A DNA stretch of 64,000 nt, from assembly GCA_946566685.1 (NCBI GenBank), contig CAMNXA010000001.1:186001-250000 (forward strand), given 5' to 3'. A program made the position numbers and the translations under genes. The notes below the pieces were generated by a model, which worked only from the letters and a program-made list of their open reading frames with translations, made no database searches and was not told the DNA's origin. The first letter of the stretch is position 1. Each line of letters opens with the position of its first letter. Positions 1 to 64,000 of the stretch are shown piece by piece. The DNA comes from an uncultured Lachnospiraceae bacterium (lineage in GTDB: Bacteria > Bacillota > Clostridia > Lachnospirales > Lachnospiraceae).

Positions 1-54
1 ACAATAAATCTTGTCAGTGTTTTTATCCGTTGTCTCATAACAATCCCTCTAACT

Positions 55-876
55 CTAAATCCGTCTTACAGTCGCCCTGTAGGCCCAGAATACAAAATAA
101 AATGCACTGGCCGCCACAGACAATCCCTCCTGCCTGCGGTAAAGATTCCAGATCCGTTTCACCGCCTTAAACTTATTGGACGAAAGAGACTTCGCCGGCC
201 GGCGGTAGATCGCAAGCACCTCATCAAGCCCATATGCTGTATGTCCCCCTCTCAGGATCTGCCACCAGGTGGCTGTGTCCTCACTGGGAACTGCCGGCAT
301 CCGGATCAGCGTATCCTGAATGATTTTCCGATCAATCAGCACCGTTGTGGTAAAGATAACCGTTCTGGATAACGCCTTATGATAAGTCAGCTGCGGCGGC
401 ACATGGACTACCTTTCCTGTAGGCTGTCCTGCCTCATCCCCAAATTCATAAGCGCTGAATACAAACCCTGCCTGTTTCTCTTCCATAAAGGCAAGTTCCT
501 TTGTCAGCTTGTCCGCAAACCAGATATCATCGGCATCCAGAAATGCAATATATCTGCCTGCGGCCACCGAAAGCCCTGTGTTTCTTGCCTTTGCCGCACC
601 TTCATTATTCCTTTTACAGATAAGAAGGATACGCCTTCTGTCATCCCATTGATATTCCTCGATTCGTTCTGCCTCTTCCGGAATATCTTTGATGCTATGA
701 TGCGGGTACGCGGCAAGCGCCTCTTCAATCGCTTTCACACTCCCGTCATCAGATCTGTCGTCCACAAGCAGCAGTTCCCAGTTCTCCCAGGTCTGCCGTC
801 TCACCATCTCAATCGTCTGTGCTATATAAAGCTGTGCCCGATACACCGGCACGATAATACTGACTAAACCGCTCAT
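55..876 (-). CDS. family 2 glycosyltransferase
   Basis: Predicted to transfer a sugar from a nucleotide-sugar donor to a glycan acceptor at the cytoplasmic face. The N-terminus has the GT2 signature: SIIVPVYRA, then a nucleotide-binding DDRSDDGS segment, and a DADD metal-binding motif about 100 residues later. The protein is about 273 aa, a normal length for a single-domain GT-A enzyme. I place the start at the ATG at 876, where GGAGG lies 5 nt upstream. A longer frame opens with TTG at 942 and overlaps the preceding gene, but a ribosome binding site there would be only 1 nt from the start. The gene lies just downstream of another GT2, probably in the same transcript. Acceptor and donor cannot be told from sequence. 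Family call secure; specificity unknown. Confidence 0.9.
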   Translation of the reverse strand: MSGLVSIIVPVYRAQLYIAQTIEMVRRQTWENWELLLVDDRSDDGSVKAIEEALAAYPHHSIKDIPEEAERIEEYQWDDRRRILLICKRNNEGAAKARNTGLSVAAGRYIAFLDADDIWFADKLTKELAFMEEKQAGFVFSAYEFGDEAGQPTGKVVHVPPQLTYHKALSRTVIFTTTVLIDRKIIQDTLIRMPAVPSEDTATWWQILRGGHTAYGLDEVLAIYRRPAKSLSSNKFKAVKRIWNLYRRQEGLSVAASAFYFVFWAYRATVRRI

Positions 877-934
877 GCCATCCTCCATATCAGAGAATCT
901 TCTCCATCTGTTTCTCCATGTCAGAGCAGCTTCC

Positions 935-1867
935 TCAATCAATCTCCTCTTTCACCAAATAGACCGGCCTGTTCTTCACTTCCATGTAGGTCTTAGATAA
1001 GTATTGCCCCACAATGCCCAGACAAAACAGCTGTACTCCACTGACCAGCAATATGATACACACCAGGGACGGCCAGCCGGCAGTGGGATCGCCAAACATC
1101 ATTTTTCGCACGATGGTCACAATGATCATCACAAACGCCAGCACGCAAAACAACACTCCCATCACGGAAGCCATAATCAGTGGCATTGTGGAAAACGCCA
1201 TGATGCCTTCCAGCGAATATAAGAACAGTTTCCAGAAGGACCATTTGGTCTCTCCCTTCCTGCGCTCCACATTCTCATACTCCAGCCACTTGGTCTCATA
1301 TCCTACCCAGCCAAAGATGCCCTTCGTAAAGCGGTTATACTCCGTCATCGAAAGGATGGCATCCACCACCTGTCTGGTCATCAGCCGATAATCCCGGGCC
1401 CCGTCCACAATCTCCGTCCGGGAAATCTTATTCATCAGCTTATAGAACATCCTGGCAAAGAAAGAGCGGAGTATCGGCTCTCCTTTGCGCGTCACACGCC
1501 TGGTCGCTACGGAGTCGTAGCCCTGTTCAATATAACCGTACATCTCCGGCAAAAGCGCTGGCGGATCCTGTAAATCCGCATCCATCAACACCGCGAAATC
1601 GCCCTTACATTTCTGCAAGCCCGCATAGATAGCGGCCTCTTTGCCAAAATTGCGGGAAAAGGATACCAGCCGCACTCTGCTGTCCTGTTCATGCAGCTTT
1701 CTAATTTCCTGCACAGTCTTATCCTTGGAGCCATCATCAATGTATAAAACTTCCACGTCCAATTCCTTCTGCTGGAAAAAGGCTGTATTTTTAAACAATT
1801 CATCATAAAAATCCCGGACATTTTCTTCTTCGTTATAACAGGGGACTATGACACTTAATAATTTCAT
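935..1867 (-). CDS. DPM1/GtrB-like membrane glycosyltransferase (GT2)
   Basis: Predicted polyprenyl-phosphate sugar transferase of the GtrB/ArnC/DPM1 group, which moves a sugar from UDP or GDP to undecaprenyl phosphate. Seen: SVIVPCYNEEEN at the N-terminus, DDGSKDKT, a DADLQDPP motif typical of this subgroup, and two hydrophobic segments near residues 230-260 and 270-295 before a short charged tail. At about 310 aa its length fits the family. I prefer the ATG at 1867 (GGAGG 5 nt upstream) over the ATG at 1879. If the family role holds, it would supply a lipid-linked sugar to a GT-C membrane transferase, and two large GT-C-like proteins lie at 4597-8076. That partnership is inference. Confidence 0.9.
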   Translation of the reverse strand: MKLLSVIVPCYNEEENVRDFYDELFKNTAFFQQKELDVEVLYIDDGSKDKTVQEIRKLHEQDSRVRLVSFSRNFGKEAAIYAGLQKCKGDFAVLMDADLQDPPALLPEMYGYIEQGYDSVATRRVTRKGEPILRSFFARMFYKLMNKISRTEIVDGARDYRLMTRQVVDAILSMTEYNRFTKGIFGWVGYETKWLEYENVERRKGETKWSFWKLFLYSLEGIMAFSTMPLIMASVMGVLFCVLAFVMIIVTIVRKMMFGDPTAGWPSLVCIILLVSGVQLFCLGIVGQYLSKTYMEVKNRPVYLVKEEID

Positions 1868-1950
1868 ATGGGCCTCCATGCTGATCTTCCATTATCTGCT
1901 TTTCCTGCAAGAAGTCAGACAAACTCAAGGTAATTCTATCATAAATGCGA

Positions 1951-1980
1951 AAAAAAAGGAAGAGACGTATCTCTTCCTTG
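1951..1980 (-). terminator. rho-independent terminator
   Basis: A perfect 10-bp inverted repeat (AAGGAAGAGA at 1956-1965, TCTCTTCCTT at 1970-1979) with a 4-nt loop is followed on the minus strand by seven T residues (1957-1951). It starts 2 nt after the stop codon of the AAA ATPase gene, so it closes that transcription unit. Confidence 0.85.
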
Positions 1981-1981
1981 C

Positions 1982-3022
1982 TCAAATCATTCTTGTATGT
2001 ACAAACTCAGAAAATCTGGGAAGTGCAAAAGACACCTCTCCATATGTCCTGGTATCCAATATCCCTTTCCGCTTCAACCGCTCTCTGTATACTGAGAACA
2101 ATTCTGAATTCATGCCTGTTTTTTCTCTGACATTTTTGACCTTTGTTTCCCCGCTTTGCGCCATTACAAGTAATATATCCCGATCCTTGGCAGAGACCTC
2201 CGACCAAATCTTACTATACACATACTCTTCAAGGTACTGATCATATTCCGGTAAAATTTCCTCTAAGGTTCTTTCTCCTTTATGTTCCCAACATAGATAG
2301 CCCAAAACTTGAAAAGCAAAAGGATATCCCTTCGTTAAACCGGCCATCTTTTCCGCCTCTTCTACACTCAAACCAAAAACATCCATATATCGTTTTCTGA
2401 CCGCTGTATGATTTAAAGGTTCCAGTATCATTTTGGGCGCCCTATATAAGAACGTGAGCGCATCCTCGTTTTGGAGATTATAAATATTATCATATAATCC
2501 CGTCATCAATAGAAAAATAGGATAATCCTGTCTTAAAAATATCTGAAAGGAACTGGAAAACACCCTGACATATTCGCAATTTGTGATTTCATCGATCGCA
2601 ATCAGTACTCTTTTATGCCTTCTTTGAAGTTCAGCCAGCATCAATTCAATGGCATTCTCCACATCCGTGATCGGTGTAGCATTTTCCAGCGAAACGCCAA
2701 GCCCTAAAAAGGAAAAGTCAAGCTTTGCCTGTACAAAATGTGCATGCATTTCCGGCAGACTGTATAATTTCGCAGCCAGACTCTGCAAGAGATCCCTTGT
2801 TGGATTCAATTCCACAACTACCCATTCTTCCATCGCCTTAAGTTCATTGGCGATTCCCGTCATCATGACAGTCTTCCCCGCACCTCTTACTCCTGTGATC
2901 ATATAAATCTGGCTGGATGGCTGGGCTGCTTTAAAATTCTCAACAATTTCCTTTGTCTGTGAAATACGGGAAACATATTGCAGCGGTTTTTTTCCGAAAG
3001 ACAGTGTGAAGGGATTGTTCAT
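1982..3022 (-). CDS. AAA-family ATPase with C-terminal winged-helix-like region
   Basis: A 346-aa P-loop ATPase of the archaeal-ATPase/STAND-like type. The Walker A motif GVRGAGKT is at residues 44-51 and the Walker B motif ending IAIDE at about 138-145. The region after residue 270 looks like a small DNA-binding winged helix (alternating helices ending in a basic stretch, ERLKRKGIL). No nuclease or transmembrane segment is visible. A good ribosome binding site (AAGGAG) precedes the ATG at 3022. It is a self-contained unit between sugar genes, with a repeat-rich AT leader upstream and its own terminator downstream, and so looks like an accessory insertion. Function unknown; the ATPase call is firm. 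Confidence 0.85.
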   Translation of the reverse strand: MNNPFTLSFGKKPLQYVSRISQTKEIVENFKAAQPSSQIYMITGVRGAGKTVMMTGIANELKAMEEWVVVELNPTRDLLQSLAAKLYSLPEMHAHFVQAKLDFSFLGLGVSLENATPITDVENAIELMLAELQRRHKRVLIAIDEITNCEYVRVFSSSFQIFLRQDYPIFLLMTGLYDNIYNLQNEDALTFLYRAPKMILEPLNHTAVRKRYMDVFGLSVEEAEKMAGLTKGYPFAFQVLGYLCWEHKGERTLEEILPEYDQYLEEYVYSKIWSEVSAKDRDILLVMAQSGETKVKNVREKTGMNSELFSVYRERLKRKGILDTRTYGEVSFALPRFSEFVHTRMI

Positions 3023-3033
3023 GGCTTTTCTCC

Positions 3034-3120
3034 TTATATAACCCTATATAACTTTATATCTTTTATATAACCTTTTATAAGTTTATATAACTTTATTTTC
3101 ATTATATAAGTTTATATAAC
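3034..3120 (-). repeat. cluster of TATATAAC direct repeats upstream of the AAA ATPase gene
   Basis: TATATAAC occurs five times (3035-3042, 3045-3052, 3064-3071, 3084-3091, 3113-3120), with a near copy TTATATAAG at 3102-3110 that forms a palindrome-like pair with the last copy. The block fills the space between the orphan Spo0A gene and the ATPase start, where a promoter or operator should be. It may be a cooperative binding site, possibly for the ATPase itself; that is inference. Confidence 0.7.
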
Positions 3121-3139
3121 TTTCTGTCAATCCCCGCTT

Positions 3140-3520
3140 TTATATCAAATCATACTTCAACCGGATATGGTCCGCTGCTGCCGCGATATACTCGCTGTTG
3201 GTCGGCCTGCTGTATTCCGGACTATTGCAGTATCCGAAAAGTTCCTCGAACAGCTCGCTGTTTCCTCTCTCCCAGGACACCTCGATCGCATTGCGGATGG
3301 CTCTCTCAATCTTCTGATCCGTGGTCTGATACATCTTCGCCAGATCAGGATATAGCAGCTTCGTTACACTGCCCACAAGTTCCATATCTCCCACACACAT
3401 CTCCACCGCGCTGCGAAGGAACTGATATCCCCGCAAATGCGCCGGTATGCCGAGTTCCAGCATGAAGTCCGAAATAATCTGCTCCAGTTCCTGCTTACTA
3501 ATCACATTTTGTTGTAACAT
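3140..3520 (-). CDS. orphan Spo0A C-terminal DNA-binding domain protein
   Basis: A 126-aa protein made almost entirely of the Spo0A effector domain (sigma-A-interacting, 0A-box-binding). Seen: the region LGIPAHLRGYQFLR, the segment LLYPDLAKMYQTT, the recognition-helix region ERAIRNAIEVSWERGN, and the ending PTNSEYIAAAADHIRLK, each matching the family pattern in order. The phosphoacceptor receiver domain of true Spo0A is absent, so it should not be controlled by a phosphorelay. It may bind 0A-like boxes constitutively or compete with Spo0A. A good sigma-A-type promoter lies upstream. A target within the neighbouring glycan genes is possible but not shown. Confidence 0.9.
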   Translation of the reverse strand: MLQQNVISKQELEQIISDFMLELGIPAHLRGYQFLRSAVEMCVGDMELVGSVTKLLYPDLAKMYQTTDQKIERAIRNAIEVSWERGNSELFEELFGYCNSPEYSRPTNSEYIAAAADHIRLKYDLI

Positions 3521-3577
3521 TCCCCTTCTACTCCCCTTTTATTGTATTGTTAATGTAGTTTCGTCTACATAATAATC

Positions 3578-3606
3578 ATAATAGCAAAGAAGAGTATGAA
3601 TGTAAA
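3578..3606 (-). promoter_or_regulatory. sigma-A-type promoter for the Spo0A-like gene
   Basis: On the minus strand TTTACA (3606-3601) and TATTAT (3583-3578) are separated by exactly 17 nt. The start codon of the Spo0A-like gene follows about 58 nt downstream. A 6-bp inverted repeat, GTAAAT/ATTTAC (3602-3617), overlaps the -35 box and could be an operator. Confidence 0.6.
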
Positions 3607-3637
3607 TTGTAATTTACCGCCCAGATATATTGTCCCT

Positions 3638-4579
3638 CTATAATCTCGCGTCTTTTACATTTGCTTTAAACCAGTCATAAGCAAGCTGTACGCCTTCCTC
3701 CAAATCCACCTTGTGGTTCCAGCCCAAAGCATGGAGTTTGCTCACATCCGTAAGTTTGCGCGGGGTGCCGTCCGGCATATCTTTATTCCACACAATCTCG
3801 CCTGTAAATCCTACTACTTTCTTTACCGTATCCGCCAGTTCCTTAATCGTAAGTTCCTTACCCGTACCAATGTTCACATGCTGCTCTCCGCTGTAATTCT
3901 CCAACAGGAACATACAGGCATCCGCCATATCATCCACATATAGGAACTCACGAAGCGGTGTGCCGCTCCCCCACAGTTCCACCGAAGGCGCCTGACCTAC
4001 TTTCGCCTCATGGAACTTGCGGATCATGGCCGGCATCACATGAGAACCTTCCAGATCATAATTATCCTCAGGGCCATACAGATTGGTAGGCATACAACTG
4101 ATAAAGTCATCTCCGTACTGCCTCTTATAGAACTTACACATCTCAAGACCCGCAATTTTAGCGATGGCATAAGCCTCATTGGTCTCTTCCAGAGGCCCGG
4201 TCAACAGCGCATCCTCCGGGATCGGCTGAGGTGCCATCTTCGGGTAAATACAGGTGCTTCCCAAAAACAAAAGTTTTTTCACCTTATATTCATGACAACA
4301 TTGAATCACATTGCACTGGATCTGCATATTATCATAGGCAAATTCTGCGGGTGCAGTGTTATTGGCATTGATGCCGCCCACCTTGGCTGCTGCCAGCACT
4401 ACCACATCCGGCCTCTCCTTTTCAAAAAAATCCCGTACCGCCTGCTGGTTTGTAAGATCCAGTTCCCTGTGTGTCCTACCGATGATATTCTCATATCCCT
4501 TTGCTTTCAGGTTCCGCACAATGGCACTGCCCACCAGTCCTCTGTGCCCAGCCACATAGATCTTGTCTGTCTTATTCAT
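3638..4579 (-). CDS. fcl: GDP-L-fucose synthase
   Basis: Converts GDP-4-keto-6-deoxy-D-mannose to GDP-L-fucose by 3,5-epimerisation and NADPH-dependent 4-reduction. This is the step after GDP-mannose 4,6-dehydratase, whose gene is at 8095. The start at 4579 gives 313 aa, the usual size, with AAGGAG upstream; the longer open frame to 4753 runs into the neighbouring gene. Seen: nucleotide-binding GHRGLVGSA (residues 11-19) and the short-chain dehydrogenase catalytic set S108, Y137, K141 ([11 protein letters not shown]). The product GDP-fucose is the expected donor of the GT11 fucosyltransferase at 35162. Assignment by family motifs; high confidence. Confidence 0.95.
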
Positions 4580-4596
4580 ATGGATTCTCCTTTTCT

Positions 4597-6000
4597 CTAC
4601 GATAACAATAATATATAAAATGCTGCCAATACAATTGGCATACACATTGCACACACCGCCAGAATTAACTTGCTTGGAATGGCTATCTCGTGATTGTATT
4701 TGTATTTCGGATAATTTATGATCAACAATAACAGCATCGCCGCAAAAACACATGTTGCAATCACCATATGGTAAACAGTGCTCATATCATGGAATCTTGT
4801 CCACAGGCAAATGTGATCTTCATAAGTATCGCTCCCGACCAGATTGCACAACTTTGTAATCCAAGAATTCTTCATAACATATAATGTATTCATATTCTGC
4901 GGATACTCTGCCCTTAAACTGTAGTATGTACGTCCATATGTCACCACCGTAAACAACAGCAGATTCATTCTCAGATCTTGCGCTGAAATCATAATCAGCA
5001 TCACTAAAAACGGCACATACAAAAACAATCTGTAAAACCGATTCGACATCAGGAAGCTGACAGCCCCAAAAACGATTGCCAAAAGATAAATTACCTTTTT
5101 CTTATATTCATCATTCTCTTCCTGTTTGATCATATAACAGATAAAATAAATGACACATAATAGCATACCGCCGAGTGAAACCGTGTTACTGCCAAATGTC
5201 ACTTTAGAAGTAAGGAGCATACTTTCTATAATTCCCGCAAAACCATTGTCCTCCTTCACTACCTGATAAATACCGTCATTTCTATACAATATCTCAAATA
5301 ACACGAGAGGAATCACCAGAAGGATTCCTTCCAGAGCCAATTTATATAAATTCTTTTCCTTCAGAAACAACAATACCAGTACCGGAATCAGCATAATCGG
5401 ACAACAGGTCACACTGCACAGCATCAACAGGTAACATCTTTTCCAATATCCCATAAAATAGCAATACAATGCAAGTATAAAAAAACAGATATATACAATC
5501 TCATCCTGCCCCGCATATCCTGTTGACATCAGTATCTCAGGTGAGAGAAGCATCAGGATAACCGCACAGACAGCCCGCTCCTTATCTCTCGTCAGCATAT
5601 AACATATTTTTGCCGAAAAATATGCCGTTATATACTGCATCACCATCAAAAAAATCTTGCTCCAGAGTATGCTGAAGAAGTTCTGCACAGACAAAATACC
5701 CGTCAAACAATGTACCACCCACAGCGGAAAATTCCAGATACACAAGGGAAGAAGCCAAAGATAATTTCCCGCACAATTTGCATGGGCCGAACATCTCACA
5801 TTCAAAGCCGCATATTGATAGAATTCATCCAGCCGCCCCTTAAAGAGCAAATCCCAGAAGTTCAGGGACCACGCTGTCAGGGAGTTTATGTCTGCATAAC
5901 AAAAGGTCGCTGCCATAAGCAAATCCGTTAATACCCCCACACAAATTAAAAATATATACAGTCTATGAGGTTTTACCCCTCCCCCATTGATTTTGACCAT
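4597..6000 (-). CDS. polytopic membrane protein, possible GT-C glycosyltransferase
   Basis: A 467-aa integral membrane protein with roughly ten to twelve hydrophobic helices spread along its length and a short cytoplasmic N-terminus. The first predicted outer loop is followed by a segment with conserved-looking aromatic and charged residues ([17 protein letters not shown]), as in polyprenyl-phosphate-dependent GT-C enzymes, which keep acidic residues in that loop. I do not recognise a named family. It lies between fcl and a second large membrane protein, inside a gmd-fcl pair, so a role in fucose-containing glycan assembly is reasonable. It could instead be a polymerase-like protein. Ends 17 nt before fcl. 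Confidence 0.6.
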
Positions 6001-6123
6001 TTCATCCTCCTGTATGGTAGATAACCGTTTTTTTCGTTAATAGTCTATCATAAGACAACTATTTTTACAAGAAAACCTATCCTGCCTTCCACAGGCAGCA
6101 ACAAATAATCCACCCAGACTAAG

Positions 6124-8076
6124 CTAAGTAGCATAAAATCCGCCCGCAATCCCTTCTCCCAGGAATCCGATTCGAGGAACCGCTGGCGCAGCAGGGAAAC
6201 TCTCATATCCTGTCTGATCCCCCTCCACCGGCAGGTAGAAGGTAACCCCGTCTATCTCATAAGAATATGTCTCATAATTCTCATAATCTTTCTGAACCAC
6301 CCAATAATCGCCGGTATAACCCCTCACGACCTCCCGGCCAAGGGCAAATCCTTTATACAGAAGGAAAAGTGCCGCCAGTACCACTGCTGCTCTCTGTACC
6401 GTCTGGCATATCATAACCCACCACTGTCCAGACCACAGACCGTCCCTGCCCTTGCCAACAATATCGCTGATTGCCCCTGCACACTTGTCCTGCTTGTGCC
6501 GCCCGGAAGCAAACACGGCATCATAAATCCCGCCAAATACAACCGCCGGCGCCAGATATACATAGACACAACCATAGCGCATCAAGGGGGACGTGCCAAG
6601 CCAGAACACAAAGGAGGCTGCCACCGCAGCTTGCACCATCAGCACATCTGTCCGTTTTTGCCACCATCCAAATGCCATGCCTGCTGTATATACCAGCAGA
6701 ACCAAAACCGACACTCCCGCCAAAAGAACAAATGCCTTATCGCTCCCCCCGAGGGATCGAAACCATCCTGGCAGCCATTCCTTCATAGAGATATCATACT
6801 GCGCCACATCCGTGTAGCCACGTCCCCACACCTGAATCTCCCTGGCATCGTAATCCGCAATTCCTTTCGGTATCTTCCAACGGACTGCAAAGAAATCTAT
6901 CTGCGTGAAAGGATAGACCAGCCAGCCGGAGATCACCACATTTCGGATAAAATATGGCAGCGCCGTCACAATCCCCAAACAAAGATAAGTCAGAACATCC
7001 CGCCACTTTTTATCATGTATTAAAAAATAGGCGGGCCAGATGGTCAACAATAAAATCAACGCCGCCGAAAGCTTCACTGTCATCAGAAACACGCCCAAAA
7101 CACATAGCAGCGCATAGGGCAGAATCTCCCTCTCCTTCTGCTCAAGCAAATCCAGCCAGCGAATGACAATATAGAAGGCAATCAACACCATGAAATAATC
7201 CGAGGCCGGTGAAGTCATCTCATCAAAAATATTGACCAGATAATAAATGCCCATAATTCTCGCAAAATCACTGACACGCAGTTTACCGCCGCGCATGTGG
7301 TCTATCACTTCCAGACAGGTCTTTGCCAAAATAAAGGCCAGAAAACCAGCACAGCAGTGATATGACCTGCCGCCCAGAAAGGCCATGCTGTATAGGGCTG
7401 ACAGGGCGAAAGCAGAACTGTTATAGGCCAGTCTGCAATGCAGATTCCCCAGCCCCCTGACCACGCCATATTCCTCTATCCAGCGGATGCTCTGCGCATG
7501 GTACAGACTCGTATCATAATGGATCATGCCGCAGGAAGTGCCGTAAGCAAATAATAGAAATAACAACAATATCAGAATATTCTTCAGATACCCATACGTC
7601 AAATTACCTTCAGCCCAATTATCTATATCAAAATTTTTTGTACCATCTCCCGTTCTTCCCTGATAATCTGTACCCCTGGCATCCTTCCTGCAAAAAAACA
7701 ATCCCTGAATCACCTGCCGGAATGCTGCCCTGTCAACCCACCAGATCAAAGCACAGACCACGCACAATATCACATTAGCCGTAAGCCCCACTCCGGCAAA
7801 CAGGCTGAAAAGCTGAGCATAAACTGTGACACACACAATCCCGCACATCAGATAGGCGTCCATATGCCACACCCGGCCTGCCGCCCCTGTAACAAATTCA
7901 GAGAGTCCGCCCTTTGAATCCTTCCGGGCACCGGCATGTCTGAAGTAATTGCCCCGTAAACCCGTCTGTTTCCTGGCATGATAAGGAATGTGCCGCGTAA
8001 TCACACGCAGCACACCAAATCCAACTGTAAATGTTGTTATAAACATATAGAGCCATATCAATATCACTGAAATCAT
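6124..8076 (-). CDS. large polytopic membrane protein, GT-C-like
   Basis: A 650-aa membrane protein with about a dozen hydrophobic segments, resembling the uncharacterised LIC_10190-type membrane proteins of polysaccharide loci and, more loosely, GT-C transferases. A soluble insertion of about 60 charged residues lies near positions 130-170. The C-terminal tail (about the last 70 residues) is soluble and rich in Tyr, Glu and Pro. It starts 18 nt after gmd, suggesting co-transcription. It could transfer sugars from polyprenyl-phosphate donors on the outer face, where the DPM1-like enzyme at 935 would supply substrate. Membrane nature is clear; enzymatic role is inference. The 123-nt gap to the next gene shows only a weak 5-bp hairpin (6082-6098). 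Confidence 0.55.
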   Translation of the reverse strand: MISVILIWLYMFITTFTVGFGVLRVITRHIPYHARKQTGLRGNYFRHAGARKDSKGGLSEFVTGAAGRVWHMDAYLMCGIVCVTVYAQLFSLFAGVGLTANVILCVVCALIWWVDRAAFRQVIQGLFFCRKDARGTDYQGRTGDGTKNFDIDNWAEGNLTYGYLKNILILLLFLLFAYGTSCGMIHYDTSLYHAQSIRWIEEYGVVRGLGNLHCRLAYNSSAFALSALYSMAFLGGRSYHCCAGFLAFILAKTCLEVIDHMRGGKLRVSDFARIMGIYYLVNIFDEMTSPASDYFMVLIAFYIVIRWLDLLEQKEREILPYALLCVLGVFLMTVKLSAALILLLTIWPAYFLIHDKKWRDVLTYLCLGIVTALPYFIRNVVISGWLVYPFTQIDFFAVRWKIPKGIADYDAREIQVWGRGYTDVAQYDISMKEWLPGWFRSLGGSDKAFVLLAGVSVLVLLVYTAGMAFGWWQKRTDVLMVQAAVAASFVFWLGTSPLMRYGCVYVYLAPAVVFGGIYDAVFASGRHKQDKCAGAISDIVGKGRDGLWSGQWWVMICQTVQRAAVVLAALFLLYKGFALGREVVRGYTGDYWVVQKDYENYETYSYEIDGVTFYLPVEGDQTGYESFPAAPAVPRIGFLGEGIAGGFYAT

Positions 8077-8094
8077 AGATATCCCGGCCTTCTC

Positions 8095-9177
8095 CTACTT
8101 ACTCTTTTTTCCACTGTTTTTCTTCTTATAGTCAGCACAACTGAAGCCTGCTATCTCCCGTAGATCTGCATCCATCATCATCGACACCAGACCCTTGAAA
8201 TCCACGTCACGTTTCCAGCCAAGTTCCTTCTCGGCCTTCTCGCAGTTACCCCACAGAAACTCCACTTCCGCTGGACGATAGAACTCAGGATTCACATCCA
8301 CAAGCAGCCTGCCTGTCTCAGCGTCATAACCTTTCTCATTGACGCCGGCTCCTTCCCAGCGAATCTGGATTCCCAATTCTCCGAAAGCTGCCTCCACAAA
8401 CTCCCTGACCGTATGCGTCTCGTTGGTGGCAAGTACATAATCATCCGCTCTATCCTGCTGTAACATGAGCCACATGCCTTTGATGTAGTCCCCGGCAAAT
8501 CCCCAGTCACGTTTGGCGTTCATATTGCCGAGAGACAGCTTCTCCTGCTTGCCGGCGATGATATTGGCGATAGCCAGCGTAATCTTTCTGGTAACAAAAT
8601 TCTCGCCCCGTCTGGGGGATTCGTGATTGAACAGAATTCCATTGCAGGCATACATATTATAGGACTCCCTGTAATTCACTGTAATCCAGTAAGAATATAA
8701 TTTAGCCGCACCATACGGACTCTTCGGATAAAAAGGTGTCTTTTCACTCTGCGGCGCCGTCTCTGGAATGCCGCCAAATAATTCTGATGTGGAAGCCTGA
8801 TAAAATCTGCACGTTCCGCCGTTTACACGAATCGCCTCTAAAAGTTTCAGCGTGCTTACGCCTGTTGCCTCCGCCGTATACTCCGGCACCTCAAAAGACA
8901 CCCCCACGTGAGACTGGGCCGCCAGATTATACACTTCCGTAGGACGGATCTCCGCAATCAGCCGCATCAGATTGCTGGAATCTGTAGTATCTGCATAATG
9001 CAGGAAAAATTTAACCTTATGATAATCGGAATGAATCAGATGATCGATTCTGGCTGTGTTTGCGATACTGTGCCGGCGTATCAGTCCATGAACCTCATAT
9101 CCTTTCTCCAATAAAAACTCTGCCAGATAAGAGCCGTCCTGCCCTGTAATTCCTGTAATCAATGCTGTTTTGTTCAT
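8095..9177 (-). CDS. gmd: GDP-mannose 4,6-dehydratase
   Basis: Makes GDP-4-keto-6-deoxy-D-mannose from GDP-D-mannose, the first committed step to GDP-fucose (or GDP-rhamnose). The protein is 360 aa, typical for Gmd. Seen: NAD(P)-binding GITGQDGSY (residues 9-17), the RR segment at 34-35 used in cofactor and tetramer contacts, the catalytic region QASTSELFG (127-135), the YGAAK pair Y155/K159, and [15 protein letters not shown], a strong Gmd signature. The next pathway gene, fcl, is 4 kb downstream on the same strand. No mannose-activation genes (manB/manC) are in the window. Very secure. Confidence 0.97.
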
Positions 9178-9242
9178 ATAATTTATATCCTTTCTGCCTT
9201 GTGCATTTTCTCATAAAATATGGTGCCTGTAAAGCCAAACTT

Positions 9243-10079
9243 CTATTTCAGATATTCCGCGATAGCATCATGCCAGTCTGCGAACATGAAGTCCGATGTC
9301 ATCTTGAACATGTAGTTCTCCAGGATTGAGTAAGCCGGACGTTTCACTGCGGCGCCGTATTCTTCTGAAGTGATGGCTTCCACCACCGTCTTTTTCCCTG
9401 CCAGTCTGAAAATCTCCTCGGTAAACTGTGCCCAGCTGCAATCCCCCTCGCAGGTAGCGTGGAACAGGCCGTAGTTTTCCGTGGGAAGCAGATAAGCAAT
9501 CGCCTTTGCCAGCTCTTTGGCGCTGGTTGGCGATCCCACTTGATCGCGTACCACTCTTACCTTGTCATTGGTTTCACTGAGCCGCAGCATTGTTTTAACG
9601 AAATTTTTGCCATCCCCATACAACCACGCCGTGCGCAGGATAAAGTGTCTGTCACTGAATTCCCTGACAAATTCTTCTCCCGCAAGTTTTGTCCTGCCGT
9701 AAGCACCCTGCGGCCCCACCGGATCTGTCTCTTTATAGGGCCTTGTCCCATTTCCGTCAAACACATAATCCGTGGATATATGCATCAGCTTTGCACCTGT
9801 CTCATTGGCCGCAATACTCAGGTTCCGGGCACCGATCGCATTGATGCGAAACGCCAGATCTTCTTCCTTTTCACAAGCCTCCACCGCTGTGTAAGCCGCA
9901 CAGTTGATAATTGCATAGGGATTGATCTCCCTTGCAAACTTCATCACTTCATCTATCTTCGTAATATCCAGTTCTCCCACATCCGTATTGACCAGTTCAT
10001 ATTCCGTACTGCCCGCATACTGTTGATTGACTGCCCGTCCCAGCTGGCCGTTGCAGCCTGTCACGATTATTTTTTTCAT
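9243..10079 (-). CDS. rmlD: dTDP-4-dehydrorhamnose reductase
   Basis: Final step of dTDP-L-rhamnose synthesis, the NADPH-dependent reduction of dTDP-4-keto-L-rhamnose. A 278-aa short-chain dehydrogenase of the extended type with GCNGQLG (residues 8-14), STDYVFDG (102-109), the catalytic YGRTK pair Y127/K131, and the typical RmlD ending. rmlA, rmlB and rmlC are not in the window, so the pathway must be completed elsewhere. A promoter-like element lies upstream (10120-10148), so this may be the first gene of the rmlD-gmd-membrane protein-fcl unit. High confidence in the family. Confidence 0.94.
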   Translation of the reverse strand: MKKIIVTGCNGQLGRAVNQQYAGSTEYELVNTDVGELDITKIDEVMKFAREINPYAIINCAAYTAVEACEKEEDLAFRINAIGARNLSIAANETGAKLMHISTDYVFDGNGTRPYKETDPVGPQGAYGRTKLAGEEFVREFSDRHFILRTAWLYGDGKNFVKTMLRLSETNDKVRVVRDQVGSPTSAKELAKAIAYLLPTENYGLFHATCEGDCSWAQFTEEIFRLAGKKTVVEAITSEEYGAAVKRPAYSILENYMFKMTSDFMFADWHDAIAEYLK

Positions 10080-10119
10080 ACCTGTCTCATCCTTTCAGAT
10101 TGATTCTCATATTGCTATT

Positions 10120-10148
10120 ATCATACAACCTTCCGTGAAATTATGCAA
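10120..10148 (-). promoter_or_regulatory. candidate promoter for rmlD
   Basis: On the minus strand TTGCAT (10148-10143) and TATGAT (10125-10120) are separated by 17 nt, about 40 nt upstream of the rmlD start. The -10 box is good; the -35 box matches the consensus at only three positions. It lies just downstream of the terminator of the preceding gene, where a new promoter is expected. Confidence 0.45.
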
Positions 10149-10221
10149 TTATTGACCTGCTGAAATACATACTTTTCCTGTTATACATCTTATTTACATG
10201 ACCACATTTTCCAACCTTCAT

Positions 10222-10269
10222 AAAAACTGATGCCCAAATATGAAAATTTCATACTCTGCATCAGTTTTT
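10222..10269 (-). terminator. rho-independent terminator with nested stem
   Basis: Arms AAAAACTGATGC (10222-10233) and GCATCAGTTTTT (10258-10269) pair perfectly over 12 bp, and the interior holds a second small inverted repeat (TATGAAA/TTTCATA). The U-rich flank on the minus strand fits termination of the AAA/nuclease gene ending at 10304; symmetry would allow bidirectional action. Confidence 0.8.
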
Positions 10270-10303
10270 CCGATTGTATTACAACCGCATGTATTATCAA
10301 CTA

Positions 10304-11887
10304 TCAAACCACTGCCTCTATAATTATCTTATCATCAATTTTTACTTCCTTTACACCCACTTCTTTCTTCTTATTAAAATTAAAACTGAGCAGATATCCT
10401 TTATCCAGATGGTAATAATCCAGATATTCAGCAAGTTGCCTTTTCCCTCGTTCATGGTACTCATTTCCCCGCCAAATTTTCAATTCCACCACATACTGCT
10501 GTCCCAGATAGTCCACGATCACATCGGTTCTGGAAGCATCCCTGGTCTGGGCTTCAAGATAATAATTACCTGTACCATTAATAATCGGTTTTAAATACAG
10601 AAGGAAAAGTTTCCGGCCATAAGCTTCCACAAACTTTTCATCGTTATCACCGTAAATATCCTCGAAATACGCAACAAATTTTTCAAGCACCATATCCATA
10701 TTCAGATATCTTCCCTGTACAAACTGGTTCTTATTGTTCTCACCATACTGAAATGCTTCGCTATTTACAGATTCCTCCGTAATAAACAGATTGAGCATCC
10801 TCATTTCAAAAATACGGTTTGATACGGCTACCTGTCCGCCCTGTTCTTTAAGGAAGCCAAACATCTCTCCTATACTAATCGACTTAGTATCCGGACTGAA
10901 CGGTATCCCCTTGCCCCGGTAGATAATATCCTCCAACATTCCACGCATATCCGGGTAGGTATCAAGCTGTTTCACCATACTTTCAAATAGGGGCGTTTTC
11001 ATTTTCAATATGAGTTTTATCGCTTCCGTTATTCCCTCCCTTGTCCATACAAAACACCCATCAGAATACTCTTTTTTCACCGACAAAGTTTCATCTATTG
11101 TCTTGCAGACCAGCGAAACCAGATACGGATAGCCCGATGTATATTGATAAATCTGTTCCGATACCTCATCTACATCCATGCCTGTGTGATGATCCGCCTC
11201 ATACTCCCGAAGCATACCCGCAATCTGCTCAGTTGTAAAATTCATATCCAGATCAAAGCTCGCCGCAATGTTCCACGGACTATTATATTGATGCTCCTGC
11301 TCCGGTCGCATCTTTAACTTTAAATTCTTAATATCATACACCCCTGCAAGAATCACTGATTGAAAAAAGGGGGTCTTTCTTCGTTTCAGATAATATAGCC
11401 GAAGCTGTGCCAGAAAATCAATAAACACCTGATTATTTGCCGCACTGTCTACTTCATCAATCATCATTATGACCGGCCTGGAAGCCGTTTTGCAGACCCG
11501 ACTCAGTGAAAGAAACATTTCTCCCAGTGTTTTTTTCTCCTGATTCTTCTGAAAATCATGGACTATCTCCTGTACATCCGCCGAAATTTTCCGCTCTTCA
11601 ACCGCTTCTCCAAACATGCCCATAAATGCTCTTGTAAAAGCATATTCATCTTGATAATCCGCTGTGCTAAGCGCTTGAAAGTCTAAGAAAATAATCCAAT
11701 AATCTTCTTTCAGATAGTCCTCCAACATCCACAGGGTCGTTGTTTTCCCGTACTGTCTCCCCCTGTTGATGACAAAATAACTTCCCCGCTCCACATAGCG
11801 CTCTTTTATCGTCTGTAAACGTTGGTCCAGATTGACCATATAGTGAATCTCTGGGTCACACAATCCTTCCGTATTGAAATACCTCAT
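10304..11887 (-). CDS. AAA-ATPase-like protein with C-terminal PD-(D/E)XK nuclease domain
   Basis: A 527-aa protein with an N-terminal ATPase module (Walker A GRQYGKTT near residue 45; Walker B IMMIDEVD near 145). The C-terminus carries a PD-(D/E)XK-like core: RTDVIVDY followed by VVELKIW gives the D...E-x-K spacing. This pairing matches the AAA-ATPase_like plus DUF1703-type nuclease proteins that occur as multicopy accessory genes in gut Clostridia and Bacteroides. The ATG at 11887 has GGAGG 7 nt upstream and is preferred over 11923. It has its own promoter and terminator and separates the glycan operon from the sugar-nucleotide genes. Target unknown; defence or mobile-element origin is possible. 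Confidence 0.85.
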   Translation of the reverse strand: MRYFNTEGLCDPEIHYMVNLDQRLQTIKERYVERGSYFVINRGRQYGKTTTLWMLEDYLKEDYWIIFLDFQALSTADYQDEYAFTRAFMGMFGEAVEERKISADVQEIVHDFQKNQEKKTLGEMFLSLSRVCKTASRPVIMMIDEVDSAANNQVFIDFLAQLRLYYLKRRKTPFFQSVILAGVYDIKNLKLKMRPEQEHQYNSPWNIAASFDLDMNFTTEQIAGMLREYEADHHTGMDVDEVSEQIYQYTSGYPYLVSLVCKTIDETLSVKKEYSDGCFVWTREGITEAIKLILKMKTPLFESMVKQLDTYPDMRGMLEDIIYRGKGIPFSPDTKSISIGEMFGFLKEQGGQVAVSNRIFEMRMLNLFITEESVNSEAFQYGENNKNQFVQGRYLNMDMVLEKFVAYFEDIYGDNDEKFVEAYGRKLFLLYLKPIINGTGNYYLEAQTRDASRTDVIVDYLGQQYVVELKIWRGNEYHERGKRQLAEYLDYYHLDKGYLLSFNFNKKKEVGVKEVKIDDKIIIEAVV

Positions 11888-11921
11888 GCCGCTTCCTCCA
11901 TGCCCGCCCTCTATTAAGCCC

Positions 11922-11950
11922 ATTCTAACATTGTATTATGGGCATGTAAA
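11922..11950 (-). promoter_or_regulatory. sigma-A-type promoter for the AAA/nuclease gene
   Basis: On the minus strand TTTACA (11950-11945) and TAGAAT (11927-11922) are spaced by exactly 17 nt, about 35 nt before the ATG at 11887. A 6-bp inverted repeat, GCCCAT/ATGGGC (11918-11943), spans the core promoter and could be an operator. Confidence 0.55.
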
Positions 11951-12002
11951 GAAACGACATTGCAAAAAACTCAGTAAAATAACCAGATAGATAACTCCTT
12001 TT

Positions 12003-12947
12003 TTAATATACAGCGTCCACCTCTTCTGCAAAATACTTTCCAATATCGGCGATAAATCTGATTACATCTTGTTTCATCACCTCAGGAAATGCCGATAATA
12101 CAGGGGCTGTCTCAAAACTTAACACACCGTCAAAATGAATATTCCTGAGTCCTCTGATAAACCCTTCCCAATCTGTTGAGGAGGTGTTTTCTCGTCTTCT
12201 GGCAAATGTAAATGGTATCTGATGCAGATCCCCGATGCCGTCATTGTCATGAATGTGCAATACTTTCAGACGGTTTCCCAAAGTAGTGATAAAATGCTCA
12301 AAATCAATACCAACAAGATTCGCATGTCCCGTATCAAAACAAAAGCCCAGAATTTCTGCACCATATTTCTCATTAATCCTGTCAATCCGCGCCACAACTC
12401 TCCTGGCATCACAGCAAGGCCCCTCCACAAGATGACTGCCCCTGCCGTCATATAGGTTTTCAATGCATAAAGTAATACCCATTCTTTTGGCATCGGATGC
12501 TAATAAATCTATAAATCTTTCCGTTTCTTTCCACTCAGCTTCTTCGGATCCTATAAACCTCATGAGTTTAAACCCATGAATCACCATATACTTGCATTGC
12601 AAAAAACTACATACCTCCATACTCTTCGGTGCCACCTGCTGCCACAGATAATCATTAACCTCTTGGTCAGCGCCTGGCACATATGTTGGGTATGGCATAT
12701 GTACCTGATTTATCTGAATACCAGCCGCCTCTGCACCCATCTTGTGAGGAGTAAAGAATTCCCTCAATTCCTGAATCGACTTATCAAAAAAGGAATTCAA
12801 CTGCGACTGGTAAATAGATGTGTTCGTAAGATAGTCATTCAGACTAAAATCCGCACAGGAAAAACCCGCCCGTTTTATCATGGCAAATCCTTCTTCCGGG
12901 TAAATGTCATTGACTATGTTTCCTGTTTGCACTCCAATTTTAATCAT
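12003..12947 (-). CDS. sugar-phosphate isomerase/epimerase-type TIM-barrel protein
   Basis: A 314-aa TIM barrel of the AP-endonuclease-2/xylose-isomerase-like superfamily, which isomerises or epimerises sugars and polyols through a divalent metal. Metal-ligand strands are intact: CIENLYDG, GFCFDTGHAN, LKVLHIHDNDG and the final LSFETAP. It overlaps the preceding gene by 8 nt, with GGGAGG upstream of its ATG. The overlapping upstream gene is a degenerate homologue of it, so the two may form a heteromeric pair. It is the last gene of the long operon, and no clear terminator follows. Substrate unknown; family call strong. Confidence 0.85.
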   Translation of the reverse strand: MIKIGVQTGNIVNDIYPEEGFAMIKRAGFSCADFSLNDYLTNTSIYQSQLNSFFDKSIQELREFFTPHKMGAEAAGIQINQVHMPYPTYVPGADQEVNDYLWQQVAPKSMEVCSFLQCKYMVIHGFKLMRFIGSEEAEWKETERFIDLLASDAKRMGITLCIENLYDGRGSHLVEGPCCDARRVVARIDRINEKYGAEILGFCFDTGHANLVGIDFEHFITTLGNRLKVLHIHDNDGIGDLHQIPFTFARRRENTSSTDWEGFIRGLRNIHFDGVLSFETAPVLSAFPEVMKQDVIRFIADIGKYFAEEVDAVY

Positions 12948-14040
12948 TTTTTCCCTCCCAATAATCTAACCTGTCAAAATAATAAGACGGCATATACGCA
13001 TCGTTAAAATATTCCACGGGATTGGAAATCCCCATTTCCCGCAATTGCTTTTCTATTTCTTTATAATAAATATTACAAATAAAAATCGCACAGTCAGAAG
13101 GAAGTTCCCGCAATGCTTCCGGCGCTTTAATCTCTAGTCCCTCAAACCATTCGCCCCAGCGCTTCTCATTATTATCGCAGGTAAAAAACGGTGGAAACTC
13201 TTCCCCATAACATTTCATATAGTTTCTGCACATATTACCTGCACCGAAAAGAACACGGGTATGGTATTTTTTTAACACTGTTTTCATGGAAAACTGCCAC
13301 TTGAAATATCTCGCCATGGAATAAGCCATCGGCAAAAGCAATTCCCGTAACAATGGCGGAAAAGCCGCCGCGGTATGAGAAAAATCCATGATCAGGACAC
13401 CGTCAAAATCAATTTCCCGCAAACCTCTGACAAGGTTCAACCAATCCATATGAGGACAACCCTTTTCAACACTTGTATAGGGCAAAAGAGCGCTGTCGCT
13501 ATAACCGTCATTATCTCTCAGGATGAGTGCCTTGATTTCAGAATCAAAATCCATAATAAAATCATATATATTCTGCCTGAGCATATTACATATCCCTATA
13601 TCAAGACAGAAACCATACTTTTCGCATCCTGCCGCTTTATTCAATTCCTCTATGTAGCGTGCTAATTCCATTGCATCACTGCATTTTCCACGAACATAAC
13701 GCCCATTCAGATCAATAGCACTATTTTTAATTAGATACATATCCCCCATGCAAAAATCATCCTGCATTTTCTGTTCTGAAAATGTTATATCCGTCTCTCC
13801 CCCTTGCTTCATAAGCGCCAGGGTCTTCGCCGACTGTTTCCGCACAATATCACAGGCGATTCCTGTTTTGTCACATTGGCCTCTGATCGAAGAAAGCGCC
13901 CGATCCGCCGAGAATGTCTCGTCTGCATAATTCTCTAAATCAATAAAAATGCCGTCAAATCCTGCCTCTTTTATCTTTTGTATTGACTCCCTTGGGGATT
14001 TTGGATTTACCATCCCCCATGATGAACAGTATAGCTTCAT
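12940..14040 (-). CDS. degenerate TIM-barrel epimerase-like protein fused to Rossmann-like module
   Basis: About 366 aa. Residues 1-225 resemble the TIM barrel encoded by the next gene, but the metal-site strands have changed: GFCLDIGICN replaces the usual DTGHAN, and LILRDNDG replaces HIHDNDG, so two ligand histidines are gone. Residues about 265-350 form the Rossmann-like module common in this cluster (RVLFGAGNMC, then FTCDNN). The ATG at 14040 has AAGGAG at 6 nt and is preferred over the ATG at 14046, which abuts the ribosome binding site. It is probably a non-catalytic or regulatory partner of the downstream enzyme. The function is not established. Confidence 0.75.
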   Translation of the reverse strand: MKLYCSSWGMVNPKSPRESIQKIKEAGFDGIFIDLENYADETFSADRALSSIRGQCDKTGIACDIVRKQSAKTLALMKQGGETDITFSEQKMQDDFCMGDMYLIKNSAIDLNGRYVRGKCSDAMELARYIEELNKAAGCEKYGFCLDIGICNMLRQNIYDFIMDFDSEIKALILRDNDGYSDSALLPYTSVEKGCPHMDWLNLVRGLREIDFDGVLIMDFSHTAAAFPPLLRELLLPMAYSMARYFKWQFSMKTVLKKYHTRVLFGAGNMCRNYMKCYGEEFPPFFTCDNNEKRWGEWFEGLEIKAPEALRELPSDCAIFICNIYYKEIEKQLREMGISNPVEYFNDAYMPSYYFDRLDYWEGKND

Positions 14041-14082
14041 TGCCATCTCCTTCTTTCCGATAACATCCTGCGGCTCTGTTTC

Positions 14083-16431
14083 TCATAGCAGCTTCTTTTC
14101 AATCAAAGACTTTAATTTGGTGGAACTTGTAGATTGCGTATATGGGAAAAAGACCATATCCGAACCATTCTTTTGCAAAAATTCTTTCTTGGCCTGCCAG
14201 CCCGCATCGTTCTCGTAATCACTGCCGGAAAACTGTACATCGAACTGGTATCTGCGGTAAGCCTCATCCGTATTACTCCGTTCCGGAGGAATCTCCACTA
14301 CTTCATCCACATAACGGCAGGCACGGACAATTTCCACTCTTTCTGCAAACGGTATATAAGGCAGGGTTTTCTTATCCCGTATCACACCCTCATCTGTAAC
14401 TACCCCAACAATCAGATAATCGCACAGCTCTTTTGCGCGCCTGAACATATTCAGATGCCCCATATGAAACAGATCAAACACGCCGGCAATATAACCTGTA
14501 TGATACTTTTTCTTTGTGGCTTTCTTATCAGTATCCGCCGTCACAGGCTGTCTTACTTTTCTCGGATATACAATACTGCTGTCATATATTCCCAGATCTG
14601 TAATTCCCATTTCCTCCAGCTGATGCATAACTGCCATGTAATTTTTGATACAGATAATGACCTTATAAGTGCCAACCTCCAGATCCCGCAGCATTTCAGG
14701 TGAATTTATGGCAATGCCGTGAAATCTGATCCCCCATTTCTGCGGATTATTATCCAGAATTCCCGCAATGTGATAGTCCCTGCCAAATTGCGATATAAAC
14801 CTCTCGGCAAATACTCCTGAACCAAACAAATACAAATCACGGTTTTCGGCACCTCTGAAAATATCCCTGAACAGTCTCTCATAGACATCCGCGGAATAAT
14901 TCATACGCTGACGGTTTGCGTTCAGGATACCCGCATTTTTTCTTACTTTCTTGTGATAAGGCGCAAGCACCCCGTCATTGCGCAGATTATCCAAGAACTT
15001 GCTGATAAACTTATAAAACAATTCACTACAGTCCATCAGACCATATCGCTCTTTCACCGCCTGGATAGACCAGGCACGTTGAATCTGCCAGTTATCTGAA
15101 AAAATCAGGTCAATGGTCCTGAGCATAATAACTTTGGCCGGAAGATTCTCCACATAAATTTCCTGATCATAAAAAACAAAGGTTTCGTCTATCCAGAAGC
15201 AATTCAACGGCACAAGATCTATATATCCTCTCTTCAGGATGACACCAAGACTGTCCTGCTCCTCTTTCGTGCCGTACGCTTTCTTTTTCCATCTGTCTTT
15301 TAAAGGGTCATCCGACTTCTTTTTCCCCCAATAGGGCTCAAAATTATCCCAGTCAATTTCCGAATATGGCACCTGTTCGGAAGAAGAAAGAATCATCTCC
15401 CACAATTCATCCAGCCGCTTGACAAAAAGATCCCTGTCCGATAAAGCCAGTGTCCGCAAATACTCCAGCGCAGACACTCCATCCACGTACGGCATCACAA
15501 AACAATCTCCTTCCAGGTTTGCCTCCACCATGGCAATACCGTGTTCTGTCAGATACTTTTGATTATCCATGAGTTTTCTGCTTTTGCAGCATCCCTCTTT
15601 GTATATTGCCTTTTTCTCTACCTTATGATCCCGGCGGATCATGGTAAACATGGCATTTTCTTTTCCCCTGTCCATGGACATTGTAATCTGCTCTGCCTCA
15701 GAAAACCTGCCGTCAAGAGGACATTCAATCCAGAATCCATTGGCCATCGTATGGAACAGACCGTTCTTTAATAACGTATCATACAGCCACTGCTCTTCCA
15801 GAAACACCGTATCCGGATAGTTGTACTGCGGGAAAATCCTGATATCAAGTTGTTCCTTCGGTATATAGTCTTCTGCAAACAGGCACTGCGGGGCAGACAA
15901 CAGCGGAAATACAGAATAGAACCTGTGATATACAAATCCTGCCCGTTCAAGCATCTCTGTCATCTCTGCTTTGGCAAAACAGCGCCCCGTCATATGATTC
16001 AGTGAAGTCATACTCTCTCCGATATAATTTTCAATTCCATCAAAGCTTCGTCCTGTATAAGGGTCTCTGTCGCCGCAAAAATACCGGATCCCCAGACGAT
16101 TATCCATGCCAAGAAAAAGAATCCCATTTTCTTTCATGACGCGCCGGACTTTCCCAAGCAAAACTGCCGCCTCCTCCATACTGCCGGTTCTCTCCACTGC
16201 CGACAATATCAGCACATAATCATAATGCTCCTCCATGAGATCATCCAATTCTTCCGGCGTATGGCACTGTAACTCCACCTCATATTCCGCCAGAGCGCGC
16301 AGTATTGCCCCATCCTCCGCCTGATCGGCCGTCACATATAACACATGGCTTCCCTTTGCAAAATCATACCATTTGATCAAGCCCGCAGGCATTTCCTCTA
16401 CCAACTGTTCTGCTGTCATACTTACTCCCAT
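14083..16431 (-). CDS. multidomain methyltransferase / kinase-like / Rossmann / cytidylyltransferase
   Basis: A 782-aa chimera. Residues about 20-170 look like a class I SAM methyltransferase (YVTADQAEDGAI; FLGMDNRLG). Residues about 250-450 resemble an APH/lipopolysaccharide-kinase fold, with a catalytic-loop-like IDLVPLNCFW and then FYDQE. Residues about 525-620 are the cluster's Rossmann-like module (LYLFGSGVFAE, ILDNN). Residues about 643-782 are a nucleotidyltransferase of the GlmU/TagD-type HIGH superfamily: GVFDLFHMGH with H656/H659 and a terminal SSTKLK. Kinase plus cytidylyltransferase on one chain suggests phosphorylation of a small alcohol and activation as a CDP derivative for the phosphodiester-forming enzymes upstream. 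The cytidylyltransferase call is strong, the kinase call moderate. Confidence 0.75.
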   Translation of the reverse strand: MGVSMTAEQLVEEMPAGLIKWYDFAKGSHVLYVTADQAEDGAILRALAEYEVELQCHTPEELDDLMEEHYDYVLILSAVERTGSMEEAAVLLGKVRRVMKENGILFLGMDNRLGIRYFCGDRDPYTGRSFDGIENYIGESMTSLNHMTGRCFAKAEMTEMLERAGFVYHRFYSVFPLLSAPQCLFAEDYIPKEQLDIRIFPQYNYPDTVFLEEQWLYDTLLKNGLFHTMANGFWIECPLDGRFSEAEQITMSMDRGKENAMFTMIRRDHKVEKKAIYKEGCCKSRKLMDNQKYLTEHGIAMVEANLEGDCFVMPYVDGVSALEYLRTLALSDRDLFVKRLDELWEMILSSSEQVPYSEIDWDNFEPYWGKKKSDDPLKDRWKKKAYGTKEEQDSLGVILKRGYIDLVPLNCFWIDETFVFYDQEIYVENLPAKVIMLRTIDLIFSDNWQIQRAWSIQAVKERYGLMDCSELFYKFISKFLDNLRNDGVLAPYHKKVRKNAGILNANRQRMNYSADVYERLFRDIFRGAENRDLYLFGSGVFAERFISQFGRDYHIAGILDNNPQKWGIRFHGIAINSPEMLRDLEVGTYKVIICIKNYMAVMHQLEEMGITDLGIYDSSIVYPRKVRQPVTADTDKKATKKKYHTGYIAGVFDLFHMGHLNMFRRAKELCDYLIVGVVTDEGVIRDKKTLPYIPFAERVEIVRACRYVDEVVEIPPERSNTDEAYRRYQFDVQFSGSDYENDAGWQAKKEFLQKNGSDMVFFPYTQSTSSTKLKSLIEKKLL

Positions 16432-16472
16432 CTGTCTGCTTCCTCAGATACCCTGATTTCCCGGCGGAAGGC

Positions 16473-17807
16473 TCATAGCATAAAGAGTCTCACATCAAAG
16501 TCTGGCTGATACGCATACATCCTGCTTTCCGCAATCCCCGATTTTAATAGTTGTTCCCTTATGGCTTCCGCGTTTCTCGCATTGGCTATGATATATCTGC
16601 AATCCTGATAACGCTTTCCTGCCTCTTCCAGGGCAAATATCCCAATCCCCTGTAATGAGGTATTCCATAAAGACCTGTTGTTATCACAAAACGCCTTTAC
16701 CCGGCCGGCTCGATACGTTTCCAGCAGGGTGTGGATATATCTCCCATAGCTTCCGCAGCCGAATATAACTATCTCCCGATCCTCCACAAAATCCAACAAC
16801 CCTCTAAGCCTCTCTGTTTTCAGACAAAACGACTGATATTCACGAGTAAAGATGCCTCTTGGATTATCCTGTAACGTATCATATATTTCCCTGTTGACCT
16901 CATCCAGTTTATCCGGCGAGAACGCCCCATCTGCCTGCGCCTGTCTGAGCATAATCTGCAAAACCTGTATATCGCCCTCTGTTTCTTCCCAATATCGGCC
17001 GCTCACCGCCATCCTCTGGAACCGCCCCACAGTCTGCCGAAACAGCCTCTCATAATATGCCTGTCTCCACGCATCCGATTGTTGCAGCATTATTTCCCGA
17101 AGATTCCTGTATTCTTCTATAAGATAACGAAATCCGTTCTTATTAAAAGAAGAATTACCCCTTGTCTGTCTGTAATCATAGAATTCCTCTGCAAGATACA
17201 CGGCTCGCTCTGCCTTGCATAATACCTGATAGATGAAGCCAATATCCTGAAACGCGGCTCCCGGTGTTTCACTCAGACGGATATCCCGCAAAAAGTCTTT
17301 CCGATAAATGCCCGCCCAGATGTAATAGTCCTGGGTTGCCAGTTCCGGCATATTTTTCGGAGAAAAACATTTCCCCAGCAAATTCACATCCAGAATACAC
17401 CGGCCTCCTGACTGTTTCCATTGCAGACCATTTTCAGATTCCACAAACTGGGTAAATCCGCCCTTACAATATTCCAGATCCTGTGCTTTTGCCGTCTGGT
17501 ATAACTTCTCATACATGCAGGGAGCAATCATATCATCCGTTTCCACGATCCCCAGGTATTCCCCTGCCGCCAATTCGATTCCCAGGTTGACCTGATAACC
17601 GTAACTCTTCTTATCCGCGTGTATAATGCGAAGCCGCTTATCGCCTGCCGCATACGCTTCCAGAATCTCCAGCGTACCATCCGTAGAACCCGCATCGATT
17701 GCAAGAATCTCCATATCTTTCATACTCTGATTTAATACACTCTCGACACATGGACGTATATACTTTGCCACATTCAGCGAAGGCATGATAACTGTAACTT
17801 TTGGCAT
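16473..17807 (-). CDS. family 2 glycosyltransferase with C-terminal Rossmann-like module
   Basis: A 444-aa protein. The N-terminal GT-A domain (VIMPSLNVAKYI, DAGSTDGT, a VETDD metal-binding motif) covers about 1-230, and a helical acceptor region follows. From about residue 345 comes the cluster-specific Rossmann-like module (IVIFGCGSYGRY, FCDNN). It is predicted to add one sugar of the repeat unit. It starts 37 nt after the SGNH gene and clearly belongs to the operon. Donor and linkage unknown. The extra domain is absent from standard GT2 enzymes. Confidence 0.88.
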   Translation of the reverse strand: MPKVTVIMPSLNVAKYIRPCVESVLNQSMKDMEILAIDAGSTDGTLEILEAYAAGDKRLRIIHADKKSYGYQVNLGIELAAGEYLGIVETDDMIAPCMYEKLYQTAKAQDLEYCKGGFTQFVESENGLQWKQSGGRCILDVNLLGKCFSPKNMPELATQDYYIWAGIYRKDFLRDIRLSETPGAAFQDIGFIYQVLCKAERAVYLAEEFYDYRQTRGNSSFNKNGFRYLIEEYRNLREIMLQQSDAWRQAYYERLFRQTVGRFQRMAVSGRYWEETEGDIQVLQIMLRQAQADGAFSPDKLDEVNREIYDTLQDNPRGIFTREYQSFCLKTERLRGLLDFVEDREIVIFGCGSYGRYIHTLLETYRAGRVKAFCDNNRSLWNTSLQGIGIFALEEAGKRYQDCRYIIANARNAEAIREQLLKSGIAESRMYAYQPDFDVRLFML

Positions 17808-17844
17808 AAAAACCTCTCTTTTATATATCTAATCAAAGCGACCG

Positions 17845-18471
17845 TCAATTAATAAACAAGAATAAATAATCGCCAATGCGTTCATTTGAATCATTCTCAA
17901 AATGAATAAAATCTCTATGTTTATAATCTGATCCTCCTGCCAGAATCAGATTCCAGATATCAATATAGGGAATGGAAAATTCCTTTGCAATATCTGACAC
18001 AATTTCATTCCTTACCATCAATTCCCGGTTTCTGATATCATCCGGTTTCTCAAGATTCTCCTTTACTACTGTGGGCGTATAAGAAATTATGGAAATATCG
18101 GAACAATACGCATATACTGCATTTATAAGTTCTCTATAACTTTCTTTAAAAAGCTTATAATAGTTCTCATCTGCACAGCATTGCCTTTCATGTCCATGCT
18201 GTCCCCCTGTGTTTATGATAATCTTGCTGTATTTCCACTCATTACAATCAAGAAAGAATTTATATTCTTTCCATAACAAAGGATCCGTTATCTGTGAAGA
18301 GGAAGCACAGATATCAACGACATATTTTCCATCCAGACGCCTGTTCAGTTTACCTCTGAAATCTCTTGTCACAGAATCCCCTAAAAGGCAAATTCTCTTT
18401 TGTTCGGCATCATTTGCCTTTTCCCACCATATATTTGACCACTCTATATTTTCACGCCATTCTATGTCCAT
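17845..18471 (-). CDS. SGNH/GDSL-family hydrolase or acyltransferase
   Basis: A 208-aa single-domain protein with block I LLGDSV (Ser33) and a C-terminal D187-x-x-H190 (DFIHF) completing the catalytic triad. The segment IIINTGGQHGHE plays the part of the oxyanion blocks. There is no signal peptide, so it acts in the cytoplasm. SGNH proteins in polysaccharide loci usually add or remove O-acetyl groups; here the neighbour is a kinase-methyltransferase fusion, so another ester is also possible. Family call good, substrate unknown. Confidence 0.8.
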   Translation of the reverse strand: MDIEWRENIEWSNIWWEKANDAEQKRICLLGDSVTRDFRGKLNRRLDGKYVVDICASSSQITDPLLWKEYKFFLDCNEWKYSKIIINTGGQHGHERQCCADENYYKLFKESYRELINAVYAYCSDISIISYTPTVVKENLEKPDDIRNRELMVRNEIVSDIAKEFSIPYIDIWNLILAGGSDYKHRDFIHFENDSNERIGDYLFLFIN

Positions 18472-18522
18472 TCAATACTCCTCCACCCACACCCTGTACG
18501 TACCGCTTATATCTGCATCTCA

Positions 18523-19701
18523 CTACTTTCTTACTATCAGCCGCAATAACATCGGATCCTCAGTCTCTGTCCTGGAAAACCCGGTTTTCTCTTCGCTTGC
18601 GACAACCGTAAACCCTAATTTCACGACTTTCCGGATCAGTTCTTCCGGATCGATAAACCTTCTATAATGGTCGTTATAGATAAAAGCGTTCTTTTCCACT
18701 GCTTCTCCCAGACCGTATATCTGATCATGAATGGTCCTGGCTTCTATCATGAACAATCCATTTCTCTTTAATGCTTTATACACATTGCCCAGAAGCTGCT
18801 CCTCCTGTTTTTCGGTGATGGCATGCAGGGTAAAACGGCTGTAACAATAATCATATTCTCTTTGAAACAAAACATCCGCTGTCACAAAATCATCACATAT
18901 AAACTCCAGATACTTGTCATCACCGTGTGTCTGTTCCAACATTCCGATTGCAACATCGGAAGCATCGATTCCCACCACATGTATGTTGTGCTTTGCAAAA
19001 AAGATACTGTCTCTTCCATTGCCGCAGCCTAAATCCAATAAATATTTGGTTTCCCCTGCCGCCGTCTGATCACCAATCATATTCTGCATTTCTCTGGCAA
19101 AGGAACTGCAATCATTTAAAATCACCGGCCTTTGCTGATAATACTCATTCCAATAGACCGTATCTTTATTAAATACCTCTTTCTCTTTATAGGTAACATC
19201 CTGTATCTTCTGCACACACTGCCAGACAGGAACAGACCCATCCGTATTCAATATGATATCCGGATTTTTGGGGAATTCCGCCTCATAGTGAATTCCCGGC
19301 AGATCATCCTGTTTGTCAGAACTCAGGTACAGTCCCTTCTTATCCCTCTTTTTCAGCACTTCCATGGGAACATCCAGAAACACTTCTATGTAGTGAGCAA
19401 AGTTTTCCCTGTTCCATGCTCTTATCTCATCAAACATGGCTATTGTGCAGATAATGACGTCTATGCCCTGATCGGAGAGCATCTTGCACATCAAAGAATA
19501 TCTCCTGGCACGGCCAAGCCGCTCCTGCCTTGTGTATCCCGGCGTGTCTCCACCCACTATATTCTTCAAAATATCTCCGTCAAGCAATACCACCGCGGAC
19601 TGCTTTTTCATTTTATAATACAGTGCGTTTCCCACCGTTGTCTTCCCGCTTCCAGCCAAACCTGTTATCCAATATACGATTCCCTTTTTTGTACTGTCCA
19701 T
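18523..19701 (-). CDS. CysC-like nucleotide kinase fused to SAM methyltransferase
   Basis: A 392-aa fusion. Residues 1-170 are of the adenylylsulfate-kinase fold: P-loop GLAGSGKT (14-21), LLDGD and RDKKGLY. The APS-kinase signature FISPYR is replaced by TIAMFDEIRAWNREN, as in the second CysC-like protein at 42329. Residues about 200-392 are a class I methyltransferase (LLDLGCGNGRDS, VGIDAS). The paralogue at 42329 sits in a phosphoramidate-type gene set, so this kinase may phosphorylate a CDP-linked donor rather than APS, with the methyltransferase acting on the same compound. No sulfate-activation genes (cysD/cysN) occur in the window. Domain calls are firm, substrate inferred. Confidence 0.82.
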   Translation of the reverse strand: MDSTKKGIVYWITGLAGSGKTTVGNALYYKMKKQSAVVLLDGDILKNIVGGDTPGYTRQERLGRARRYSLMCKMLSDQGIDVIICTIAMFDEIRAWNRENFAHYIEVFLDVPMEVLKKRDKKGLYLSSDKQDDLPGIHYEAEFPKNPDIILNTDGSVPVWQCVQKIQDVTYKEKEVFNKDTVYWNEYYQQRPVILNDCSSFAREMQNMIGDQTAAGETKYLLDLGCGNGRDSIFFAKHNIHVVGIDASDVAIGMLEQTHGDDKYLEFICDDFVTADVLFQREYDYCYSRFTLHAITEKQEEQLLGNVYKALKRNGLFMIEARTIHDQIYGLGEAVEKNAFIYNDHYRRFIDPEELIRKVVKLGFTVVASEEKTGFSRTETEDPMLLRLIVRK

Positions 19702-19733
19702 CTTATTTAGTCAATATCCTTTCTGTAAATTTA

Positions 19734-21956
19734 TCAAACAGGCAGTTCTATATCATAATCCTCATCTCTGCCCTTTACGATCCAGAAATCCGTACTGCAT
19801 AATATCCCATTTTCATGAAAACACTGATAAATATCTATCCTGTCCATATCCACCGGCCAGTTTCCAGCTTCTTTTCTGAGCGCCTCTACATGGATATAGG
19901 AGGACAGCACAACTGCCTTGACACCCTGCTCATACAGCTTATCTAACTCATCCATACGGACAATTGGCAAAGAAAGCGTATTACACAGACAGTCAGCATT
20001 ATTATCAAGAAATCCCCATATCTTTTTCCTGCTCTTTTCTGAGAGAACATAGTACAACACCAGGGAATGATAACCGCCCATCCTCACTCCCACACTATGA
20101 TCTGGATACTTGTCCAGCAACTGCTCTATCAGACCCACACGCTTTGCAACATCGTGATGCCCCAAAACTCTGTGGTACAAATCATGCAGACATTGTGAGT
20201 ATTTAAACTTCTCATTCTCAAATATTTCTTCCGGATATCCGCCCGTTAGTTCCCGATAGTGTGGAAGCAACCCCGGGTCGCATATATCATCCGCACATTC
20301 ATAGAACAAGATTGGACTGCGCATCTCCTTTCTGCGCGACAGCCACTCCTTACCCGTTGTATAAAATGTGTAAATGTATTCTTCATCGACAATCCCCTTG
20401 TACCCATAATAGATTTCATTGATCTCTTCTTTATTTTGAAACAGTTTCCTGACTGTCTGGGGATTATACAAATCTAAATTTCCAATCTCCACATATCCCC
20501 GGGTAAAATCATCTTCCCGAATTTCTTCCTCCATAATAATCTTTTTTAATGCAATGCCAAAATCCAAAAGAGAAAAAAGTCCTTTGATCCTTTTCGGTTT
20601 CCATGCTTTGTAACAAACACTGAAAAAGATTTGAATTCTTCTTTGCAGCATGGTTCCATCTCCGTGGTCAGACATATAAATACGGAAGGTATCCTCATTG
20701 GCAAAAGCATCATAAAAAGCAAGCTGCTCACTGACTTCCATTCTTGCCAGTCTGCGCATCTCTCCTGCTTCCTGATAATTATTATCATTCATGGCGGTGT
20801 TCAGATACGGCGCATGGGACTCCAGGGTGTGTACCAGCCATAATGTCTTTTGTTCGGACAAGAGCATGTCCGAAAACATATCCCATAATCTCATGGAAAT
20901 GGGAGCACACACATCAGTATAATAATGTCTCGACCGATAAGAGCGTGGGAAAAAATCACTGAAATAACCACTGTAAACCTTGATATCATACCCCTGTGCT
21001 TCCAACATCCGCACGACCGGACTGTTGTCCCGCGTAATCTCAGTAATCATATATGCCTGATCATCAATATCCTTCAATCCAAGAAACATGCCGCGCAGTG
21101 TTGGATGGGTGTACGGTATATAGGTAAAGGCGTTCTCAAACACCACAGCTTCTTTCATGACTGTCCGTAAATGCGGCAGACTGTCCACATCACAATACGG
21201 AATCGCATCCAGCCAATATAAAATGATATCTTTCTGCTTTCTTCGCCTGATTCTCTCCTGAATCAGATCTAATAACTCCTGAATTTCTGCCCACACAGCT
21301 TCATAGCGTTTATCATGCTCTGCAAGCAGCAGACTGTACTTCTTCGCCGTTATAAAGTTACGCATATACAGGGCAAGAAACAGACATTTTTGAAGAGCAG
21401 TCTGCCTGGTTCTCTCATCATCCGCCGTGCGATACTTACTCTGCTGACAATATAATTCGCACTGCACCGCTTCCGTCCATCCAGCACGTCTGCGCATGGC
21501 TCCTTTGGCATCCACCAGAAAATACAGATCCTCTTTGCCAAAGGCAAAAAACTCTCTTTGTAAGACTATCCCTTCCCCTTCAAAGACATCGTATATCCAC
21601 TGATAGGAAATGTTATGTTGTCTAAACCACCTTTCTATATACTCCGCTCCCAGAAAAGACAGCAAATATATCTCTTCATATTTCTTCCAGTCCGCCTTCT
21701 CTATTTCCTGTGGCGTCTGCTTCCCACGGTCATACAACAGAAAGTCAATACCGTCATAATCTCCCGATATATTATGTACAAACTCAAGGCCCGTCAGGTC
21801 ATCCCCAACAAATACTGCTTTTTTCTTATCCCGCACAAGGTTTTGCACAAGACTTTCCAGTATCTTCTGCGCCTCGCACATATTTCTGTAATGCGGATAA
21901 TATCGGTCCAGATTATATTTATAAATAATTCTGTTTAACGCCTCATTGATATCCAT
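19734..21956 (-). CDS. alkaline-phosphatase-superfamily (sulfatase-like) phospho-transferase/hydrolase, multidomain
   Basis: A 740-aa soluble protein. The central part (about 240-480) has the sulfatase/phosphoethanolamine-transferase fold: ILYWLDAIPYCDVD near the nucleophile region, a Thr-rich AFTYIPYTHPT, VHTLESHAPY and the metal ligands YMSDHGDG. An N-terminal segment (VFVGDDLTG) and a C-terminal Rossmann-like module (IWGFLDNNAD, about 640-720) flank it. It overlaps the upstream glycerophosphotransferase-like gene by 14 nt, so the two are translationally coupled. It probably adds or trims a phosphodiester on the glycan precursor. Unlike LtaS or EptA it has no membrane anchor, so cytoplasmic action is expected. 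Confidence 0.72.
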   Translation of the reverse strand: MDINEALNRIIYKYNLDRYYPHYRNMCEAQKILESLVQNLVRDKKKAVFVGDDLTGLEFVHNISGDYDGIDFLLYDRGKQTPQEIEKADWKKYEEIYLLSFLGAEYIERWFRQHNISYQWIYDVFEGEGIVLQREFFAFGKEDLYFLVDAKGAMRRRAGWTEAVQCELYCQQSKYRTADDERTRQTALQKCLFLALYMRNFITAKKYSLLLAEHDKRYEAVWAEIQELLDLIQERIRRRKQKDIILYWLDAIPYCDVDSLPHLRTVMKEAVVFENAFTYIPYTHPTLRGMFLGLKDIDDQAYMITEITRDNSPVVRMLEAQGYDIKVYSGYFSDFFPRSYRSRHYYTDVCAPISMRLWDMFSDMLLSEQKTLWLVHTLESHAPYLNTAMNDNNYQEAGEMRRLARMEVSEQLAFYDAFANEDTFRIYMSDHGDGTMLQRRIQIFFSVCYKAWKPKRIKGLFSLLDFGIALKKIIMEEEIREDDFTRGYVEIGNLDLYNPQTVRKLFQNKEEINEIYYGYKGIVDEEYIYTFYTTGKEWLSRRKEMRSPILFYECADDICDPGLLPHYRELTGGYPEEIFENEKFKYSQCLHDLYHRVLGHHDVAKRVGLIEQLLDKYPDHSVGVRMGGYHSLVLYYVLSEKSRKKIWGFLDNNADCLCNTLSLPIVRMDELDKLYEQGVKAVVLSSYIHVEALRKEAGNWPVDMDRIDIYQCFHENGILCSTDFWIVKGRDEDYDIELPV

Positions 21957-23496
21957 TGCCGTCCCTGTCCTTTCTGTCTAAAGTAACTGCGCAGATAAAC
22001 TCGGCCACCCGTTCACTTGCATGTCCATCTTCCCTGATTCCATACTGTTCCAGGAATTTTCTGATCTTCCTCTCATATTGGCCTGGGTCAAACTCCAGAA
22101 TGTTTCTGCAAAGCTGCCCCGTATCCTCCGCTATGGCAAAGGGAAGCTGTCTGTAATCTATCAGAAGCTCATATTCATTAGTCAGATAATCCTCCAAATC
22201 CGTGGCATATAAAAATACTGGTTTCCCGACAAACGCCGGTTCAAACATAAGACTGGAGTAATCCGATACGGTAACAGCAAATGCAGAAACCAGTTCCTCA
22301 CTATCCTCATATGCGCTTACATCAAATACAAAATCCGGTAACACCATTTCCCTTGCCGCATTCTGTACGGACGGATGCAGGCGCAAAGCAATCATCCATT
22401 TACCGCCAAAACGTTGCTCCAATGCATCCTTAACCTGCTCATACCCAAAATCTATTGCCCTGGACTGGTGAACACTCTTGCCTTCCTCTTTGCTGAATCT
22501 GTATGTGGGCGCATACATCAGTACCTGCACACTCTCCGGCAGTCTGAAATATGCATATACTTTCTCTCTGTTCTGCGCCTCACAAAACAAGCCATCCGTA
22601 CGCGGCGAACCGGCCATGAGAAATTTATCCTCTACCCCAAACCCCCGTTTACAGGACTCTTTGTCAAACTCGCTGCCCACTACAATATAGTCAATGATCC
22701 TGCTCTCTCTTTCCCAGGAAGCCAGTTTGGCCGGCTCACTCTGAAAAGTCGCAGCATCCAGATAAAACTTTTTTAATGTGATGCTCGCCCAATGCTTTGT
22801 CTGTATATATATCTGTTCCGGACGCTTTAAAAAGTACCCAGGTATCACATTGTCCGCAATCCATACTTTGGATGTCTCAGCCTCATATAAAACCTGCTTC
22901 CAATTTGCCCGCAATACCTTGCGCACCTGACCGGGCAGACCGGCATTGAGATCATTTACCAGCCACACAATATCCATATCCGGTCGAAGCCTCATAAGCG
23001 CCTGTGAAATATACTTTTCATGATCTGCATAGTTGGCAAAAGAAGAGAAGAGAACTTTCTTGGGATTGATTGGAAGTCCGGCATATTTTCGGGCATACTC
23101 ATCCAATCCCTGTTGAGAAGACTCTGACGCCTTTAGCTGTATGGCAAAACCATCCAGTAAGGAAAGTACGTAAACCAAAGTAAAGCCCCTGGCTTTCAAC
23201 TCCTGTACAATCTCTTCATACCGCTTTGCACTTGCCACCAGAATCAGCGTCTCTTCCGGCACATACCCCGCAAGAATCTTCGCACTGCTGATACGGATAC
23301 TTTCGCATTTCGTCTGAAAAGCCTCCGCCAGTAAATCCCCCGCCTTCTGCCCCTGTTTGGCCGTATCATTGTCTATCATTGCTTCCACCGGTATCTGATT
23401 TCCATAACAGTCCAGAAACTGCCGGATTCCCAATCCCAGTCCATATAGAATTACTTTTTTTGCTGTACACGCTTCTTCTATCTCATTCCATCTCAT
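21943..23496 (-). CDS. CDP-glycerol glycerophosphotransferase-family protein with N-terminal Rossmann-like module
   Basis: A 517-aa protein. Residues about 15-115 form the recurrent Rossmann-like module (VILYGLGLGI, AMIDND). From about 145 it matches the TagB/TagF polyol-phosphate transferase fold: ILFSSFANYADHEKYI, LMAGSPRTD, LRLHPS, and the CDP-binding ending SDYSSLMFEPAFVGKP. Family members transfer glycerol-phosphate or ribitol-phosphate from a CDP donor. The CDP donor could come from the cytidylyltransferases at 14083, 55817 or 58130. Overlap with the next gene suggests a joint phosphodiester-modifying step. Confidence 0.87.
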   Translation of the reverse strand: MRWNEIEEACTAKKVILYGLGLGIRQFLDCYGNQIPVEAMIDNDTAKQGQKAGDLLAEAFQTKCESIRISSAKILAGYVPEETLILVASAKRYEEIVQELKARGFTLVYVLSLLDGFAIQLKASESSQQGLDEYARKYAGLPINPKKVLFSSFANYADHEKYISQALMRLRPDMDIVWLVNDLNAGLPGQVRKVLRANWKQVLYEAETSKVWIADNVIPGYFLKRPEQIYIQTKHWASITLKKFYLDAATFQSEPAKLASWERESRIIDYIVVGSEFDKESCKRGFGVEDKFLMAGSPRTDGLFCEAQNREKVYAYFRLPESVQVLMYAPTYRFSKEEGKSVHQSRAIDFGYEQVKDALEQRFGGKWMIALRLHPSVQNAAREMVLPDFVFDVSAYEDSEELVSAFAVTVSDYSSLMFEPAFVGKPVFLYATDLEDYLTNEYELLIDYRQLPFAIAEDTGQLCRNILEFDPGQYERKIRKFLEQYGIREDGHASERVAEFICAVTLDRKDRDGNGYQ

Positions 23497-23523
23497 AGAC
23501 CTGCTCCTGACAACATTCCACCC

Positions 23524-25071
23524 TTACCAAAGTAAAGGTTCCAGCGTAAAATAATGTTCATTATAATGAAAGCCATTTTGATCCAGGATTGCAAAAATAT
23601 CACTTCTTTTAGTAATAACCCCTACCAGAATCCTGTTTTCGTTATGTTCAAGAACCTCTTTTGGCGCCACGATCTCATACCCCAAAAACTGGCCCTTTGC
23701 ATAAGAATCAATAAAACCGGCAATCGTCAGTTCCGGTGCAAAAACATCTAATATTTCTTTATAGATTTTTCCGTATTTGCCTGTTCCCCAGATATAACAG
23801 TTACGCTTTTTCCCGGATTCCGACAAAAGGTTTGTGACATAATAAATCTTCCATAAACCTGCCTTCACATAATCACTGTTTGTGAAGCACTCCTGATACT
23901 GATAGAATCTGTCAGTAATTCCGGCAAACTGTTTGTGAAAATCATGGATCGTGTAGCCGTTCTTCTCCTGATACGCCGCCAGGATTTCTTCATAACATTT
24001 TCCTAAGTTGGCTGTCACAGCCCCAGGTGAATGGGTCTCTTCATAGGTCACACGTGCCTGCTCTATCATCTTTTGCAGACTGCCTGTCCGTGCATCTTCA
24101 TAGACTCTTTGTATACAGGTAACCAAATCTTTGGCCCCATAGCCTTCAGACAGATAACCATTCTCCCCGTCCCTTATAACCTCCGGCACCCCCGCAACGG
24201 GAGTGGAAATCACAACAAGCCCATGTGCCAAAGCTTCTGAAACAACATTGGGATAAGACTCACTTGTACTGCCGCAGATCAGCACATCACCATCTTCATA
24301 AACTGCTTCCATATTTTCAGAAAAGCCTTTCAGTTCTATAAAATCCTGAAGTCCCTTTTCTGTGATATATTGTCTGCATACCTCTTCATAGGGAAGCCCT
24401 CCATGTCCCCATAACTGTAATCTGCCCTTTAATCCGTAAGACTTCATGGCCAGTTCAAATGCCTTAATCACTTCAAGCTGATTCTTACGTTCACATAGTA
24501 ACCCTACGCATACAAACTTAAGTTCATCTGATCCGGAAAGATATTGACTCCACTTCCCCTCCTCGGCAACGGTCCGGATACAATAAGATCTGGTGCCCAG
24601 GCATTCATGCCACAAATCTGCATAATATAAGGAATCGCAGATATGATACTGCGGAAAAATATCCGCATATTCAAGCTTAAAAAATTCAGGATTCACCTGA
24701 TAAACATCCATGATATGAGGAATCTTTAACTCCCGGCATGCCAGTTCCACAACCGTATTTATCTGCACCGAATGTACCACATCCGGTATGTGGTCTTGCA
24801 GAAAAGACTTAACCTCCTCATAATGGTCAAGAACCCCCAAAATATCCACACCCTCCGGCTGACTGGTCACACAGTAACAGAGCTCATAAATCTGTATGCC
24901 TTCTCTCTCGCATATCCTTATGTACTCTTCACAGACCTTCCACCAGGATGAAACCACCACCGAGACATTCTTTCCTGCTCTTTTCATTAAAATGGCCTGC
25001 CAGAGTATGGTATTGGCAGCGCCGCCAAAATTCGGATAGTGATCCATGAAATATAGTATTTTTTCCGGCAT
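23524..25071 (-). CDS. family 4 glycosyltransferase with C-terminal Rossmann-like module
   Basis: A 515-aa GT-B retaining transferase. The acceptor domain begins with HYPNFGGAANTILWQ. The donor domain holds KFVCVGLLCERKNQ and the GT4 E-x7-E region SESYPNVVSEALAHGL, followed by TPVAGVPEVI. Residues about 425-515 are the cluster's Rossmann-like module (CYIWGTGKYGK, GFIDS). It is a cytoplasmic, probably membrane-peripheral enzyme that adds one sugar of the repeat. Linked upstream to a GT2 with a 39-nt gap. Donor not predictable. Confidence 0.9.
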   Translation of the reverse strand: MPEKILYFMDHYPNFGGAANTILWQAILMKRAGKNVSVVVSSWWKVCEEYIRICEREGIQIYELCYCVTSQPEGVDILGVLDHYEEVKSFLQDHIPDVVHSVQINTVVELACRELKIPHIMDVYQVNPEFFKLEYADIFPQYHICDSLYYADLWHECLGTRSYCIRTVAEEGKWSQYLSGSDELKFVCVGLLCERKNQLEVIKAFELAMKSYGLKGRLQLWGHGGLPYEEVCRQYITEKGLQDFIELKGFSENMEAVYEDGDVLICGSTSESYPNVVSEALAHGLVVISTPVAGVPEVIRDGENGYLSEGYGAKDLVTCIQRVYEDARTGSLQKMIEQARVTYEETHSPGAVTANLGKCYEEILAAYQEKNGYTIHDFHKQFAGITDRFYQYQECFTNSDYVKAGLWKIYYVTNLLSESGKKRNCYIWGTGKYGKIYKEILDVFAPELTIAGFIDSYAKGQFLGYEIVAPKEVLEHNENRILVGVITKRSDIFAILDQNGFHYNEHYFTLEPLLW

Positions 25072-25110
25072 TAACCTTCTCCAGTTTCTCTTAAGAATCC
25101 AACCACAGCT

Positions 25111-26208
25111 TCAAAGTTCCTCATATCTTCCCAACTCCGCAATCCTATTCAACAAATTCGGATAACCCATTACCGCATCTCTTCCCATCCCATCCTGCGC
25201 AAGCTTCTTCTCAATTTCCTTCTCATGTCCCCTGGGGGTAATACAGATAAAATTCCGTTTGTCAATCTCTTTCGCCGAAATAACCGGATATCCTTCTACA
25301 CTCTTAATATTCGGATTCCGGTCAATAAAACCAATCACCGAAGCACCTGCTCTGTTCAATAATTCCAGACAGGATTTTCCTCGTTCCCCGGCTCCCCATA
25401 TGTAATATCCCTTATCATAATGAAAGATTTTCTTTACTTCCGACATATGGTTTTCAAGCGCATCCGCCACCTTCTGCCGGCACAACTCCATCTCCAGATA
25501 ATCAGCATAATAGGCATCTATCCTGGCGGCTGTCTGCACTAGCTCGTATCTTTTGGCACAGGTAAGTGCCGCTTTATAATGTTCCTTAAGTCCTTCATAC
25601 CTCCTGCGGCCGCTCAACCCGCCGGCCCTGAAATACGTGAAACAGTCTTCCACACACAATACCTCTGCGCCAGCCGCACATGCGTTGATCACCCAGGCCA
25701 CATCCGCCGCAACCCGATAGGAAGTATCATATCCGCCCATCTTTTGGAAAAGACTGCGTCTTACAAACAAGGCCGGATGGGGATAGATGACCCGGAAGAA
25801 TACATCATCTTTCTCCCTTCGTCCCAACTCCATTTTCTGTGCTTTGCCATCTGCATATAAATAGACGTTTCCGCTGACCATATCCGCCAGCGTGTCCCCA
25901 AAATACCGGTTCACCTTCTCCAGCGTGTCCTGTTCATACCAGTCGTCACTGTTTAAAAAAGCAACAACGTCCCCCGTACATTTCTGCAATCCTTTATTCA
26001 TTGCATCATATACGCCCTGATCGGGTTCACTGATCAATAAAGAAATCGATTCCCGATACTTCTCTATGACAGCAAGGGTTCCATCCTTCGAGCCGCCATC
26101 GATTATAATATATTCCAGTTCACCGTAATTCTGGCTGACAACACTCTGTATTGTCTGTTCTATGGTATCTGCACTGTTATAGCAGACCGTAATCACAGAT
26201 ATTTTCAT
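25111..26208 (-). CDS. family 2 glycosyltransferase with C-terminal Rossmann-like module
   Basis: A 365-aa protein starting at the ATG at 26208, which shares an ATGA overlap with the stop of the upstream gene; the longer frame to 26253 is unlikely. The GT-A domain has SVITVCYNSADTI, IDGGSKDGT and LNSDDWY, and resembles WcaA/SpsA-like enzymes that use an S-D-D metal motif. From about residue 275 the Rossmann-like module appears (YYIWGAGERGK, GFIDRN). Translational coupling to the methyltransferase upstream suggests the same repeat-unit sugar is handled. Confidence 0.9.
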   Translation of the reverse strand: MKISVITVCYNSADTIEQTIQSVVSQNYGELEYIIIDGGSKDGTLAVIEKYRESISLLISEPDQGVYDAMNKGLQKCTGDVVAFLNSDDWYEQDTLEKVNRYFGDTLADMVSGNVYLYADGKAQKMELGRREKDDVFFRVIYPHPALFVRRSLFQKMGGYDTSYRVAADVAWVINACAAGAEVLCVEDCFTYFRAGGLSGRRRYEGLKEHYKAALTCAKRYELVQTAARIDAYYADYLEMELCRQKVADALENHMSEVKKIFHYDKGYYIWGAGERGKSCLELLNRAGASVIGFIDRNPNIKSVEGYPVISAKEIDKRNFICITPRGHEKEIEKKLAQDGMGRDAVMGYPNLLNRIAELGRYEEL

Positions 26209-27242
26209 GATTGTGCATCCTTCTGACTGCCTCTCATAGACCAGATGGACCACCCTGTTTTCTTCTTTTCAAAGACAACCATGCTGTCATAAAAATGAAT
26301 CCCCTTGATTTGGTTACGAAACTCTGGAAATAATGCCTCATCCTCCTGCTCTATATGCTGATAATGCAATTCATCCACCAGCTTCTTGGCAAATTCAATA
26401 AAGGTATCTCCCCGCAGCTTTCCGCCAAAAGAAGGCCAATAAGACGTATGGGTATCCTCACAAAGATAAATACCGCCATTGTTGAGCAACGGAAATAATA
26501 TCTGGAAAGAATCCATCTGATGTTTCACCGCATGACTGCCATCGTCCAGCACAATATCAAATGGTCCAAACTCCTCACACACTTTTTGCAGAAAATCAGG
26601 GTCGTCCTGTGAACCGATACGCACATACACATTATCTTCTTCATACTGCTTGCAGGCGCTGTCAATATCGACCCCGACAATAACCGCCTTCTCGCCAAAG
26701 TACTGCCGCCACATTTGCAGGGAACCACCTTTGGCCACCCCTATCTCCAACATTCTGACAGCCGTTCCCGTATATTTCTGGAAATACTGGTGATATACCT
26801 CAAAATAATGCCACCATTTGTTAACAATCCGATGTTCTCCCCAAAAGAAAAACTCTTCCAGAGAATTGTCTGTCACGATCTCATCCTGACTAAGATGCGC
26901 AATATCACAGCCCTGATCCTGTTTACAATTCAGGGAAATACTGCCCAGATTACATGCGCTGGGAACAATCAGATACTCCGCCTGAGTAATCTTATCATCC
27001 GGAATCTCATAATCGGATATAAGCTGCTCTTTAATCTCCTCAAAATGTGTGGTAACCAGTATCTTGTCATAGGTTTCACTTTTTAACTTTTCCGGAGACA
27101 CCACTTCATATCCCGCTATGAGCGTACCCCATTTACCGGCGTCATTGTCCGTGATAAACAGAATTTCCATAACATCCAAAAATTGGCAGGACATCAAAAA
27201 ATGAACTGTATTCTTCCCTGCGCCAAAAATAATAACCTTCAT
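26205..27242 (-). CDS. Rossmann-like module fused to class I SAM methyltransferase
   Basis: A 345-aa protein. The N-terminal module (residues 1-90: VIIFGAGKNTVHF, FITDND) is followed by a linker with a four-Cys/His-like stretch (PSACNLGSISLNCKQD). A methyltransferase of the Methyltransf_24/CmcI-like group follows, with MLEIGVAKGGSLQMW, IVGVDID and the active-site-like VLDDGSHAVKHQ. Such enzymes O-methylate sugars in glycan and macrolide pathways. It overlaps genes on both sides by 4 nt. The methylated position is unknown. Confidence 0.85.
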   Translation of the reverse strand: MKVIIFGAGKNTVHFLMSCQFLDVMEILFITDNDAGKWGTLIAGYEVVSPEKLKSETYDKILVTTHFEEIKEQLISDYEIPDDKITQAEYLIVPSACNLGSISLNCKQDQGCDIAHLSQDEIVTDNSLEEFFFWGEHRIVNKWWHYFEVYHQYFQKYTGTAVRMLEIGVAKGGSLQMWRQYFGEKAVIVGVDIDSACKQYEEDNVYVRIGSQDDPDFLQKVCEEFGPFDIVLDDGSHAVKHQMDSFQILFPLLNNGGIYLCEDTHTSYWPSFGGKLRGDTFIEFAKKLVDELHYQHIEQEDEALFPEFRNQIKGIHFYDSMVVFEKKKTGWSIWSMRGSQKDAQS

Positions 27243-28429
27243 ACTTTCTTATCCCTCCAATACATCCTTTTGGGCTTTTCCCATACTATCTTGTCTTTGG
27301 AAACTCCCAGTCCATCTAAATATTTCTTTACACCAGCAGCTGCTTCTTCCCCGTCCAGTGCAATCACTATGTAATCAAACGTCATATCCTTTACACTTTC
27401 CGGACCACTGATACAATAACCGTAGTCCGCCAGACATTGATAATTCCTGTCAACCCAGCCCTCAATGTTTCCATAACCACTCTCATATAAGGTCCTGTAA
27501 TAAGCCTTCCCGACCATTCCCGCCCCATAGATCACAATTCGTGCATCCTTAGGTATGGATGCAAACGGAAATACATATACCGGCATGTTGATCTCCACCC
27601 CGTATATCCTCTCAATGGCAGGGCTGAGAAACAATTTTACATACTGCTTCAACGGGTACCAGGTCTGTTCCCAAACCCCCAGATTTTTAAAACAGGTCTC
27701 CATATAATCCTCAAACTGCTTAATCCTGACCAGAGAATCCATATCATAACTTGTAGACAGGGAATTATCATGCACACAGTAGTGATACCAGGCCCCTTCC
27801 GTAAACACAATACCGGACGCTTTGACCATACTGATATAAGCTATGGCGGCATCGTCCCCATAAGTAATCTGCGTGTCTATCTTCCGTGCGGTTTCCAGAT
27901 ATAAACTCTTTTTAAATATTTTTGTACACAGGGACGGGGTGACTCCTCTCCTGCCGTATTCTGCATCATACATCATCCTTGGAATCACACTTTGCCGGAT
28001 TGCCCCTCTGTCATAAAACCCTGGCGGCAGCATATCCTTTTCACTCCACAGCTTCTTCCCACTGTCATAGAGATATCCGGAGGAAATCATATCCGGCTGA
28101 TGTTCCTTATAGTGCCGCATCAGTTCACAATACATATCCTCCTCAATCCAGTCGTCACTGTCCACGAAAGTCAAAAGCTCCCCTTTGGCAGCATCTGCTC
28201 CAAAATTGCGTGCCGCAACAGAACCCTGATTTTCATTATGATAAGTAACTACCCGCATATCTTTCCGGGCAAATTCATCACATATTTCCCCCGATCGATC
28301 CGTGGAACCGTCATCCACCAGGATAACTTCAACATTTGTGTACTTCTGATGTAAAATGCTGTCTATGCACCGGGGCAGATACTTCTCGGAATTATAAATT
28401 GGCACGATCACTGAAAGCAGCTTATCCAT
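27239..28429 (-). CDS. family 2 glycosyltransferase with C-terminal Rossmann-like module
   Basis: A 396-aa enzyme. The GT-A domain, near 1-225, has SVIVPIYNSEKYL, DDGSTDRS and a FVDSDDW metal motif of the EpsJ/capsule type. The module at about 295-385 reads RIVIYGAGMVGKA and then GWVDRN. It overlaps the downstream methyltransferase gene by 4 nt. Predicted to add a hexose or N-acetylhexosamine; specificity unknown. Confidence 0.9.
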   Translation of the reverse strand: MDKLLSVIVPIYNSEKYLPRCIDSILHQKYTNVEVILVDDGSTDRSGEICDEFARKDMRVVTYHNENQGSVAARNFGADAAKGELLTFVDSDDWIEEDMYCELMRHYKEHQPDMISSGYLYDSGKKLWSEKDMLPPGFYDRGAIRQSVIPRMMYDAEYGRRGVTPSLCTKIFKKSLYLETARKIDTQITYGDDAAIAYISMVKASGIVFTEGAWYHYCVHDNSLSTSYDMDSLVRIKQFEDYMETCFKNLGVWEQTWYPLKQYVKLFLSPAIERIYGVEINMPVYVFPFASIPKDARIVIYGAGMVGKAYYRTLYESGYGNIEGWVDRNYQCLADYGYCISGPESVKDMTFDYIVIALDGEEAAAGVKKYLDGLGVSKDKIVWEKPKRMYWRDKKV

Positions 28430-28460
28430 TTGGGCGCCCTCTCCCTTTTCATATAACTAT

Positions 28461-29963
28461 TTACGGTAATTCGCTGACAATCTCATATAGCGAAAAGAAT
28501 TTACAATCCATTCTCTCTTTCAGCATCTGATAAATACTGTCAAACTCATCAACCACCGTAACAATGACCGCATCCACCTGCGGCAGGTTATCTTCTACAG
28601 GCTTAACCTCATATTGGATGGAGTTTTTTCTCCTGCTCCTGTCTATAAAATAATCAATCGTAACGCAGGTTCCCTCCAATTCTGAGATTAAATGTTTTGC
28701 CAACATTCCATAGCCGTAAATTGCAACATGCTGAATCCCATAACGCTCCAGATAAGAGGCAAGATTTATCCCCTTTTCCCTGAGACTCATCCACAGATCA
28801 AAACATTTTGCCGTGACCGTGTAATTCGGCTGATTCGCAATTGTAGAAATATGTACTGCATTATCCTGTATTATTTCAGTCTCATGGTTTTCGAAAACAT
28901 GTTTCTGGGCTTCATGAATGGCTTCCAGCTTCGCATAACCGTAATACTCATCGGGTTCTAACTGCGTTCCCTCCCCCCACTCGTTCCATGCATTAATAAA
29001 TACAAATTCATTCCCGGCAGCAATGCTTTTCCGGTATAGCATACACATGCCATCATAGAACTTTTCTATGGAAAAATTTTTAAATACAACTCCATCATGC
29101 CTCCCTCTTCTGGGAGTATCATCGCTATTTGGAACTGCACAGTAATATGTTTTATGTTTGTCAATCAGCCCTGCACGACTGATATTTTCCCACATTTTAT
29201 CGTAATCCAGTCTTACTATCCCATCGATTCGCTCATTATATTCACATACCATATGTGGCGCAAACAGCATTAAGGCATCTAATCCACTTATATGTTTTGC
29301 GGTATTTACCCCAATAAAATAAATGCCTTTCATATTGTTTTGGAGTGCCAGATTATTCCAATATTGAATCATTTGCGGCAAACACGGTATACTTGCCGCT
29401 GAGAAAAAAAGAAAGACCGGGGCACCGTTTATCTTGATATAACGTTCATCCTCTAAAAACGGTAACAGATATTCAAAATGTGCCCGCCATTCTTCCTCTC
29501 TTCCGTATCGCTGTTCAAGCAATACACCTTCACTTTCCGCTTCCTTCTTTGTCTCAAACTTATCTGCCCAGGAATTTCCACTCAGATTACTCCAAGTTCT
29601 CGCCCATCTTCCATTCGCCCAGCAAAAGCAAAAAGGCATATCTATATCTTTCCACCGCAGTAAATTTTCAGCCGGTTTTTCCAGAATACGGCGTCCATCC
29701 TTAAAATAGTAATGATAGAAGCATTGTCCATCGATTCCATATTTTTTCATCAGAGATGCCTGCCATTCCATGGTGCTTTTTTCTGACAAATCATAGTAAT
29801 TATTATGCAGGGGTTTTATTGGCTGCTTATGCCCTTCAAACAAAGACTCCGCACCGCGAACTGTTGTCCACTCTGTAAAACCCTCTCCCCACCATAAATC
29901 ATTTTCCGGCACTCTATGAAATTGCGGCAAATACATACATAGCGTTTTTACTTTTTTCTCCAT
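28461..29963 (-). CDS. WbsX-type (GH99-like) glycan enzyme with C-terminal Rossmann-like module
   Basis: A 500-aa protein. Residues about 5-345 match the WbsX/Glyco_tran_WbsX family, which has a GH99-like TIM barrel: MYLPQFHRVPENDLWWG, GFTEWT, CFYHYYFKDGR, FCWANGRWARTW and the late NAWNEWGEGTQLEP. The family occurs in O-antigen and rhamnan loci and is thought to be a glycosyl transferase or processing enzyme. Residues about 405-490 are the cluster module (VAIYGYGMLAKH, YFIDRS). No signal peptide is present, so it acts inside the cell, unlike secreted GH99. A 71-nt spacer separates it from FkbM. Confidence 0.88.
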   Translation of the reverse strand: MEKKVKTLCMYLPQFHRVPENDLWWGEGFTEWTTVRGAESLFEGHKQPIKPLHNNYYDLSEKSTMEWQASLMKKYGIDGQCFYHYYFKDGRRILEKPAENLLRWKDIDMPFCFCWANGRWARTWSNLSGNSWADKFETKKEAESEGVLLEQRYGREEEWRAHFEYLLPFLEDERYIKINGAPVFLFFSAASIPCLPQMIQYWNNLALQNNMKGIYFIGVNTAKHISGLDALMLFAPHMVCEYNERIDGIVRLDYDKMWENISRAGLIDKHKTYYCAVPNSDDTPRRGRHDGVVFKNFSIEKFYDGMCMLYRKSIAAGNEFVFINAWNEWGEGTQLEPDEYYGYAKLEAIHEAQKHVFENHETEIIQDNAVHISTIANQPNYTVTAKCFDLWMSLREKGINLASYLERYGIQHVAIYGYGMLAKHLISELEGTCVTIDYFIDRSRRKNSIQYEVKPVEDNLPQVDAVIVTVVDEFDSIYQMLKERMDCKFFSLYEIVSELP

Positions 29964-30034
29964 TTTGATACCAACCTTTCACAATACCATTTACCAGTAA
30001 TTATGAAATAAATCCATTACAATTAAGCTTAAAC

Positions 30035-31093
30035 TCACCAATTACCCAATTCAAAGTCACTTCTGTATTTTAAATTAGATAAATCCAATGACATTGGAAA
30101 TTCGCATCTCTCATCAATAAAGGTATAACAATCTTTCCTTACAAAAGTAACTTCTATCAGGTCAGGTATCAAAATGTCCTTTGCAATTTCAGCTTTACCA
30201 GCATTATTTCCATGAATCCACACAGCCTGATGGGTCACTCCCATTTTTTGTAAAACCCTTAATATGTTTTCACAATAGTCCTCTTTACAAACATCATGTA
30301 ATTCCAAAGAAATCTGTTTAAAGTTATTTAACAGCTCAGATGGGATGTCATCCAACACTTCCCACTCCGCACCCTCAATATCCATTTTTAAAATAAGATT
30401 TTGATTATCCAAATCATGATTTCTCTTCAAAATTTCTTTCAAAGGAACACAATTATCTGCTTCTCCTATACCAAAGTTATAAAAGATAAAATTATTATGT
30501 ACTTTAGGTAAATGGGAAATGGTATGGTCATACAATAGGACTTTCATACCTCTGTTGGCAATATCACAATCCCACGACACATCATTACCAACCCCGCAGC
30601 TATAGGCTCTCATTGTATTATCAAAATCATCAACCATAATATAGCCGCCATCCCCCTCATCATTTCCAACTCGGATAAATTCTTTTCCCGCAACTTTTTT
30701 ACAACATAATAATTTCTTTAACTCCCGGAAATATGCTTCTCTACCTGGATTTTCCTGTATTTCCGGTTCCAATATATTTCTGATAAAAATATCGCCGTCC
30801 AGTTTCCTAATCTGATCCTGAATCTCTTTGTTATTTTTATGGTTGATAGAAGTTAATATAAGTGTCATATCTTTCGTATCCCATGTTACTAACTCCTCCA
30901 CTGAATGAATGGCTGAATTATACTTACTCAGCCCGTTATCCAGAATTATTGTATCTTTTATTCCATACGCCTTTTCTAGCAAATCCACCAAAAACATTCC
31001 CCACTCCCCATAGGGACATACAACAATCCTTTTGCCTGCATTTATTTCTTCTTTCACCATCTGATGCAGTCTGCCTCTAATCCATGTACTCAC
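30035..31093 (-). CDS. Rossmann-like module fused to FkbM-family methyltransferase
   Basis: About 352 aa. I place the start at a GTG at 31093, because AGGAGG lies 9 nt before it; the open frame extends to a TTG at 31111 that would put the ribosome binding site inside the gene. Residues about 20-120 are a divergent cluster module (RIVVCPYGEWGMF, ILDNG). The C-terminal part is an FkbM-type methyltransferase: VGNDEGDGGYIMVD, YSCGVGNDVSWDC and the hallmark LKMDIEGAEWEVL. Predicted to O-methylate a sugar hydroxyl. It follows the SGNH gene almost without a gap. Confidence 0.85.
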   Translation of the reverse strand: MSTWIRGRLHQMVKEEINAGKRIVVCPYGEWGMFLVDLLEKAYGIKDTIILDNGLSKYNSAIHSVEELVTWDTKDMTLILTSINHKNNKEIQDQIRKLDGDIFIRNILEPEIQENPGREAYFRELKKLLCCKKVAGKEFIRVGNDEGDGGYIMVDDFDNTMRAYSCGVGNDVSWDCDIANRGMKVLLYDHTISHLPKVHNNFIFYNFGIGEADNCVPLKEILKRNHDLDNQNLILKMDIEGAEWEVLDDIPSELLNNFKQISLELHDVCKEDYCENILRVLQKMGVTHQAVWIHGNNAGKAEIAKDILIPDLIEVTFVRKDCYTFIDERCEFPMSLDLSNLKYRSDFELGNW

Positions 31094-31111
31094 TCTATTT
31101 TTCCTCCTCAA

Positions 31112-32902
31112 CTATTGGACATGCTTTGTCAATATTTTATCTGATATACGCTTATATATCTCTGAAGCAATGATTTCATTACCCTTTTCACATACGTGGC
31201 AAGCATCAAAATACACATCATATTCTTCATCAAAAATATGTGACAAATCATAAATATAAGAATATGATTTCTCAATTTCGTATTCCTTCATCAGTTTTCT
31301 GAATCCTGCCATATAACTAAATCTTCTCTCCTCCTTTTCATGCAATTTTCGCTCAGCAACGTTATATTTTGCTTTCGACATAAGCATGGGCTGCATAAAA
31401 CTATAAAAAGCAATTCCCTTTTTAGCACAAATGGCTTGCATGGATTCTATATTGGACAGCCAGTTCTCAAATCTCCCAATATTGGACCTAACACCATAAT
31501 TAATTAAATTTTTTTCGTTCTCTTGTTCAATAAACTCGTTTTCCATATGCCTTGCTCCAAACCCATATACCTTTCTTGCATAACTAAAAGCATACGGTTC
31601 CTCCGGGAAAACAGCATCACCACCGCTATCATTTGCGCCATCATATACCAGCACCATATCAGGTCTTAATGGTAATGCATCCCTGACAAGTCGTATCAAC
31701 TCCTGCCCTGAAGCATAACCAGATACACCGGCATTATAAATTGTTATATTCCTATGATCTAATTTTTCATACAAAAACTGAGACCATGATTTAATAAAAT
31801 TCCAGTTTCCCCCATCTGTCGTGGATCCGCCTAACACAACGATGTTGTAATTCCTTTTTCGTTGCTGTCCATAAACCATCATCCCGGCGTGATATCCTCC
31901 TATATCATAGGTATATCCCATACTTACATCCAAAATATTTCTTCGTTTTCTAGGCATCACAACATCCAAATCAAGACATACTCCCAGTTCTTTCAAACGG
32001 TTTTTGGCGCGCTCTATCTCTTGACACAAAATCCATATTGCATAATTATCTTCATAAAGTATCTCTTCAACAGGCTCGATTCTATATCCATCCCCATTGG
32101 TTTCTATAGAATTTATTTCATCGCTCAAATACCCTGCAAAATCAAAATCCATCAACCGCAAATAGCAGCTGAGTTCTACAGCATCGTCTCCCGTCCCATA
32201 TATCTTTACTTTTTTCCCGTGCAGCTTAACCAGATTCAATCTATCATATGCAGATAAGGAGAATAGCACTTTTTCCATTCCCTGTTTTCTATAAAGGATA
32301 AATCTTGAATGTACATCGCAAAAAAATCTCTGGACAATATCCGGATACTCTTCCCTTATAATCTTATCCATTTCAAAATACTTATTATATGCCTCTATCA
32401 ACACAACATTTTTATCAATTCTATTTAGTTCCTCCAATCCATGAATCGGAATTCCAAATAAAGCATCCTCTCCTTCTTTATCAGCATTTATAAAACAACT
32501 TACTTCCACACCAGCTTTTTTCAATATTTCATATGCAAACTTTCCATTATCTCCTGTTCCCCATATAACCGCCTTCTTCCCCTCTAAAGCCGGATTCACA
32601 CAATAAACTTCCTTTATAGTCTCGTTACTATGCGTTTTTTCACAATTTATACTTCCTCCGAATACAACCGATTCCATTTTATTCAGGCTGTCGATATCAA
32701 TTACTGGTTTATGAAATCTTTCATCCCCAAACAATAATTTACAGTCAGTCACAAAACCTTCTATGTATATTTTGTTTTGCAATAAATATCTGAATAACTC
32801 CTCACTTTCATTTTGTTGTTCAGGCGAATCACTATACCAGACATACTTTTTAAGATCGCTATATACGATTTCATCTAATACAATTAACGGTGCCACACTC
32901 AT
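31112..32902 (-). CDS. SGNH hydrolase/acyltransferase with two Rossmann-like modules
   Basis: A 596-aa protein. An unassigned N-terminal region (1-105) is followed by two tandem Rossmann-like modules (AVIWGTGDNGKF at about 110; KIYGTGDDAVEL at about 230). The C-terminal SGNH domain (about 355-590) has VVLGGSTTDGG with the nucleophile Ser, YDGANDSGGD as the oxyanion block and DACH as the Asp-His pair. It is a full-length paralogue of the protein at 47456. No export signal is present. It probably O-acylates or deacylates the glycan precursor. The upstream gene is the small protein beside the carbamoyltransferase. Confidence 0.82.
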   Translation of the reverse strand: MSVAPLIVLDEIVYSDLKKYVWYSDSPEQQNESEELFRYLLQNKIYIEGFVTDCKLLFGDERFHKPVIDIDSLNKMESVVFGGSINCEKTHSNETIKEVYCVNPALEGKKAVIWGTGDNGKFAYEILKKAGVEVSCFINADKEGEDALFGIPIHGLEELNRIDKNVVLIEAYNKYFEMDKIIREEYPDIVQRFFCDVHSRFILYRKQGMEKVLFSLSAYDRLNLVKLHGKKVKIYGTGDDAVELSCYLRLMDFDFAGYLSDEINSIETNGDGYRIEPVEEILYEDNYAIWILCQEIERAKNRLKELGVCLDLDVVMPRKRRNILDVSMGYTYDIGGYHAGMMVYGQQRKRNYNIVVLGGSTTDGGNWNFIKSWSQFLYEKLDHRNITIYNAGVSGYASGQELIRLVRDALPLRPDMVLVYDGANDSGGDAVFPEEPYAFSYARKVYGFGARHMENEFIEQENEKNLINYGVRSNIGRFENWLSNIESMQAICAKKGIAFYSFMQPMLMSKAKYNVAERKLHEKEERRFSYMAGFRKLMKEYEIEKSYSYIYDLSHIFDEEYDVYFDACHVCEKGNEIIASEIYKRISDKILTKHVQ

Positions 32903-32917
32903 ATCCCCATTCCTCCA

Positions 32918-33268
32918 TCAGAAGTTATAAATGTATACTGGAAGTTTCTCCATATCATCAGATTTCTTTTGCCCGGCATTTTCTTCCTGACCGACAATTT
33001 CAGTTCTCGGCTTATTTTTGATTGCGGCTACCAATACAGGTGTAAGAATCTCCTCCATATTGTCATCCTTTTCCCATTGTTCTTCCAACAAATCCCTCAG
33101 TTCCGAAACCGATTCAAAGCCATATTCCCATATATATTTTTCACCAGTTCCTCTTTTTACAAAGCAGCTTGCAGTATTTTGATCATGCGAAAAGCCCGTG
33201 TTCTTATGATTACTTTCCGCCCATTTTTTTAAAAGTTCTTTTTCCCGTGCATTTCTATCTATTCCCAT
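32918..33268 (-). CDS. small conserved protein adjacent to carbamoyltransferase
   Basis: About 116 aa from the ATG at 33268, with GGAAGGA upstream; the longer frame overlaps the preceding gene. Hydrophilic and rich in Glu and Lys, with no recognised domain and no membrane segment. Visible pieces are a basic N-terminal helix (REKELLKKWAES), an aromatic centre (EKYIWEYGFESVSEL) and an acidic helix (EEQWEKDDNMEEIL). The gene starts 11 nt after the carbamoyltransferase stop, so it is probably a partner or cofactor protein of that enzyme. I do not recognise its family. Confidence 0.65.
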   Translation of the reverse strand: MGIDRNAREKELLKKWAESNHKNTGFSHDQNTASCFVKRGTGEKYIWEYGFESVSELRDLLEEQWEKDDNMEEILTPVLVAAIKNKPRTEIVGQEENAGQKKSDDMEKLPVYIYNF

Positions 33269-33279
33269 GATTTTCCTTC

Positions 33280-35118
33280 CTAATCCAACGCGTAGCGGCT
33301 TTTCCAATCATCTGTTTCTATCCACTCTGGCTGTTCCTTCTTATATAAAATGCAGTCCTCTAACACAAGAACATCCATATCCGTCCTCATAAAGCACTCG
33401 TAAGCATCCTTTGGTGTACATACGATTGGTTCTCCACGCACGTTAAAAGATGTATTTACAATCACGCTGCAACCTGTCAGTTTTTTAAACTCGCTTATCA
33501 CCTTGTAATAATATGGATTGGTTTCCTCGTTTACTGTCTGAATGCGTGCGCTGTAATCCACATGCGTTACCGCCGGAATATCTGATCGGCTCTGCTTTAC
33601 AATATCCAGCATATTGTATCCATATCTTTCTAAATCATCTTTTAGCCTGCTTTCATTTCTCCGTTCTTTTCTTACATTCTCAACCAACAACATATAGGGA
33701 CTCTCATCATCCAATTCAAAATATTCCGATACATCCTCTCTTAACACCGATGGTGCAAAAGGCCTGAAGGATTCCCTGAATTTTACTTTCTGATTTAATT
33801 TAACCTGCATCGTCTCTGACCTGGCATCTGCAATAATGCTGCGATTTCCAAGTGCGCGCGGGCCAAATTCCATTCTTCCATGGAAAAGCCCGATTACCTT
33901 TTCGCCGGAAAGTTCCTTTGCAATTGCCTCATACAGATTTTCCTGCCCAATCTGATGATAGGGATAATGGTTCTTTGTACAATATTTCCTGATATCTTCT
34001 GAGGAAAACCGTGGACCCAGATAACTTCCCTTTTGGGAATCCGGCTGGCAGACTTTTCGTCTAATGGATGTATAGTTATAGGAAGCATAAAGGGCACATC
34101 CCAAACTCCCCCCTGCATCGCCTGCTGCCGGTTGAATCCATATATTTTCAAAGATACCGCTGTTCTTAATCTTTCCGTTCGCCACACAGTTAAGGGCAAC
34201 ACCCCCAGCCATCACGAGGTTGTCAATTCCTTGTCCATAAACATCCTTCGCATGTCGTACCATCTTTAAGATGATATCTTCCACAACCTTTTGCGCCGAT
34301 GCCGCTATATCCATCTCCCTTTTCGTAATTCTTGATTCCGGCTCCCTTCTTGGCCCTCCGAACAGATCAGCAAATTTATCATTCGTCATTGCCCGTCCAT
34401 ACTGATAATCAAAGTAATCCATATTCATCCAGAAGGAACCGTCTTCTTTAATATCCAACAATTTTATCCGGATCAACTCTTCATATACCGGCTCCCCATA
34501 GGGCGCCAGTCCCATAAACTTATAATCCCCCGAATTAACTTTAAAACCACAAAAATATGTAAATGCACTGTATAGCAATCCCAGAGAATGCGGAAAACGC
34601 ATCTCCTCTTTAATGGTAATTTTTTCTCCTTCTCCGACCCCGATCGTGGTGGTAGCCCATTCCCCAACACCGTCTAACGTCAATATCACTGCCTTGTCAT
34701 ATGGTGATGGATAAAACGCCGATGCCGCATGGGAAATATGATGTTCACATACTAAAAATTTTCTATGCAGATTTTCTCCCAATATCTGCTCTACTTTTTT
34801 ATGAATCCATAATTTATCAGAAAACATGGAGTCAAAGCTGCGTTCCAGAACATCCTGAGAATCTGTTCCTGCCATCGCCATGTTTTTCAAATACCGATCC
34901 AACGTGTACAGTGGATTATCGTAAAATACAACTATATCAATATCTTCCTTTTTCAAATTTGCTTCTTGCAGGCAGTATGTAATCGCATGCTTCGGCAATC
35001 TTTGATCGTGCTTTACCCGGGTAAACCGTTCTTCCTGTGCGGCAGCAACTATATTTCCGTTTGATACCAACGTTGCCGCAGAATCATGATATAGCGCTGA
35101 TATTCCTAAAACATTCAT
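33280..35118 (-). CDS. O-carbamoyltransferase (NodU/TobZ family)
   Basis: Transfers a carbamoyl group from carbamoyl phosphate through a carbamoyl-adenylate to a sugar hydroxyl. A 612-aa protein, the normal size. The N-terminal Kae1-like domain holds ISALYHDSAATLV, EERFTRVKHD, the metal-binding HHISHAASAF and LTLDGVGEW. The C-terminal YrdC-like part holds EFGPRALGNRSI and NTSFNVRGEPIVCTP. The catalytic histidine cluster is intact. The product is presumably a carbamoylated sugar in the glycan. Followed by a small partner gene. Family assignment very secure. Confidence 0.95.
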   Translation of the reverse strand: MNVLGISALYHDSAATLVSNGNIVAAAQEERFTRVKHDQRLPKHAITYCLQEANLKKEDIDIVVFYDNPLYTLDRYLKNMAMAGTDSQDVLERSFDSMFSDKLWIHKKVEQILGENLHRKFLVCEHHISHAASAFYPSPYDKAVILTLDGVGEWATTTIGVGEGEKITIKEEMRFPHSLGLLYSAFTYFCGFKVNSGDYKFMGLAPYGEPVYEELIRIKLLDIKEDGSFWMNMDYFDYQYGRAMTNDKFADLFGGPRREPESRITKREMDIAASAQKVVEDIILKMVRHAKDVYGQGIDNLVMAGGVALNCVANGKIKNSGIFENIWIQPAAGDAGGSLGCALYASYNYTSIRRKVCQPDSQKGSYLGPRFSSEDIRKYCTKNHYPYHQIGQENLYEAIAKELSGEKVIGLFHGRMEFGPRALGNRSIIADARSETMQVKLNQKVKFRESFRPFAPSVLREDVSEYFELDDESPYMLLVENVRKERRNESRLKDDLERYGYNMLDIVKQSRSDIPAVTHVDYSARIQTVNEETNPYYYKVISEFKKLTGCSVIVNTSFNVRGEPIVCTPKDAYECFMRTDMDVLVLEDCILYKKEQPEWIETDDWKSRYALD

Positions 35119-35161
35119 TTATCCTGTCTCCCTTTTTTCCACATTGGTTTCTAATCACACC

Positions 35162-36037
35162 TTATATCTTTATCCAACCATCGCACCAGATATCCGGTGT
35201 GTCCGCAAATCTCAGCCATCTCTTTGGCGCTGCCACAATCTTTCCTTTACTTTGGTTCAGCCAGGCTCCCCACCAGCTAAAACTGCTGTTTGCTATGATA
35301 TTATGCCTGCACCTCGACATCAGATACATATCATACCAGTCTTCATATTGGTGAAACATATCTTTCCCACAGTAAACTGCTGAAGGAACTGCCAGATTAT
35401 CTCTTACCCAATTTAAGTCATCAGAGAAAAATATAAATCTGCTGCTTGGCTCCCTTTCCCGCACATAATGAATTGCCCTTGCATAATAGTCCTTTGTACA
35501 TATCCCCATATAGACCCCTGGATATGATAAATAATCCCCTCTTCTTACATGTACACTGACATACGAGTCTTTCGATAAGGTTTCCCCCAATCGTCTCAAC
35601 TCGGGATCAATCGGTTCAAACTGAAATCTCTGGACTAAAACATCCTTAATATCCTTAAAATATTTTTCCGTCTGCCAATAGCCCACAAAAGTACAGTTAT
35701 TCGTCAAAAAAATATTGGGCTGATATGTACAGGGCGCTTTTGATACATCCTCTGCCCAAAAGAATCTTTCTGCATAATTATCACAGAATTCCTTTATGTT
35801 TTCGCTTTTCTTAATCTTCTGCCAGTCTTGATTAACAGCTTCAAATTCATCATCTGAAACATATTCCAGACAAATATTGGGAAAGACATCCTGAAGCAGG
35901 TAGGATGCAGATTCAGGATGTTTTTTATAAAATCCCAAATTGCCTCTTACTTCCCGCCCCCTGCTTCTTAATGCTTCCGCCAATGCATACTGAAACATCT
36001 GATTTCCTAATCCGCCCTCGAATCTGACAATATCCAT
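35162..36037 (-). CDS. alpha-1,2-fucosyltransferase-type (GT11) glycosyltransferase
   Basis: A 291-aa GT11 enzyme from the ATG at 36037 (AGAGG upstream); the frame extending to 36100 overlaps the preceding gene. Seen: GGLGNQMFQYALAEAL at the N-terminus, the GDP-fucose binding VHVRRGDYLS, a DDLNWV segment, and NSSFSWWGAWLN near the end, all classic GT11 motifs. It should use GDP-L-fucose, which gmd (8095) and fcl (3638) would make. The acceptor is unknown. High confidence in family; linkage inferred from family members. Confidence 0.93.
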   Translation of the reverse strand: MDIVRFEGGLGNQMFQYALAEALRSRGREVRGNLGFYKKHPESASYLLQDVFPNICLEYVSDDEFEAVNQDWQKIKKSENIKEFCDNYAERFFWAEDVSKAPCTYQPNIFLTNNCTFVGYWQTEKYFKDIKDVLVQRFQFEPIDPELRRLGETLSKDSYVSVHVRRGDYLSYPGVYMGICTKDYYARAIHYVREREPSSRFIFFSDDLNWVRDNLAVPSAVYCGKDMFHQYEDWYDMYLMSRCRHNIIANSSFSWWGAWLNQSKGKIVAAPKRWLRFADTPDIWCDGWIKI

Positions 36038-36048
36038 GCAAACCTCTT

Positions 36049-37926
36049 CTATAACATGTATGCTCCATACCACTGCTGAAAGATAAAATATGGCCACCAA
36101 ATCTGAGAATAATTATTTCCGGATCCCAGTCCTTCATCCCCAGTTGCCAAATATTTCTTTACCAGAGCGTTCGTATAATCTGGATCAAATATACCCTGTT
36201 TTGCTAAAAAGGCTTTATCCGTCCAATCTAACAGCTGCTGTTTAAACGGCCCTCTCAGCCAATCATCGGTAGGGATTCCCAGGCCATGCTTCGGCCTTTC
36301 CATAATTTCCTTTGGTACATAGTCATATGCAATATCTTTGAGCAGCATTTTCATATTTCCATTGTTCACTTTGTATTTCCCCGGTACGCGGAACGCATAT
36401 TCCATTACTCTGCCATCTAACATAGGAAATCTCGAATTTAATCCCACTCTCCTTGAGGCCCTGTCTACTTTAGACAACTCCTCCTGCGTATAGGTATCCA
36501 AGTCTAACAACATCCGGGTAATACAATACATTTCTTCCCCATATTTGGATTCAAAATTATAGTAAAACTCATTCTTCTCCCTGTTTAACATTCTGTTCAG
36601 AGCATCTGTATACTGTGATATCCCCGTCTGTGTCTTAATATCATCTGTAATATCATCTGAAACAATCCTGTATTTCAATTTCATTTTGTTCCATCTTTCT
36701 TTTCCTTTAAGACCTGGAACATTTTTTATCGAATGGAGAATTTTCCCTACATTCCTGCACTTCTGCGCCTGTTCAAGCGTTGCATATATCTCACATCCGC
36801 CAAATAACTCATCTCCGCCTTCTCCCGACATAACCGTATCCACGAATCCTTTGGCAAATTCAGATAACAGCATATTTGGAAATACTGCCGGATCAGCTAA
36901 CGGTTCGTCATAGTAATACGGAATTCTATCAACTCTTGATAAAACTTCCTTTTCCGTAAGGTAAATTTTCTCGTGTTTTAATCCCAGATGTCTGGCAATC
37001 TCCTCTGCAAATTCAGCCTCATTTTTCCCTATTTTATCGAAACCTACCGTAAAAGCCTGGAAAGGCTTGTCTGACATCTCCTGTGCCAGCGCGCATATTA
37101 CCGTTGAATCATATCCTCCGCTCAAAAAGGATCCCAACGACTTACTTCCCCTCATTCTGAGGCTGACAGATAGTTTCAAACGCTCTTTTAAAGCATCTTT
37201 AATCTCGGCATAATCCTCCACCGGATCTTTCTGCATGGCCTGATATCTCTCCGCAATTTCCCAATATGCTATTTTTTCTGTTTTCCGGGCAGTTATCTTT
37301 AAAATCGTACCGGAATTCAGCTTATAGGTATCTTGAAAAATTGTATAAGGTGCTGCAATGTACAATTTTATAAAATAATTTCCAAGCACTGCATCATTAA
37401 TCCGTTTTTCAAACTCCGGATATTTCATAATTGTCTTTAATTCCGATGCAAAAACTACTGTTCCGCCACTGCCCTCATAATAATATAATGGCCTCATTCC
37501 CATTCTGTCCCTGAACAGATACACACACTGTTCTTCCCTGTCAAAGAGCGCAATTACAAACTCTCCTTCCAGCTTCTTTACAAAATCAATCCCCCATTTG
37601 AGGTAAGCTGCAAAAATCACTTCTGTATCCTGTTCTGTCTGAAATGGATAATCAGTCAGTTCATCCTTCAACTCCCTGGTATTAAGAATTTCTCCATCCA
37701 TAATGATGCTTATGCGGCCATTTGCGGAATGAAACGGAGCACAATCCTTTTCAGAACCACTTTGTATCCGCATTTTTCTCTGCGCAAATCCTACTGTCAA
37801 AGAATTTAGGCTGTATACCTCTTCGCTCCCACACTCTCCTTCCCCATAATTGTAAGTATCATTCATCTGCTTCAATATCTCTTTCGTTACTCCCCTATTA
37901 GATACAACTCCACATATTCCGCTCAT
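36049..37926 (-). CDS. asparagine-synthase-like protein lacking the glutaminase nucleophile
   Basis: A 625-aa AsnB homologue. The synthetase domain is intact, with the pyrophosphate loop SGGYDST near residue 265, GEGGDELFGG and LDGRVMEYAF. The N-terminal Ntn glutaminase domain is altered: the catalytic Cys expected right after the initiator Met is Ser (MSGICG), and the usual NGEIYN oxyanion motif reads DGEILN (D77). Established AsnB relatives without this Cys (beta-lactam synthetase, lasso cyclase) use other nucleophiles. So it may adenylate a carboxylate and condense it with ammonia or an amine on a sugar or amino-acid substituent. It overlaps the upstream GT2 gene by 4 nt. Confidence 0.85.
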   Translation of the reverse strand: MSGICGVVSNRGVTKEILKQMNDTYNYGEGECGSEEVYSLNSLTVGFAQRKMRIQSGSEKDCAPFHSANGRISIIMDGEILNTRELKDELTDYPFQTEQDTEVIFAAYLKWGIDFVKKLEGEFVIALFDREEQCVYLFRDRMGMRPLYYYEGSGGTVVFASELKTIMKYPEFEKRINDAVLGNYFIKLYIAAPYTIFQDTYKLNSGTILKITARKTEKIAYWEIAERYQAMQKDPVEDYAEIKDALKERLKLSVSLRMRGSKSLGSFLSGGYDSTVICALAQEMSDKPFQAFTVGFDKIGKNEAEFAEEIARHLGLKHEKIYLTEKEVLSRVDRIPYYYDEPLADPAVFPNMLLSEFAKGFVDTVMSGEGGDELFGGCEIYATLEQAQKCRNVGKILHSIKNVPGLKGKERWNKMKLKYRIVSDDITDDIKTQTGISQYTDALNRMLNREKNEFYYNFESKYGEEMYCITRMLLDLDTYTQEELSKVDRASRRVGLNSRFPMLDGRVMEYAFRVPGKYKVNNGNMKMLLKDIAYDYVPKEIMERPKHGLGIPTDDWLRGPFKQQLLDWTDKAFLAKQGIFDPDYTNALVKKYLATGDEGLGSGNNYSQIWWPYFIFQQWYGAYML

Positions 37927-39530
37927 GCTCTTTCTCCGCCTCTCATATAATGATTTATCTTGCTTTGGATATCATACTGGGCATTGCTGTTTAAATGCCA
38001 GGGATAACATCCATACCGCATACCTTTATCCGTATAACAATATTCAGAATTCAATGTAATTACATTTATTCCCATGAAATTTTCTTCAAAATATGTATAA
38101 TAATCTCCTAATATTCCATTTATCTTTCTTATCTGTTCTATTTCCTCATATTCATCCTCTTTCCCATATTCGCCATACCTTTCTGCCAGAAAAAACTTAA
38201 TCAAAAATACTTTTCGAGGATCTACTGACCGCTTTAATAATTTGATGAATTGGAGACAACTGCTTCTCCATTTATCTGCACACTCTTTAGAATCCCTCCT
38301 AATCACTCTGGCAGTGTCTGGCTGAATGTCTCTCTCTTTCAGCGCATCACTATAGGTAAGGCATCCGTTGTTTCCAAAATCCAAAATGTCATATCTCTCC
38401 TCCATAAAATCAATTAGAATATAATCCAGATTGTGATTTTGCAAAAAAAACTTAAGTTTTTTGTTACGATCCGCTTCTATCATTTTTCCACGATAGCTTT
38501 CTTCTGGTTCTATATAAAAACCGCCTCCATCAGACATCATGGAAATGATACTGGAATGTTGATATTTGAACTCTTCAATATTCTCATGAAAAAAACTTTT
38601 GCTTAAAACTCTTTGCAGATCATAACCGCCGACCGCTATCATTTTTCTTTCAAGAAAACTATCCGGTAGATTAAATTCCTTCTGTAAAAATGTCTTGATA
38701 TTCTCCACATATTCTTGTTTTGAGGCATTTTCCTTTCCCTGCCTGAACTTGTTAATACTGGTATTTAATCTGTCAGTACAAACCTGTAACAATTCTTCCC
38801 TGTATTCATCAAACAACCCTCTGCGCTTATACTCCCCCACAAGATACTTTAGGGGATTCAAGATACTGTCGCTTCCCAAAACCTTTTGGGTTGTATTTCC
38901 CGTTCTGTCCTCCCTGTAAAAATACAATCCCTCACGACAAACGCCAATTTTTTTTGCAGATAAAAAAGTGAGTCCCAGTATTGCCAGATCCTGATGCGGC
39001 CCTGGAGGCATCTTAATTTCATTCCTGATCCACAGTTCTTTGAGATACAGACCTGTCCAAATGGTAATCGCCTGTGTACTGCCTATCATCTTGTGTATAT
39101 TAGCCTGTTCAAAGGGGTAATATTCATTATTGTTAAGCACTGCCATACCACTTGCTTTTACACGGTAATAATCACATCTTACAAAGTCGCAGTTCTCCGC
39201 TATCATGCATGCATACAGTTTTTCAATAAACCTACTGTCAATCCAATCATCTGAATCCACAAACGCAATATACTTTCCTCTTGCCATTTGTATGCCCAGA
39301 TTCCTGGTCGGCCCTAAAGTCTCATTTTTTTTGTAGACATAGACAATCCTCTTATCTTCTCTGGCCCATTTTAAACAGATCTGCTCAGAATGATCCTCAG
39401 AACCATCATTGATCAACAGTATTTCCAAATTGGTATAGGTCTGCTCTATGATTGATTGAATACACTGTTCCAGATAATCCTCAACATTATAAACTGGTAC
39501 GATAATACTGATTAAATCGTTTCCCTGCAT
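37923..39530 (-). CDS. family 2 glycosyltransferase, long form
   Basis: A 535-aa protein. The GT-A domain (1-230) carries SIIVPVYNVEDYL, NDGSEDHS and FVDSDDWID. The remaining 300 residues are helical and charged and do not contain the YGxGxxG module, unlike most GTs of this cluster. The tail has a distinctive run with GGGFYIEPEESYRG near 330, not assigned to any family. It overlaps the asparagine-synthase-like gene by 4 nt. Predicted cytoplasmic sugar transferase. Confidence 0.88.
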   Translation of the reverse strand: MQGNDLISIIVPVYNVEDYLEQCIQSIIEQTYTNLEILLINDGSEDHSEQICLKWAREDKRIVYVYKKNETLGPTRNLGIQMARGKYIAFVDSDDWIDSRFIEKLYACMIAENCDFVRCDYYRVKASGMAVLNNNEYYPFEQANIHKMIGSTQAITIWTGLYLKELWIRNEIKMPPGPHQDLAILGLTFLSAKKIGVCREGLYFYREDRTGNTTQKVLGSDSILNPLKYLVGEYKRRGLFDEYREELLQVCTDRLNTSINKFRQGKENASKQEYVENIKTFLQKEFNLPDSFLERKMIAVGGYDLQRVLSKSFFHENIEEFKYQHSSIISMMSDGGGFYIEPEESYRGKMIEADRNKKLKFFLQNHNLDYILIDFMEERYDILDFGNNGCLTYSDALKERDIQPDTARVIRRDSKECADKWRSSCLQFIKLLKRSVDPRKVFLIKFFLAERYGEYGKEDEYEEIEQIRKINGILGDYYTYFEENFMGINVITLNSEYCYTDKGMRYGCYPWHLNSNAQYDIQSKINHYMRGGERA

Positions 39531-39554
39531 TTGACTTATCTCCCGGCATAATTT

Positions 39555-42332
39555 TCAGTCAGTCTTTGTTACAAACCCATGGGTATTAACCATGATTCTG
39601 CTTTTATCAATTCCTGCCGCCAGAAGCTCCTGTTCTATCTCCCGAAAATAATAGCTCGAAGTTATTAATACCGGATACTCACATGACGCTTCTGCTACTT
39701 CTGTTGTACTCATTACTCTTTTTCCATAAAACGTGAAATTGTCATCCAATGCTTTCTTATCAGCAAAAAGGATTCGATCCCTGTCTGTCTGATCCAATAA
39801 TTGCAATAGTCCTTCTGCGTCCCTTCCCGTACCATAAAAAATGATCCTGTTAGCACGCCGGATATCACATACCATTGATAACATCTCATCAATTTGATGC
39901 TGATAAATATAAATCCACCTGAAAATATTATCTTGTGCATCAATCACATCATCTGAATAGAGGTCTTTCGTAACACAGGCCAACACCTTATCAAATAAAC
40001 GCTTATCAATAGCAATCCATTTATTATACTTTTGAATACACCCCAATAAAGCTGTTTTTCGAATTTTCCAAAGTTGCCCGCGCACTGCTATTTGCAGTTT
40101 CAAAAAATACGCTGCATATGCATCTTTATCCTTAAAATGCATTTTGCTCTGCACACGTAAATGTTTGAGAAATATCTCCTGTAGTTCTCTTCTGGAAAAA
40201 TTCATTATATTAACACTTGGATATCCATACCGCATCTGTATTTCAGCACTTCCCAGCGCTATTTTCATTCTGTCAAATGCGGATAAATAATAATCTCTGA
40301 TGTTATAGACCGGTCCTAAATCAAATCCCGTCACTCCAAAAAGCGAGTCTGTCTTTTCATGATCCGTTGTCTGCAACATCGTCTCACTCCAAGGAATATC
40401 TATTATCCGGCATATCTTTTGCAGCTCACTTCTTGGTTCCAGCTTGATATCCTCAAATCGAACAGCAAATTCTTTCCAGTACTTATAGCATATCCTGCTT
40501 TGTTCCACTTCCGAAAAAACCGCCATCTGATATCTGTTGATGCTTTTTTCGTTTTTCTGAGTGATTCCAAACCTGTCAACATGGGAAGCGCCCCGTATAA
40601 TCGCATTGCGGCACAGGATCATGGTATTGCCCTGAATATCAGTACTCTCCAGCCATTTAGCAAAATAGGATACCACCTCACTGCTCTCCGGAAAAACCTG
40701 CCCAATATGCGGCTCCCAATATATAACCATTCCGGATATATCCGCTTCCCTTTTTTCATCCCACATCGCCGCATGCGCCATGTGCAACAGCACAAATATC
40801 TCCTGTGCTGTATAAGAGGTTCCCTTTTCTGTCAATTCTTCTATTTTTGCCGTAAATTTATCTCTCTGCGGGAAGTCCTCCTTTATCACCTCTTTATCAT
40901 TTTCTTCCTCATACATCTTCCAAAATTCACTTACAATATTTTCTGCCTTTACGTTTGCCAAACGGATACAATACCAAAACAGATTAAAACAGAAATCTCT
41001 TTTTATTAACAAAATATTAGGATGTCCATCCACAACGCCTCTGAAAAACACATTCCCGCTCAATCCTTTGCTTTTTCCCAAAAGGATTCCCTTGGGTCTC
41101 AAATGGGCGTGTGGATATTTATCCTGTGCGGTATTTATAACACTAAACGCCTCATGTCTTGAAAAATAAGCTGTATAATCTTTATACTTTTTATGCCGAT
41201 TTATCAGTTCCAGATTCTTCTCATAAACATGCGGTATTACATTATAAGACATCTCTGGCCAAACCAATAAAACAATTTCATCTGCATCTGCTTCAATATC
41301 CTCTGTTATCTTCTGAAATCTGGCTTCTATGTTGATCCTCTCCGCCAGATATGTATCCAAGGTCTCGCATAACCTGTAATCGCCCAACAAGACAACTCTT
41401 TTATTGTCAAGAACATTCAGAAGGCTGCTGTCAGGTATTTCCATGTAATCTCTTATTGTGTAAAAATTCTGGTTCCGTCTGTATCCGTAATAATCATACT
41501 GATCCGTTTCTCTGCTTCCCAGAGCGCTGTTTTTATCGGTGCACTGAATGAATACCGGATTCTCAATCTTTTCCAATGCTTCATCAAACTGTATGACCGG
41601 CTTTCCCAACAGCCTTTTGCGCGTCTCCCCCTTTTGCGCAAGAAAACCATATATGTCTATTCCCTTACCTGACAAAAAGTCATAGGTATCCTGTGAAGGC
41701 ACTTCGTCTCCAATAATGATGATATTTTTCTCCTCATGTAATGTCTCGATTAATTCTTGAGAAGATTTATCAGTATCTGTAATTCTGGAGTATAGTAAAT
41801 TTTCTTCATATATCCTGTCTATACATTCAAATTCTACAGAAACGCTTGTCAAAAAGTTATGATACCATTCTCTTTTTGGTCTGATGCCTTCCGCATAAAT
41901 CGTAAACGGGTTCTTTCCGGACTCTCCACAACTGGCATGCCAGTCTAAATCTTCCCAATAGTCCCCGGATACTCTTACCTCTACTCCCTGCTCTTTTAAA
42001 TATTCAGCACATGCAAATGCCAGCTCATTAAAGCCCTGTATCGTGACACATCCATAATCCGGAAAAACTTCCGAAAACTTCAGGCTCTCAGGCTTTTCCC
42101 GCAATTCCCTTATCATTCTAAGTTCACGGTCCGCCTCCTGATCCTGGTAGGCATAGCAGATAATTTCACCCGACTGATTTATTACCGGCAGGACCGCATA
42201 TTCTTCCCTGTTATATTTGAAAAAAGTTCTTCCGTTTTTCCAAATATCTCTGTCTAACATGATAGGAGATATCTCGTATGCACTTTGTAACTGTCTGTTG
42301 TTTAACAATGTTCTCCCACAAAATCTGATCAT
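39555..42332 (-). CDS. giant sulfotransferase-fold protein with several Rossmann-like modules; candidate phosphoramidyl transferase
   Basis: A 925-aa protein. Residues about 95-380 contain three weak Rossmann-like units (CVTIQGFNELAF, IIIIGDEV, RVVLLGDYRL). Residues about 415-700 resemble a divergent PAPS-type sulfotransferase: GKSKGLSGNVFFRG and VVDGHPNI (419-440) align with the 5'-phosphosulfate loop, LCRNAIIRGASH (573-584) with the 3'-phosphate motif R575/S583, and SELQKICRIIDIPW with the usual C-terminal helix. A last module near 825-920 has RIIFYGTGRDAEG. The gene overlaps the CysC-like kinase gene by 4 nt. In the Campylobacter pathway that kinase makes a 3'-phospho-CDP-amidate, structurally analogous to PAPS, so this fold is a logical transferase for it. 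That role is inference. Confidence 0.7.
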   Translation of the reverse strand: MIRFCGRTLLNNRQLQSAYEISPIMLDRDIWKNGRTFFKYNREEYAVLPVINQSGEIICYAYQDQEADRELRMIRELREKPESLKFSEVFPDYGCVTIQGFNELAFACAEYLKEQGVEVRVSGDYWEDLDWHASCGESGKNPFTIYAEGIRPKREWYHNFLTSVSVEFECIDRIYEENLLYSRITDTDKSSQELIETLHEEKNIIIIGDEVPSQDTYDFLSGKGIDIYGFLAQKGETRKRLLGKPVIQFDEALEKIENPVFIQCTDKNSALGSRETDQYDYYGYRRNQNFYTIRDYMEIPDSSLLNVLDNKRVVLLGDYRLCETLDTYLAERINIEARFQKITEDIEADADEIVLLVWPEMSYNVIPHVYEKNLELINRHKKYKDYTAYFSRHEAFSVINTAQDKYPHAHLRPKGILLGKSKGLSGNVFFRGVVDGHPNILLIKRDFCFNLFWYCIRLANVKAENIVSEFWKMYEEENDKEVIKEDFPQRDKFTAKIEELTEKGTSYTAQEIFVLLHMAHAAMWDEKREADISGMVIYWEPHIGQVFPESSEVVSYFAKWLESTDIQGNTMILCRNAIIRGASHVDRFGITQKNEKSINRYQMAVFSEVEQSRICYKYWKEFAVRFEDIKLEPRSELQKICRIIDIPWSETMLQTTDHEKTDSLFGVTGFDLGPVYNIRDYYLSAFDRMKIALGSAEIQMRYGYPSVNIMNFSRRELQEIFLKHLRVQSKMHFKDKDAYAAYFLKLQIAVRGQLWKIRKTALLGCIQKYNKWIAIDKRLFDKVLACVTKDLYSDDVIDAQDNIFRWIYIYQHQIDEMLSMVCDIRRANRIIFYGTGRDAEGLLQLLDQTDRDRILFADKKALDDNFTFYGKRVMSTTEVAEASCEYPVLITSSYYFREIEQELLAAGIDKSRIMVNTHGFVTKTD

Positions 42333-42859
42333 ACTGTCTCCTGCTTCCCTGCCCCCCGCAGCCAGCTCATCATAATCTCCACTTGCTCTTCCGGTTTTTT
42401 TGCTCCATCATTTATGAGAACCAGATCCGGAGACTTCGGTTCTTCATATGCGATATGAATTCCTGTAACACGGCCATCCTTTTCTGCCGTATTGCCACTA
42501 TACAGACCTTTTTGGTCTCTCATGGCCAATACTTCCATACCAACCTTTAAGTATATCTCCGCATAACCGACTATATTTTCTCTGTTCCACTCTCTTATTT
42601 CATCAAACATGGAAATCGTACAGCACACTACATTGATTCCCTGCTGTTGTAACATTCTGCACAGTCTGGAATATCTCATCGCACATTTTCGCCTGTCGCT
42701 TTCTGAATACCCCAGATCATCACCGAATACCTGTCTTAACAGGTCTCCGTCAAGAAAAACCGTATTGGGACAGCTCTCCTTCAATCTCTCATAGAACAAT
42801 TTCCCTATTGTTGTTTTGCCTGCTCCTGCAAGACCTGTTATCCAATATACAGCACTCAT
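42329..42859 (-). CDS. CysC-like kinase, predicted cytidine-diphosphoramidate kinase
   Basis: A 176-aa P-loop kinase of the adenylylsulfate-kinase fold: GLAGAGKT (9-16), FLDGD, LGYSESDR and RDQKGLY. The APS-kinase FISPYR element is replaced by TISMFDEIREWNREN. In C. jejuni the homologous gene type Cj1415, also annotated cysC, phosphorylates the 3'-OH of cytidine diphosphoramidate. Here it follows a nucleotidyltransferase by 5 nt, and the amidotransferase, methyltransferase and glutamine-kinase genes lie just upstream, the same gene set as in Campylobacter. No ATP sulfurylase is present. Fold certain; substrate inferred from context. Confidence 0.85.
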   Translation of the reverse strand: MSAVYWITGLAGAGKTTIGKLFYERLKESCPNTVFLDGDLLRQVFGDDLGYSESDRRKCAMRYSRLCRMLQQQGINVVCCTISMFDEIREWNRENIVGYAEIYLKVGMEVLAMRDQKGLYSGNTAEKDGRVTGIHIAYEEPKSPDLVLINDGAKKPEEQVEIMMSWLRGAGKQETV

Positions 42860-42864
42860 TCATC

Positions 42865-43647
42865 TCACCTTTTCAATTCCGACTCCACTATCTTCAGATC
42901 ATCACAATCATCAATCTCAAACCAGCCCCGTTCGATATGTAGCGCTTTAAGCTTATTCCCTGTGTCAATCAACCCTTGCAGCAGATCCGTCATGTACATT
43001 TTCTGATAGGTACGTTCCGTTCTCCAAAGGGCCATTCCTTTCTGCGTTCTTTCCTCTGCCTCTTTTGCAAGAACAAGCATTGCAGTAAGCCCTGCACCCC
43101 TGAATCGCATCAACCCGATATACTGCGACTGCACCCTGGATAATTCCGTTGTCTTTTGTCCAATCTCAATCAGATAATCATCCTTATCAAACATTAATGT
43201 TTCCGCATCATCCAACGGATTCTCACATCGTTTTGACCAATAGGAATACCAGCCATCGTCCACGATAACCGCAGAATCTTCCTCTGCATCCAGAATCTTC
43301 TGAAGAACAGTCTCGTTGTAGATAATATCTCCATAGGAAATTAAGATATCTTCCTGGCTTTCCATCACCTGCCGCGCACACATAAGAGAACAGACCATAT
43401 TGGTAGTTTCATACTCTTTATTGATGATAATACTGACCTCTGTATCCGCAAATTTCTTCTGCAACACATCACCACGATATCCGGCAACGATTGTGATATC
43501 CGCATCGTTTATTCCACATGCATGCATTGTATCTAACTGCCTGTCAAGTATACTTTTGCCATTCACGTCCACCATACACTTTGGCCTGTCGTCCGTCATT
43601 GGTCTTAATCTTGTTCCCTGTCCTGCTGCCAAAATAATTACTTTCAT
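42865..43647 (-). CDS. nucleotidyltransferase, predicted phosphoglutamine cytidylyltransferase
   Basis: A 260-aa sugar-nucleotidyltransferase-fold protein: LAAGQGTRLRPMT (7-19), catalytic RPKCMV with K23, GD at 106-107 as a metal ligand, and a terminal EIDDCDDL for the second metal site. The family includes phosphocholine cytidylyltransferases and Cj1416, which joins L-glutamine phosphate to CTP to give CDP-L-glutamine. It overlaps the amidotransferase gene by 4 nt. On sequence alone it could be another sugar- or choline-phosphate cytidylyltransferase; the neighbours favour the phosphoglutamine reaction. Confidence 0.85.
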   Translation of the reverse strand: MKVIILAAGQGTRLRPMTDDRPKCMVDVNGKSILDRQLDTMHACGINDADITIVAGYRGDVLQKKFADTEVSIIINKEYETTNMVCSLMCARQVMESQEDILISYGDIIYNETVLQKILDAEEDSAVIVDDGWYSYWSKRCENPLDDAETLMFDKDDYLIEIGQKTTELSRVQSQYIGLMRFRGAGLTAMLVLAKEAEERTQKGMALWRTERTYQKMYMTDLLQGLIDTGNKLKALHIERGWFEIDDCDDLKIVESELKR

Positions 43648-44264
43648 ACGCTCTCCGTCTCCGCTCCCTCAAACAATTTTCTTATCCTTACAATATCTGT
43701 ATCTTGAAATGGAACTTCTCTTTCCGGATGCCACATCGTAACGATTATGTTTTTCTCCGGATATTCCGCCGCCTCAATCACGCCGTCCTCTGTTTTCATC
43801 ACTGCCTGCAATGGGGCTCTTATTGCCCTGCATGCCTGATTATGGTAACTGTTTACCTCCATACTTCCCCATTTACCTGATGCCTGATGCCTGACAGCCA
43901 CATGGCCTTGTACATTCTCCAATGGACAGCCAAAATAATCCAGGATCACCTGCATTCCTCTGCAAAATCCGTAAATCGGAATTCCCTTTTCCATGGCTGT
44001 CTTAACAAGCTGTTGTTCCATTTCATCCCGTTCCGGCGCATTACCGCCATATTTTACAAGACTGTTGCCACCTGTCAGCAACACGCCTGCCGGATCAACT
44101 GCTTCCACAAATGTACTCAGATCTGCTATTGCATTTGGTATGGGAACCGGAATATAACCGCAGGTCTCCAGAAATAACGGTATATTTTGATCTGCACAAT
44201 CCCGTCTCTCGTGGTAACTCTCCACAATCTCTACTCTCTGCGTGTAGATAACTGTCCTTTTCAT
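43644..44264 (-). CDS. class I glutamine-amidotransferase-like hydrolase, predicted gamma-glutamyl-CDP-amidate hydrolase
   Basis: A 206-aa peptidase C26-type protein. The nucleophile elbow GFCRGMQ gives C101, and the His/Glu pair comes from MWHPERE (H179, E181). LTGGNSL shapes the oxyanion site, and VNSYHNQ matches gamma-glutamyl hydrolases. In Campylobacter, Cj1417 hydrolyses CDP-glutamine to glutamate and cytidine diphosphoramidate. The order here (kinase, methyltransferase, hydrolase, cytidylyltransferase, CysC) puts it in the same functional slot. Catalytic triad clear; the exact substrate is inferred from context. Confidence 0.85.
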   Translation of the reverse strand: MKRTVIYTQRVEIVESYHERRDCADQNIPLFLETCGYIPVPIPNAIADLSTFVEAVDPAGVLLTGGNSLVKYGGNAPERDEMEQQLVKTAMEKGIPIYGFCRGMQVILDYFGCPLENVQGHVAVRHQASGKWGSMEVNSYHNQACRAIRAPLQAVMKTEDGVIEAAEYPEKNIIVTMWHPEREVPFQDTDIVRIRKLFEGAETESV

Positions 44265-44302
44265 ATCCGCTTCCTCTTCTCCCTGCCATAGTATTACAAA
44301 TA

Positions 44303-45070
44303 TTACTTACATACTTGTGCTGTCCACGCCCTCGACTTATAAGGAACTGAAATCTCACTGTAATCTGCCAATAAAGAATCTATATTATCCAATATCTTTT
44401 GAAACCGTTCTTCACCTGCCTGAACACGGATGTCATTCACAGAACGCCAGATATTGATATAACGCTCCTTTGACATCAGCTCGTCATGATCGCTCTCCAT
44501 AAAAATCAAATCCTTATATCCACTGCCCAGTAACTTTTCTGCCATCTGTTCTGTGGACACCGTACCTCCCGAAGAGACTCTTTTCATATTGGGCACTTCT
44601 TTATAAATCATATTTTCAATTTCTGTGTGAAGTTCGCTTCTCTTAATATCACGTGGATTCCAGATTGCAGTAAAATATCCGCCCGGTCTTAAGATACGAT
44701 GAAATTCCGCAACCGCTCTCGGCGCATCCGTCCAATGGAACGAAGATCCCATCAATACCCAGTCCACACAGTTATCCGGTAAATTTGTCTCTTCTGCAAA
44801 TCCGGCTTTCCACTCAAATGTATTTCTATCCGCAAACAAACGTATCCCTTCCTGACGCATTGCATCATTGGGCTCTACTGCATAACCTGTCAGCCCAATC
44901 TGTTCCAGATTTTCCGTCAGCTTTCCTGTGCCTGCACCCACATCTGCAACTGTAAGAGCCCTTCCCAGGCTTTTCTCAACATGATCCTTGATATACTCCA
45001 AAAGCGTCAGTGAATATCCGGGCCTGTCAATATAAAATTTTGCTAATTCTGTAAAATCTCCATGTTTCAT
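44303..45070 (-). CDS. class I SAM-dependent methyltransferase of the phosphoramidate block
   Basis: A 255-aa Methyltransf_11-type enzyme: VADVGAGTGKLTENL (SAM site, near 41-55), VEPNDAM, DWVLMGSSFHW and LRPGGYFTAIWNP. It resembles the UbiE/TAM group. Sitting between the glutamine kinase and the amidotransferase, it fits the position of Cj1419/Cj1420, the methyltransferases that provide the O-methyl group of methyl phosphoramidate in C. jejuni. Small-molecule or sugar methylation is equally possible from sequence alone. Confidence 0.85.
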   Translation of the reverse strand: MKHGDFTELAKFYIDRPGYSLTLLEYIKDHVEKSLGRALTVADVGAGTGKLTENLEQIGLTGYAVEPNDAMRQEGIRLFADRNTFEWKAGFAEETNLPDNCVDWVLMGSSFHWTDAPRAVAEFHRILRPGGYFTAIWNPRDIKRSELHTEIENMIYKEVPNMKRVSSGGTVSTEQMAEKLLGSGYKDLIFMESDHDELMSKERYINIWRSVNDIRVQAGEERFQKILDNIDSLLADYSEISVPYKSRAWTAQVCK

Positions 45071-45082
45071 GTCCTTTTCCTC

Positions 45083-47404
45083 CTAACATATCACTCTGAC
45101 CGTCTTTGCCAGACTGTCAATTTCCAAAATATCTGCCTTTTTGTACAACTCAAATTTTTCCGTACCTACACCGATTACTGCCGGAATTCCCAGTTCGCCT
45201 GCCCGAATGGCCATATGCGAATTGGCACCTCCATATTTCGTGATAAAGCCCCGGATATTATGTGAAAACATCCAGTCATATCCCGGATCCGCGCTGGTGA
45301 TGAGAACTATCTTGTCATCAATTTCAACATTGGAAACGTCATTCTGCAAAACCTCAACCTTCCCGCTTGTAGACTGTAATGTAATAAAATTGGGCACTGT
45401 TTCCGGATATTGAAAACTCCATACACTTCCCACATCCATGATAACCGGCGGCAGCGTTATGGACTTGGTCAGCACATAATCCTTTTTCCCACGTTCTATT
45501 GATTGTTTCAGAACCGTGCCTAAATCCCTGGTTGTGGAATAGAGATTCATGATGGACCTGATATCTAAAAATGAACAGTCGTCCTTGTCAAATCCATACT
45601 CCTTACCAATCTCTCCAATTAGCTGAATCACTTTGCTGATATTTTTGGTAAAGACAAATTTCCCGTACTCTCTTCCCTCTATGGACTTTCTTATAAAATC
45701 CATCAATCCTAAAATGTCATTGTTAAGACCTTTTTCCTTTAACTCTTCCGTAAGTCTATGCAGTTGCTCCAAAGACAGCCTAAACAGTTTGTTGTCTGCT
45801 GACACATCTTTTCCTTTTCGTTTCTGATCCCAGTTAAAATATAAATCAGGGGCTTCATCATAACGTTTGGAAGTGATATTATATGTTCCCGGACGTAAAT
45901 GTCCGTATTTATCCAGGAAATTAACCCTTGTCATCTCAAAAAAGTCTCTGCCCATATCCGAACTGACTGTACTCAGATCGTTCATGAACTGTTGATAATC
46001 TTCACTGGATATAATCTCCTTGGTAACCATCGATTGCAGCATTTGAACCGCTATGAAGGCTGCTCTTGCCAGACCTGCAAATGGCAATGTCCCGTATCGT
46101 TTGCAATCTTCTATCAGCCAGTATATCTTTTCAATATTGCTTAGTTCGCTGTTTACAATTTCCTGATACCGTCTCTCAAGAATATTTAATTTCTTGTAAT
46201 CACTTCTCCACAACCCCGTTTCATGATTGATAATGGTATTGGTCATATCTCGCAGAGCCAAAATAATCTCTTCTATCTCTGTATCCGAAAACCCATACTC
46301 CTTTAATATCTGAATACGCTCCGGTAAATCCAGCGTATAGCAGGAAAAGACAATCTGAAATTCTACCTTATCATGCTTTGTCGGATCTTCCTCCAGCCTT
46401 TCTATGTAGTAATCTACCAGCTTTTCACTGATATTCTCATCCAGTGAGGCGGGAATAAAGGAGTTAAAGCTTACCCTGATATCAATATAGGGAAGTCCGC
46501 AGAAATCAACCATTAACGGAAAACTGCGCAGATTTCTGTATCCATAATTATCCCTCTGGTACGCCCATATATTATCCGTTATGACCTCTTTATATAATGA
46601 GAGCGCCAATGGTTCCGGGCGTATTCCTATCATCTCAGCCGGATTCCAGTCCGACATCACCCCATAGATTGCTTTTTTGCCACATACAAAAGGTTTTCGC
46701 ATGGCTTCTGAATGAATCTTGTCTGCAATCCTCTGCAATTCCCGCCTTTGACTTTCCATATCAACTTCATGGCCGGATACACATAATGGACGAACCTGTA
46801 AAATATATAACTCATCCCCTGCTGTCATGGCGAACTCTACATCCAGCTTCTTCGTCCCGGTGATTTCTTCCAGTTCTTCCAGGGCTTTACAAATCCTCTG
46901 CATTTCCGGTTCTGCTTCGTCCGTTTTTCCTTTGAATATATACACCAACTTATCATTTTGACCAGTTCCTGAGGTAATCGCATCCGTAGAACCACTGGCA
47001 TCATAATTGATCACATAGTAATTTCCCATGGTATTAGGATCCAGTGTAAACGCAACACCTCCCATTTTTACATTTTCCAGCATTGGCTGAACCAAAATCT
47101 GATTGTCGGGGTTATTATCATCATAGGAGGAGATTACATTTGTAACTGCTTCCGCAAACTCCTCTTCTCCTCTGACATGAAGAACCGAACAAAACTCCCC
47201 GGCACGCGAACAGTTCTCTGTATCCTCATTGACCGCACTGCTTCTTACAATGACATTTTTATTCCACTCTAGACTTCTATACGTGGAAATAATCTGAAGC
47301 TTATCTTCTATCCAGTCGCTTACACTAAAATAATAAATTGGCAATATCCGGGCATTATGAAGTTTTTTGGTCAAGCTACTTAATGTCTCTGCTTTCGTTC
47401 CCAT
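45083..47404 (-). CDS. PEP-synthase-like protein, predicted L-glutamine kinase
   Basis: A 773-aa protein with an N-terminal ATP-grasp domain (VRSSAVNEDTENCSRAGEF, then MGGVAFTLDPN and VRPLCVSG) and a C-terminal swivelling phosphohistidine domain (YGGANSHMAIRAGELGIP, H730). The PEP/pyruvate-binding TIM barrel of true PEP synthase and pyruvate phosphate dikinase is missing. This is the architecture of Cj1418 (about 770 aa), the enzyme that phosphorylates the amide nitrogen of L-glutamine to start phosphoramidate synthesis. Size, catalytic His position and neighbours all agree. Rifampicin phosphotransferase-like enzymes share the fold, but the context argues against that role. Confidence 0.87.
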   Translation of the reverse strand: MGTKAETLSSLTKKLHNARILPIYYFSVSDWIEDKLQIISTYRSLEWNKNVIVRSSAVNEDTENCSRAGEFCSVLHVRGEEEFAEAVTNVISSYDDNNPDNQILVQPMLENVKMGGVAFTLDPNTMGNYYVINYDASGSTDAITSGTGQNDKLVYIFKGKTDEAEPEMQRICKALEELEEITGTKKLDVEFAMTAGDELYILQVRPLCVSGHEVDMESQRRELQRIADKIHSEAMRKPFVCGKKAIYGVMSDWNPAEMIGIRPEPLALSLYKEVITDNIWAYQRDNYGYRNLRSFPLMVDFCGLPYIDIRVSFNSFIPASLDENISEKLVDYYIERLEEDPTKHDKVEFQIVFSCYTLDLPERIQILKEYGFSDTEIEEIILALRDMTNTIINHETGLWRSDYKKLNILERRYQEIVNSELSNIEKIYWLIEDCKRYGTLPFAGLARAAFIAVQMLQSMVTKEIISSEDYQQFMNDLSTVSSDMGRDFFEMTRVNFLDKYGHLRPGTYNITSKRYDEAPDLYFNWDQKRKGKDVSADNKLFRLSLEQLHRLTEELKEKGLNNDILGLMDFIRKSIEGREYGKFVFTKNISKVIQLIGEIGKEYGFDKDDCSFLDIRSIMNLYSTTRDLGTVLKQSIERGKKDYVLTKSITLPPVIMDVGSVWSFQYPETVPNFITLQSTSGKVEVLQNDVSNVEIDDKIVLITSADPGYDWMFSHNIRGFITKYGGANSHMAIRAGELGIPAVIGVGTEKFELYKKADILEIDSLAKTVRVIC

Positions 47405-47455
47405 ATCTAAGCTCCCAACCTGTTATTCACAACTATTACTTTCCTCTGTTTGTGA

Positions 47456-49183
47456 TTATTGATTTCCTGCCAGATTCATATGTCTCCATATATTTTCCGC
47501 CAAAATATAGTTACCTCGATCATTTAAATGACAGTCATCTATATATACATGATGCACTTTGTCAAATATATAGGTCATATTATGTATATAAGAATATTTA
47601 TTAGGATCGTCTTTTTTAATCTGGTCAATAATATTGCCAAACTCGCTTTGTCTCTCAATTCTTGTAGGGCGAATGATATTATACCAAGACAATACCCGAC
47701 TTTCTTCATCAATATCTTTATTGGGTTTTCCGGCTAGCATTGGTTGAAGGAACGCAAAATATTCTATATCATGCAACTTACAGATAGCGTTCATTATCTC
47801 TATATTATCCAGCCACTGCTTCCAATAGGGGCTTGCGTGTTGTATGCCCTTATAGATATTTTCATTTGTTTTTTGTCTATATACATCCTTTATATAACAG
47901 AATGAAAACGGATACTTTTCATCAAACCATGTTTCATTTACGCCACTTACCTCTATCACAATATCAGGTGCAAACTCCAGCATGTCCCGCATTAGCTTTA
48001 TCAGATCCTGTACCGTGTTATAGCTTTCGCATCCTGCATTATAAACACATACATCATCACCAGCCATCTGCTTTAAAAACTCGGGCCACGACTTATTTGG
48101 CAGAAACCAGGCATCCGTTGTCGAATTCCCGAGGCAAACAATCCTATATTTTGCACTCTCCTCGTTTCCATATACCGCTATGCCAGGATATTTACACTCT
48201 TTCTGGTAGCTGAATCCCAGGTTAATATCATATATAAACTCTCTGGTTGCATATCGGAATATCTCAAACGGATCTGCAAATCCAAAATCAGTACAATATT
48301 TCACACCTGCTTTTTCAAGCCATTCAATCGTCTCTATATTTCGTTCCCATGTTAGAAGTACATATTTACCTTCTTGTATTAATGCAATGATGCCCTCCAG
48401 TGTCTGTTGATCAAGTCGATTTTCAGCACCATAACAATATTGCTTCTCTATATGAAAATCAAAATAGTTGTAAAGTGCACCCCATTCATTCACTCTCTCT
48501 TCATCACCATATATGCAGATAGGATCATCTCCTATCAGTGCATATGTTTCATATACCCTTCTCAAATCAACCTTGACATCTAAAACCGATAATTTTTGAA
48601 AATATAATCTCTCCGTATTGGGACATAAGGTTTTTGCTATTTCATCCATTTCCTCCCATTGTCGGGAAGCTTCTACTATAATACTTTCATCCGGCAATTC
48701 TTTTAATTTCTCAGGCTGATATACCTCTTTTTCCCTAAAAAGCCTGCCTTTTTTATCTATATCACTATCGATAAAAAAGGAAACCTTCCATCCATATTCC
48801 TCAGCCATTTTACAAAAGTCTATGGCATACGCTCCTGTTCCCCACACAACCAGCTGTTTCTTTTTTAAAGCCGTATCGTCAAAAAAGGGTTTATCCAATT
48901 CATTCACACATAATTTGCCCCCCCCCCATTTAACTACAACATCTTTTTCTTTTGACATCTCAGAGTAATGAACTACTTTTTTGTTAAATACCCTGATGCC
49001 AACATCCTCCCTGTTCTCTCCCGCCAGTCCGCATACTTTGCACTTTGATTCATAAAAAAAATCCAGCATAAACATAATCTGACGTAATGCCAACGGCTTT
49101 TTATCAAAATAAATATATATATTTTTATTTTCATAAATATTGATATCTGGCAAAATATATTGAAACAGATTCGTAGCTGTCAA
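47456..49183 (-). CDS. SGNH hydrolase/acyltransferase with Rossmann-like modules and an internal poly-G tract
   Basis: About 575 aa from a TTG at 49183 (AAAGGAG with 8-nt spacing); the longer frame to 49255 would run back into the preceding gene. The layout copies the protein at 31112: a leading region, module one (VVWGTGAYAI, FFIDSD), a second module (ICIYGDEERV), and then the SGNH domain with VCLGNSTTD, VSGVNET and the Asp-His of DDCHLN. At codon about 86 the coding strand has ten consecutive G residues (Trp-Gly-Gly-Gly). It is likely an O-acyl transferase or esterase for the glycan. It lies immediately upstream of the glutamine-kinase gene. Confidence 0.8.
   Translation of the reverse strand: MTATNLFQYILPDINIYENKNIYIYFDKKPLALRQIMFMLDFFYESKCKVCGLAGENREDVGIRVFNKKVVHYSEMSKEKDVVVKWGGGKLCVNELDKPFFDDTALKKKQLVVWGTGAYAIDFCKMAEEYGWKVSFFIDSDIDKKGRLFREKEVYQPEKLKELPDESIIVEASRQWEEMDEIAKTLCPNTERLYFQKLSVLDVKVDLRRVYETYALIGDDPICIYGDEERVNEWGALYNYFDFHIEKQYCYGAENRLDQQTLEGIIALIQEGKYVLLTWERNIETIEWLEKAGVKYCTDFGFADPFEIFRYATREFIYDINLGFSYQKECKYPGIAVYGNEESAKYRIVCLGNSTTDAWFLPNKSWPEFLKQMAGDDVCVYNAGCESYNTVQDLIKLMRDMLEFAPDIVIEVSGVNETWFDEKYPFSFCYIKDVYRQKTNENIYKGIQHASPYWKQWLDNIEIMNAICKLHDIEYFAFLQPMLAGKPNKDIDEESRVLSWYNIIRPTRIERQSEFGNIIDQIKKDDPNKYSYIHNMTYIFDKVHHVYIDDCHLNDRGNYILAENIWRHMNLAGNQ
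48918..48927 (-). repeat. poly-G(10) homopolymer inside the SGNH gene
   Basis: Ten consecutive C on the plus strand, so ten G on the coding strand, encoding Gly codons after a Trp. At ten Gs the frame is open, and a change of one base would truncate the protein. Such tracts drive slipped-strand phase variation in other bacteria; that it does so here is inference. Confidence 0.9.
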
Positions 49184-49199
49184 AACTTTTTCTCCTTTG

Positions 49200-50618
49200 T
49201 CAATCGCAATAAATCTGCTGACGATTCCAATCATGAAGACATATTTCAATCTCATCTTTTAGACTGCGCGAAAAAGCATCCAGACTAAAAAAGGTCTCAT
49301 ATGTTTTTCTGCTCTTCCTGCCTATTTCTTTTATATAATGTTCATTCAAAATCACTGCCTTCATTCTGTCAGTCAATTCATCTATGTTTTCTGCCCTATA
49401 CAGGAATCCGTTTTCTCCGTTTGATATGTATTCCGCAATGCCCGCCGAATCAGACACAATACACACTTTGCTATGCATCATTCCTTCTATTGCTACCAAA
49501 GACAAGGTTTCCGTTCTTGACGCAACCACTACAACATTGATTTTCTTATATAATTCATTTAATTCCTGTTTTGTTTTTTCTCCCAGTATTTTGACACAAT
49601 CTTCTCTGTCAGCCATTTCCCGAATCTGATTTCCATAGCCCACCTCCCCTATATGTCCAATAATCCAAAACTCAGCTTTCTGCTTCTCCGTCTCGCTCAA
49701 CTGGCTGATTGCTTCTACAAAAATATCCTGTCCCTTTATAGACCCAACATATCCGATGATTGCAAAAATAATTTTGTTCTCCTCTGTCTTCTGTGTCCCA
49801 ACTCCTTCATCTTTTATCCCAATTGGTAATATTCGTAGCTTTTTCGAATTGTCACAGTTCCAATAGTCTTCTCTTGCCTTTGTACTCACCGCACAAATAT
49901 CTATCATACTAAAATTTCGTTTATCATAATCCTCATCTAAGTCCAAGGTTGCCTTTATATAATTTTCAGGTTCATGAATCCACCAGATTACCGGCTTTAA
50001 TTCTCCAATAGTACTGACACAATCAACCATATAAACATTATTCACAAGGATGCAGTCATAATTTTTCATCCAGGAAAGTTCCTCCCGCGTTGCAAAATGC
50101 ATATTCCCGTACGTTAAAACGCTCACTCCCTTTTCCTGAATTTCCTTAATACATGATTCTTCTCCTGCAACAGTTGCAACGGAAACTGCAAATCCTTCTT
50201 TTGTCAAAGCCTCTATAATATTCAGATTAAGTGTATACGCACTGCTGTATCGCATATAATTAAAAACAATCAATATTCTTGGAAGCTTCGTATCTATATC
50301 TATGTTCTTTCCAAACCATACTGCTAATTTTCCGTTTTCAAGCTGTCCATAAAACTCGTTATATGACTTTATCTTTTGTTCTGATACACCATATTCCATT
50401 AATTGCCGTTTCATATCAGACGCAAAAACGCTCATAACAACTATGTAATCACACGGCAGGGTTAAAATTTCCTCTGGTTTTACAATCTGTATTCCTTCAA
50501 GATATTTGCCGCAAACATCAGGATTATTATCAATATAACCAACAATATTAACCCTGTTCTCTATTGTTTGTTTGCGAGAATTAAAATAATCTCCTACGCC
50601 AAAGATAACAATGTCCAT
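49200..50618 (-). CDS. family 4 glycosyltransferase with N-terminal Rossmann-like module
   Basis: A 472-aa protein. Residues 1-95 are the cluster's module (IVIFGVGDYFNS, GYIDNN). From about 105 a GT-B enzyme follows: RILIVFNYMRYSSAY, ILPIGIK, FAIIGYVGSIKGQDIFVEA, then the E-x7-E region SRTETLSLVAIEGMMHSKV and DSAGIAEYI. A retaining sugar transferase acting at the cytoplasmic membrane. It begins 13 nt after the radical SAM gene and ends 16 nt before the SGNH gene. Sugar unknown. Confidence 0.9.
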   Translation of the reverse strand: MDIVIFGVGDYFNSRKQTIENRVNIVGYIDNNPDVCGKYLEGIQIVKPEEILTLPCDYIVVMSVFASDMKRQLMEYGVSEQKIKSYNEFYGQLENGKLAVWFGKNIDIDTKLPRILIVFNYMRYSSAYTLNLNIIEALTKEGFAVSVATVAGEESCIKEIQEKGVSVLTYGNMHFATREELSWMKNYDCILVNNVYMVDCVSTIGELKPVIWWIHEPENYIKATLDLDEDYDKRNFSMIDICAVSTKAREDYWNCDNSKKLRILPIGIKDEGVGTQKTEENKIIFAIIGYVGSIKGQDIFVEAISQLSETEKQKAEFWIIGHIGEVGYGNQIREMADREDCVKILGEKTKQELNELYKKINVVVVASRTETLSLVAIEGMMHSKVCIVSDSAGIAEYISNGENGFLYRAENIDELTDRMKAVILNEHYIKEIGRKSRKTYETFFSLDAFSRSLKDEIEICLHDWNRQQIYCD

Positions 50619-50631
50619 CTCTCAACACTCT

Positions 50632-51786
50632 CTACATCTGGTAAAATATATTTCTATCGCTTTGTTTTCCTGCCGGGACAACATATCTGTTGTCTATGCC
50701 ACATCCCATACACTCTGCACACAAACTGACATAGCCCTCTTCCATCTCACCGCCTGCATACTCAACCAAGCGTCTCTTACTTGCCAAATCTGTACCATAG
50801 TTTTCCAACACAATATAATCACTGTCTTTTAATTTTATTAAACCTGCCTTTTCTGCACTCCACGCTACATGACAATAATAAAATTTTTTATCGTTTAACC
50901 CGTGAAATGCTGGTGCGCAACAGAGCATATGAGCACGAATATCTTTGATTGGTAAAACCAAATCTTCATTTCTGTCCGGAAAACAGAAATCCACCCATTC
51001 AAGGCTTTCCTCAATCGAATACGGTATTTCATGTTTTTGTAATACCATTACTAATTGTTCAAGTTTTTTTCCATAATCTATATGTGCTGTATAATCACTA
51101 ATCCTGACCAGAACTTTGCACTCACTCATAACCTGTAAAGTCTCTGCATCAGGCACAATACTTCCATTCGATATAATTTCTATTCTGCCTATTTTTTCAT
51201 GATATTTTTGATAAGTGTATCTTAAAATATCTTTCAGACCATGATTTAAAAAGGGTTCACCGCCCAAATAAGAAAATACGAATACATAATCTATCAAAGG
51301 GAAAAAGGCATCCAGACTCTCTCTTATTTCATCTTCCGTATATACCTTTACAGATCTGTAGTGAGGAACAAACATATTACATTTTTCACAATTAAATGTG
51401 CAATTTGTATTAATCGATGTATGTACTTCCCTAATGCAATTTTTCCTTTTTACCTGCCAATACCATTCTTTTACAAAATCATCAAATCCAACATAGTCCT
51501 CGTATTCAACCAGACCACTTCTATTTAAATCTTTTTTAATGGAAAGGAAGGCTTCTTTTGATGCCAGTACAATGATTTTTTCATCTTTTCTGACTGCCAT
51601 CATTTCACTCAGACAAATCACCTTAGTATTATGGTAATAAGCAGAAACACTTTGACTCTTATCAACAATATATTTAATCGTAAATTCCTCGCTTAACATA
51701 TCAAAATATTTCTTTCCAACCATTCCGATACCATATATAATAATTTCTGATATATTCTTCCAACTGTCGTTAAATATGATATCCAT
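50632..51786 (-). CDS. radical SAM protein with N-terminal Rossmann-like module and auxiliary cysteines
   Basis: A 384-aa enzyme. Residues 10-95 are the module (IIIYGIGMVGKK, IVDKS). The radical SAM core starts at CTFNCEKC (C129, C133, C136, a C-x3-C-x2-C motif), followed by the GGEP motif in YLGGEPFL. The C-terminus holds extra cysteines (LCCAPAF, YYCHVAW, CAECMGCG), which suggest one or two SPASM-like auxiliary iron-sulfur clusters. Such proteins perform radical dehydrogenation, epimerisation or C-C chemistry. In a glycan cluster it may modify a sugar or a small substituent. The reaction is unknown. Confidence 0.87.
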   Translation of the reverse strand: MDIIFNDSWKNISEIIIYGIGMVGKKYFDMLSEEFTIKYIVDKSQSVSAYYHNTKVICLSEMMAVRKDEKIIVLASKEAFLSIKKDLNRSGLVEYEDYVGFDDFVKEWYWQVKRKNCIREVHTSINTNCTFNCEKCNMFVPHYRSVKVYTEDEIRESLDAFFPLIDYVFVFSYLGGEPFLNHGLKDILRYTYQKYHEKIGRIEIISNGSIVPDAETLQVMSECKVLVRISDYTAHIDYGKKLEQLVMVLQKHEIPYSIEESLEWVDFCFPDRNEDLVLPIKDIRAHMLCCAPAFHGLNDKKFYYCHVAWSAEKAGLIKLKDSDYIVLENYGTDLASKRRLVEYAGGEMEEGYVSLCAECMGCGIDNRYVVPAGKQSDRNIFYQM

Positions 51787-51801
51787 ACCTTCACCTCCCT
51801 T

Positions 51802-53964
51802 TTAAAATAGACCATATTCTTTTGAAGAATTAATGAAACAATCTTCATGCCAAAAACATTGCTTAATCACTTCTCCGTAATGAATACCCCCATCAAAAAA
51901 TAAACCAAACAAAACATCCGTAAATTTCGAATCTATCGCAATATCATTAACATCTAATCCCATTTTTTTGACGAGTCTCACATATTCGCTTATAAACTCA
52001 TTAATACCACCATTCATTTCCTCTCTTTCGATAAAATGCCTCTGGTTATTTCCTGATGAAAACACCCGGGGATTACCATATCGATCTATGCTTTGAATTG
52101 TTCCATAAGGCGCTGTATATAAGCTCTCAACAATTTTATGGTTTTTCCAGATCTGTGATTTTTCCGCCTTTAAATCTGTTTTACTTTGAAAACAGGCTAT
52201 CATTGGATTAACTTTGTTAAACTCGTTTGCATCAGATAAATCCGCAACAAAATAGAAACCTGTTATCCTCTTATCAATGATTTTGGACAACCAATATTGG
52301 ATACTTCCTGTATAGCAGATATCCACAATCGCAGTTTTCTTTTCCCAATCAAATCTGCCCAGGTATTTTCTATAACATTTTCTAAACTCCACAAGATTCT
52401 GCTGAATTTCTTCCTGGTACAAAACCATCCAATCTTTTACGTTTTGATAGTCATTTGGCATACTGCATATGACATTTGAGTGTGTATCATCCTCTTTGAT
52501 GGAAACATCAAAACGCTCTTTTAAGTAATTGCCAAAACTTCCGTTATAGTCAGACATCATAAGCCGCTCATAGGCTTCTTTATCATCTGATGCAGCACAT
52601 AATATTGCCCTTCTGGAAACATATAAATAAGAAGTTGGTATATTCACTCCAACTTCTCCGCAAAGCAGAGCGAAATTCTGCTGCAAGAAGTAACCATCCC
52701 TTGCAAAGAAAACCAAATTACCTATCTCTTGTTTGCTAATTTCAGAGAAGATTTTAAGTAAAAATGTTAATATAACATCTCCAAAAATACATTTTCCAAA
52801 AGTCCTGCATGAATCAATGCGAAATATGTTATCTGCTTTATGAAATACAAAAGGGCTATTAAATAATTCATTTAACAAAATGCCCATAGCCATCGAACTA
52901 TGAATGGAATTGATATAAGGAATTCCCTTTGCCAACACACAATTTTCCAGCAGTTCAATGGCATTTGGTATATGAAGCGAACTGATGCCAGCCTTTTGGG
53001 GCTGTTGCTCATCCCCGATTAAAGAATCTCCAAAATGCAGCGCTTTTCTGCCTGCCACTTTTTTCGCAAACAATTTCCACATTGCACCATTTTTTTTACT
53101 TTTTTTTAATTCACACGAAATCCAAAGATGCTCGTCATCTATTGCTATCCCACACTTATGCGCAATGTCCTTTATAATTTCTTTTGATAAATACATATCT
53201 GATAATATGTAGACTTCTTTTTTCTTTTGAACCGCATAATCATATAATTTGACCATATCTCTTCTGGCAATAGTCAATGTCTTTTCCGTATCTATTTCCA
53301 GTGCCTTTAATCTTTCACATGTATCCTTTTCTATATTCCTTTCCTCTACCATATGTTGATAGACATCATCTAAGGTATATTCTTCACCCATTAACGCAGC
53401 TTCGGCTTTATTGCGCAACTCACAAAAGGGAATAGGATTCTCCACTTCATTGCCAGCCCTTAGTTCCGTTATTTTCAAAACATCTCTGGGACTATATACA
53501 AGACGCATCACCAACGTGTCATAAAAATCAAAAGATATGACGTCATTACAATCAATGTGCCTTTTCATCTCATCAAAAGAAAGTTTTAGACTTTCACGAA
53601 TAACATAAGATGATTCCTTTTTATAAGCCCTGCTGCCATTTGCATAGTATACTGGAATACGAATATCTTCTAATCTGCTGTAAATCATCTCCCAATAAAA
53701 GGAAGAAGTATTAATTATAATTAGATCTGCTGATTTTTCTGCTTCTTCCCTGCTGAGAATCTTATATCCATATATCATTTTGCCAATATTTGATGCATCT
53801 CCATCCATCAGCCCAATAATATGAAAGTCTGATAATTCAGGCAATAATGCCGCAGTATATTGTCCTATTCCATATAAAACAATTTTCTTTTCTTTTTCAC
53901 CTTGAAATTGTTTTATAAATTCTTCCGCAGAATGTCTGAACGCAGCATATTGGTTGTCTTGCAT
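51802..53964 (-). CDS. HAD-superfamily protein with N-terminal Rossmann-like module
   Basis: A 720-aa protein. Residues 25-110 are the module (KIVLYGIGQYTAAL, GLMDGD). The HAD domain (about 140-345) has motif I SFDFYDTL (D146), motif II YILSDMYLS and motif IV LHFGDSLIGDE. The last 370 residues form an additional domain with LVFFARDGYFLQQN and TAIVDICYTGS, frequently seen in similar large HAD proteins of capsule loci but not assigned by me. Possible roles are phosphate removal from a sugar phosphate, or a bifunctional phosphatase/transferase. It precedes the radical SAM gene by 15 nt. Confidence 0.82.
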   Translation of the reverse strand: MQDNQYAAFRHSAEEFIKQFQGEKEKKIVLYGIGQYTAALLPELSDFHIIGLMDGDASNIGKMIYGYKILSREEAEKSADLIIINTSSFYWEMIYSRLEDIRIPVYYANGSRAYKKESSYVIRESLKLSFDEMKRHIDCNDVISFDFYDTLVMRLVYSPRDVLKITELRAGNEVENPIPFCELRNKAEAALMGEEYTLDDVYQHMVEERNIEKDTCERLKALEIDTEKTLTIARRDMVKLYDYAVQKKKEVYILSDMYLSKEIIKDIAHKCGIAIDDEHLWISCELKKSKKNGAMWKLFAKKVAGRKALHFGDSLIGDEQQPQKAGISSLHIPNAIELLENCVLAKGIPYINSIHSSMAMGILLNELFNSPFVFHKADNIFRIDSCRTFGKCIFGDVILTFLLKIFSEISKQEIGNLVFFARDGYFLQQNFALLCGEVGVNIPTSYLYVSRRAILCAASDDKEAYERLMMSDYNGSFGNYLKERFDVSIKEDDTHSNVICSMPNDYQNVKDWMVLYQEEIQQNLVEFRKCYRKYLGRFDWEKKTAIVDICYTGSIQYWLSKIIDKRITGFYFVADLSDANEFNKVNPMIACFQSKTDLKAEKSQIWKNHKIVESLYTAPYGTIQSIDRYGNPRVFSSGNNQRHFIEREEMNGGINEFISEYVRLVKKMGLDVNDIAIDSKFTDVLFGLFFDGGIHYGEVIKQCFWHEDCFINSSKEYGLF

Positions 53965-53983
53965 TTTTTACCTCACACGCATC

Positions 53984-55792
53984 TTACTCTTGAACATAGG
54001 CCTTTTCTAATTCCCTCTTTAAGACTTCTTCCTCCAAAAAAGGATACAAATTCTCATACGCAGGAGAAACAAAACTACCATCTTCCAGTGCGACAGATTT
54101 CAGTCTCGGGCATACTTCCTGCTCTTTTGCAACCATAATTTCACAAATTTCTGCCGTATCTGAATCTAATACCTTTTGAATCTCCTTCACCAGCTCTGAC
54201 GGGGCAGCACAACTGCTATAATGTATTCCATAGGCGTTTGCCAATGCTTTTGTATCCGGTATCGGCACGCCATGTTCCACGTTCGTACCAAATGGCGGAT
54301 TAATATCATAGGCCGACTGTGACATCCTGACAAATTGATAACCACTGTTATTAATCACAAACATCTTAATCCGCAGACCATATTTCGCAATCGTTGCCAA
54401 CTCATGAATATTCATCTGTAAGCTGCCATCACCGACAAAGCAGATTACCTGCCCTTTTCCCTTATTGGCAATGGCAAGTCCCATAGAGGTCGCCCAGTAT
54501 CCCATCGCCGATAATCCGCCTGAAATAAACAGCCTCTGGTTCTCTTTCACATTCCAGACCTGCGCCACAATACTGCAACAGGAACCTGTATCAGAAAGTA
54601 TCAGATCATTCGTATCAGAAATATCGCTTACCGTTTCCACTACCCTGTATGTACTGATACTGTGATCATCGTAATATGCCTTCTGCATAATCGGATAGCT
54701 GCTCTTCCATCCATTACAACAGGAGACCCATTTAGCCCTGTTATCTCGTTTATAGTCTTCTATTCCATCTGAAATGCGCTCCGCAATATCAATGAATGTG
54801 CCTAAATCCATATTTAATTTCTGATCAATTACCAATCTGTACTTATCCAATTCTCCTGGATCCACATCTATCAGTATTTTATAAGACTGTCCGGAAAACT
54901 TACTGATATCATAACCTGTTGTATTTGGTGCCAGTCTGCTTCCCAGAACAAGTAAAACATCACAGGTCTGTAATGCAAAGTGAGAAGCCCTGCTCCCATG
55001 GTTGCCACATCGCCCTACAAAATACTCACTATCACTTTCAATCACATCAATTCCCATTCTTGAATTAACAACAGGAATTTGATATTTTTCAACAAATCTC
55101 CTGAATTTATCTACTGCCCCGGATAATCTGATTCCCTGTCCGGCCAATATCAGTGGCCTTTCCGCAGACAGAAGCTTCCCAACAATTGACTCTATATCCT
55201 TATTCTGTGTATTCGTTGCACTAATATCATTGTCCGCTATATCGGACTGCTTCCATACATCATCCGGAACCTTGGCGCTCTGCACGTTAATTGGTATTTC
55301 AATGCAGACCGGGCCAGGCCTTCCCGAAATTGCCAATTGATACGCCTCTTCAAGACATTCCCTGATATCCTCTGCTTTTTCCACCAAAAAATGCTTTTTG
55401 GTAATACTCTCCATCAGCCTGTCTGTCCTGACATCCTGCGTTCCATACTGCCTGACACCCTTTTCCCTCTCGTATTGCACACTATTCAAATTGGAGTTTC
55501 CCGTAATAAGGATTACCGGAGAGGAATCAACCCATGCCTGCGCAATACCAGTAATCGTATTTGTCATTCCAGGCCCATTGATCGTAAACACAACTCCCGG
55601 CTTCCCACTTACTCTTGCCCAGCCATCAGCTGCCATTACCGCCGCCTGTTCATGGTTGGTAAACACAGGCTTAATACCCGTGCTTTCACCAAAGGCCTTA
55701 CACAGCCATAAGATAGCGCCGCCAACAACTCCAAATATTGTGTCAATATTTTTTTCTTCTAAAAAAGACACGATGTATTCTGATACGTTCAT
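53984..55792 (-). CDS. thiamine-diphosphate-dependent enzyme, acetolactate-synthase-like
   Basis: A 602-aa protein with the three-domain layout of the acetolactate synthase/benzoylformate decarboxylase family. The Pyr domain has the catalytic Glu in TNHEQAAVMAADG (E48). The central domain has RPLILAGQGI. The PP domain has the ThDP-binding VGDGSLQMN ... INNSG. A housekeeping branched-chain role is unlikely inside this cluster, and no regulatory subunit is adjacent. It may decarboxylate a 2-keto acid or join two carbonyl units to make an unusual glycan substituent. Phosphonopyruvate decarboxylase was considered, but no PEP mutase is present. Confidence 0.87.
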   Translation of the reverse strand: MNVSEYIVSFLEEKNIDTIFGVVGGAILWLCKAFGESTGIKPVFTNHEQAAVMAADGWARVSGKPGVVFTINGPGMTNTITGIAQAWVDSSPVILITGNSNLNSVQYEREKGVRQYGTQDVRTDRLMESITKKHFLVEKAEDIRECLEEAYQLAISGRPGPVCIEIPINVQSAKVPDDVWKQSDIADNDISATNTQNKDIESIVGKLLSAERPLILAGQGIRLSGAVDKFRRFVEKYQIPVVNSRMGIDVIESDSEYFVGRCGNHGSRASHFALQTCDVLLVLGSRLAPNTTGYDISKFSGQSYKILIDVDPGELDKYRLVIDQKLNMDLGTFIDIAERISDGIEDYKRDNRAKWVSCCNGWKSSYPIMQKAYYDDHSISTYRVVETVSDISDTNDLILSDTGSCCSIVAQVWNVKENQRLFISGGLSAMGYWATSMGLAIANKGKGQVICFVGDGSLQMNIHELATIAKYGLRIKMFVINNSGYQFVRMSQSAYDINPPFGTNVEHGVPIPDTKALANAYGIHYSSCAAPSELVKEIQKVLDSDTAEICEIMVAKEQEVCPRLKSVALEDGSFVSPAYENLYPFLEEEVLKRELEKAYVQE

Positions 55793-55816
55793 AATCTCCC
55801 TCTCTATCTTGTTCCA

Positions 55817-56530
55817 TTATTTCATCCATGCACTCTTCTGCATTGATAACAATGCCTTAAATATTGTGATATCATCAGTTGTAGTTATTTTAATGTTTAA
55901 CTCTGATCCCTTTGCAAAATATACCTTTTTCCCTAATTCAAGCAAAAGTGTGCACGTTGCCACAGAATTTGTAATGCCTTTCTCCAAAGCTTCTTTATGT
56001 AACGCAACTGCATCCTTTACACTGATCGTTTGCGGCGTCTGTGCTCTAAAGAGAGAGTTCCTAAGGATACTCTCCTCTGACTGACATTCATCCTCTGACT
56101 TGAGCATTGCTTCCATACATGGTATGACTGTAATTGCATTTCCATATTTTCTGCATTTGACAATATTGTCTGATATGATATCTACCGATACCATCGGACG
56201 GATTGCATCATGCACCAGAATCAGATCCTCTTCCTCAAAATCATTCGCAATGGCATTTACGCCATTCCGGATTGAATCCTGTCCATTCTTGCCGCCTTTG
56301 ACAATTTTCTTAACCTTAGTGGCATTAAATTGTTTTACATATGCCTGTAAGATTTCCTGCCAGCCATTGAGACAGGCTACATAAATCGCATCTATCTCCG
56401 GATGCTTTTGAAACGCTTCTATTGTATATATAATTACTGGTTTGTCGTTTACGCTTAAAAACTGCTTTGGAATATCCTGATGCATCCTCGCACCGGTACC
56501 ACCCGCAATCAGCAATGCTATATTCGCCAT
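55817..56530 (-). CDS. IspD/TarI-family cytidylyltransferase
   Basis: About 237 aa from the ATG at 56530, or slightly longer from a GTG at 56542, where AAAGGA sits only 1 nt away. It carries LLIAGGTGARM, IPKQFL and DAIRPMVS, the core of the IspD/TarI fold. Family members activate methylerythritol phosphate or ribitol phosphate with CTP. The neighbours (LicD, glycerophosphodiesterase, a TagD-type fusion) fit a CDP-polyol rather than isoprenoid synthesis. No TarJ-type ribitol dehydrogenase is next to it, so the polyol is unknown. Family secure. Confidence 0.88.
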   Translation of the reverse strand: MANIALLIAGGTGARMHQDIPKQFLSVNDKPVIIYTIEAFQKHPEIDAIYVACLNGWQEILQAYVKQFNATKVKKIVKGGKNGQDSIRNGVNAIANDFEEEDLILVHDAIRPMVSVDIISDNIVKCRKYGNAITVIPCMEAMLKSEDECQSEESILRNSLFRAQTPQTISVKDAVALHKEALEKGITNSVATCTLLLELGKKVYFAKGSELNIKITTTDDITIFKALLSMQKSAWMK

Positions 56531-56586
56531 ATTAGCAACCACATCCTTTTCCCGATTTCCAAATCTTCATTCCATACTGTTCTATA

Positions 56587-57402
56587 TCAGACAAACTTAA
56601 TACTCGTCACAGGATGTGTTTTTCTTTTATCTTCCGGTGGTAATTTCATATAGTCTCCAAATTCAAAGCCAAGCCACCCCTGATAATCTTTCACACCTTC
56701 AAATTCATAACCTTCAAACAAAATTGGCGCAGTTTCCGCAAACCATTTTCTGTAATATCCATCCAACTTTTTAGGAGCGGGATAGGTAAGCGTTCTTACT
56801 ACTTTGCTGGTGTCCGAATGAACTTTCAGAATTAATCCCCTATACATCCTTTTAATGCTTCTGTCAGGTATCATGGATAATATGCTATAAACAATTCGAT
56901 GTACCCTGCTCTGGCTTTCCCGTTTTCCTACCTTTGACCATAAAATTTTCCTGACACAAAAACATCGAAACTTATGTATTTTACGGAGTACTCTATTATC
57001 AGGTGTTCCATCTATCGGAAAAATATCAAGAAACATTCCCTGTTCATACTCCATATGATCCTGATTTTCTCTTACAAACAAAGTACCCTTTCTCCGTAGT
57101 TTTGCATAACCCCATCTATATCCTTCTGTTCTCTCCATATTCTGAAAATAAAATCTGGAATGATCCAATTTTTCATCAATAATAGAACAAAATTTTTCAT
57201 ATTCCGGACGGAGCATTGCAACATCCGCATCATCATCCCATGGAATAAATCCACCATGTCTGACCGCCCCCAAAAGAGTGCCGCCTATTATGGTATATTT
57301 GATATTATTTTCTTTACAGATTCTATCTACCTCAATAAGCATCTCGAGTTCTATCTTATGCAGCCGTTCCAACATTTCCCCCGTCAATTCCATACCTATC
57401 AT
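56587..57402 (-). CDS. LicD-family phosphotransferase
   Basis: A 271-aa protein with the LicD nucleotidyltransferase-fold core IIGGTLLGAVRHGGF (39-52) and the metal-binding WDDDAD (55-60). LicD proteins transfer phosphocholine or related phospho-alcohols from CDP donors to sugars, the same superfamily as fukutin-related ribitol-phosphate transferases. It is sandwiched by an ATGA overlap with a glycerophosphodiesterase upstream and followed by a cytidylyltransferase, so it probably transfers a CDP-linked alcohol phosphate to the glycan. The choline kinase and transporter genes of a lic system are absent. Confidence 0.9.
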   Translation of the reverse strand: MIGMELTGEMLERLHKIELEMLIEVDRICKENNIKYTIIGGTLLGAVRHGGFIPWDDDADVAMLRPEYEKFCSIIDEKLDHSRFYFQNMERTEGYRWGYAKLRRKGTLFVRENQDHMEYEQGMFLDIFPIDGTPDNRVLRKIHKFRCFCVRKILWSKVGKRESQSRVHRIVYSILSMIPDRSIKRMYRGLILKVHSDTSKVVRTLTYPAPKKLDGYYRKWFAETAPILFEGYEFEGVKDYQGWLGFEFGDYMKLPPEDKRKTHPVTSIKFV

Positions 57403-58133
57403 CCTTCATTCAAATAAACTTCCGGCTCATTTAAAAACACATCCGTAATGCCCTTCTTTTCCAATAATGCCAAATCTAATTTGCTTCCTGTTGGCCTCTC
57501 CGGATACAAATGTCCGGTAAACCACGCTCTCACACTATACTCCTGTATTTTTTCAGCCGGCAGATCCATTCCCCGCCAGTAAGGATGAAGTGCCACTGCG
57601 CCACATCCGCCCTTTAATTTATACAGGCAATCGGAAACCCTGGTATCTAAAATTCCAATCTCCGCCTGCGAATCTATATTTTTGATTTTCTCCAAAGACA
57701 GGGCACTGAAAGAAGAGTAGACGATATTCTCCTGCAACCCATATCGCTCAATCAACTCCACAATTTTTTCTTCCATTCCTGCATAAGGATAAATACTGTT
57801 CTTCAACTCTATATTGAGTTTTAATCCGCTCCGGATCCTGTCTTTCAAAAGATCAAGGACTTCTCCGATTGTCGGGATCGACTGACTGGGATTGCTGTCG
57901 GCATAGATATGCAGCCTCTTTATCTCAGAAAGCGTATAGTCCCTCACGTACCCGATGCTTTCCGTGGTTCTGTCCACTCTCTCATCGTGGATCACTACGA
58001 TTTCCCCATCTTTTGTCAGTTGGATATCCAGTTCGATTCCTGTCAGTCCATCCAGGCCTGCCGCCTTTTCAAAAGCAAGCAGCGTATTTTCCGGATATAT
58101 CTGACTGCATCCTCTGTGCGCCCATATTTTCAT
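57399..58133 (-). CDS. glycerophosphodiester phosphodiesterase
   Basis: A 244-aa GDPD-type TIM barrel. Seen: WAHRGCSQIYPENT (H6, R7), IELDIQLTKDGE with E35 and D37, and the second His in VIHDERVDRT (H49). It hydrolyses glycerophosphodiesters to glycerol-3-phosphate and an alcohol. No signal peptide is present, so it is cytoplasmic. It overlaps both neighbours by 4 nt and could supply glycerol-3-phosphate to the adjacent TagD-like enzyme or edit a phosphodiester intermediate. A role in general lipid turnover is less likely here. Confidence 0.93.
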   Translation of the reverse strand: MKIWAHRGCSQIYPENTLLAFEKAAGLDGLTGIELDIQLTKDGEIVVIHDERVDRTTESIGYVRDYTLSEIKRLHIYADSNPSQSIPTIGEVLDLLKDRIRSGLKLNIELKNSIYPYAGMEEKIVELIERYGLQENIVYSSFSALSLEKIKNIDSQAEIGILDTRVSDCLYKLKGGCGAVALHPYWRGMDLPAEKIQEYSVRAWFTGHLYPERPTGSKLDLALLEKKGITDVFLNEPEVYLNEG

Positions 58134-59476
58134 ATCTGTTTTTGCGCCTTTCTCAGTGCCAAAAACTTTTCCATAATCTCAGCCATTGTCTCCGAATCCC
58201 CTCTGGTCAGTTTAAAATCTTTCCTCGTATCACCGTTTATCATCGAAAGCATGTCACAGATTTCATACCGCAGACCATCGCCAAGAAATCTTTCAGAAAA
58301 ACGCTCCACATCGCCCGGATTCTCGTGATGCACCTCAAAATAACTTGTTTTCCACCACGGCGCTTCCACCACAATATATCCGGTCGTCCCGGATATCAAA
58401 AGTTTCCCCTCCGATTTCACTCCCAGCCCACATGTGGCTGTAGCCAGCCCGTTAGGATAACGCATATGTACCCTGGTGTATAAATCGATTCCGTTTTTAT
58501 CTTCTATTGTCTCAAATCGCAAATCCTCGTAATCCTGTCCAAATAGTTTCAGGATGGGAAGCAGACAATAACTTCCAAGTTCAATAAAACTGCCGCCATA
58601 TTCTTTGTCTGTCAGTTCTCTCTTATTGCCATCCTCCAGTTTCGTAAAACATGCTTCTACGGCTCTGATATTTCCTATTATTCCACTACAGGCAATTCCC
58701 AGAAGTTTGGCAAATCCCGGACAATATGCTGTTTTAATCCCTTCAAAAAGAACCAGATTCCTTTTTTTTGCATATGCAAACAATTCTGTCGCCTGCGCTT
58801 TGTCGAGGCATAAGGGCTTTTCGCACAATACATGTTTCCCATGCTCCAATGCCTGCTTAATGTAGCCATAATGCGTCTCATGCGGTGATGCTATATATAC
58901 GATATCTGAATTACGATAGAACTCTTCTATATCTTCATAAGCATCGATTTTCCACTTGTCGGCAAAAGCTTTAGCACTTTGAAAGTGAGGATTATACACA
59001 CATCTGGTATTGACGCCGCTGACAAGTGTTGCCTCCGGAATAAACCTGTTGGCAATCCGTCCCGTGCCAATAATCCCAATTCCCTGGATCTGTGTTTCCT
59101 GCACCCTCAGCATGGTACTGGATATATTTTTCGTTCTATCCAGATACACCACCTTGCAATAGTCATTTAAATAATCAAAAGTCCCCACCCAGTCAGATCC
59201 AACCGTAAAAATATCGATATTATATTTTTTGATATCCCGAAACTTCTGCCCCTGTGATTCCTCCACAATGATCTCATCCGCAAACCCTGTCTTTTTGACA
59301 TTCTCTATCCGGGTAATCAGGGAATCCACCACATTCAGCTTCCCCCTCGCCTGATCATATTCTTCTGTTGTAACCCCCACGATAAGATAATCCCCAAGCT
59401 GTTTCGCCCGCTGCAATAACTTGTAATGTCCCTCATGAAATAAATCGAAGGTTCCATAAGTAATTACTCTAACCAT
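58130..59476 (-). CDS. TagD-like cytidylyltransferase fused to Gfo/Idh/MocA oxidoreductase
   Basis: A 448-aa bifunctional protein. Residues 1-130 are a glycerol-3-phosphate-cytidylyltransferase-like domain: YGTFDLFHEGH with H14/H17 and RTKNISST near 118-125. Residues about 135-448 form an NAD(P)-dependent Gfo/Idh/MocA dehydrogenase: GIIGTGRIANRF, then the signature CEKPLCLDK. The fusion suggests coupled redox and CTP activation, for example reduction of a keto-polyol phosphate followed by CDP transfer. It begins 18 nt after the 840-aa gene and overlaps the glycerophosphodiesterase gene by 4 nt. Both domain calls are firm; pathway inferred. Confidence 0.9.
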   Translation of the reverse strand: MVRVITYGTFDLFHEGHYKLLQRAKQLGDYLIVGVTTEEYDQARGKLNVVDSLITRIENVKKTGFADEIIVEESQGQKFRDIKKYNIDIFTVGSDWVGTFDYLNDYCKVVYLDRTKNISSTMLRVQETQIQGIGIIGTGRIANRFIPEATLVSGVNTRCVYNPHFQSAKAFADKWKIDAYEDIEEFYRNSDIVYIASPHETHYGYIKQALEHGKHVLCEKPLCLDKAQATELFAYAKKRNLVLFEGIKTAYCPGFAKLLGIACSGIIGNIRAVEACFTKLEDGNKRELTDKEYGGSFIELGSYCLLPILKLFGQDYEDLRFETIEDKNGIDLYTRVHMRYPNGLATATCGLGVKSEGKLLISGTTGYIVVEAPWWKTSYFEVHHENPGDVERFSERFLGDGLRYEICDMLSMINGDTRKDFKLTRGDSETMAEIMEKFLALRKAQKQI

Positions 59477-59494
59477 ATCTTCTCCATATCTTCT

Positions 59495-62017
59495 CTAAGT
59501 TAGTCCGTTTATGTATTCATGTACCTTTCTGCCGCAACTCCCGTCATAATTAGCCGCTATCTCGCTATATGCTGCCAATTGTTTTTCTCTGTCAAACTGT
59601 CCGCCTGCTATCTCTCCGTCAAGGAATCTGCCCAAAGAGTTAAAACTATTCTCTATACAGGCATGTTGTAATGTCGCCGAACACTTGCAAAAACCTGGTT
59701 CATGGCTTTTCAACTCTTCCCTGTCAAATTGAATCTCCTTTTCTTCCCATTCTTCTGTTTTCATATTTTTGATACTGAATATTTTTTGCCTTTTATTCGA
59801 ATATAATTTAAAGTCTTTTCTTATCACGTCCGACTGTTTAGGCATAAATGTATAACTTTCCTCTATAAAACCTGTTTTTTCTGTCTGATCCTTTTGGAAC
59901 GAAGGCTGCCATCTGATAAACTGCCCCGTGTTTATATTTAACTTTAAATGCATATTGGCCCATCCTGGAGCAAGATACATATACTCCCCATAAAATGCGG
60001 GGAAATTAAATGCTGGTCCTTCGTCTCCCGTTAAAGAATTCACACAGGAAAATCCCTCTGGATAATCAGAATATTCTCTCACCTCACCTGTCAGAAGATT
60101 CCATCGTACAATCACTTTCCCTTCGTAAGGCATAATCCATAGTTCATCTCTGTACTCTGACAGCACAAATCCTCCACACCTGCTCTCAATCGGCAGTTCG
60201 ATAATTTGTATGTCCCCGCTTTCAATATGCAGCTTGTATATCAGATTATCTGCCGGTGACACTATATATAATTCCCCCTGGTGGATTATTGCATTGCCTG
60301 CTATGTTTTTACCATTTACATTTCTGATAAATACATCTACATGATCCTCTAAATAACAAATTTGCCCTGTTTCCGTATCAAAACGAACCACAGCAGGATA
60401 ATACAAGGGTATCAGAAGCAAATATTTATCATACTTCAATGCTAAACTAAATAATTTCTTATCTTTTATTCTTTCTTCTAACTTTATTGCCTTTTCAACA
60501 CCGTCTTTTCCAATCACAAGGATATCCTGTGCATAGTCAGGACAGGCATACAGTTTCCCATTAATTTCATACACTATGGAGTATTGTGTGTTCTTACCAT
60601 ACTCAGCCAAATCACAGAAATATTGATATCTGTATTCTTCCGGCTCGGACACATATAATTTATTACCCTGTGTTATGACAAATCTTCCATGCTCATAAAA
60701 GCTATAGTTGATAATTATCTCCTCTCTCCAACTATCCTCCCCCGGCTCCTCATGAATCCTGTCATTCAAAATAAATAACGGCTTCCCGGCCAGTCCAAAC
60801 AATGATGTCACGCTTGTCTTGTCGTCTCCTATGTATGCATCACATAAGGCAATCGTATCCGTAATATCAGGCGTTGTATCATAAATTCCCTGATCCTGTT
60901 CTATAAACAGTCTTTTCAGCGCATCATACACCGGGCGGTACTGCGGGCGCATGGAATCAAATGTTGCCTCCAACAGTGGATGTGGACGCCACAACAGACA
61001 GGCATCTTCCCGCCCCTCAAAGCATTGGAACACATAATGCATTTTCTTCAGAAAATTCTCCGTATCCGCTAACATTCCTGAAATGCTCGTATTATAGAAA
61101 TACACTTTCTTACCCGACATTTTCTTCTGCCACTCCTCAGGCCGCGGCGGTGGATTCTGGCATTTCCTGATCACTCTGTCAAATTTCGGTGAACCAAAGG
61201 GCAGAAACTTTCGATCCGGCAATTCTTTGTCAAAATATTCTCTGTACTTTGGCGACTGAATCACAATATAATCTGCATAAAGATAGGCAGAGCACAAGCT
61301 CTGCGCCTCGTTCATTCCTCCTAAAGTACTGTAATATGGAATATAAACCAATGTGTCCGTATACTTTTTCAGATTAGATGAATAATATCTTGGATGTACG
61401 CTGGTAACATGGTTCCAGTCATCGTAGGGATTATGGATATAGATAACATCCGGCTTCCTCTCTTCCAGATTGTAAGCCGTCCAGCCAACCACTTCTATGT
61501 CCTTCGGATAGTCCCCTCCCTCATAATGCATCTTACCCAGACTATGGTCGGGATTTAAATCATAATAAGGAATTGGCACACAGTATGCATCACAGTCCGG
61601 ATCTTCTTTAGCCGCAAAATACACGCTTTCCAGGCTGTCCCACATAGACGCCTTATACGGGAAAAAAACAATTTCTTTCCGTATCCGAATATCATTTTTA
61701 ACACTGTTTTCTATCTTGAGCAGCTGCTTTCGCAAGATTTTATACTCTTTATTTTCATTTACCGGCTGATCCTGCAATGCTTCAAAAACATGAAACAGTG
61801 TTTCACAGTACTCCTCCACATAGGATACTGTGACATGCCCTTCGCCTTCCGACTGCTCAATGTTTTCACCGAGCGTTACCGCGAACTCCTGACACTCACT
61901 GAGCATATTCTGTGCCTGGGCATAATTTTTCTCCTTCAATGCTTCTTTGATCTCGCCGTGCGCCTGATGCAAGCTGTCTATGAAATTGAGTATTTCCTGT
62001 CTCTGCGCTTTTCTCAT
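59495..62017 (-). CDS. glycerophosphotransferase-like protein with C-terminal repeat (propeller-like) domain
   Basis: An 840-aa protein and the first gene of the long operon. The N-terminal region (1-100) is helical. Residues about 125-430 resemble CDP-glycerol glycerophosphotransferases: VYIPYYSTLGGMN, ADYIVIQSPKYREYF, LPFGSPKFDR, LWRPHPLL, and DAYIGDDKTSVTSLFGLAGKP. Residues about 470-760 repeat beta-rich units with aromatic and Gly turns (ETGQICYL, LTGEVREY, NTGQFIRW) and look like a beta-propeller that may grip the glycan. GAGCGG-type ribosome binding sequence precedes the ATG. It probably adds a polyol-phosphate to the glycan; transferase family moderately sure, propeller by eye. Confidence 0.75.
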   Translation of the reverse strand: MRKAQRQEILNFIDSLHQAHGEIKEALKEKNYAQAQNMLSECQEFAVTLGENIEQSEGEGHVTVSYVEEYCETLFHVFEALQDQPVNENKEYKILRKQLLKIENSVKNDIRIRKEIVFFPYKASMWDSLESVYFAAKEDPDCDAYCVPIPYYDLNPDHSLGKMHYEGGDYPKDIEVVGWTAYNLEERKPDVIYIHNPYDDWNHVTSVHPRYYSSNLKKYTDTLVYIPYYSTLGGMNEAQSLCSAYLYADYIVIQSPKYREYFDKELPDRKFLPFGSPKFDRVIRKCQNPPPRPEEWQKKMSGKKVYFYNTSISGMLADTENFLKKMHYVFQCFEGREDACLLWRPHPLLEATFDSMRPQYRPVYDALKRLFIEQDQGIYDTTPDITDTIALCDAYIGDDKTSVTSLFGLAGKPLFILNDRIHEEPGEDSWREEIIINYSFYEHGRFVITQGNKLYVSEPEEYRYQYFCDLAEYGKNTQYSIVYEINGKLYACPDYAQDILVIGKDGVEKAIKLEERIKDKKLFSLALKYDKYLLLIPLYYPAVVRFDTETGQICYLEDHVDVFIRNVNGKNIAGNAIIHQGELYIVSPADNLIYKLHIESGDIQIIELPIESRCGGFVLSEYRDELWIMPYEGKVIVRWNLLTGEVREYSDYPEGFSCVNSLTGDEGPAFNFPAFYGEYMYLAPGWANMHLKLNINTGQFIRWQPSFQKDQTEKTGFIEESYTFMPKQSDVIRKDFKLYSNKRQKIFSIKNMKTEEWEEKEIQFDREELKSHEPGFCKCSATLQHACIENSFNSLGRFLDGEIAGGQFDREKQLAAYSEIAANYDGSCGRKVHEYINGLT

Positions 62018-62059
62018 CCGCCGCTCCTGTTTTGTGCCGTCAATATTTTAATTTAATAA

Positions 62060-62246
62060 GGCACATTGGTTACCCTTACGGATATTGCCAGTTTAAACCG
62101 GCTTCGCACCTTTATACATCATTGAACAGAGTTCAATGTTCTAAAGGCCTTGGCATGCCCAACTTACGTTACCGTAATACCCACACCGTCATGCACATCC
62201 ATGATGTGAACACACCACAATGCTTCTTTCCTGTGCTCACATCATG
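62060..62246 (-). ncRNA. candidate structured RNA downstream of tnpB (omegaRNA-like, or operon leader)
   Basis: This is most of the 359-nt space between the tnpB stop and the first operon gene, and it contains no protein gene. Five hairpins lie in tandem on the minus strand. They are a 14-bp stem with one G-U pair (62200-62213/62233-62246), a GUAA-loop stem (62164-62177), an 8-bp stem (62120-62138), a stem of seven pairs plus one G-U (62087-62102), and a second GUAA-loop stem closed by GGCA/TGCC (62060-62089). Position and form fit a TnpB guide RNA scaffold; a 5' leader of the glycan operon is the alternative. An AT-rich 19-nt stretch (62041-62059) follows where a guide would be. Confidence 0.45.
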
Positions 62247-62270
62247 AATGCGATTTTTATATTTCAGGAA

Positions 62271-62300
62271 ATCCTATGCAGTCTGAGGTATCTCAGTCAA
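62271..62300 (-). promoter_or_regulatory. candidate promoter for the structured RNA and glycan operon
   Basis: On the minus strand TTGACT (62300-62295) and TAGGAT (62276-62271) are separated by 18 nt. The element lies after the tnpB stop and before the hairpin cluster. Match is moderate, and other promoters could lie inside tnpB. Confidence 0.35.
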
Positions 62301-62376
62301 AAGGCGGAAACTCTTCCATATTATAAACATAGAGCAGCCCCACATTTTATCTGCATAACATTTCCATTGAAATCTT

Positions 62377-63744
62377 TTACGAATTGTCGGAAACAGGATA
62401 GGTCTTGTTTAGTCTCCTGCCTGTCTTTCCCCTGTGCAATGCGTTGGCCGCTGCGTTTTGTTTCTTATCTATCTCATATCCGCATTGACTACATGTAAAA
62501 TCATCTTTTACATAAGTTCCCTGCGCCCCGCATCTACTACATTCCCGACTGATATCTTTGCCGATCACTTCCACAATCTCTATATTGTTTTCCCTGCATT
62601 TTTGGGTAAATCTTTTTCTGATATATCCCCTCTGCCATACATTCAAGGAATAGTTTATATTCTTATTAACACCGGCCGGCATGGATTTCGGAAGCTTCGG
62701 AAGATAAAATACTTTAGGCTGTTCTGTCTCAAGCATTCGATTAAGTTCCTGATTGATATAATCATGAATCCTTGCTTCAAGCCTGGCCTTTTTATTCTGA
62801 TATTTTTTTCTACCTGGATTATTCTGCTTTTCCCTGCGATATGTCTTATTACTTTCCCTTATAAAGTCCGCAAGTTCCATATGCAGTTCTCCCAGGTGTT
62901 CCCCATATACATGCCCCTCATGGGTCGTAAACATCTGCCAGATACCTATTGATAATCCCACTTCTTTGACATATTCATCATGACACTGGACTTCCAATAC
63001 TTTGGGAATTGCAATTTCTACAGTATTGTTTTCAGCGTTCAGTTTGATATACAACTGTTTTTTATACTGATTGGTATCCGTCAGTGGTATGAATATCCGC
63101 TGGCGTTTTTCCTTGGTAGCAACAAAAATCCCATAACTGGCATTGTTTCCTTCATCCTGTTGTCCATACCGATATGCCCGCTCAGCAATAAAAAATCCAT
63201 CTGCCTTATCCGTATGCATCTTATGCAGGTTTTTACGAACCTGCCGGCGAAGATACCGGTGAAGCTTTTCTACATCAGAAATCTCCGCTAGTAACTGCTC
63301 ATACTTACTTTCCATTTCCTTGGGAATTTCCACATTTTTCCCGCATAAGATGCTGGAAAAGCAGGTATTAATCTTTGTCACAAACCTCAAATAATGCCTG
63401 TCTTCCTGTGTAAATTCCTTATTCTTCATAATTCTTCTCAGTATTTCCGACCTGACTCTCGTCCACTGTGTCTTAATATCACCCAACGCATCAAAGACAG
63501 CCAGATAAAAGTAGACGGACGGCAGCCCTAATTCAGTCCTCCGCCCGCTCTGTGTCATTTCATTTTGTACTGTATAGCCAGGATAAATCTTAGAAAGGCT
63601 ATGAATACCACCATACCGCTGATAGACATATTCTTTTACTGCATTGTAATCATCCGCAATCTCCTGAAGTTTCTGCATATCCTCATCGGGAAGCGATGTC
63701 TTACTGTACTGATGAATCGTCTTGACAATCGTAGCAGGCTCCAT
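62377..63744 (-). CDS. TnpB-family protein with apparently inactive RuvC site
   Basis: A 455-aa OrfB/TnpB homologue, with AGGAG before the ATG. The C-terminal zinc ribbon is intact (C402, C405, C418, C421) and is followed by NAAANAL, the typical RuvC-III neighbourhood. All three catalytic acids are replaced: the GIDLG-type motif reads GLSIG (S265 for Asp), the VVEDL-type strand reads VFYLPKL with no Glu (345-351), and the DRDxNAA motif reads DKKQNAA (K428 for Asp). TnpB normally cuts DNA guided by omegaRNA; nuclease-dead relatives (TldR) act as RNA-guided repressors. This one may be such a repressor or a decayed transposon gene. An intact full-length frame favours retention. Confidence 0.85.
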   Translation of the reverse strand: MEPATIVKTIHQYSKTSLPDEDMQKLQEIADDYNAVKEYVYQRYGGIHSLSKIYPGYTVQNEMTQSGRRTELGLPSVYFYLAVFDALGDIKTQWTRVRSEILRRIMKNKEFTQEDRHYLRFVTKINTCFSSILCGKNVEIPKEMESKYEQLLAEISDVEKLHRYLRRQVRKNLHKMHTDKADGFFIAERAYRYGQQDEGNNASYGIFVATKEKRQRIFIPLTDTNQYKKQLYIKLNAENNTVEIAIPKVLEVQCHDEYVKEVGLSIGIWQMFTTHEGHVYGEHLGELHMELADFIRESNKTYRREKQNNPGRKKYQNKKARLEARIHDYINQELNRMLETEQPKVFYLPKLPKSMPAGVNKNINYSLNVWQRGYIRKRFTQKCRENNIEIVEVIGKDISRECSRCGAQGTYVKDDFTCSQCGYEIDKKQNAAANALHRGKTGRRLNKTYPVSDNS

Positions 63745-63784
63745 AGTTCTCCTGTCCTAAACTATACTTATAGAGTTACAAGTG

Positions 63785-63815
63785 TATTTCGTAGAATAAG
63801 ATATTCTACGAAATA
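63785..63815. repeat. perfect 14-bp inverted repeat upstream of tnpB
   Basis: TATTTCGTAGAATA (63785-63798) and TATTCTACGAAATA (63802-63815) pair perfectly around a 3-nt AGA loop, 41-71 nt upstream of the tnpB start. It could be the left-end hairpin of the element or an operator. There is no T-run, so a terminator is unlikely. Confidence 0.85.
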
Positions 63816-63861
63816 TTTATTGGTTATCTCTTTCATTGGGTGTCCTCATTCAGCCTGACCA

Positions 63862-63881
63862 CATAATTGACCATAATTGAC
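63862..63881. repeat. tandem 10-bp direct repeat
   Basis: CATAATTGAC occurs twice head to tail (63862-63871, 63872-63881), about 120-140 nt upstream of tnpB. It may be a boundary duplication or a binding site. The rest of 63745-64000 shows no gene. Confidence 0.6.
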
Positions 63882-64000
63882 TGAAACGCATTGATATAGA
63901 GTATTATCATTCTTCTATAACAGTGAAGAGCTTAATGTCCTCTGATGTTATCTTTTCTTCTGGACATTTGCAAAATTCTCCTTCTTGACCATCTTTTTGA

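Follow-up and report, generated by a model that had tools for sequence, protein, structure and literature searches.

Does a surface-glycan locus of a probable Lachnospiraceae bacterium encode the donor of a phosphoramidate (P-N) tag? In C. jejuni this donor is made by Cj1415-Cj1418, which comprise a glutamine kinase, a cytidylyltransferase, a gamma-glutamyl-CDP-amidate hydrolase and a CysC-like 3'-kinase (PMC11800397). The glutamine kinase is described in a 2022 review as specific to C. jejuni (PMC9561416), and a statement in a 2019 review places the O-methyl phosphoramidate modification in Campylobacter only so far (PMC6429109). We analysed a stretch of 64,000 nucleotides (the window) and consider it probable that six genes at positions 39555-47404 form a phosphoramidate donor-and-transfer module decorating the surface glycan of the surrounding locus. 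The donor chemistry is likely, and the main news is the wide distribution of the gene set. The features on which this reading rests are as follows.

45083..47404, minus strand: KIN, glutamine-kinase-type protein of 773 aa with ATP-grasp, middle region and a swivelling His domain that carries His730; PEP barrel absent
44303..45070, minus strand: MT, SAM methyltransferase of Methyltransf_11 type, 255 aa (PF08241, 61 bits)
43644..44264, minus strand: GAT, amidotransferase-fold hydrolase of gamma-glutamyl-CDP-amidate hydrolase type, 206 aa, C101/H179/E181
42865..43647, minus strand: NTP, nucleotidyltransferase, predicted phosphoglutamine cytidylyltransferase, 260 aa (PF12804/PF00483), K23 and D107
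42329..42859, minus strand: APSK, APS-kinase paralogue, predicted CDP-amidate 3'-kinase, 176 aa (PF01583, 109 bits)
39555..42332, minus strand: P925, predicted phosphoramidate transferase, 925 aa, sulfotransferase-like domain at about residues 378-764
18523..19701, minus strand: second APS-kinase paralogue (PF01583, residues 6-151) fused to a methyltransferase domain (residues ~220-320)
55817..62017, minus strand: flanking teichoic-type glycan genes for an IspD-like cytidylyltransferase, LicD, GDPD, a CTP_transf_like/oxidoreductase protein and an 840-aa TagF-like protein

The initial annotation had reported five consecutive genes at 42329..47404 as a complete donor set. Open reading frame calls place all five there, consecutive and tightly packed on the minus strand; the intervals in the order KIN-MT-GAT-NTP-APSK are 12, 38, -4 (an overlap) and 5 bases. 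What the word "complete" overlooked is the APSK-methyltransferase fusion in the window and P925, the sixth gene of the set, which overlaps the APSK gene by 4 bases. The number of promoter- and terminator-like sites equals the chance expectation. The grouping itself exceeds chance, since the same genes adjoin one another in many other genomes. The first four flanking genes are assigned by Pfam; the 840-aa protein matches none of the Pfam families at E<=0.001 and is TagF-like solely by an iterated custom profile (158.7 bits).

In the C. jejuni-type pathway the kinase combines an ATP-grasp domain with a swivelling His domain and lacks the PEP barrel, and KIN has this architecture. Pfam assigns it PPDK_N (PF01326) and the PEP-utilizers mobile domain (PF00391); the matches listed at E<=0.001 include no PEP-barrel family. 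The ATP-grasp and swivelling His domains are common to PEP synthase and rifamycin phosphotransferase, from which KIN differs by lacking the barrel and by scoring far over the cut-off of NF004508 (975 bits against 501), an NCBIfam model named only 'hypothetical protein'; the PEP-synthase and rifamycin models listed for it are far under their own cut-offs. Of 95 aligned kinases 92 keep His730; the remaining three show a gap there, in rows truncated at a contig end or broken in frame. R54, E190, R205, R504, H344 and D345 are kept in 95/95 and K346 in 94/95. KIN would use ATP to phosphorylate glutamine on its amide nitrogen, with His730 as the phosphate carrier.

The product of KIN could then be joined by NTP to CMP from CTP, giving CDP-glutamine. 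Both K23 and D107 occur in all 71 NTP homologues scoring >=200 bits with a custom profile, and the best solved relative is the CTP:phosphocholine cytidylyltransferase LicC (1jyk). These residues and this relationship fit a cytidylyltransferase, with phosphoglutamine as the predicted substrate; none of the best 25 NCBIfam matches is a pathway-specific model. GAT would hydrolyse glutamate off CDP-glutamine and leave CDP-amidate. Its C101/H179/E181 triad is kept in 65/65 homologues scoring >=180 bits (custom profile), and its best NCBIfam match, by 69 bits, is the gamma-glutamyl-CDP-amidate hydrolase model NF045546, at 113 bits (E 1.5e-32) and under the equivalog cut-off of 250. MT is a candidate for O-methylation of the phosphoramidate, its target probably being either the donor or the finished product. 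The methyl step is a candidate only, because Cj1419 and Cj1420 are without assigned function in the account of PMC11800397; their knock-outs brought no change (PMC11800397), which counts against it.

APSK would place a phosphate on the 3'-OH of CDP-amidate. It exceeds the cut-off of the subfamily model NF004041 (181.8 bits against 127), does not reach the one set for TIGR00455, the apsK equivalog (119.8 against 138.7), and its signature is unlike those of the canonical APS kinases of loci L078, L097 and L115. Two true APS kinases behave the opposite way, under NF004041 and over TIGR00455, that of L078 narrowly (122.2 bits against the NF004041 cut-off of 127). In L078 a CysN-CysC protein (841 bits) occurs in the same locus as an NF004041-type APSK. 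By profile and signature, APSK is set apart from true CysC, in another subfamily, and answers to the CysC-like kinase, distinct from APS kinase, of the C. jejuni-type pathway. The second paralogue lies 23 kb from the block; its kinase part is 52% identical to APSK over 151 columns and over the NF004041 cut-off (154 bits), and its methyltransferase bears no detectable likeness to MT.

The 3'-phospho-CDP-amidate so formed would need a transferase, and P925 is predicted to be the one expected. Its sulfotransferase-like domain may recognise the 3'-phosphate and hand the phosphoramidate to a sugar hydroxyl. The domain matches Sulfotransfer_3 at E<=0.01 in 25 of 38 family rows, and among PDB entries the family profile picks out tyrosylprotein sulfotransferases, OLS and CurM. 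The R..S (3'-phosphate) motif is kept at R198 in 38/38 rows and at S206 in 32/38. As a family, P925 shows the profile and the 5'/3' phosphate motifs of the sulfotransferase superfamily, the window's own row matching weakly (E 0.018 for the whole protein, 0.0066 for the domain) and under the curated Pfam cut-off. Against this, P925-type genes show no significant association with APSK across 51 loci (24/21/2/4, Fisher p 0.42). A phmmer search of the loci with an Azospirillum sulfotransferase gave no match at E<=0.001. We infer both the P925 transfer and the methylation from fold family and motif together with gene overlap and co-occurrence.

The locus shares with the C. jejuni MeOPN donor pathway (PMC11800397, PMC10919079) the same four gene types, a methyltransferase and a setting among surface-glycan genes, the likeness to Cj1415-Cj1418 being one of gene types and families, drawn from descriptions of the Campylobacter proteins. 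It differs in its teichoic-type genes and probable Lachnospiraceae host, in the additional APSK-MT fusion and in a transferase predicted to be a sulfotransferase-fold 925-aa protein. In Campylobacter the steps to the donor have been established with Cj1415-Cj1418; for this locus we infer them from family and neighbourhood. The initial annotation had named a PEP-synthase-like protein without the PEP barrel and with His730, a methyltransferase, an amidotransferase with its triad, a nucleotidyltransferase with K23 and D107 and a CysC-like kinase with an altered signature, descriptions that agree with the profiles and alignments above. Its reading of them as a MeOPN-type donor set stands in that family profiles fit and catalytic residues are kept, and is weakened where GAT falls under its equivalog cut-off.

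A related but other donor is unlikely, though it is the alternative with most to recommend it. The kinase might act on another amide or amine, or the phosphoramidate might be unmethylated or otherwise modified, with MT acting on a sugar. The score of GAT would suit this, as would loci L047 and L048, where a formyltransferase and an uncharacterised protein stand at the place of MT, and the L048 APSK, which exceeds the apsK cut-off and falls short of that of NF004041; PMC3907429 cites unmethylated phosphoramidate from lipopolysaccharides of Xanthomonas and Shewanella. Against it, Cj1418 to Cj1415 represent the same four gene types, the GAT triad fits a glutamine-derived gamma-glutamyl substrate, and H344, D345, K346 and R504 of the kinase are almost invariant.

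Ordinary sulfation, in which APSK would make PAPS and P925 sulfate the glycan while KIN, NTP and GAT serve something else, is very improbable. APS_kinase and Sulfotransfer_3 are families of sulfation, and the PAPS systems (CysC, tyrosylprotein sulfotransferase, CurM, OLS) share with the block the APSK family and the 3'-phosphorylated-nucleotide transferase motifs. They differ from it in the subfamily and changed signature of APSK and in sulfate activation: ATP sulfurylase and CysD were not found in the organism's genome (a 94.8% complete assembly), which disfavours sulfation, and the sole PAPS-reductase-family match there is a 450-aa ORF unmatched by the CysD model. Hardly credible at all is a decoration of phosphocholine or glycerol-phosphate type, with a LicC-like cytidylyltransferase and KIN as a choline or sugar kinase; LicC is the nearest solved relative of NTP and a LicD gene lies in the locus, but GAT and APSK would be superfluous in such a pathway, and both stay with KIN and NTP. 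Phosphoramidate donation and transfer remains our preferred reading.

A genome scan yielded 316 relatives of KIN. The best 80 were analysed as loci, and in 51 of these the sequence reaches 6 kb to either side of the kinase; the counts lean to window-like blocks, since the 80 are the kinases nearest the window's. Within the 51 loci, GAT occurs in 49, NTP in 48, APSK in 45 and MT in 45, and all five genes together in 42. The 3'-kinase and the methyltransferase go together (both in 44 loci, neither in 5, one alone in 1 and 1). Among 299 genomes of the window's family, strong KIN is found in 4 (43-100% identity), and the 3 with strong GAT (E<1e-50) all belong to these 4. The proposed extension to a new group holds in that the full block sits in a probable Lachnospiraceae; the set is, however, not local there, related sets occurring in many other bacterial phyla. 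Two kinases count against the reading. That of genome G547 (64% identical, 79% complete assembly) is cut by a contig end, and the rest of that genome gave no GAT, NTP or APSK match at the chosen cut-offs; around that of a Cupriavidus plasmid, no partner from the block is annotated within 9 kb. KIN-GAT fusions, as in L050, also occur among the relatives. Campylobacter is absent from the best 80 of the 316 kinase loci, and Cj1418 may be among the other 236; it is likewise absent from the matches listed in the plasmid and phage searches (in one, the best 30 of 74 records) and in the viral scan.

Other sets may use other ways of delivery. Loci L089, L101 and L113 and a Vibrio plasmid carry a TagF-like transferase without APSK and MT; the three loci belong to one clade and are therefore not independent, and the TagF-like scores are low (60 bits in L101, 48 in L113). 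An Agrobacterium vitis plasmid joins a CDP-alcohol phosphotransferase to a KIN-GAT-NTP type set. A split of loci into those with APSK and a sulfotransferase-like protein and those with a TagF-like transferase and no APSK was rejected, neither association being significant (TagF-like genes within 6 kb in 14/45 APSK loci against 4/6 others, p 0.17). We suggest tentatively, as a possibility nearly as strong as its converse, that KIN-GAT-NTP is a general CDP-amidate platform of about ten bacterial phyla with at least three deliveries: APSK with MT and a sulfotransferase-fold protein, a TagF-like transferase, and a CDP-alcohol phosphotransferase.

Phosphoramidate genes have likewise been inferred outside Campylobacter in the Borg O-methyl phosphoramidate cluster (PMC12660748), which belongs to archaeal extrachromosomal elements, was inferred from structure predictions and is likened here by description only. 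Among the literature matches listed, none describes the gene set from a Gram-positive bacterium. A Clostridium botulinum paper among them only cites the Campylobacter work, a Legionella paper only compares staining, and a C. difficile glycan paper only cites the cytidylyltransferase.

Most likely, the locus encodes a rare P-N tag tied mainly to Campylobacter so far. If the general platform is real, KIN-GAT fusions would release free phosphoramidate, and phosphoramidate decoration would be a common surface chemistry, gut Lachnospiraceae included. The set would also name an unrecognised transferase family for phosphoramidate transfer, and its carriers include cultured strains in which P-N decoration can be tested. 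Two such strains with all five genes are Chitinibacter tainanensis DSM 15459 (L108) and Clostridium homopropionicum DSM 5847 (L088), both of environmental species. Many phages recognise the phosphoramidate tag in Campylobacter (PMC9561416), and the tag may bear on the phage sensitivity of gut commensals. With the gene set found in gut Firmicutes and in many other phyla, P-N bonds would no longer be an exotic but a common part of biology.

The minus strand of the window carries five genes that match known protein families, conserve their catalytic residues and recur side by side in distant genomes. All five are present as the initial annotation described, and they lie closely packed on a single strand, with successive gaps of 12, 38, -4 (an overlap) and 5 bases. 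A sixth gene overlaps the last of the five by 4 bases and is part of the same run.

45083..47404, minus strand, glutamine-kinase-type protein (KIN)
44303..45070, minus strand, methyltransferase (MT)
43644..44264, minus strand, amidotransferase-fold hydrolase (GAT)
42865..43647, minus strand, nucleotidyltransferase (NTP)
42329..42859, minus strand, APS-kinase paralogue (APSK)
39555..42332, minus strand, 925-aa protein (P925)

The surrounding glycan locus also contains a carbamoyltransferase gene (33280-35118), pointing to another decoration, and has a TnpB-like protein with a Cas12f1-like TNB domain (62377-63744) at its edge.

KIN joins a PPDK ATP-grasp domain to a PEP-utilizer mobile domain (Pfam), and the PEP barrel, claimed to be missing, was indeed absent from the Pfam scan at E<=0.001. 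NF004508 covers nearly its entire length with 975 bits (cut-off 501), and the 21 other NCBIfam models listed fall far below their own cut-offs. Residues R54, E190, R205, H344, D345, R504 and E579 are invariant among 95 aligned kinases (80 from named loci, the window's and 14 others). The proposed swivelling His730 is found in 92 of them; the remaining three rows have a gap there, since a contig end truncates the kinase (L076, L087) or its frame is split over two ORFs (L092). Stand-alone kinase relatives occur at L052:9001-11331, L053:9250-11619, L054:8941-11364 and L055:8510-10084, the last short (524 aa) and divergent, with neighbours that by sequence appearance we take to resemble the housekeeping genes pyrH, uppS, rseP and ispG. 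Two further relatives (34% and 33% identity) lie on viral-labelled contigs, MT837632.1 (676-2985; a 9540-base human faeces record labelled 'Bacteriophage sp.') and L144 (IMG/VR), which may be mislabelled bacterial DNA.

Profiles built from the window proteins were run on ORFs translated from the fetched loci. The residues singled out in the initial annotation proved universal: the GAT triad C101, H179 and E181 in 65/65 homologues of at least 180 bits, and K23 and D107 of NTP in 71/71 of at least 200 bits. The closest solved relative of NTP is CTP:phosphocholine cytidylyltransferase. The top NCBIfam model for GAT is gamma-glutamyl-CDP-amidate hydrolase (NF045546, E 1.5e-32); its score of 113 bits lies below the cut-off of 250 and thus outside the equivalog, and four stand-alone homologues from relatives score similarly (100-127 bits).

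APSK belongs to the APS-kinase family (Pfam) and bears the altered signature ascribed to it: in most APSKs of the KIN-MT-GAT-NTP-APSK block, S-M-F and N-R replace the canonical S-P-Y and another pattern. M84 is present in 44 and N92 in 47 of 54 aligned APSKs, a set that includes three canonical controls.

L078 3123..4973, CysN-CysC protein (NF004035, 841 bits)
L115 3407..5128, sulfurylase-APS kinase (NF004040, 813 bits)
L097 2811..4637, canonical by shared motifs alone

The first two controls score above the apsK cut-off and below that of NF004041, narrowly so for L078 (122.2 vs 127); both window APSKs and the block APSK of L078 itself score above NF004041 and below apsK. Judged by sequence, the predicted 3'-kinase APSK stands apart from ordinary APS kinases. 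APS_kinase matches the window genome at three places: twice within the window and once, marginally, on contig 33 (20.4 bits, 474-aa frame). Neither ATP sulfurylase nor CysD was found in this assembly, and its sole PAPS-reductase-family match is a 450-aa ORF; at an assembly completeness of 94.8%, the absence of sulfate activation is strong but not final.

A single genome scan, seeded with four kinases, yielded 316 relatives, and co-location was counted from the best 80, many in metagenome assemblies; these are the kinases nearest the window's, so the counts lean towards window-like blocks. At the 51 loci with at least 6 kb on either side of the kinase, six-frame profiles placed GAT within 6 kb on either strand in 49, NTP in 48, APSK in 45, MT in 45 and all four in 42 (49, 48, 43, 44 and 41 on the kinase strand). 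On this count, GAT was missing near the kinase in L075 and L099, and NTP in L065, L075 and L096. APSK and MT co-occur, with both at 44 loci, neither at 5 and each alone at 1 (Fisher 1.5e-5, kinship uncorrected). The second window APSK (18523-19701) is fused to a methyltransferase domain, an added physical link between the two functions; its APSK part is 52% identical to the block APSK, and the other domain has no detectable likeness to the block MT. This gene adjoins a sulfatase-family protein (19734-21956), with a CDP-glycerol glycerophosphotransferase at 21943-23496.

Loci without APSK and MT retain KIN-GAT-NTP. A TagF-like gene stands beside this trio in L089, L101, L113 and a Vibrio alfacsensis plasmid, the calls in L101, L113 and Vibrio resting on low scores and the three L loci forming one clade. 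In the Agrobacterium vitis plasmid pRvVAT039a (L156, 6908-11997) the trio is followed, by annotation, by a LysE-family exporter and a CDP-alcohol phosphatidyltransferase, and APSK and MT are absent from the annotation; the product is perhaps a small-molecule or lipid phosphoramidate. At L047:7399-8660 and L048:10398-11703 a formyltransferase (PF00551) and an uncharacterised 185-205 aa protein occupy the MT position; since the formyltransferase replaces MT and the L048 APSK is of apsK type, these loci may yield another product. Three genomes of the window's family encode KIN-GAT fusions of 1011-1024 aa that retain the Cys/His/Glu triad.

L049:3198-6233, KIN-GAT fusion, genome G392
L050:8788-11835, KIN-GAT fusion, genome G315
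L051:8313-11387, KIN-GAT fusion, genome G577

Block MT, NTP and APSK were unmatched in the 16-19.5 kb fetched around them, and these genomes have no APSK at E<=1e-5 and NTP matches of at most 61 bits. Such fusions could release free phosphoramidate from glutamine and ATP.

Among 299 genomes of the window's family (298 genera sampled), 10 have kinase matches at E<=1e-30, four of them strong (43-100% identity); three of these four, and no other genome of the set, also carry a strong amidotransferase (E<1e-50). In the fourth, G547 (79% complete), the kinase is cut by a contig end, and GAT, NTP and APSK were not found elsewhere in the genome. In G358, a congener of the window organism, kinase and GAT are both missing at the cut-offs applied, and the locus is therefore accessory. 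A quick-method kinase tree places the window within a 31-row set of mostly Lachnospiraceae (support 99), and the labels in the tree as a whole span Bacillota, Spirochaetota, Pseudomonadota, Acidobacteriota, Verrucomicrobiota, Planctomycetota, Nitrospinota, Bdellovibrionota, Elusimicrobiota, Thermodesulfobacteriota and Candidatus Melainabacteria. This placement, together with the genera sampled, suggests Lachnospiraceae as the family of the window genome. Fourteen plasmid records cover at least 80% of the kinase. Among the eight opened, GAT- and NTP-like genes (by annotation or placement) lie near the kinase in Azospirillum (two), Vibrio, Roseovarius, Agrobacterium and Smac51; none was seen near it in Cupriavidus, and the Microvirga stretch is unannotated. 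On Azospirillum lipoferum 4B plasmid AZO_p6 (L136:5632-8172), an 846-aa protein with a terminal APS-kinase domain adjoins MT-KIN-GAT-NTP; over the first 650 residues of that protein, neither Pfam (E<=0.01) nor any of our six profiles gave a match.

P925 has no Pfam match at E<=0.001, and Sulfotransfer_3 reaches only E 0.018 against the whole protein. When P925 and short relatives from other loci were scanned, five of the ten (L103, L099, L104, L121, L132) exceeded the curated cut-off, as did L128 and L088, whose tie to the family is weak; L115 (26.2 vs 27 bits) and L112 (21.4) fell below. An alignment of 38 of the 47 copies listed of the P925-type domain has 25 rows matching Sulfotransfer_3 at E<=0.01 (window row 0.0066), and its profile matched OLS, CurM and tyrosylprotein sulfotransferases in PDB; in the two alignments shown, an S-G loop towards the N-terminus and an R..S region further on both line up. 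All 38 domains have G49 and R198 (window residues 426 and 575), and 32/38 have S206 (583); we take the G49 region to be the 5' loop, and R198 and S206 to be the Arg and Ser with which sulfotransferases bind the 3'-phosphate. APSK would make a 3'-phosphate donor, and the sulfotransferase-like motif of P925 fits such a donor. Counting against P925 as the transferase, P925-type genes show no significant association with APSK over the 51 loci (p 0.42).

The excerpted text of PMC11800397 has Campylobacter jejuni Cj1415-Cj1418 turn glutamine, ATP and CTP into CDP-phosphoramidate 3'-phosphate, deletion of Cj1421 or Cj1422 removing the tag from one sugar each; there, no function is assigned to Cj1419 or Cj1420, whose knock-outs cause no apparent change. 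Excerpts elsewhere cite unmethylated phosphoramidate for Xanthomonas and Shewanella lipopolysaccharide (PMC3907429) and, in a 2025 paper, an O-methyl phosphoramidate cluster of Borgs inferred by structural analysis (PMC12660748). Among the literature matches listed, with subscription papers mostly outside their scope, none describes the gene set in a Gram-positive bacterium. The donor logic in the window is that of Campylobacter, with GAT scoring below its equivalog cut-off. The CDP-amidate steps probably operate here; 3'-phosphorylation and transfer by P925 are also probable, a little less so, and O-methylation is evenly balanced. P925, the predicted transferase, is of a kind without known tie to the phosphoramidate pathway in the literature examined, and the host and spread of the gene set are new.
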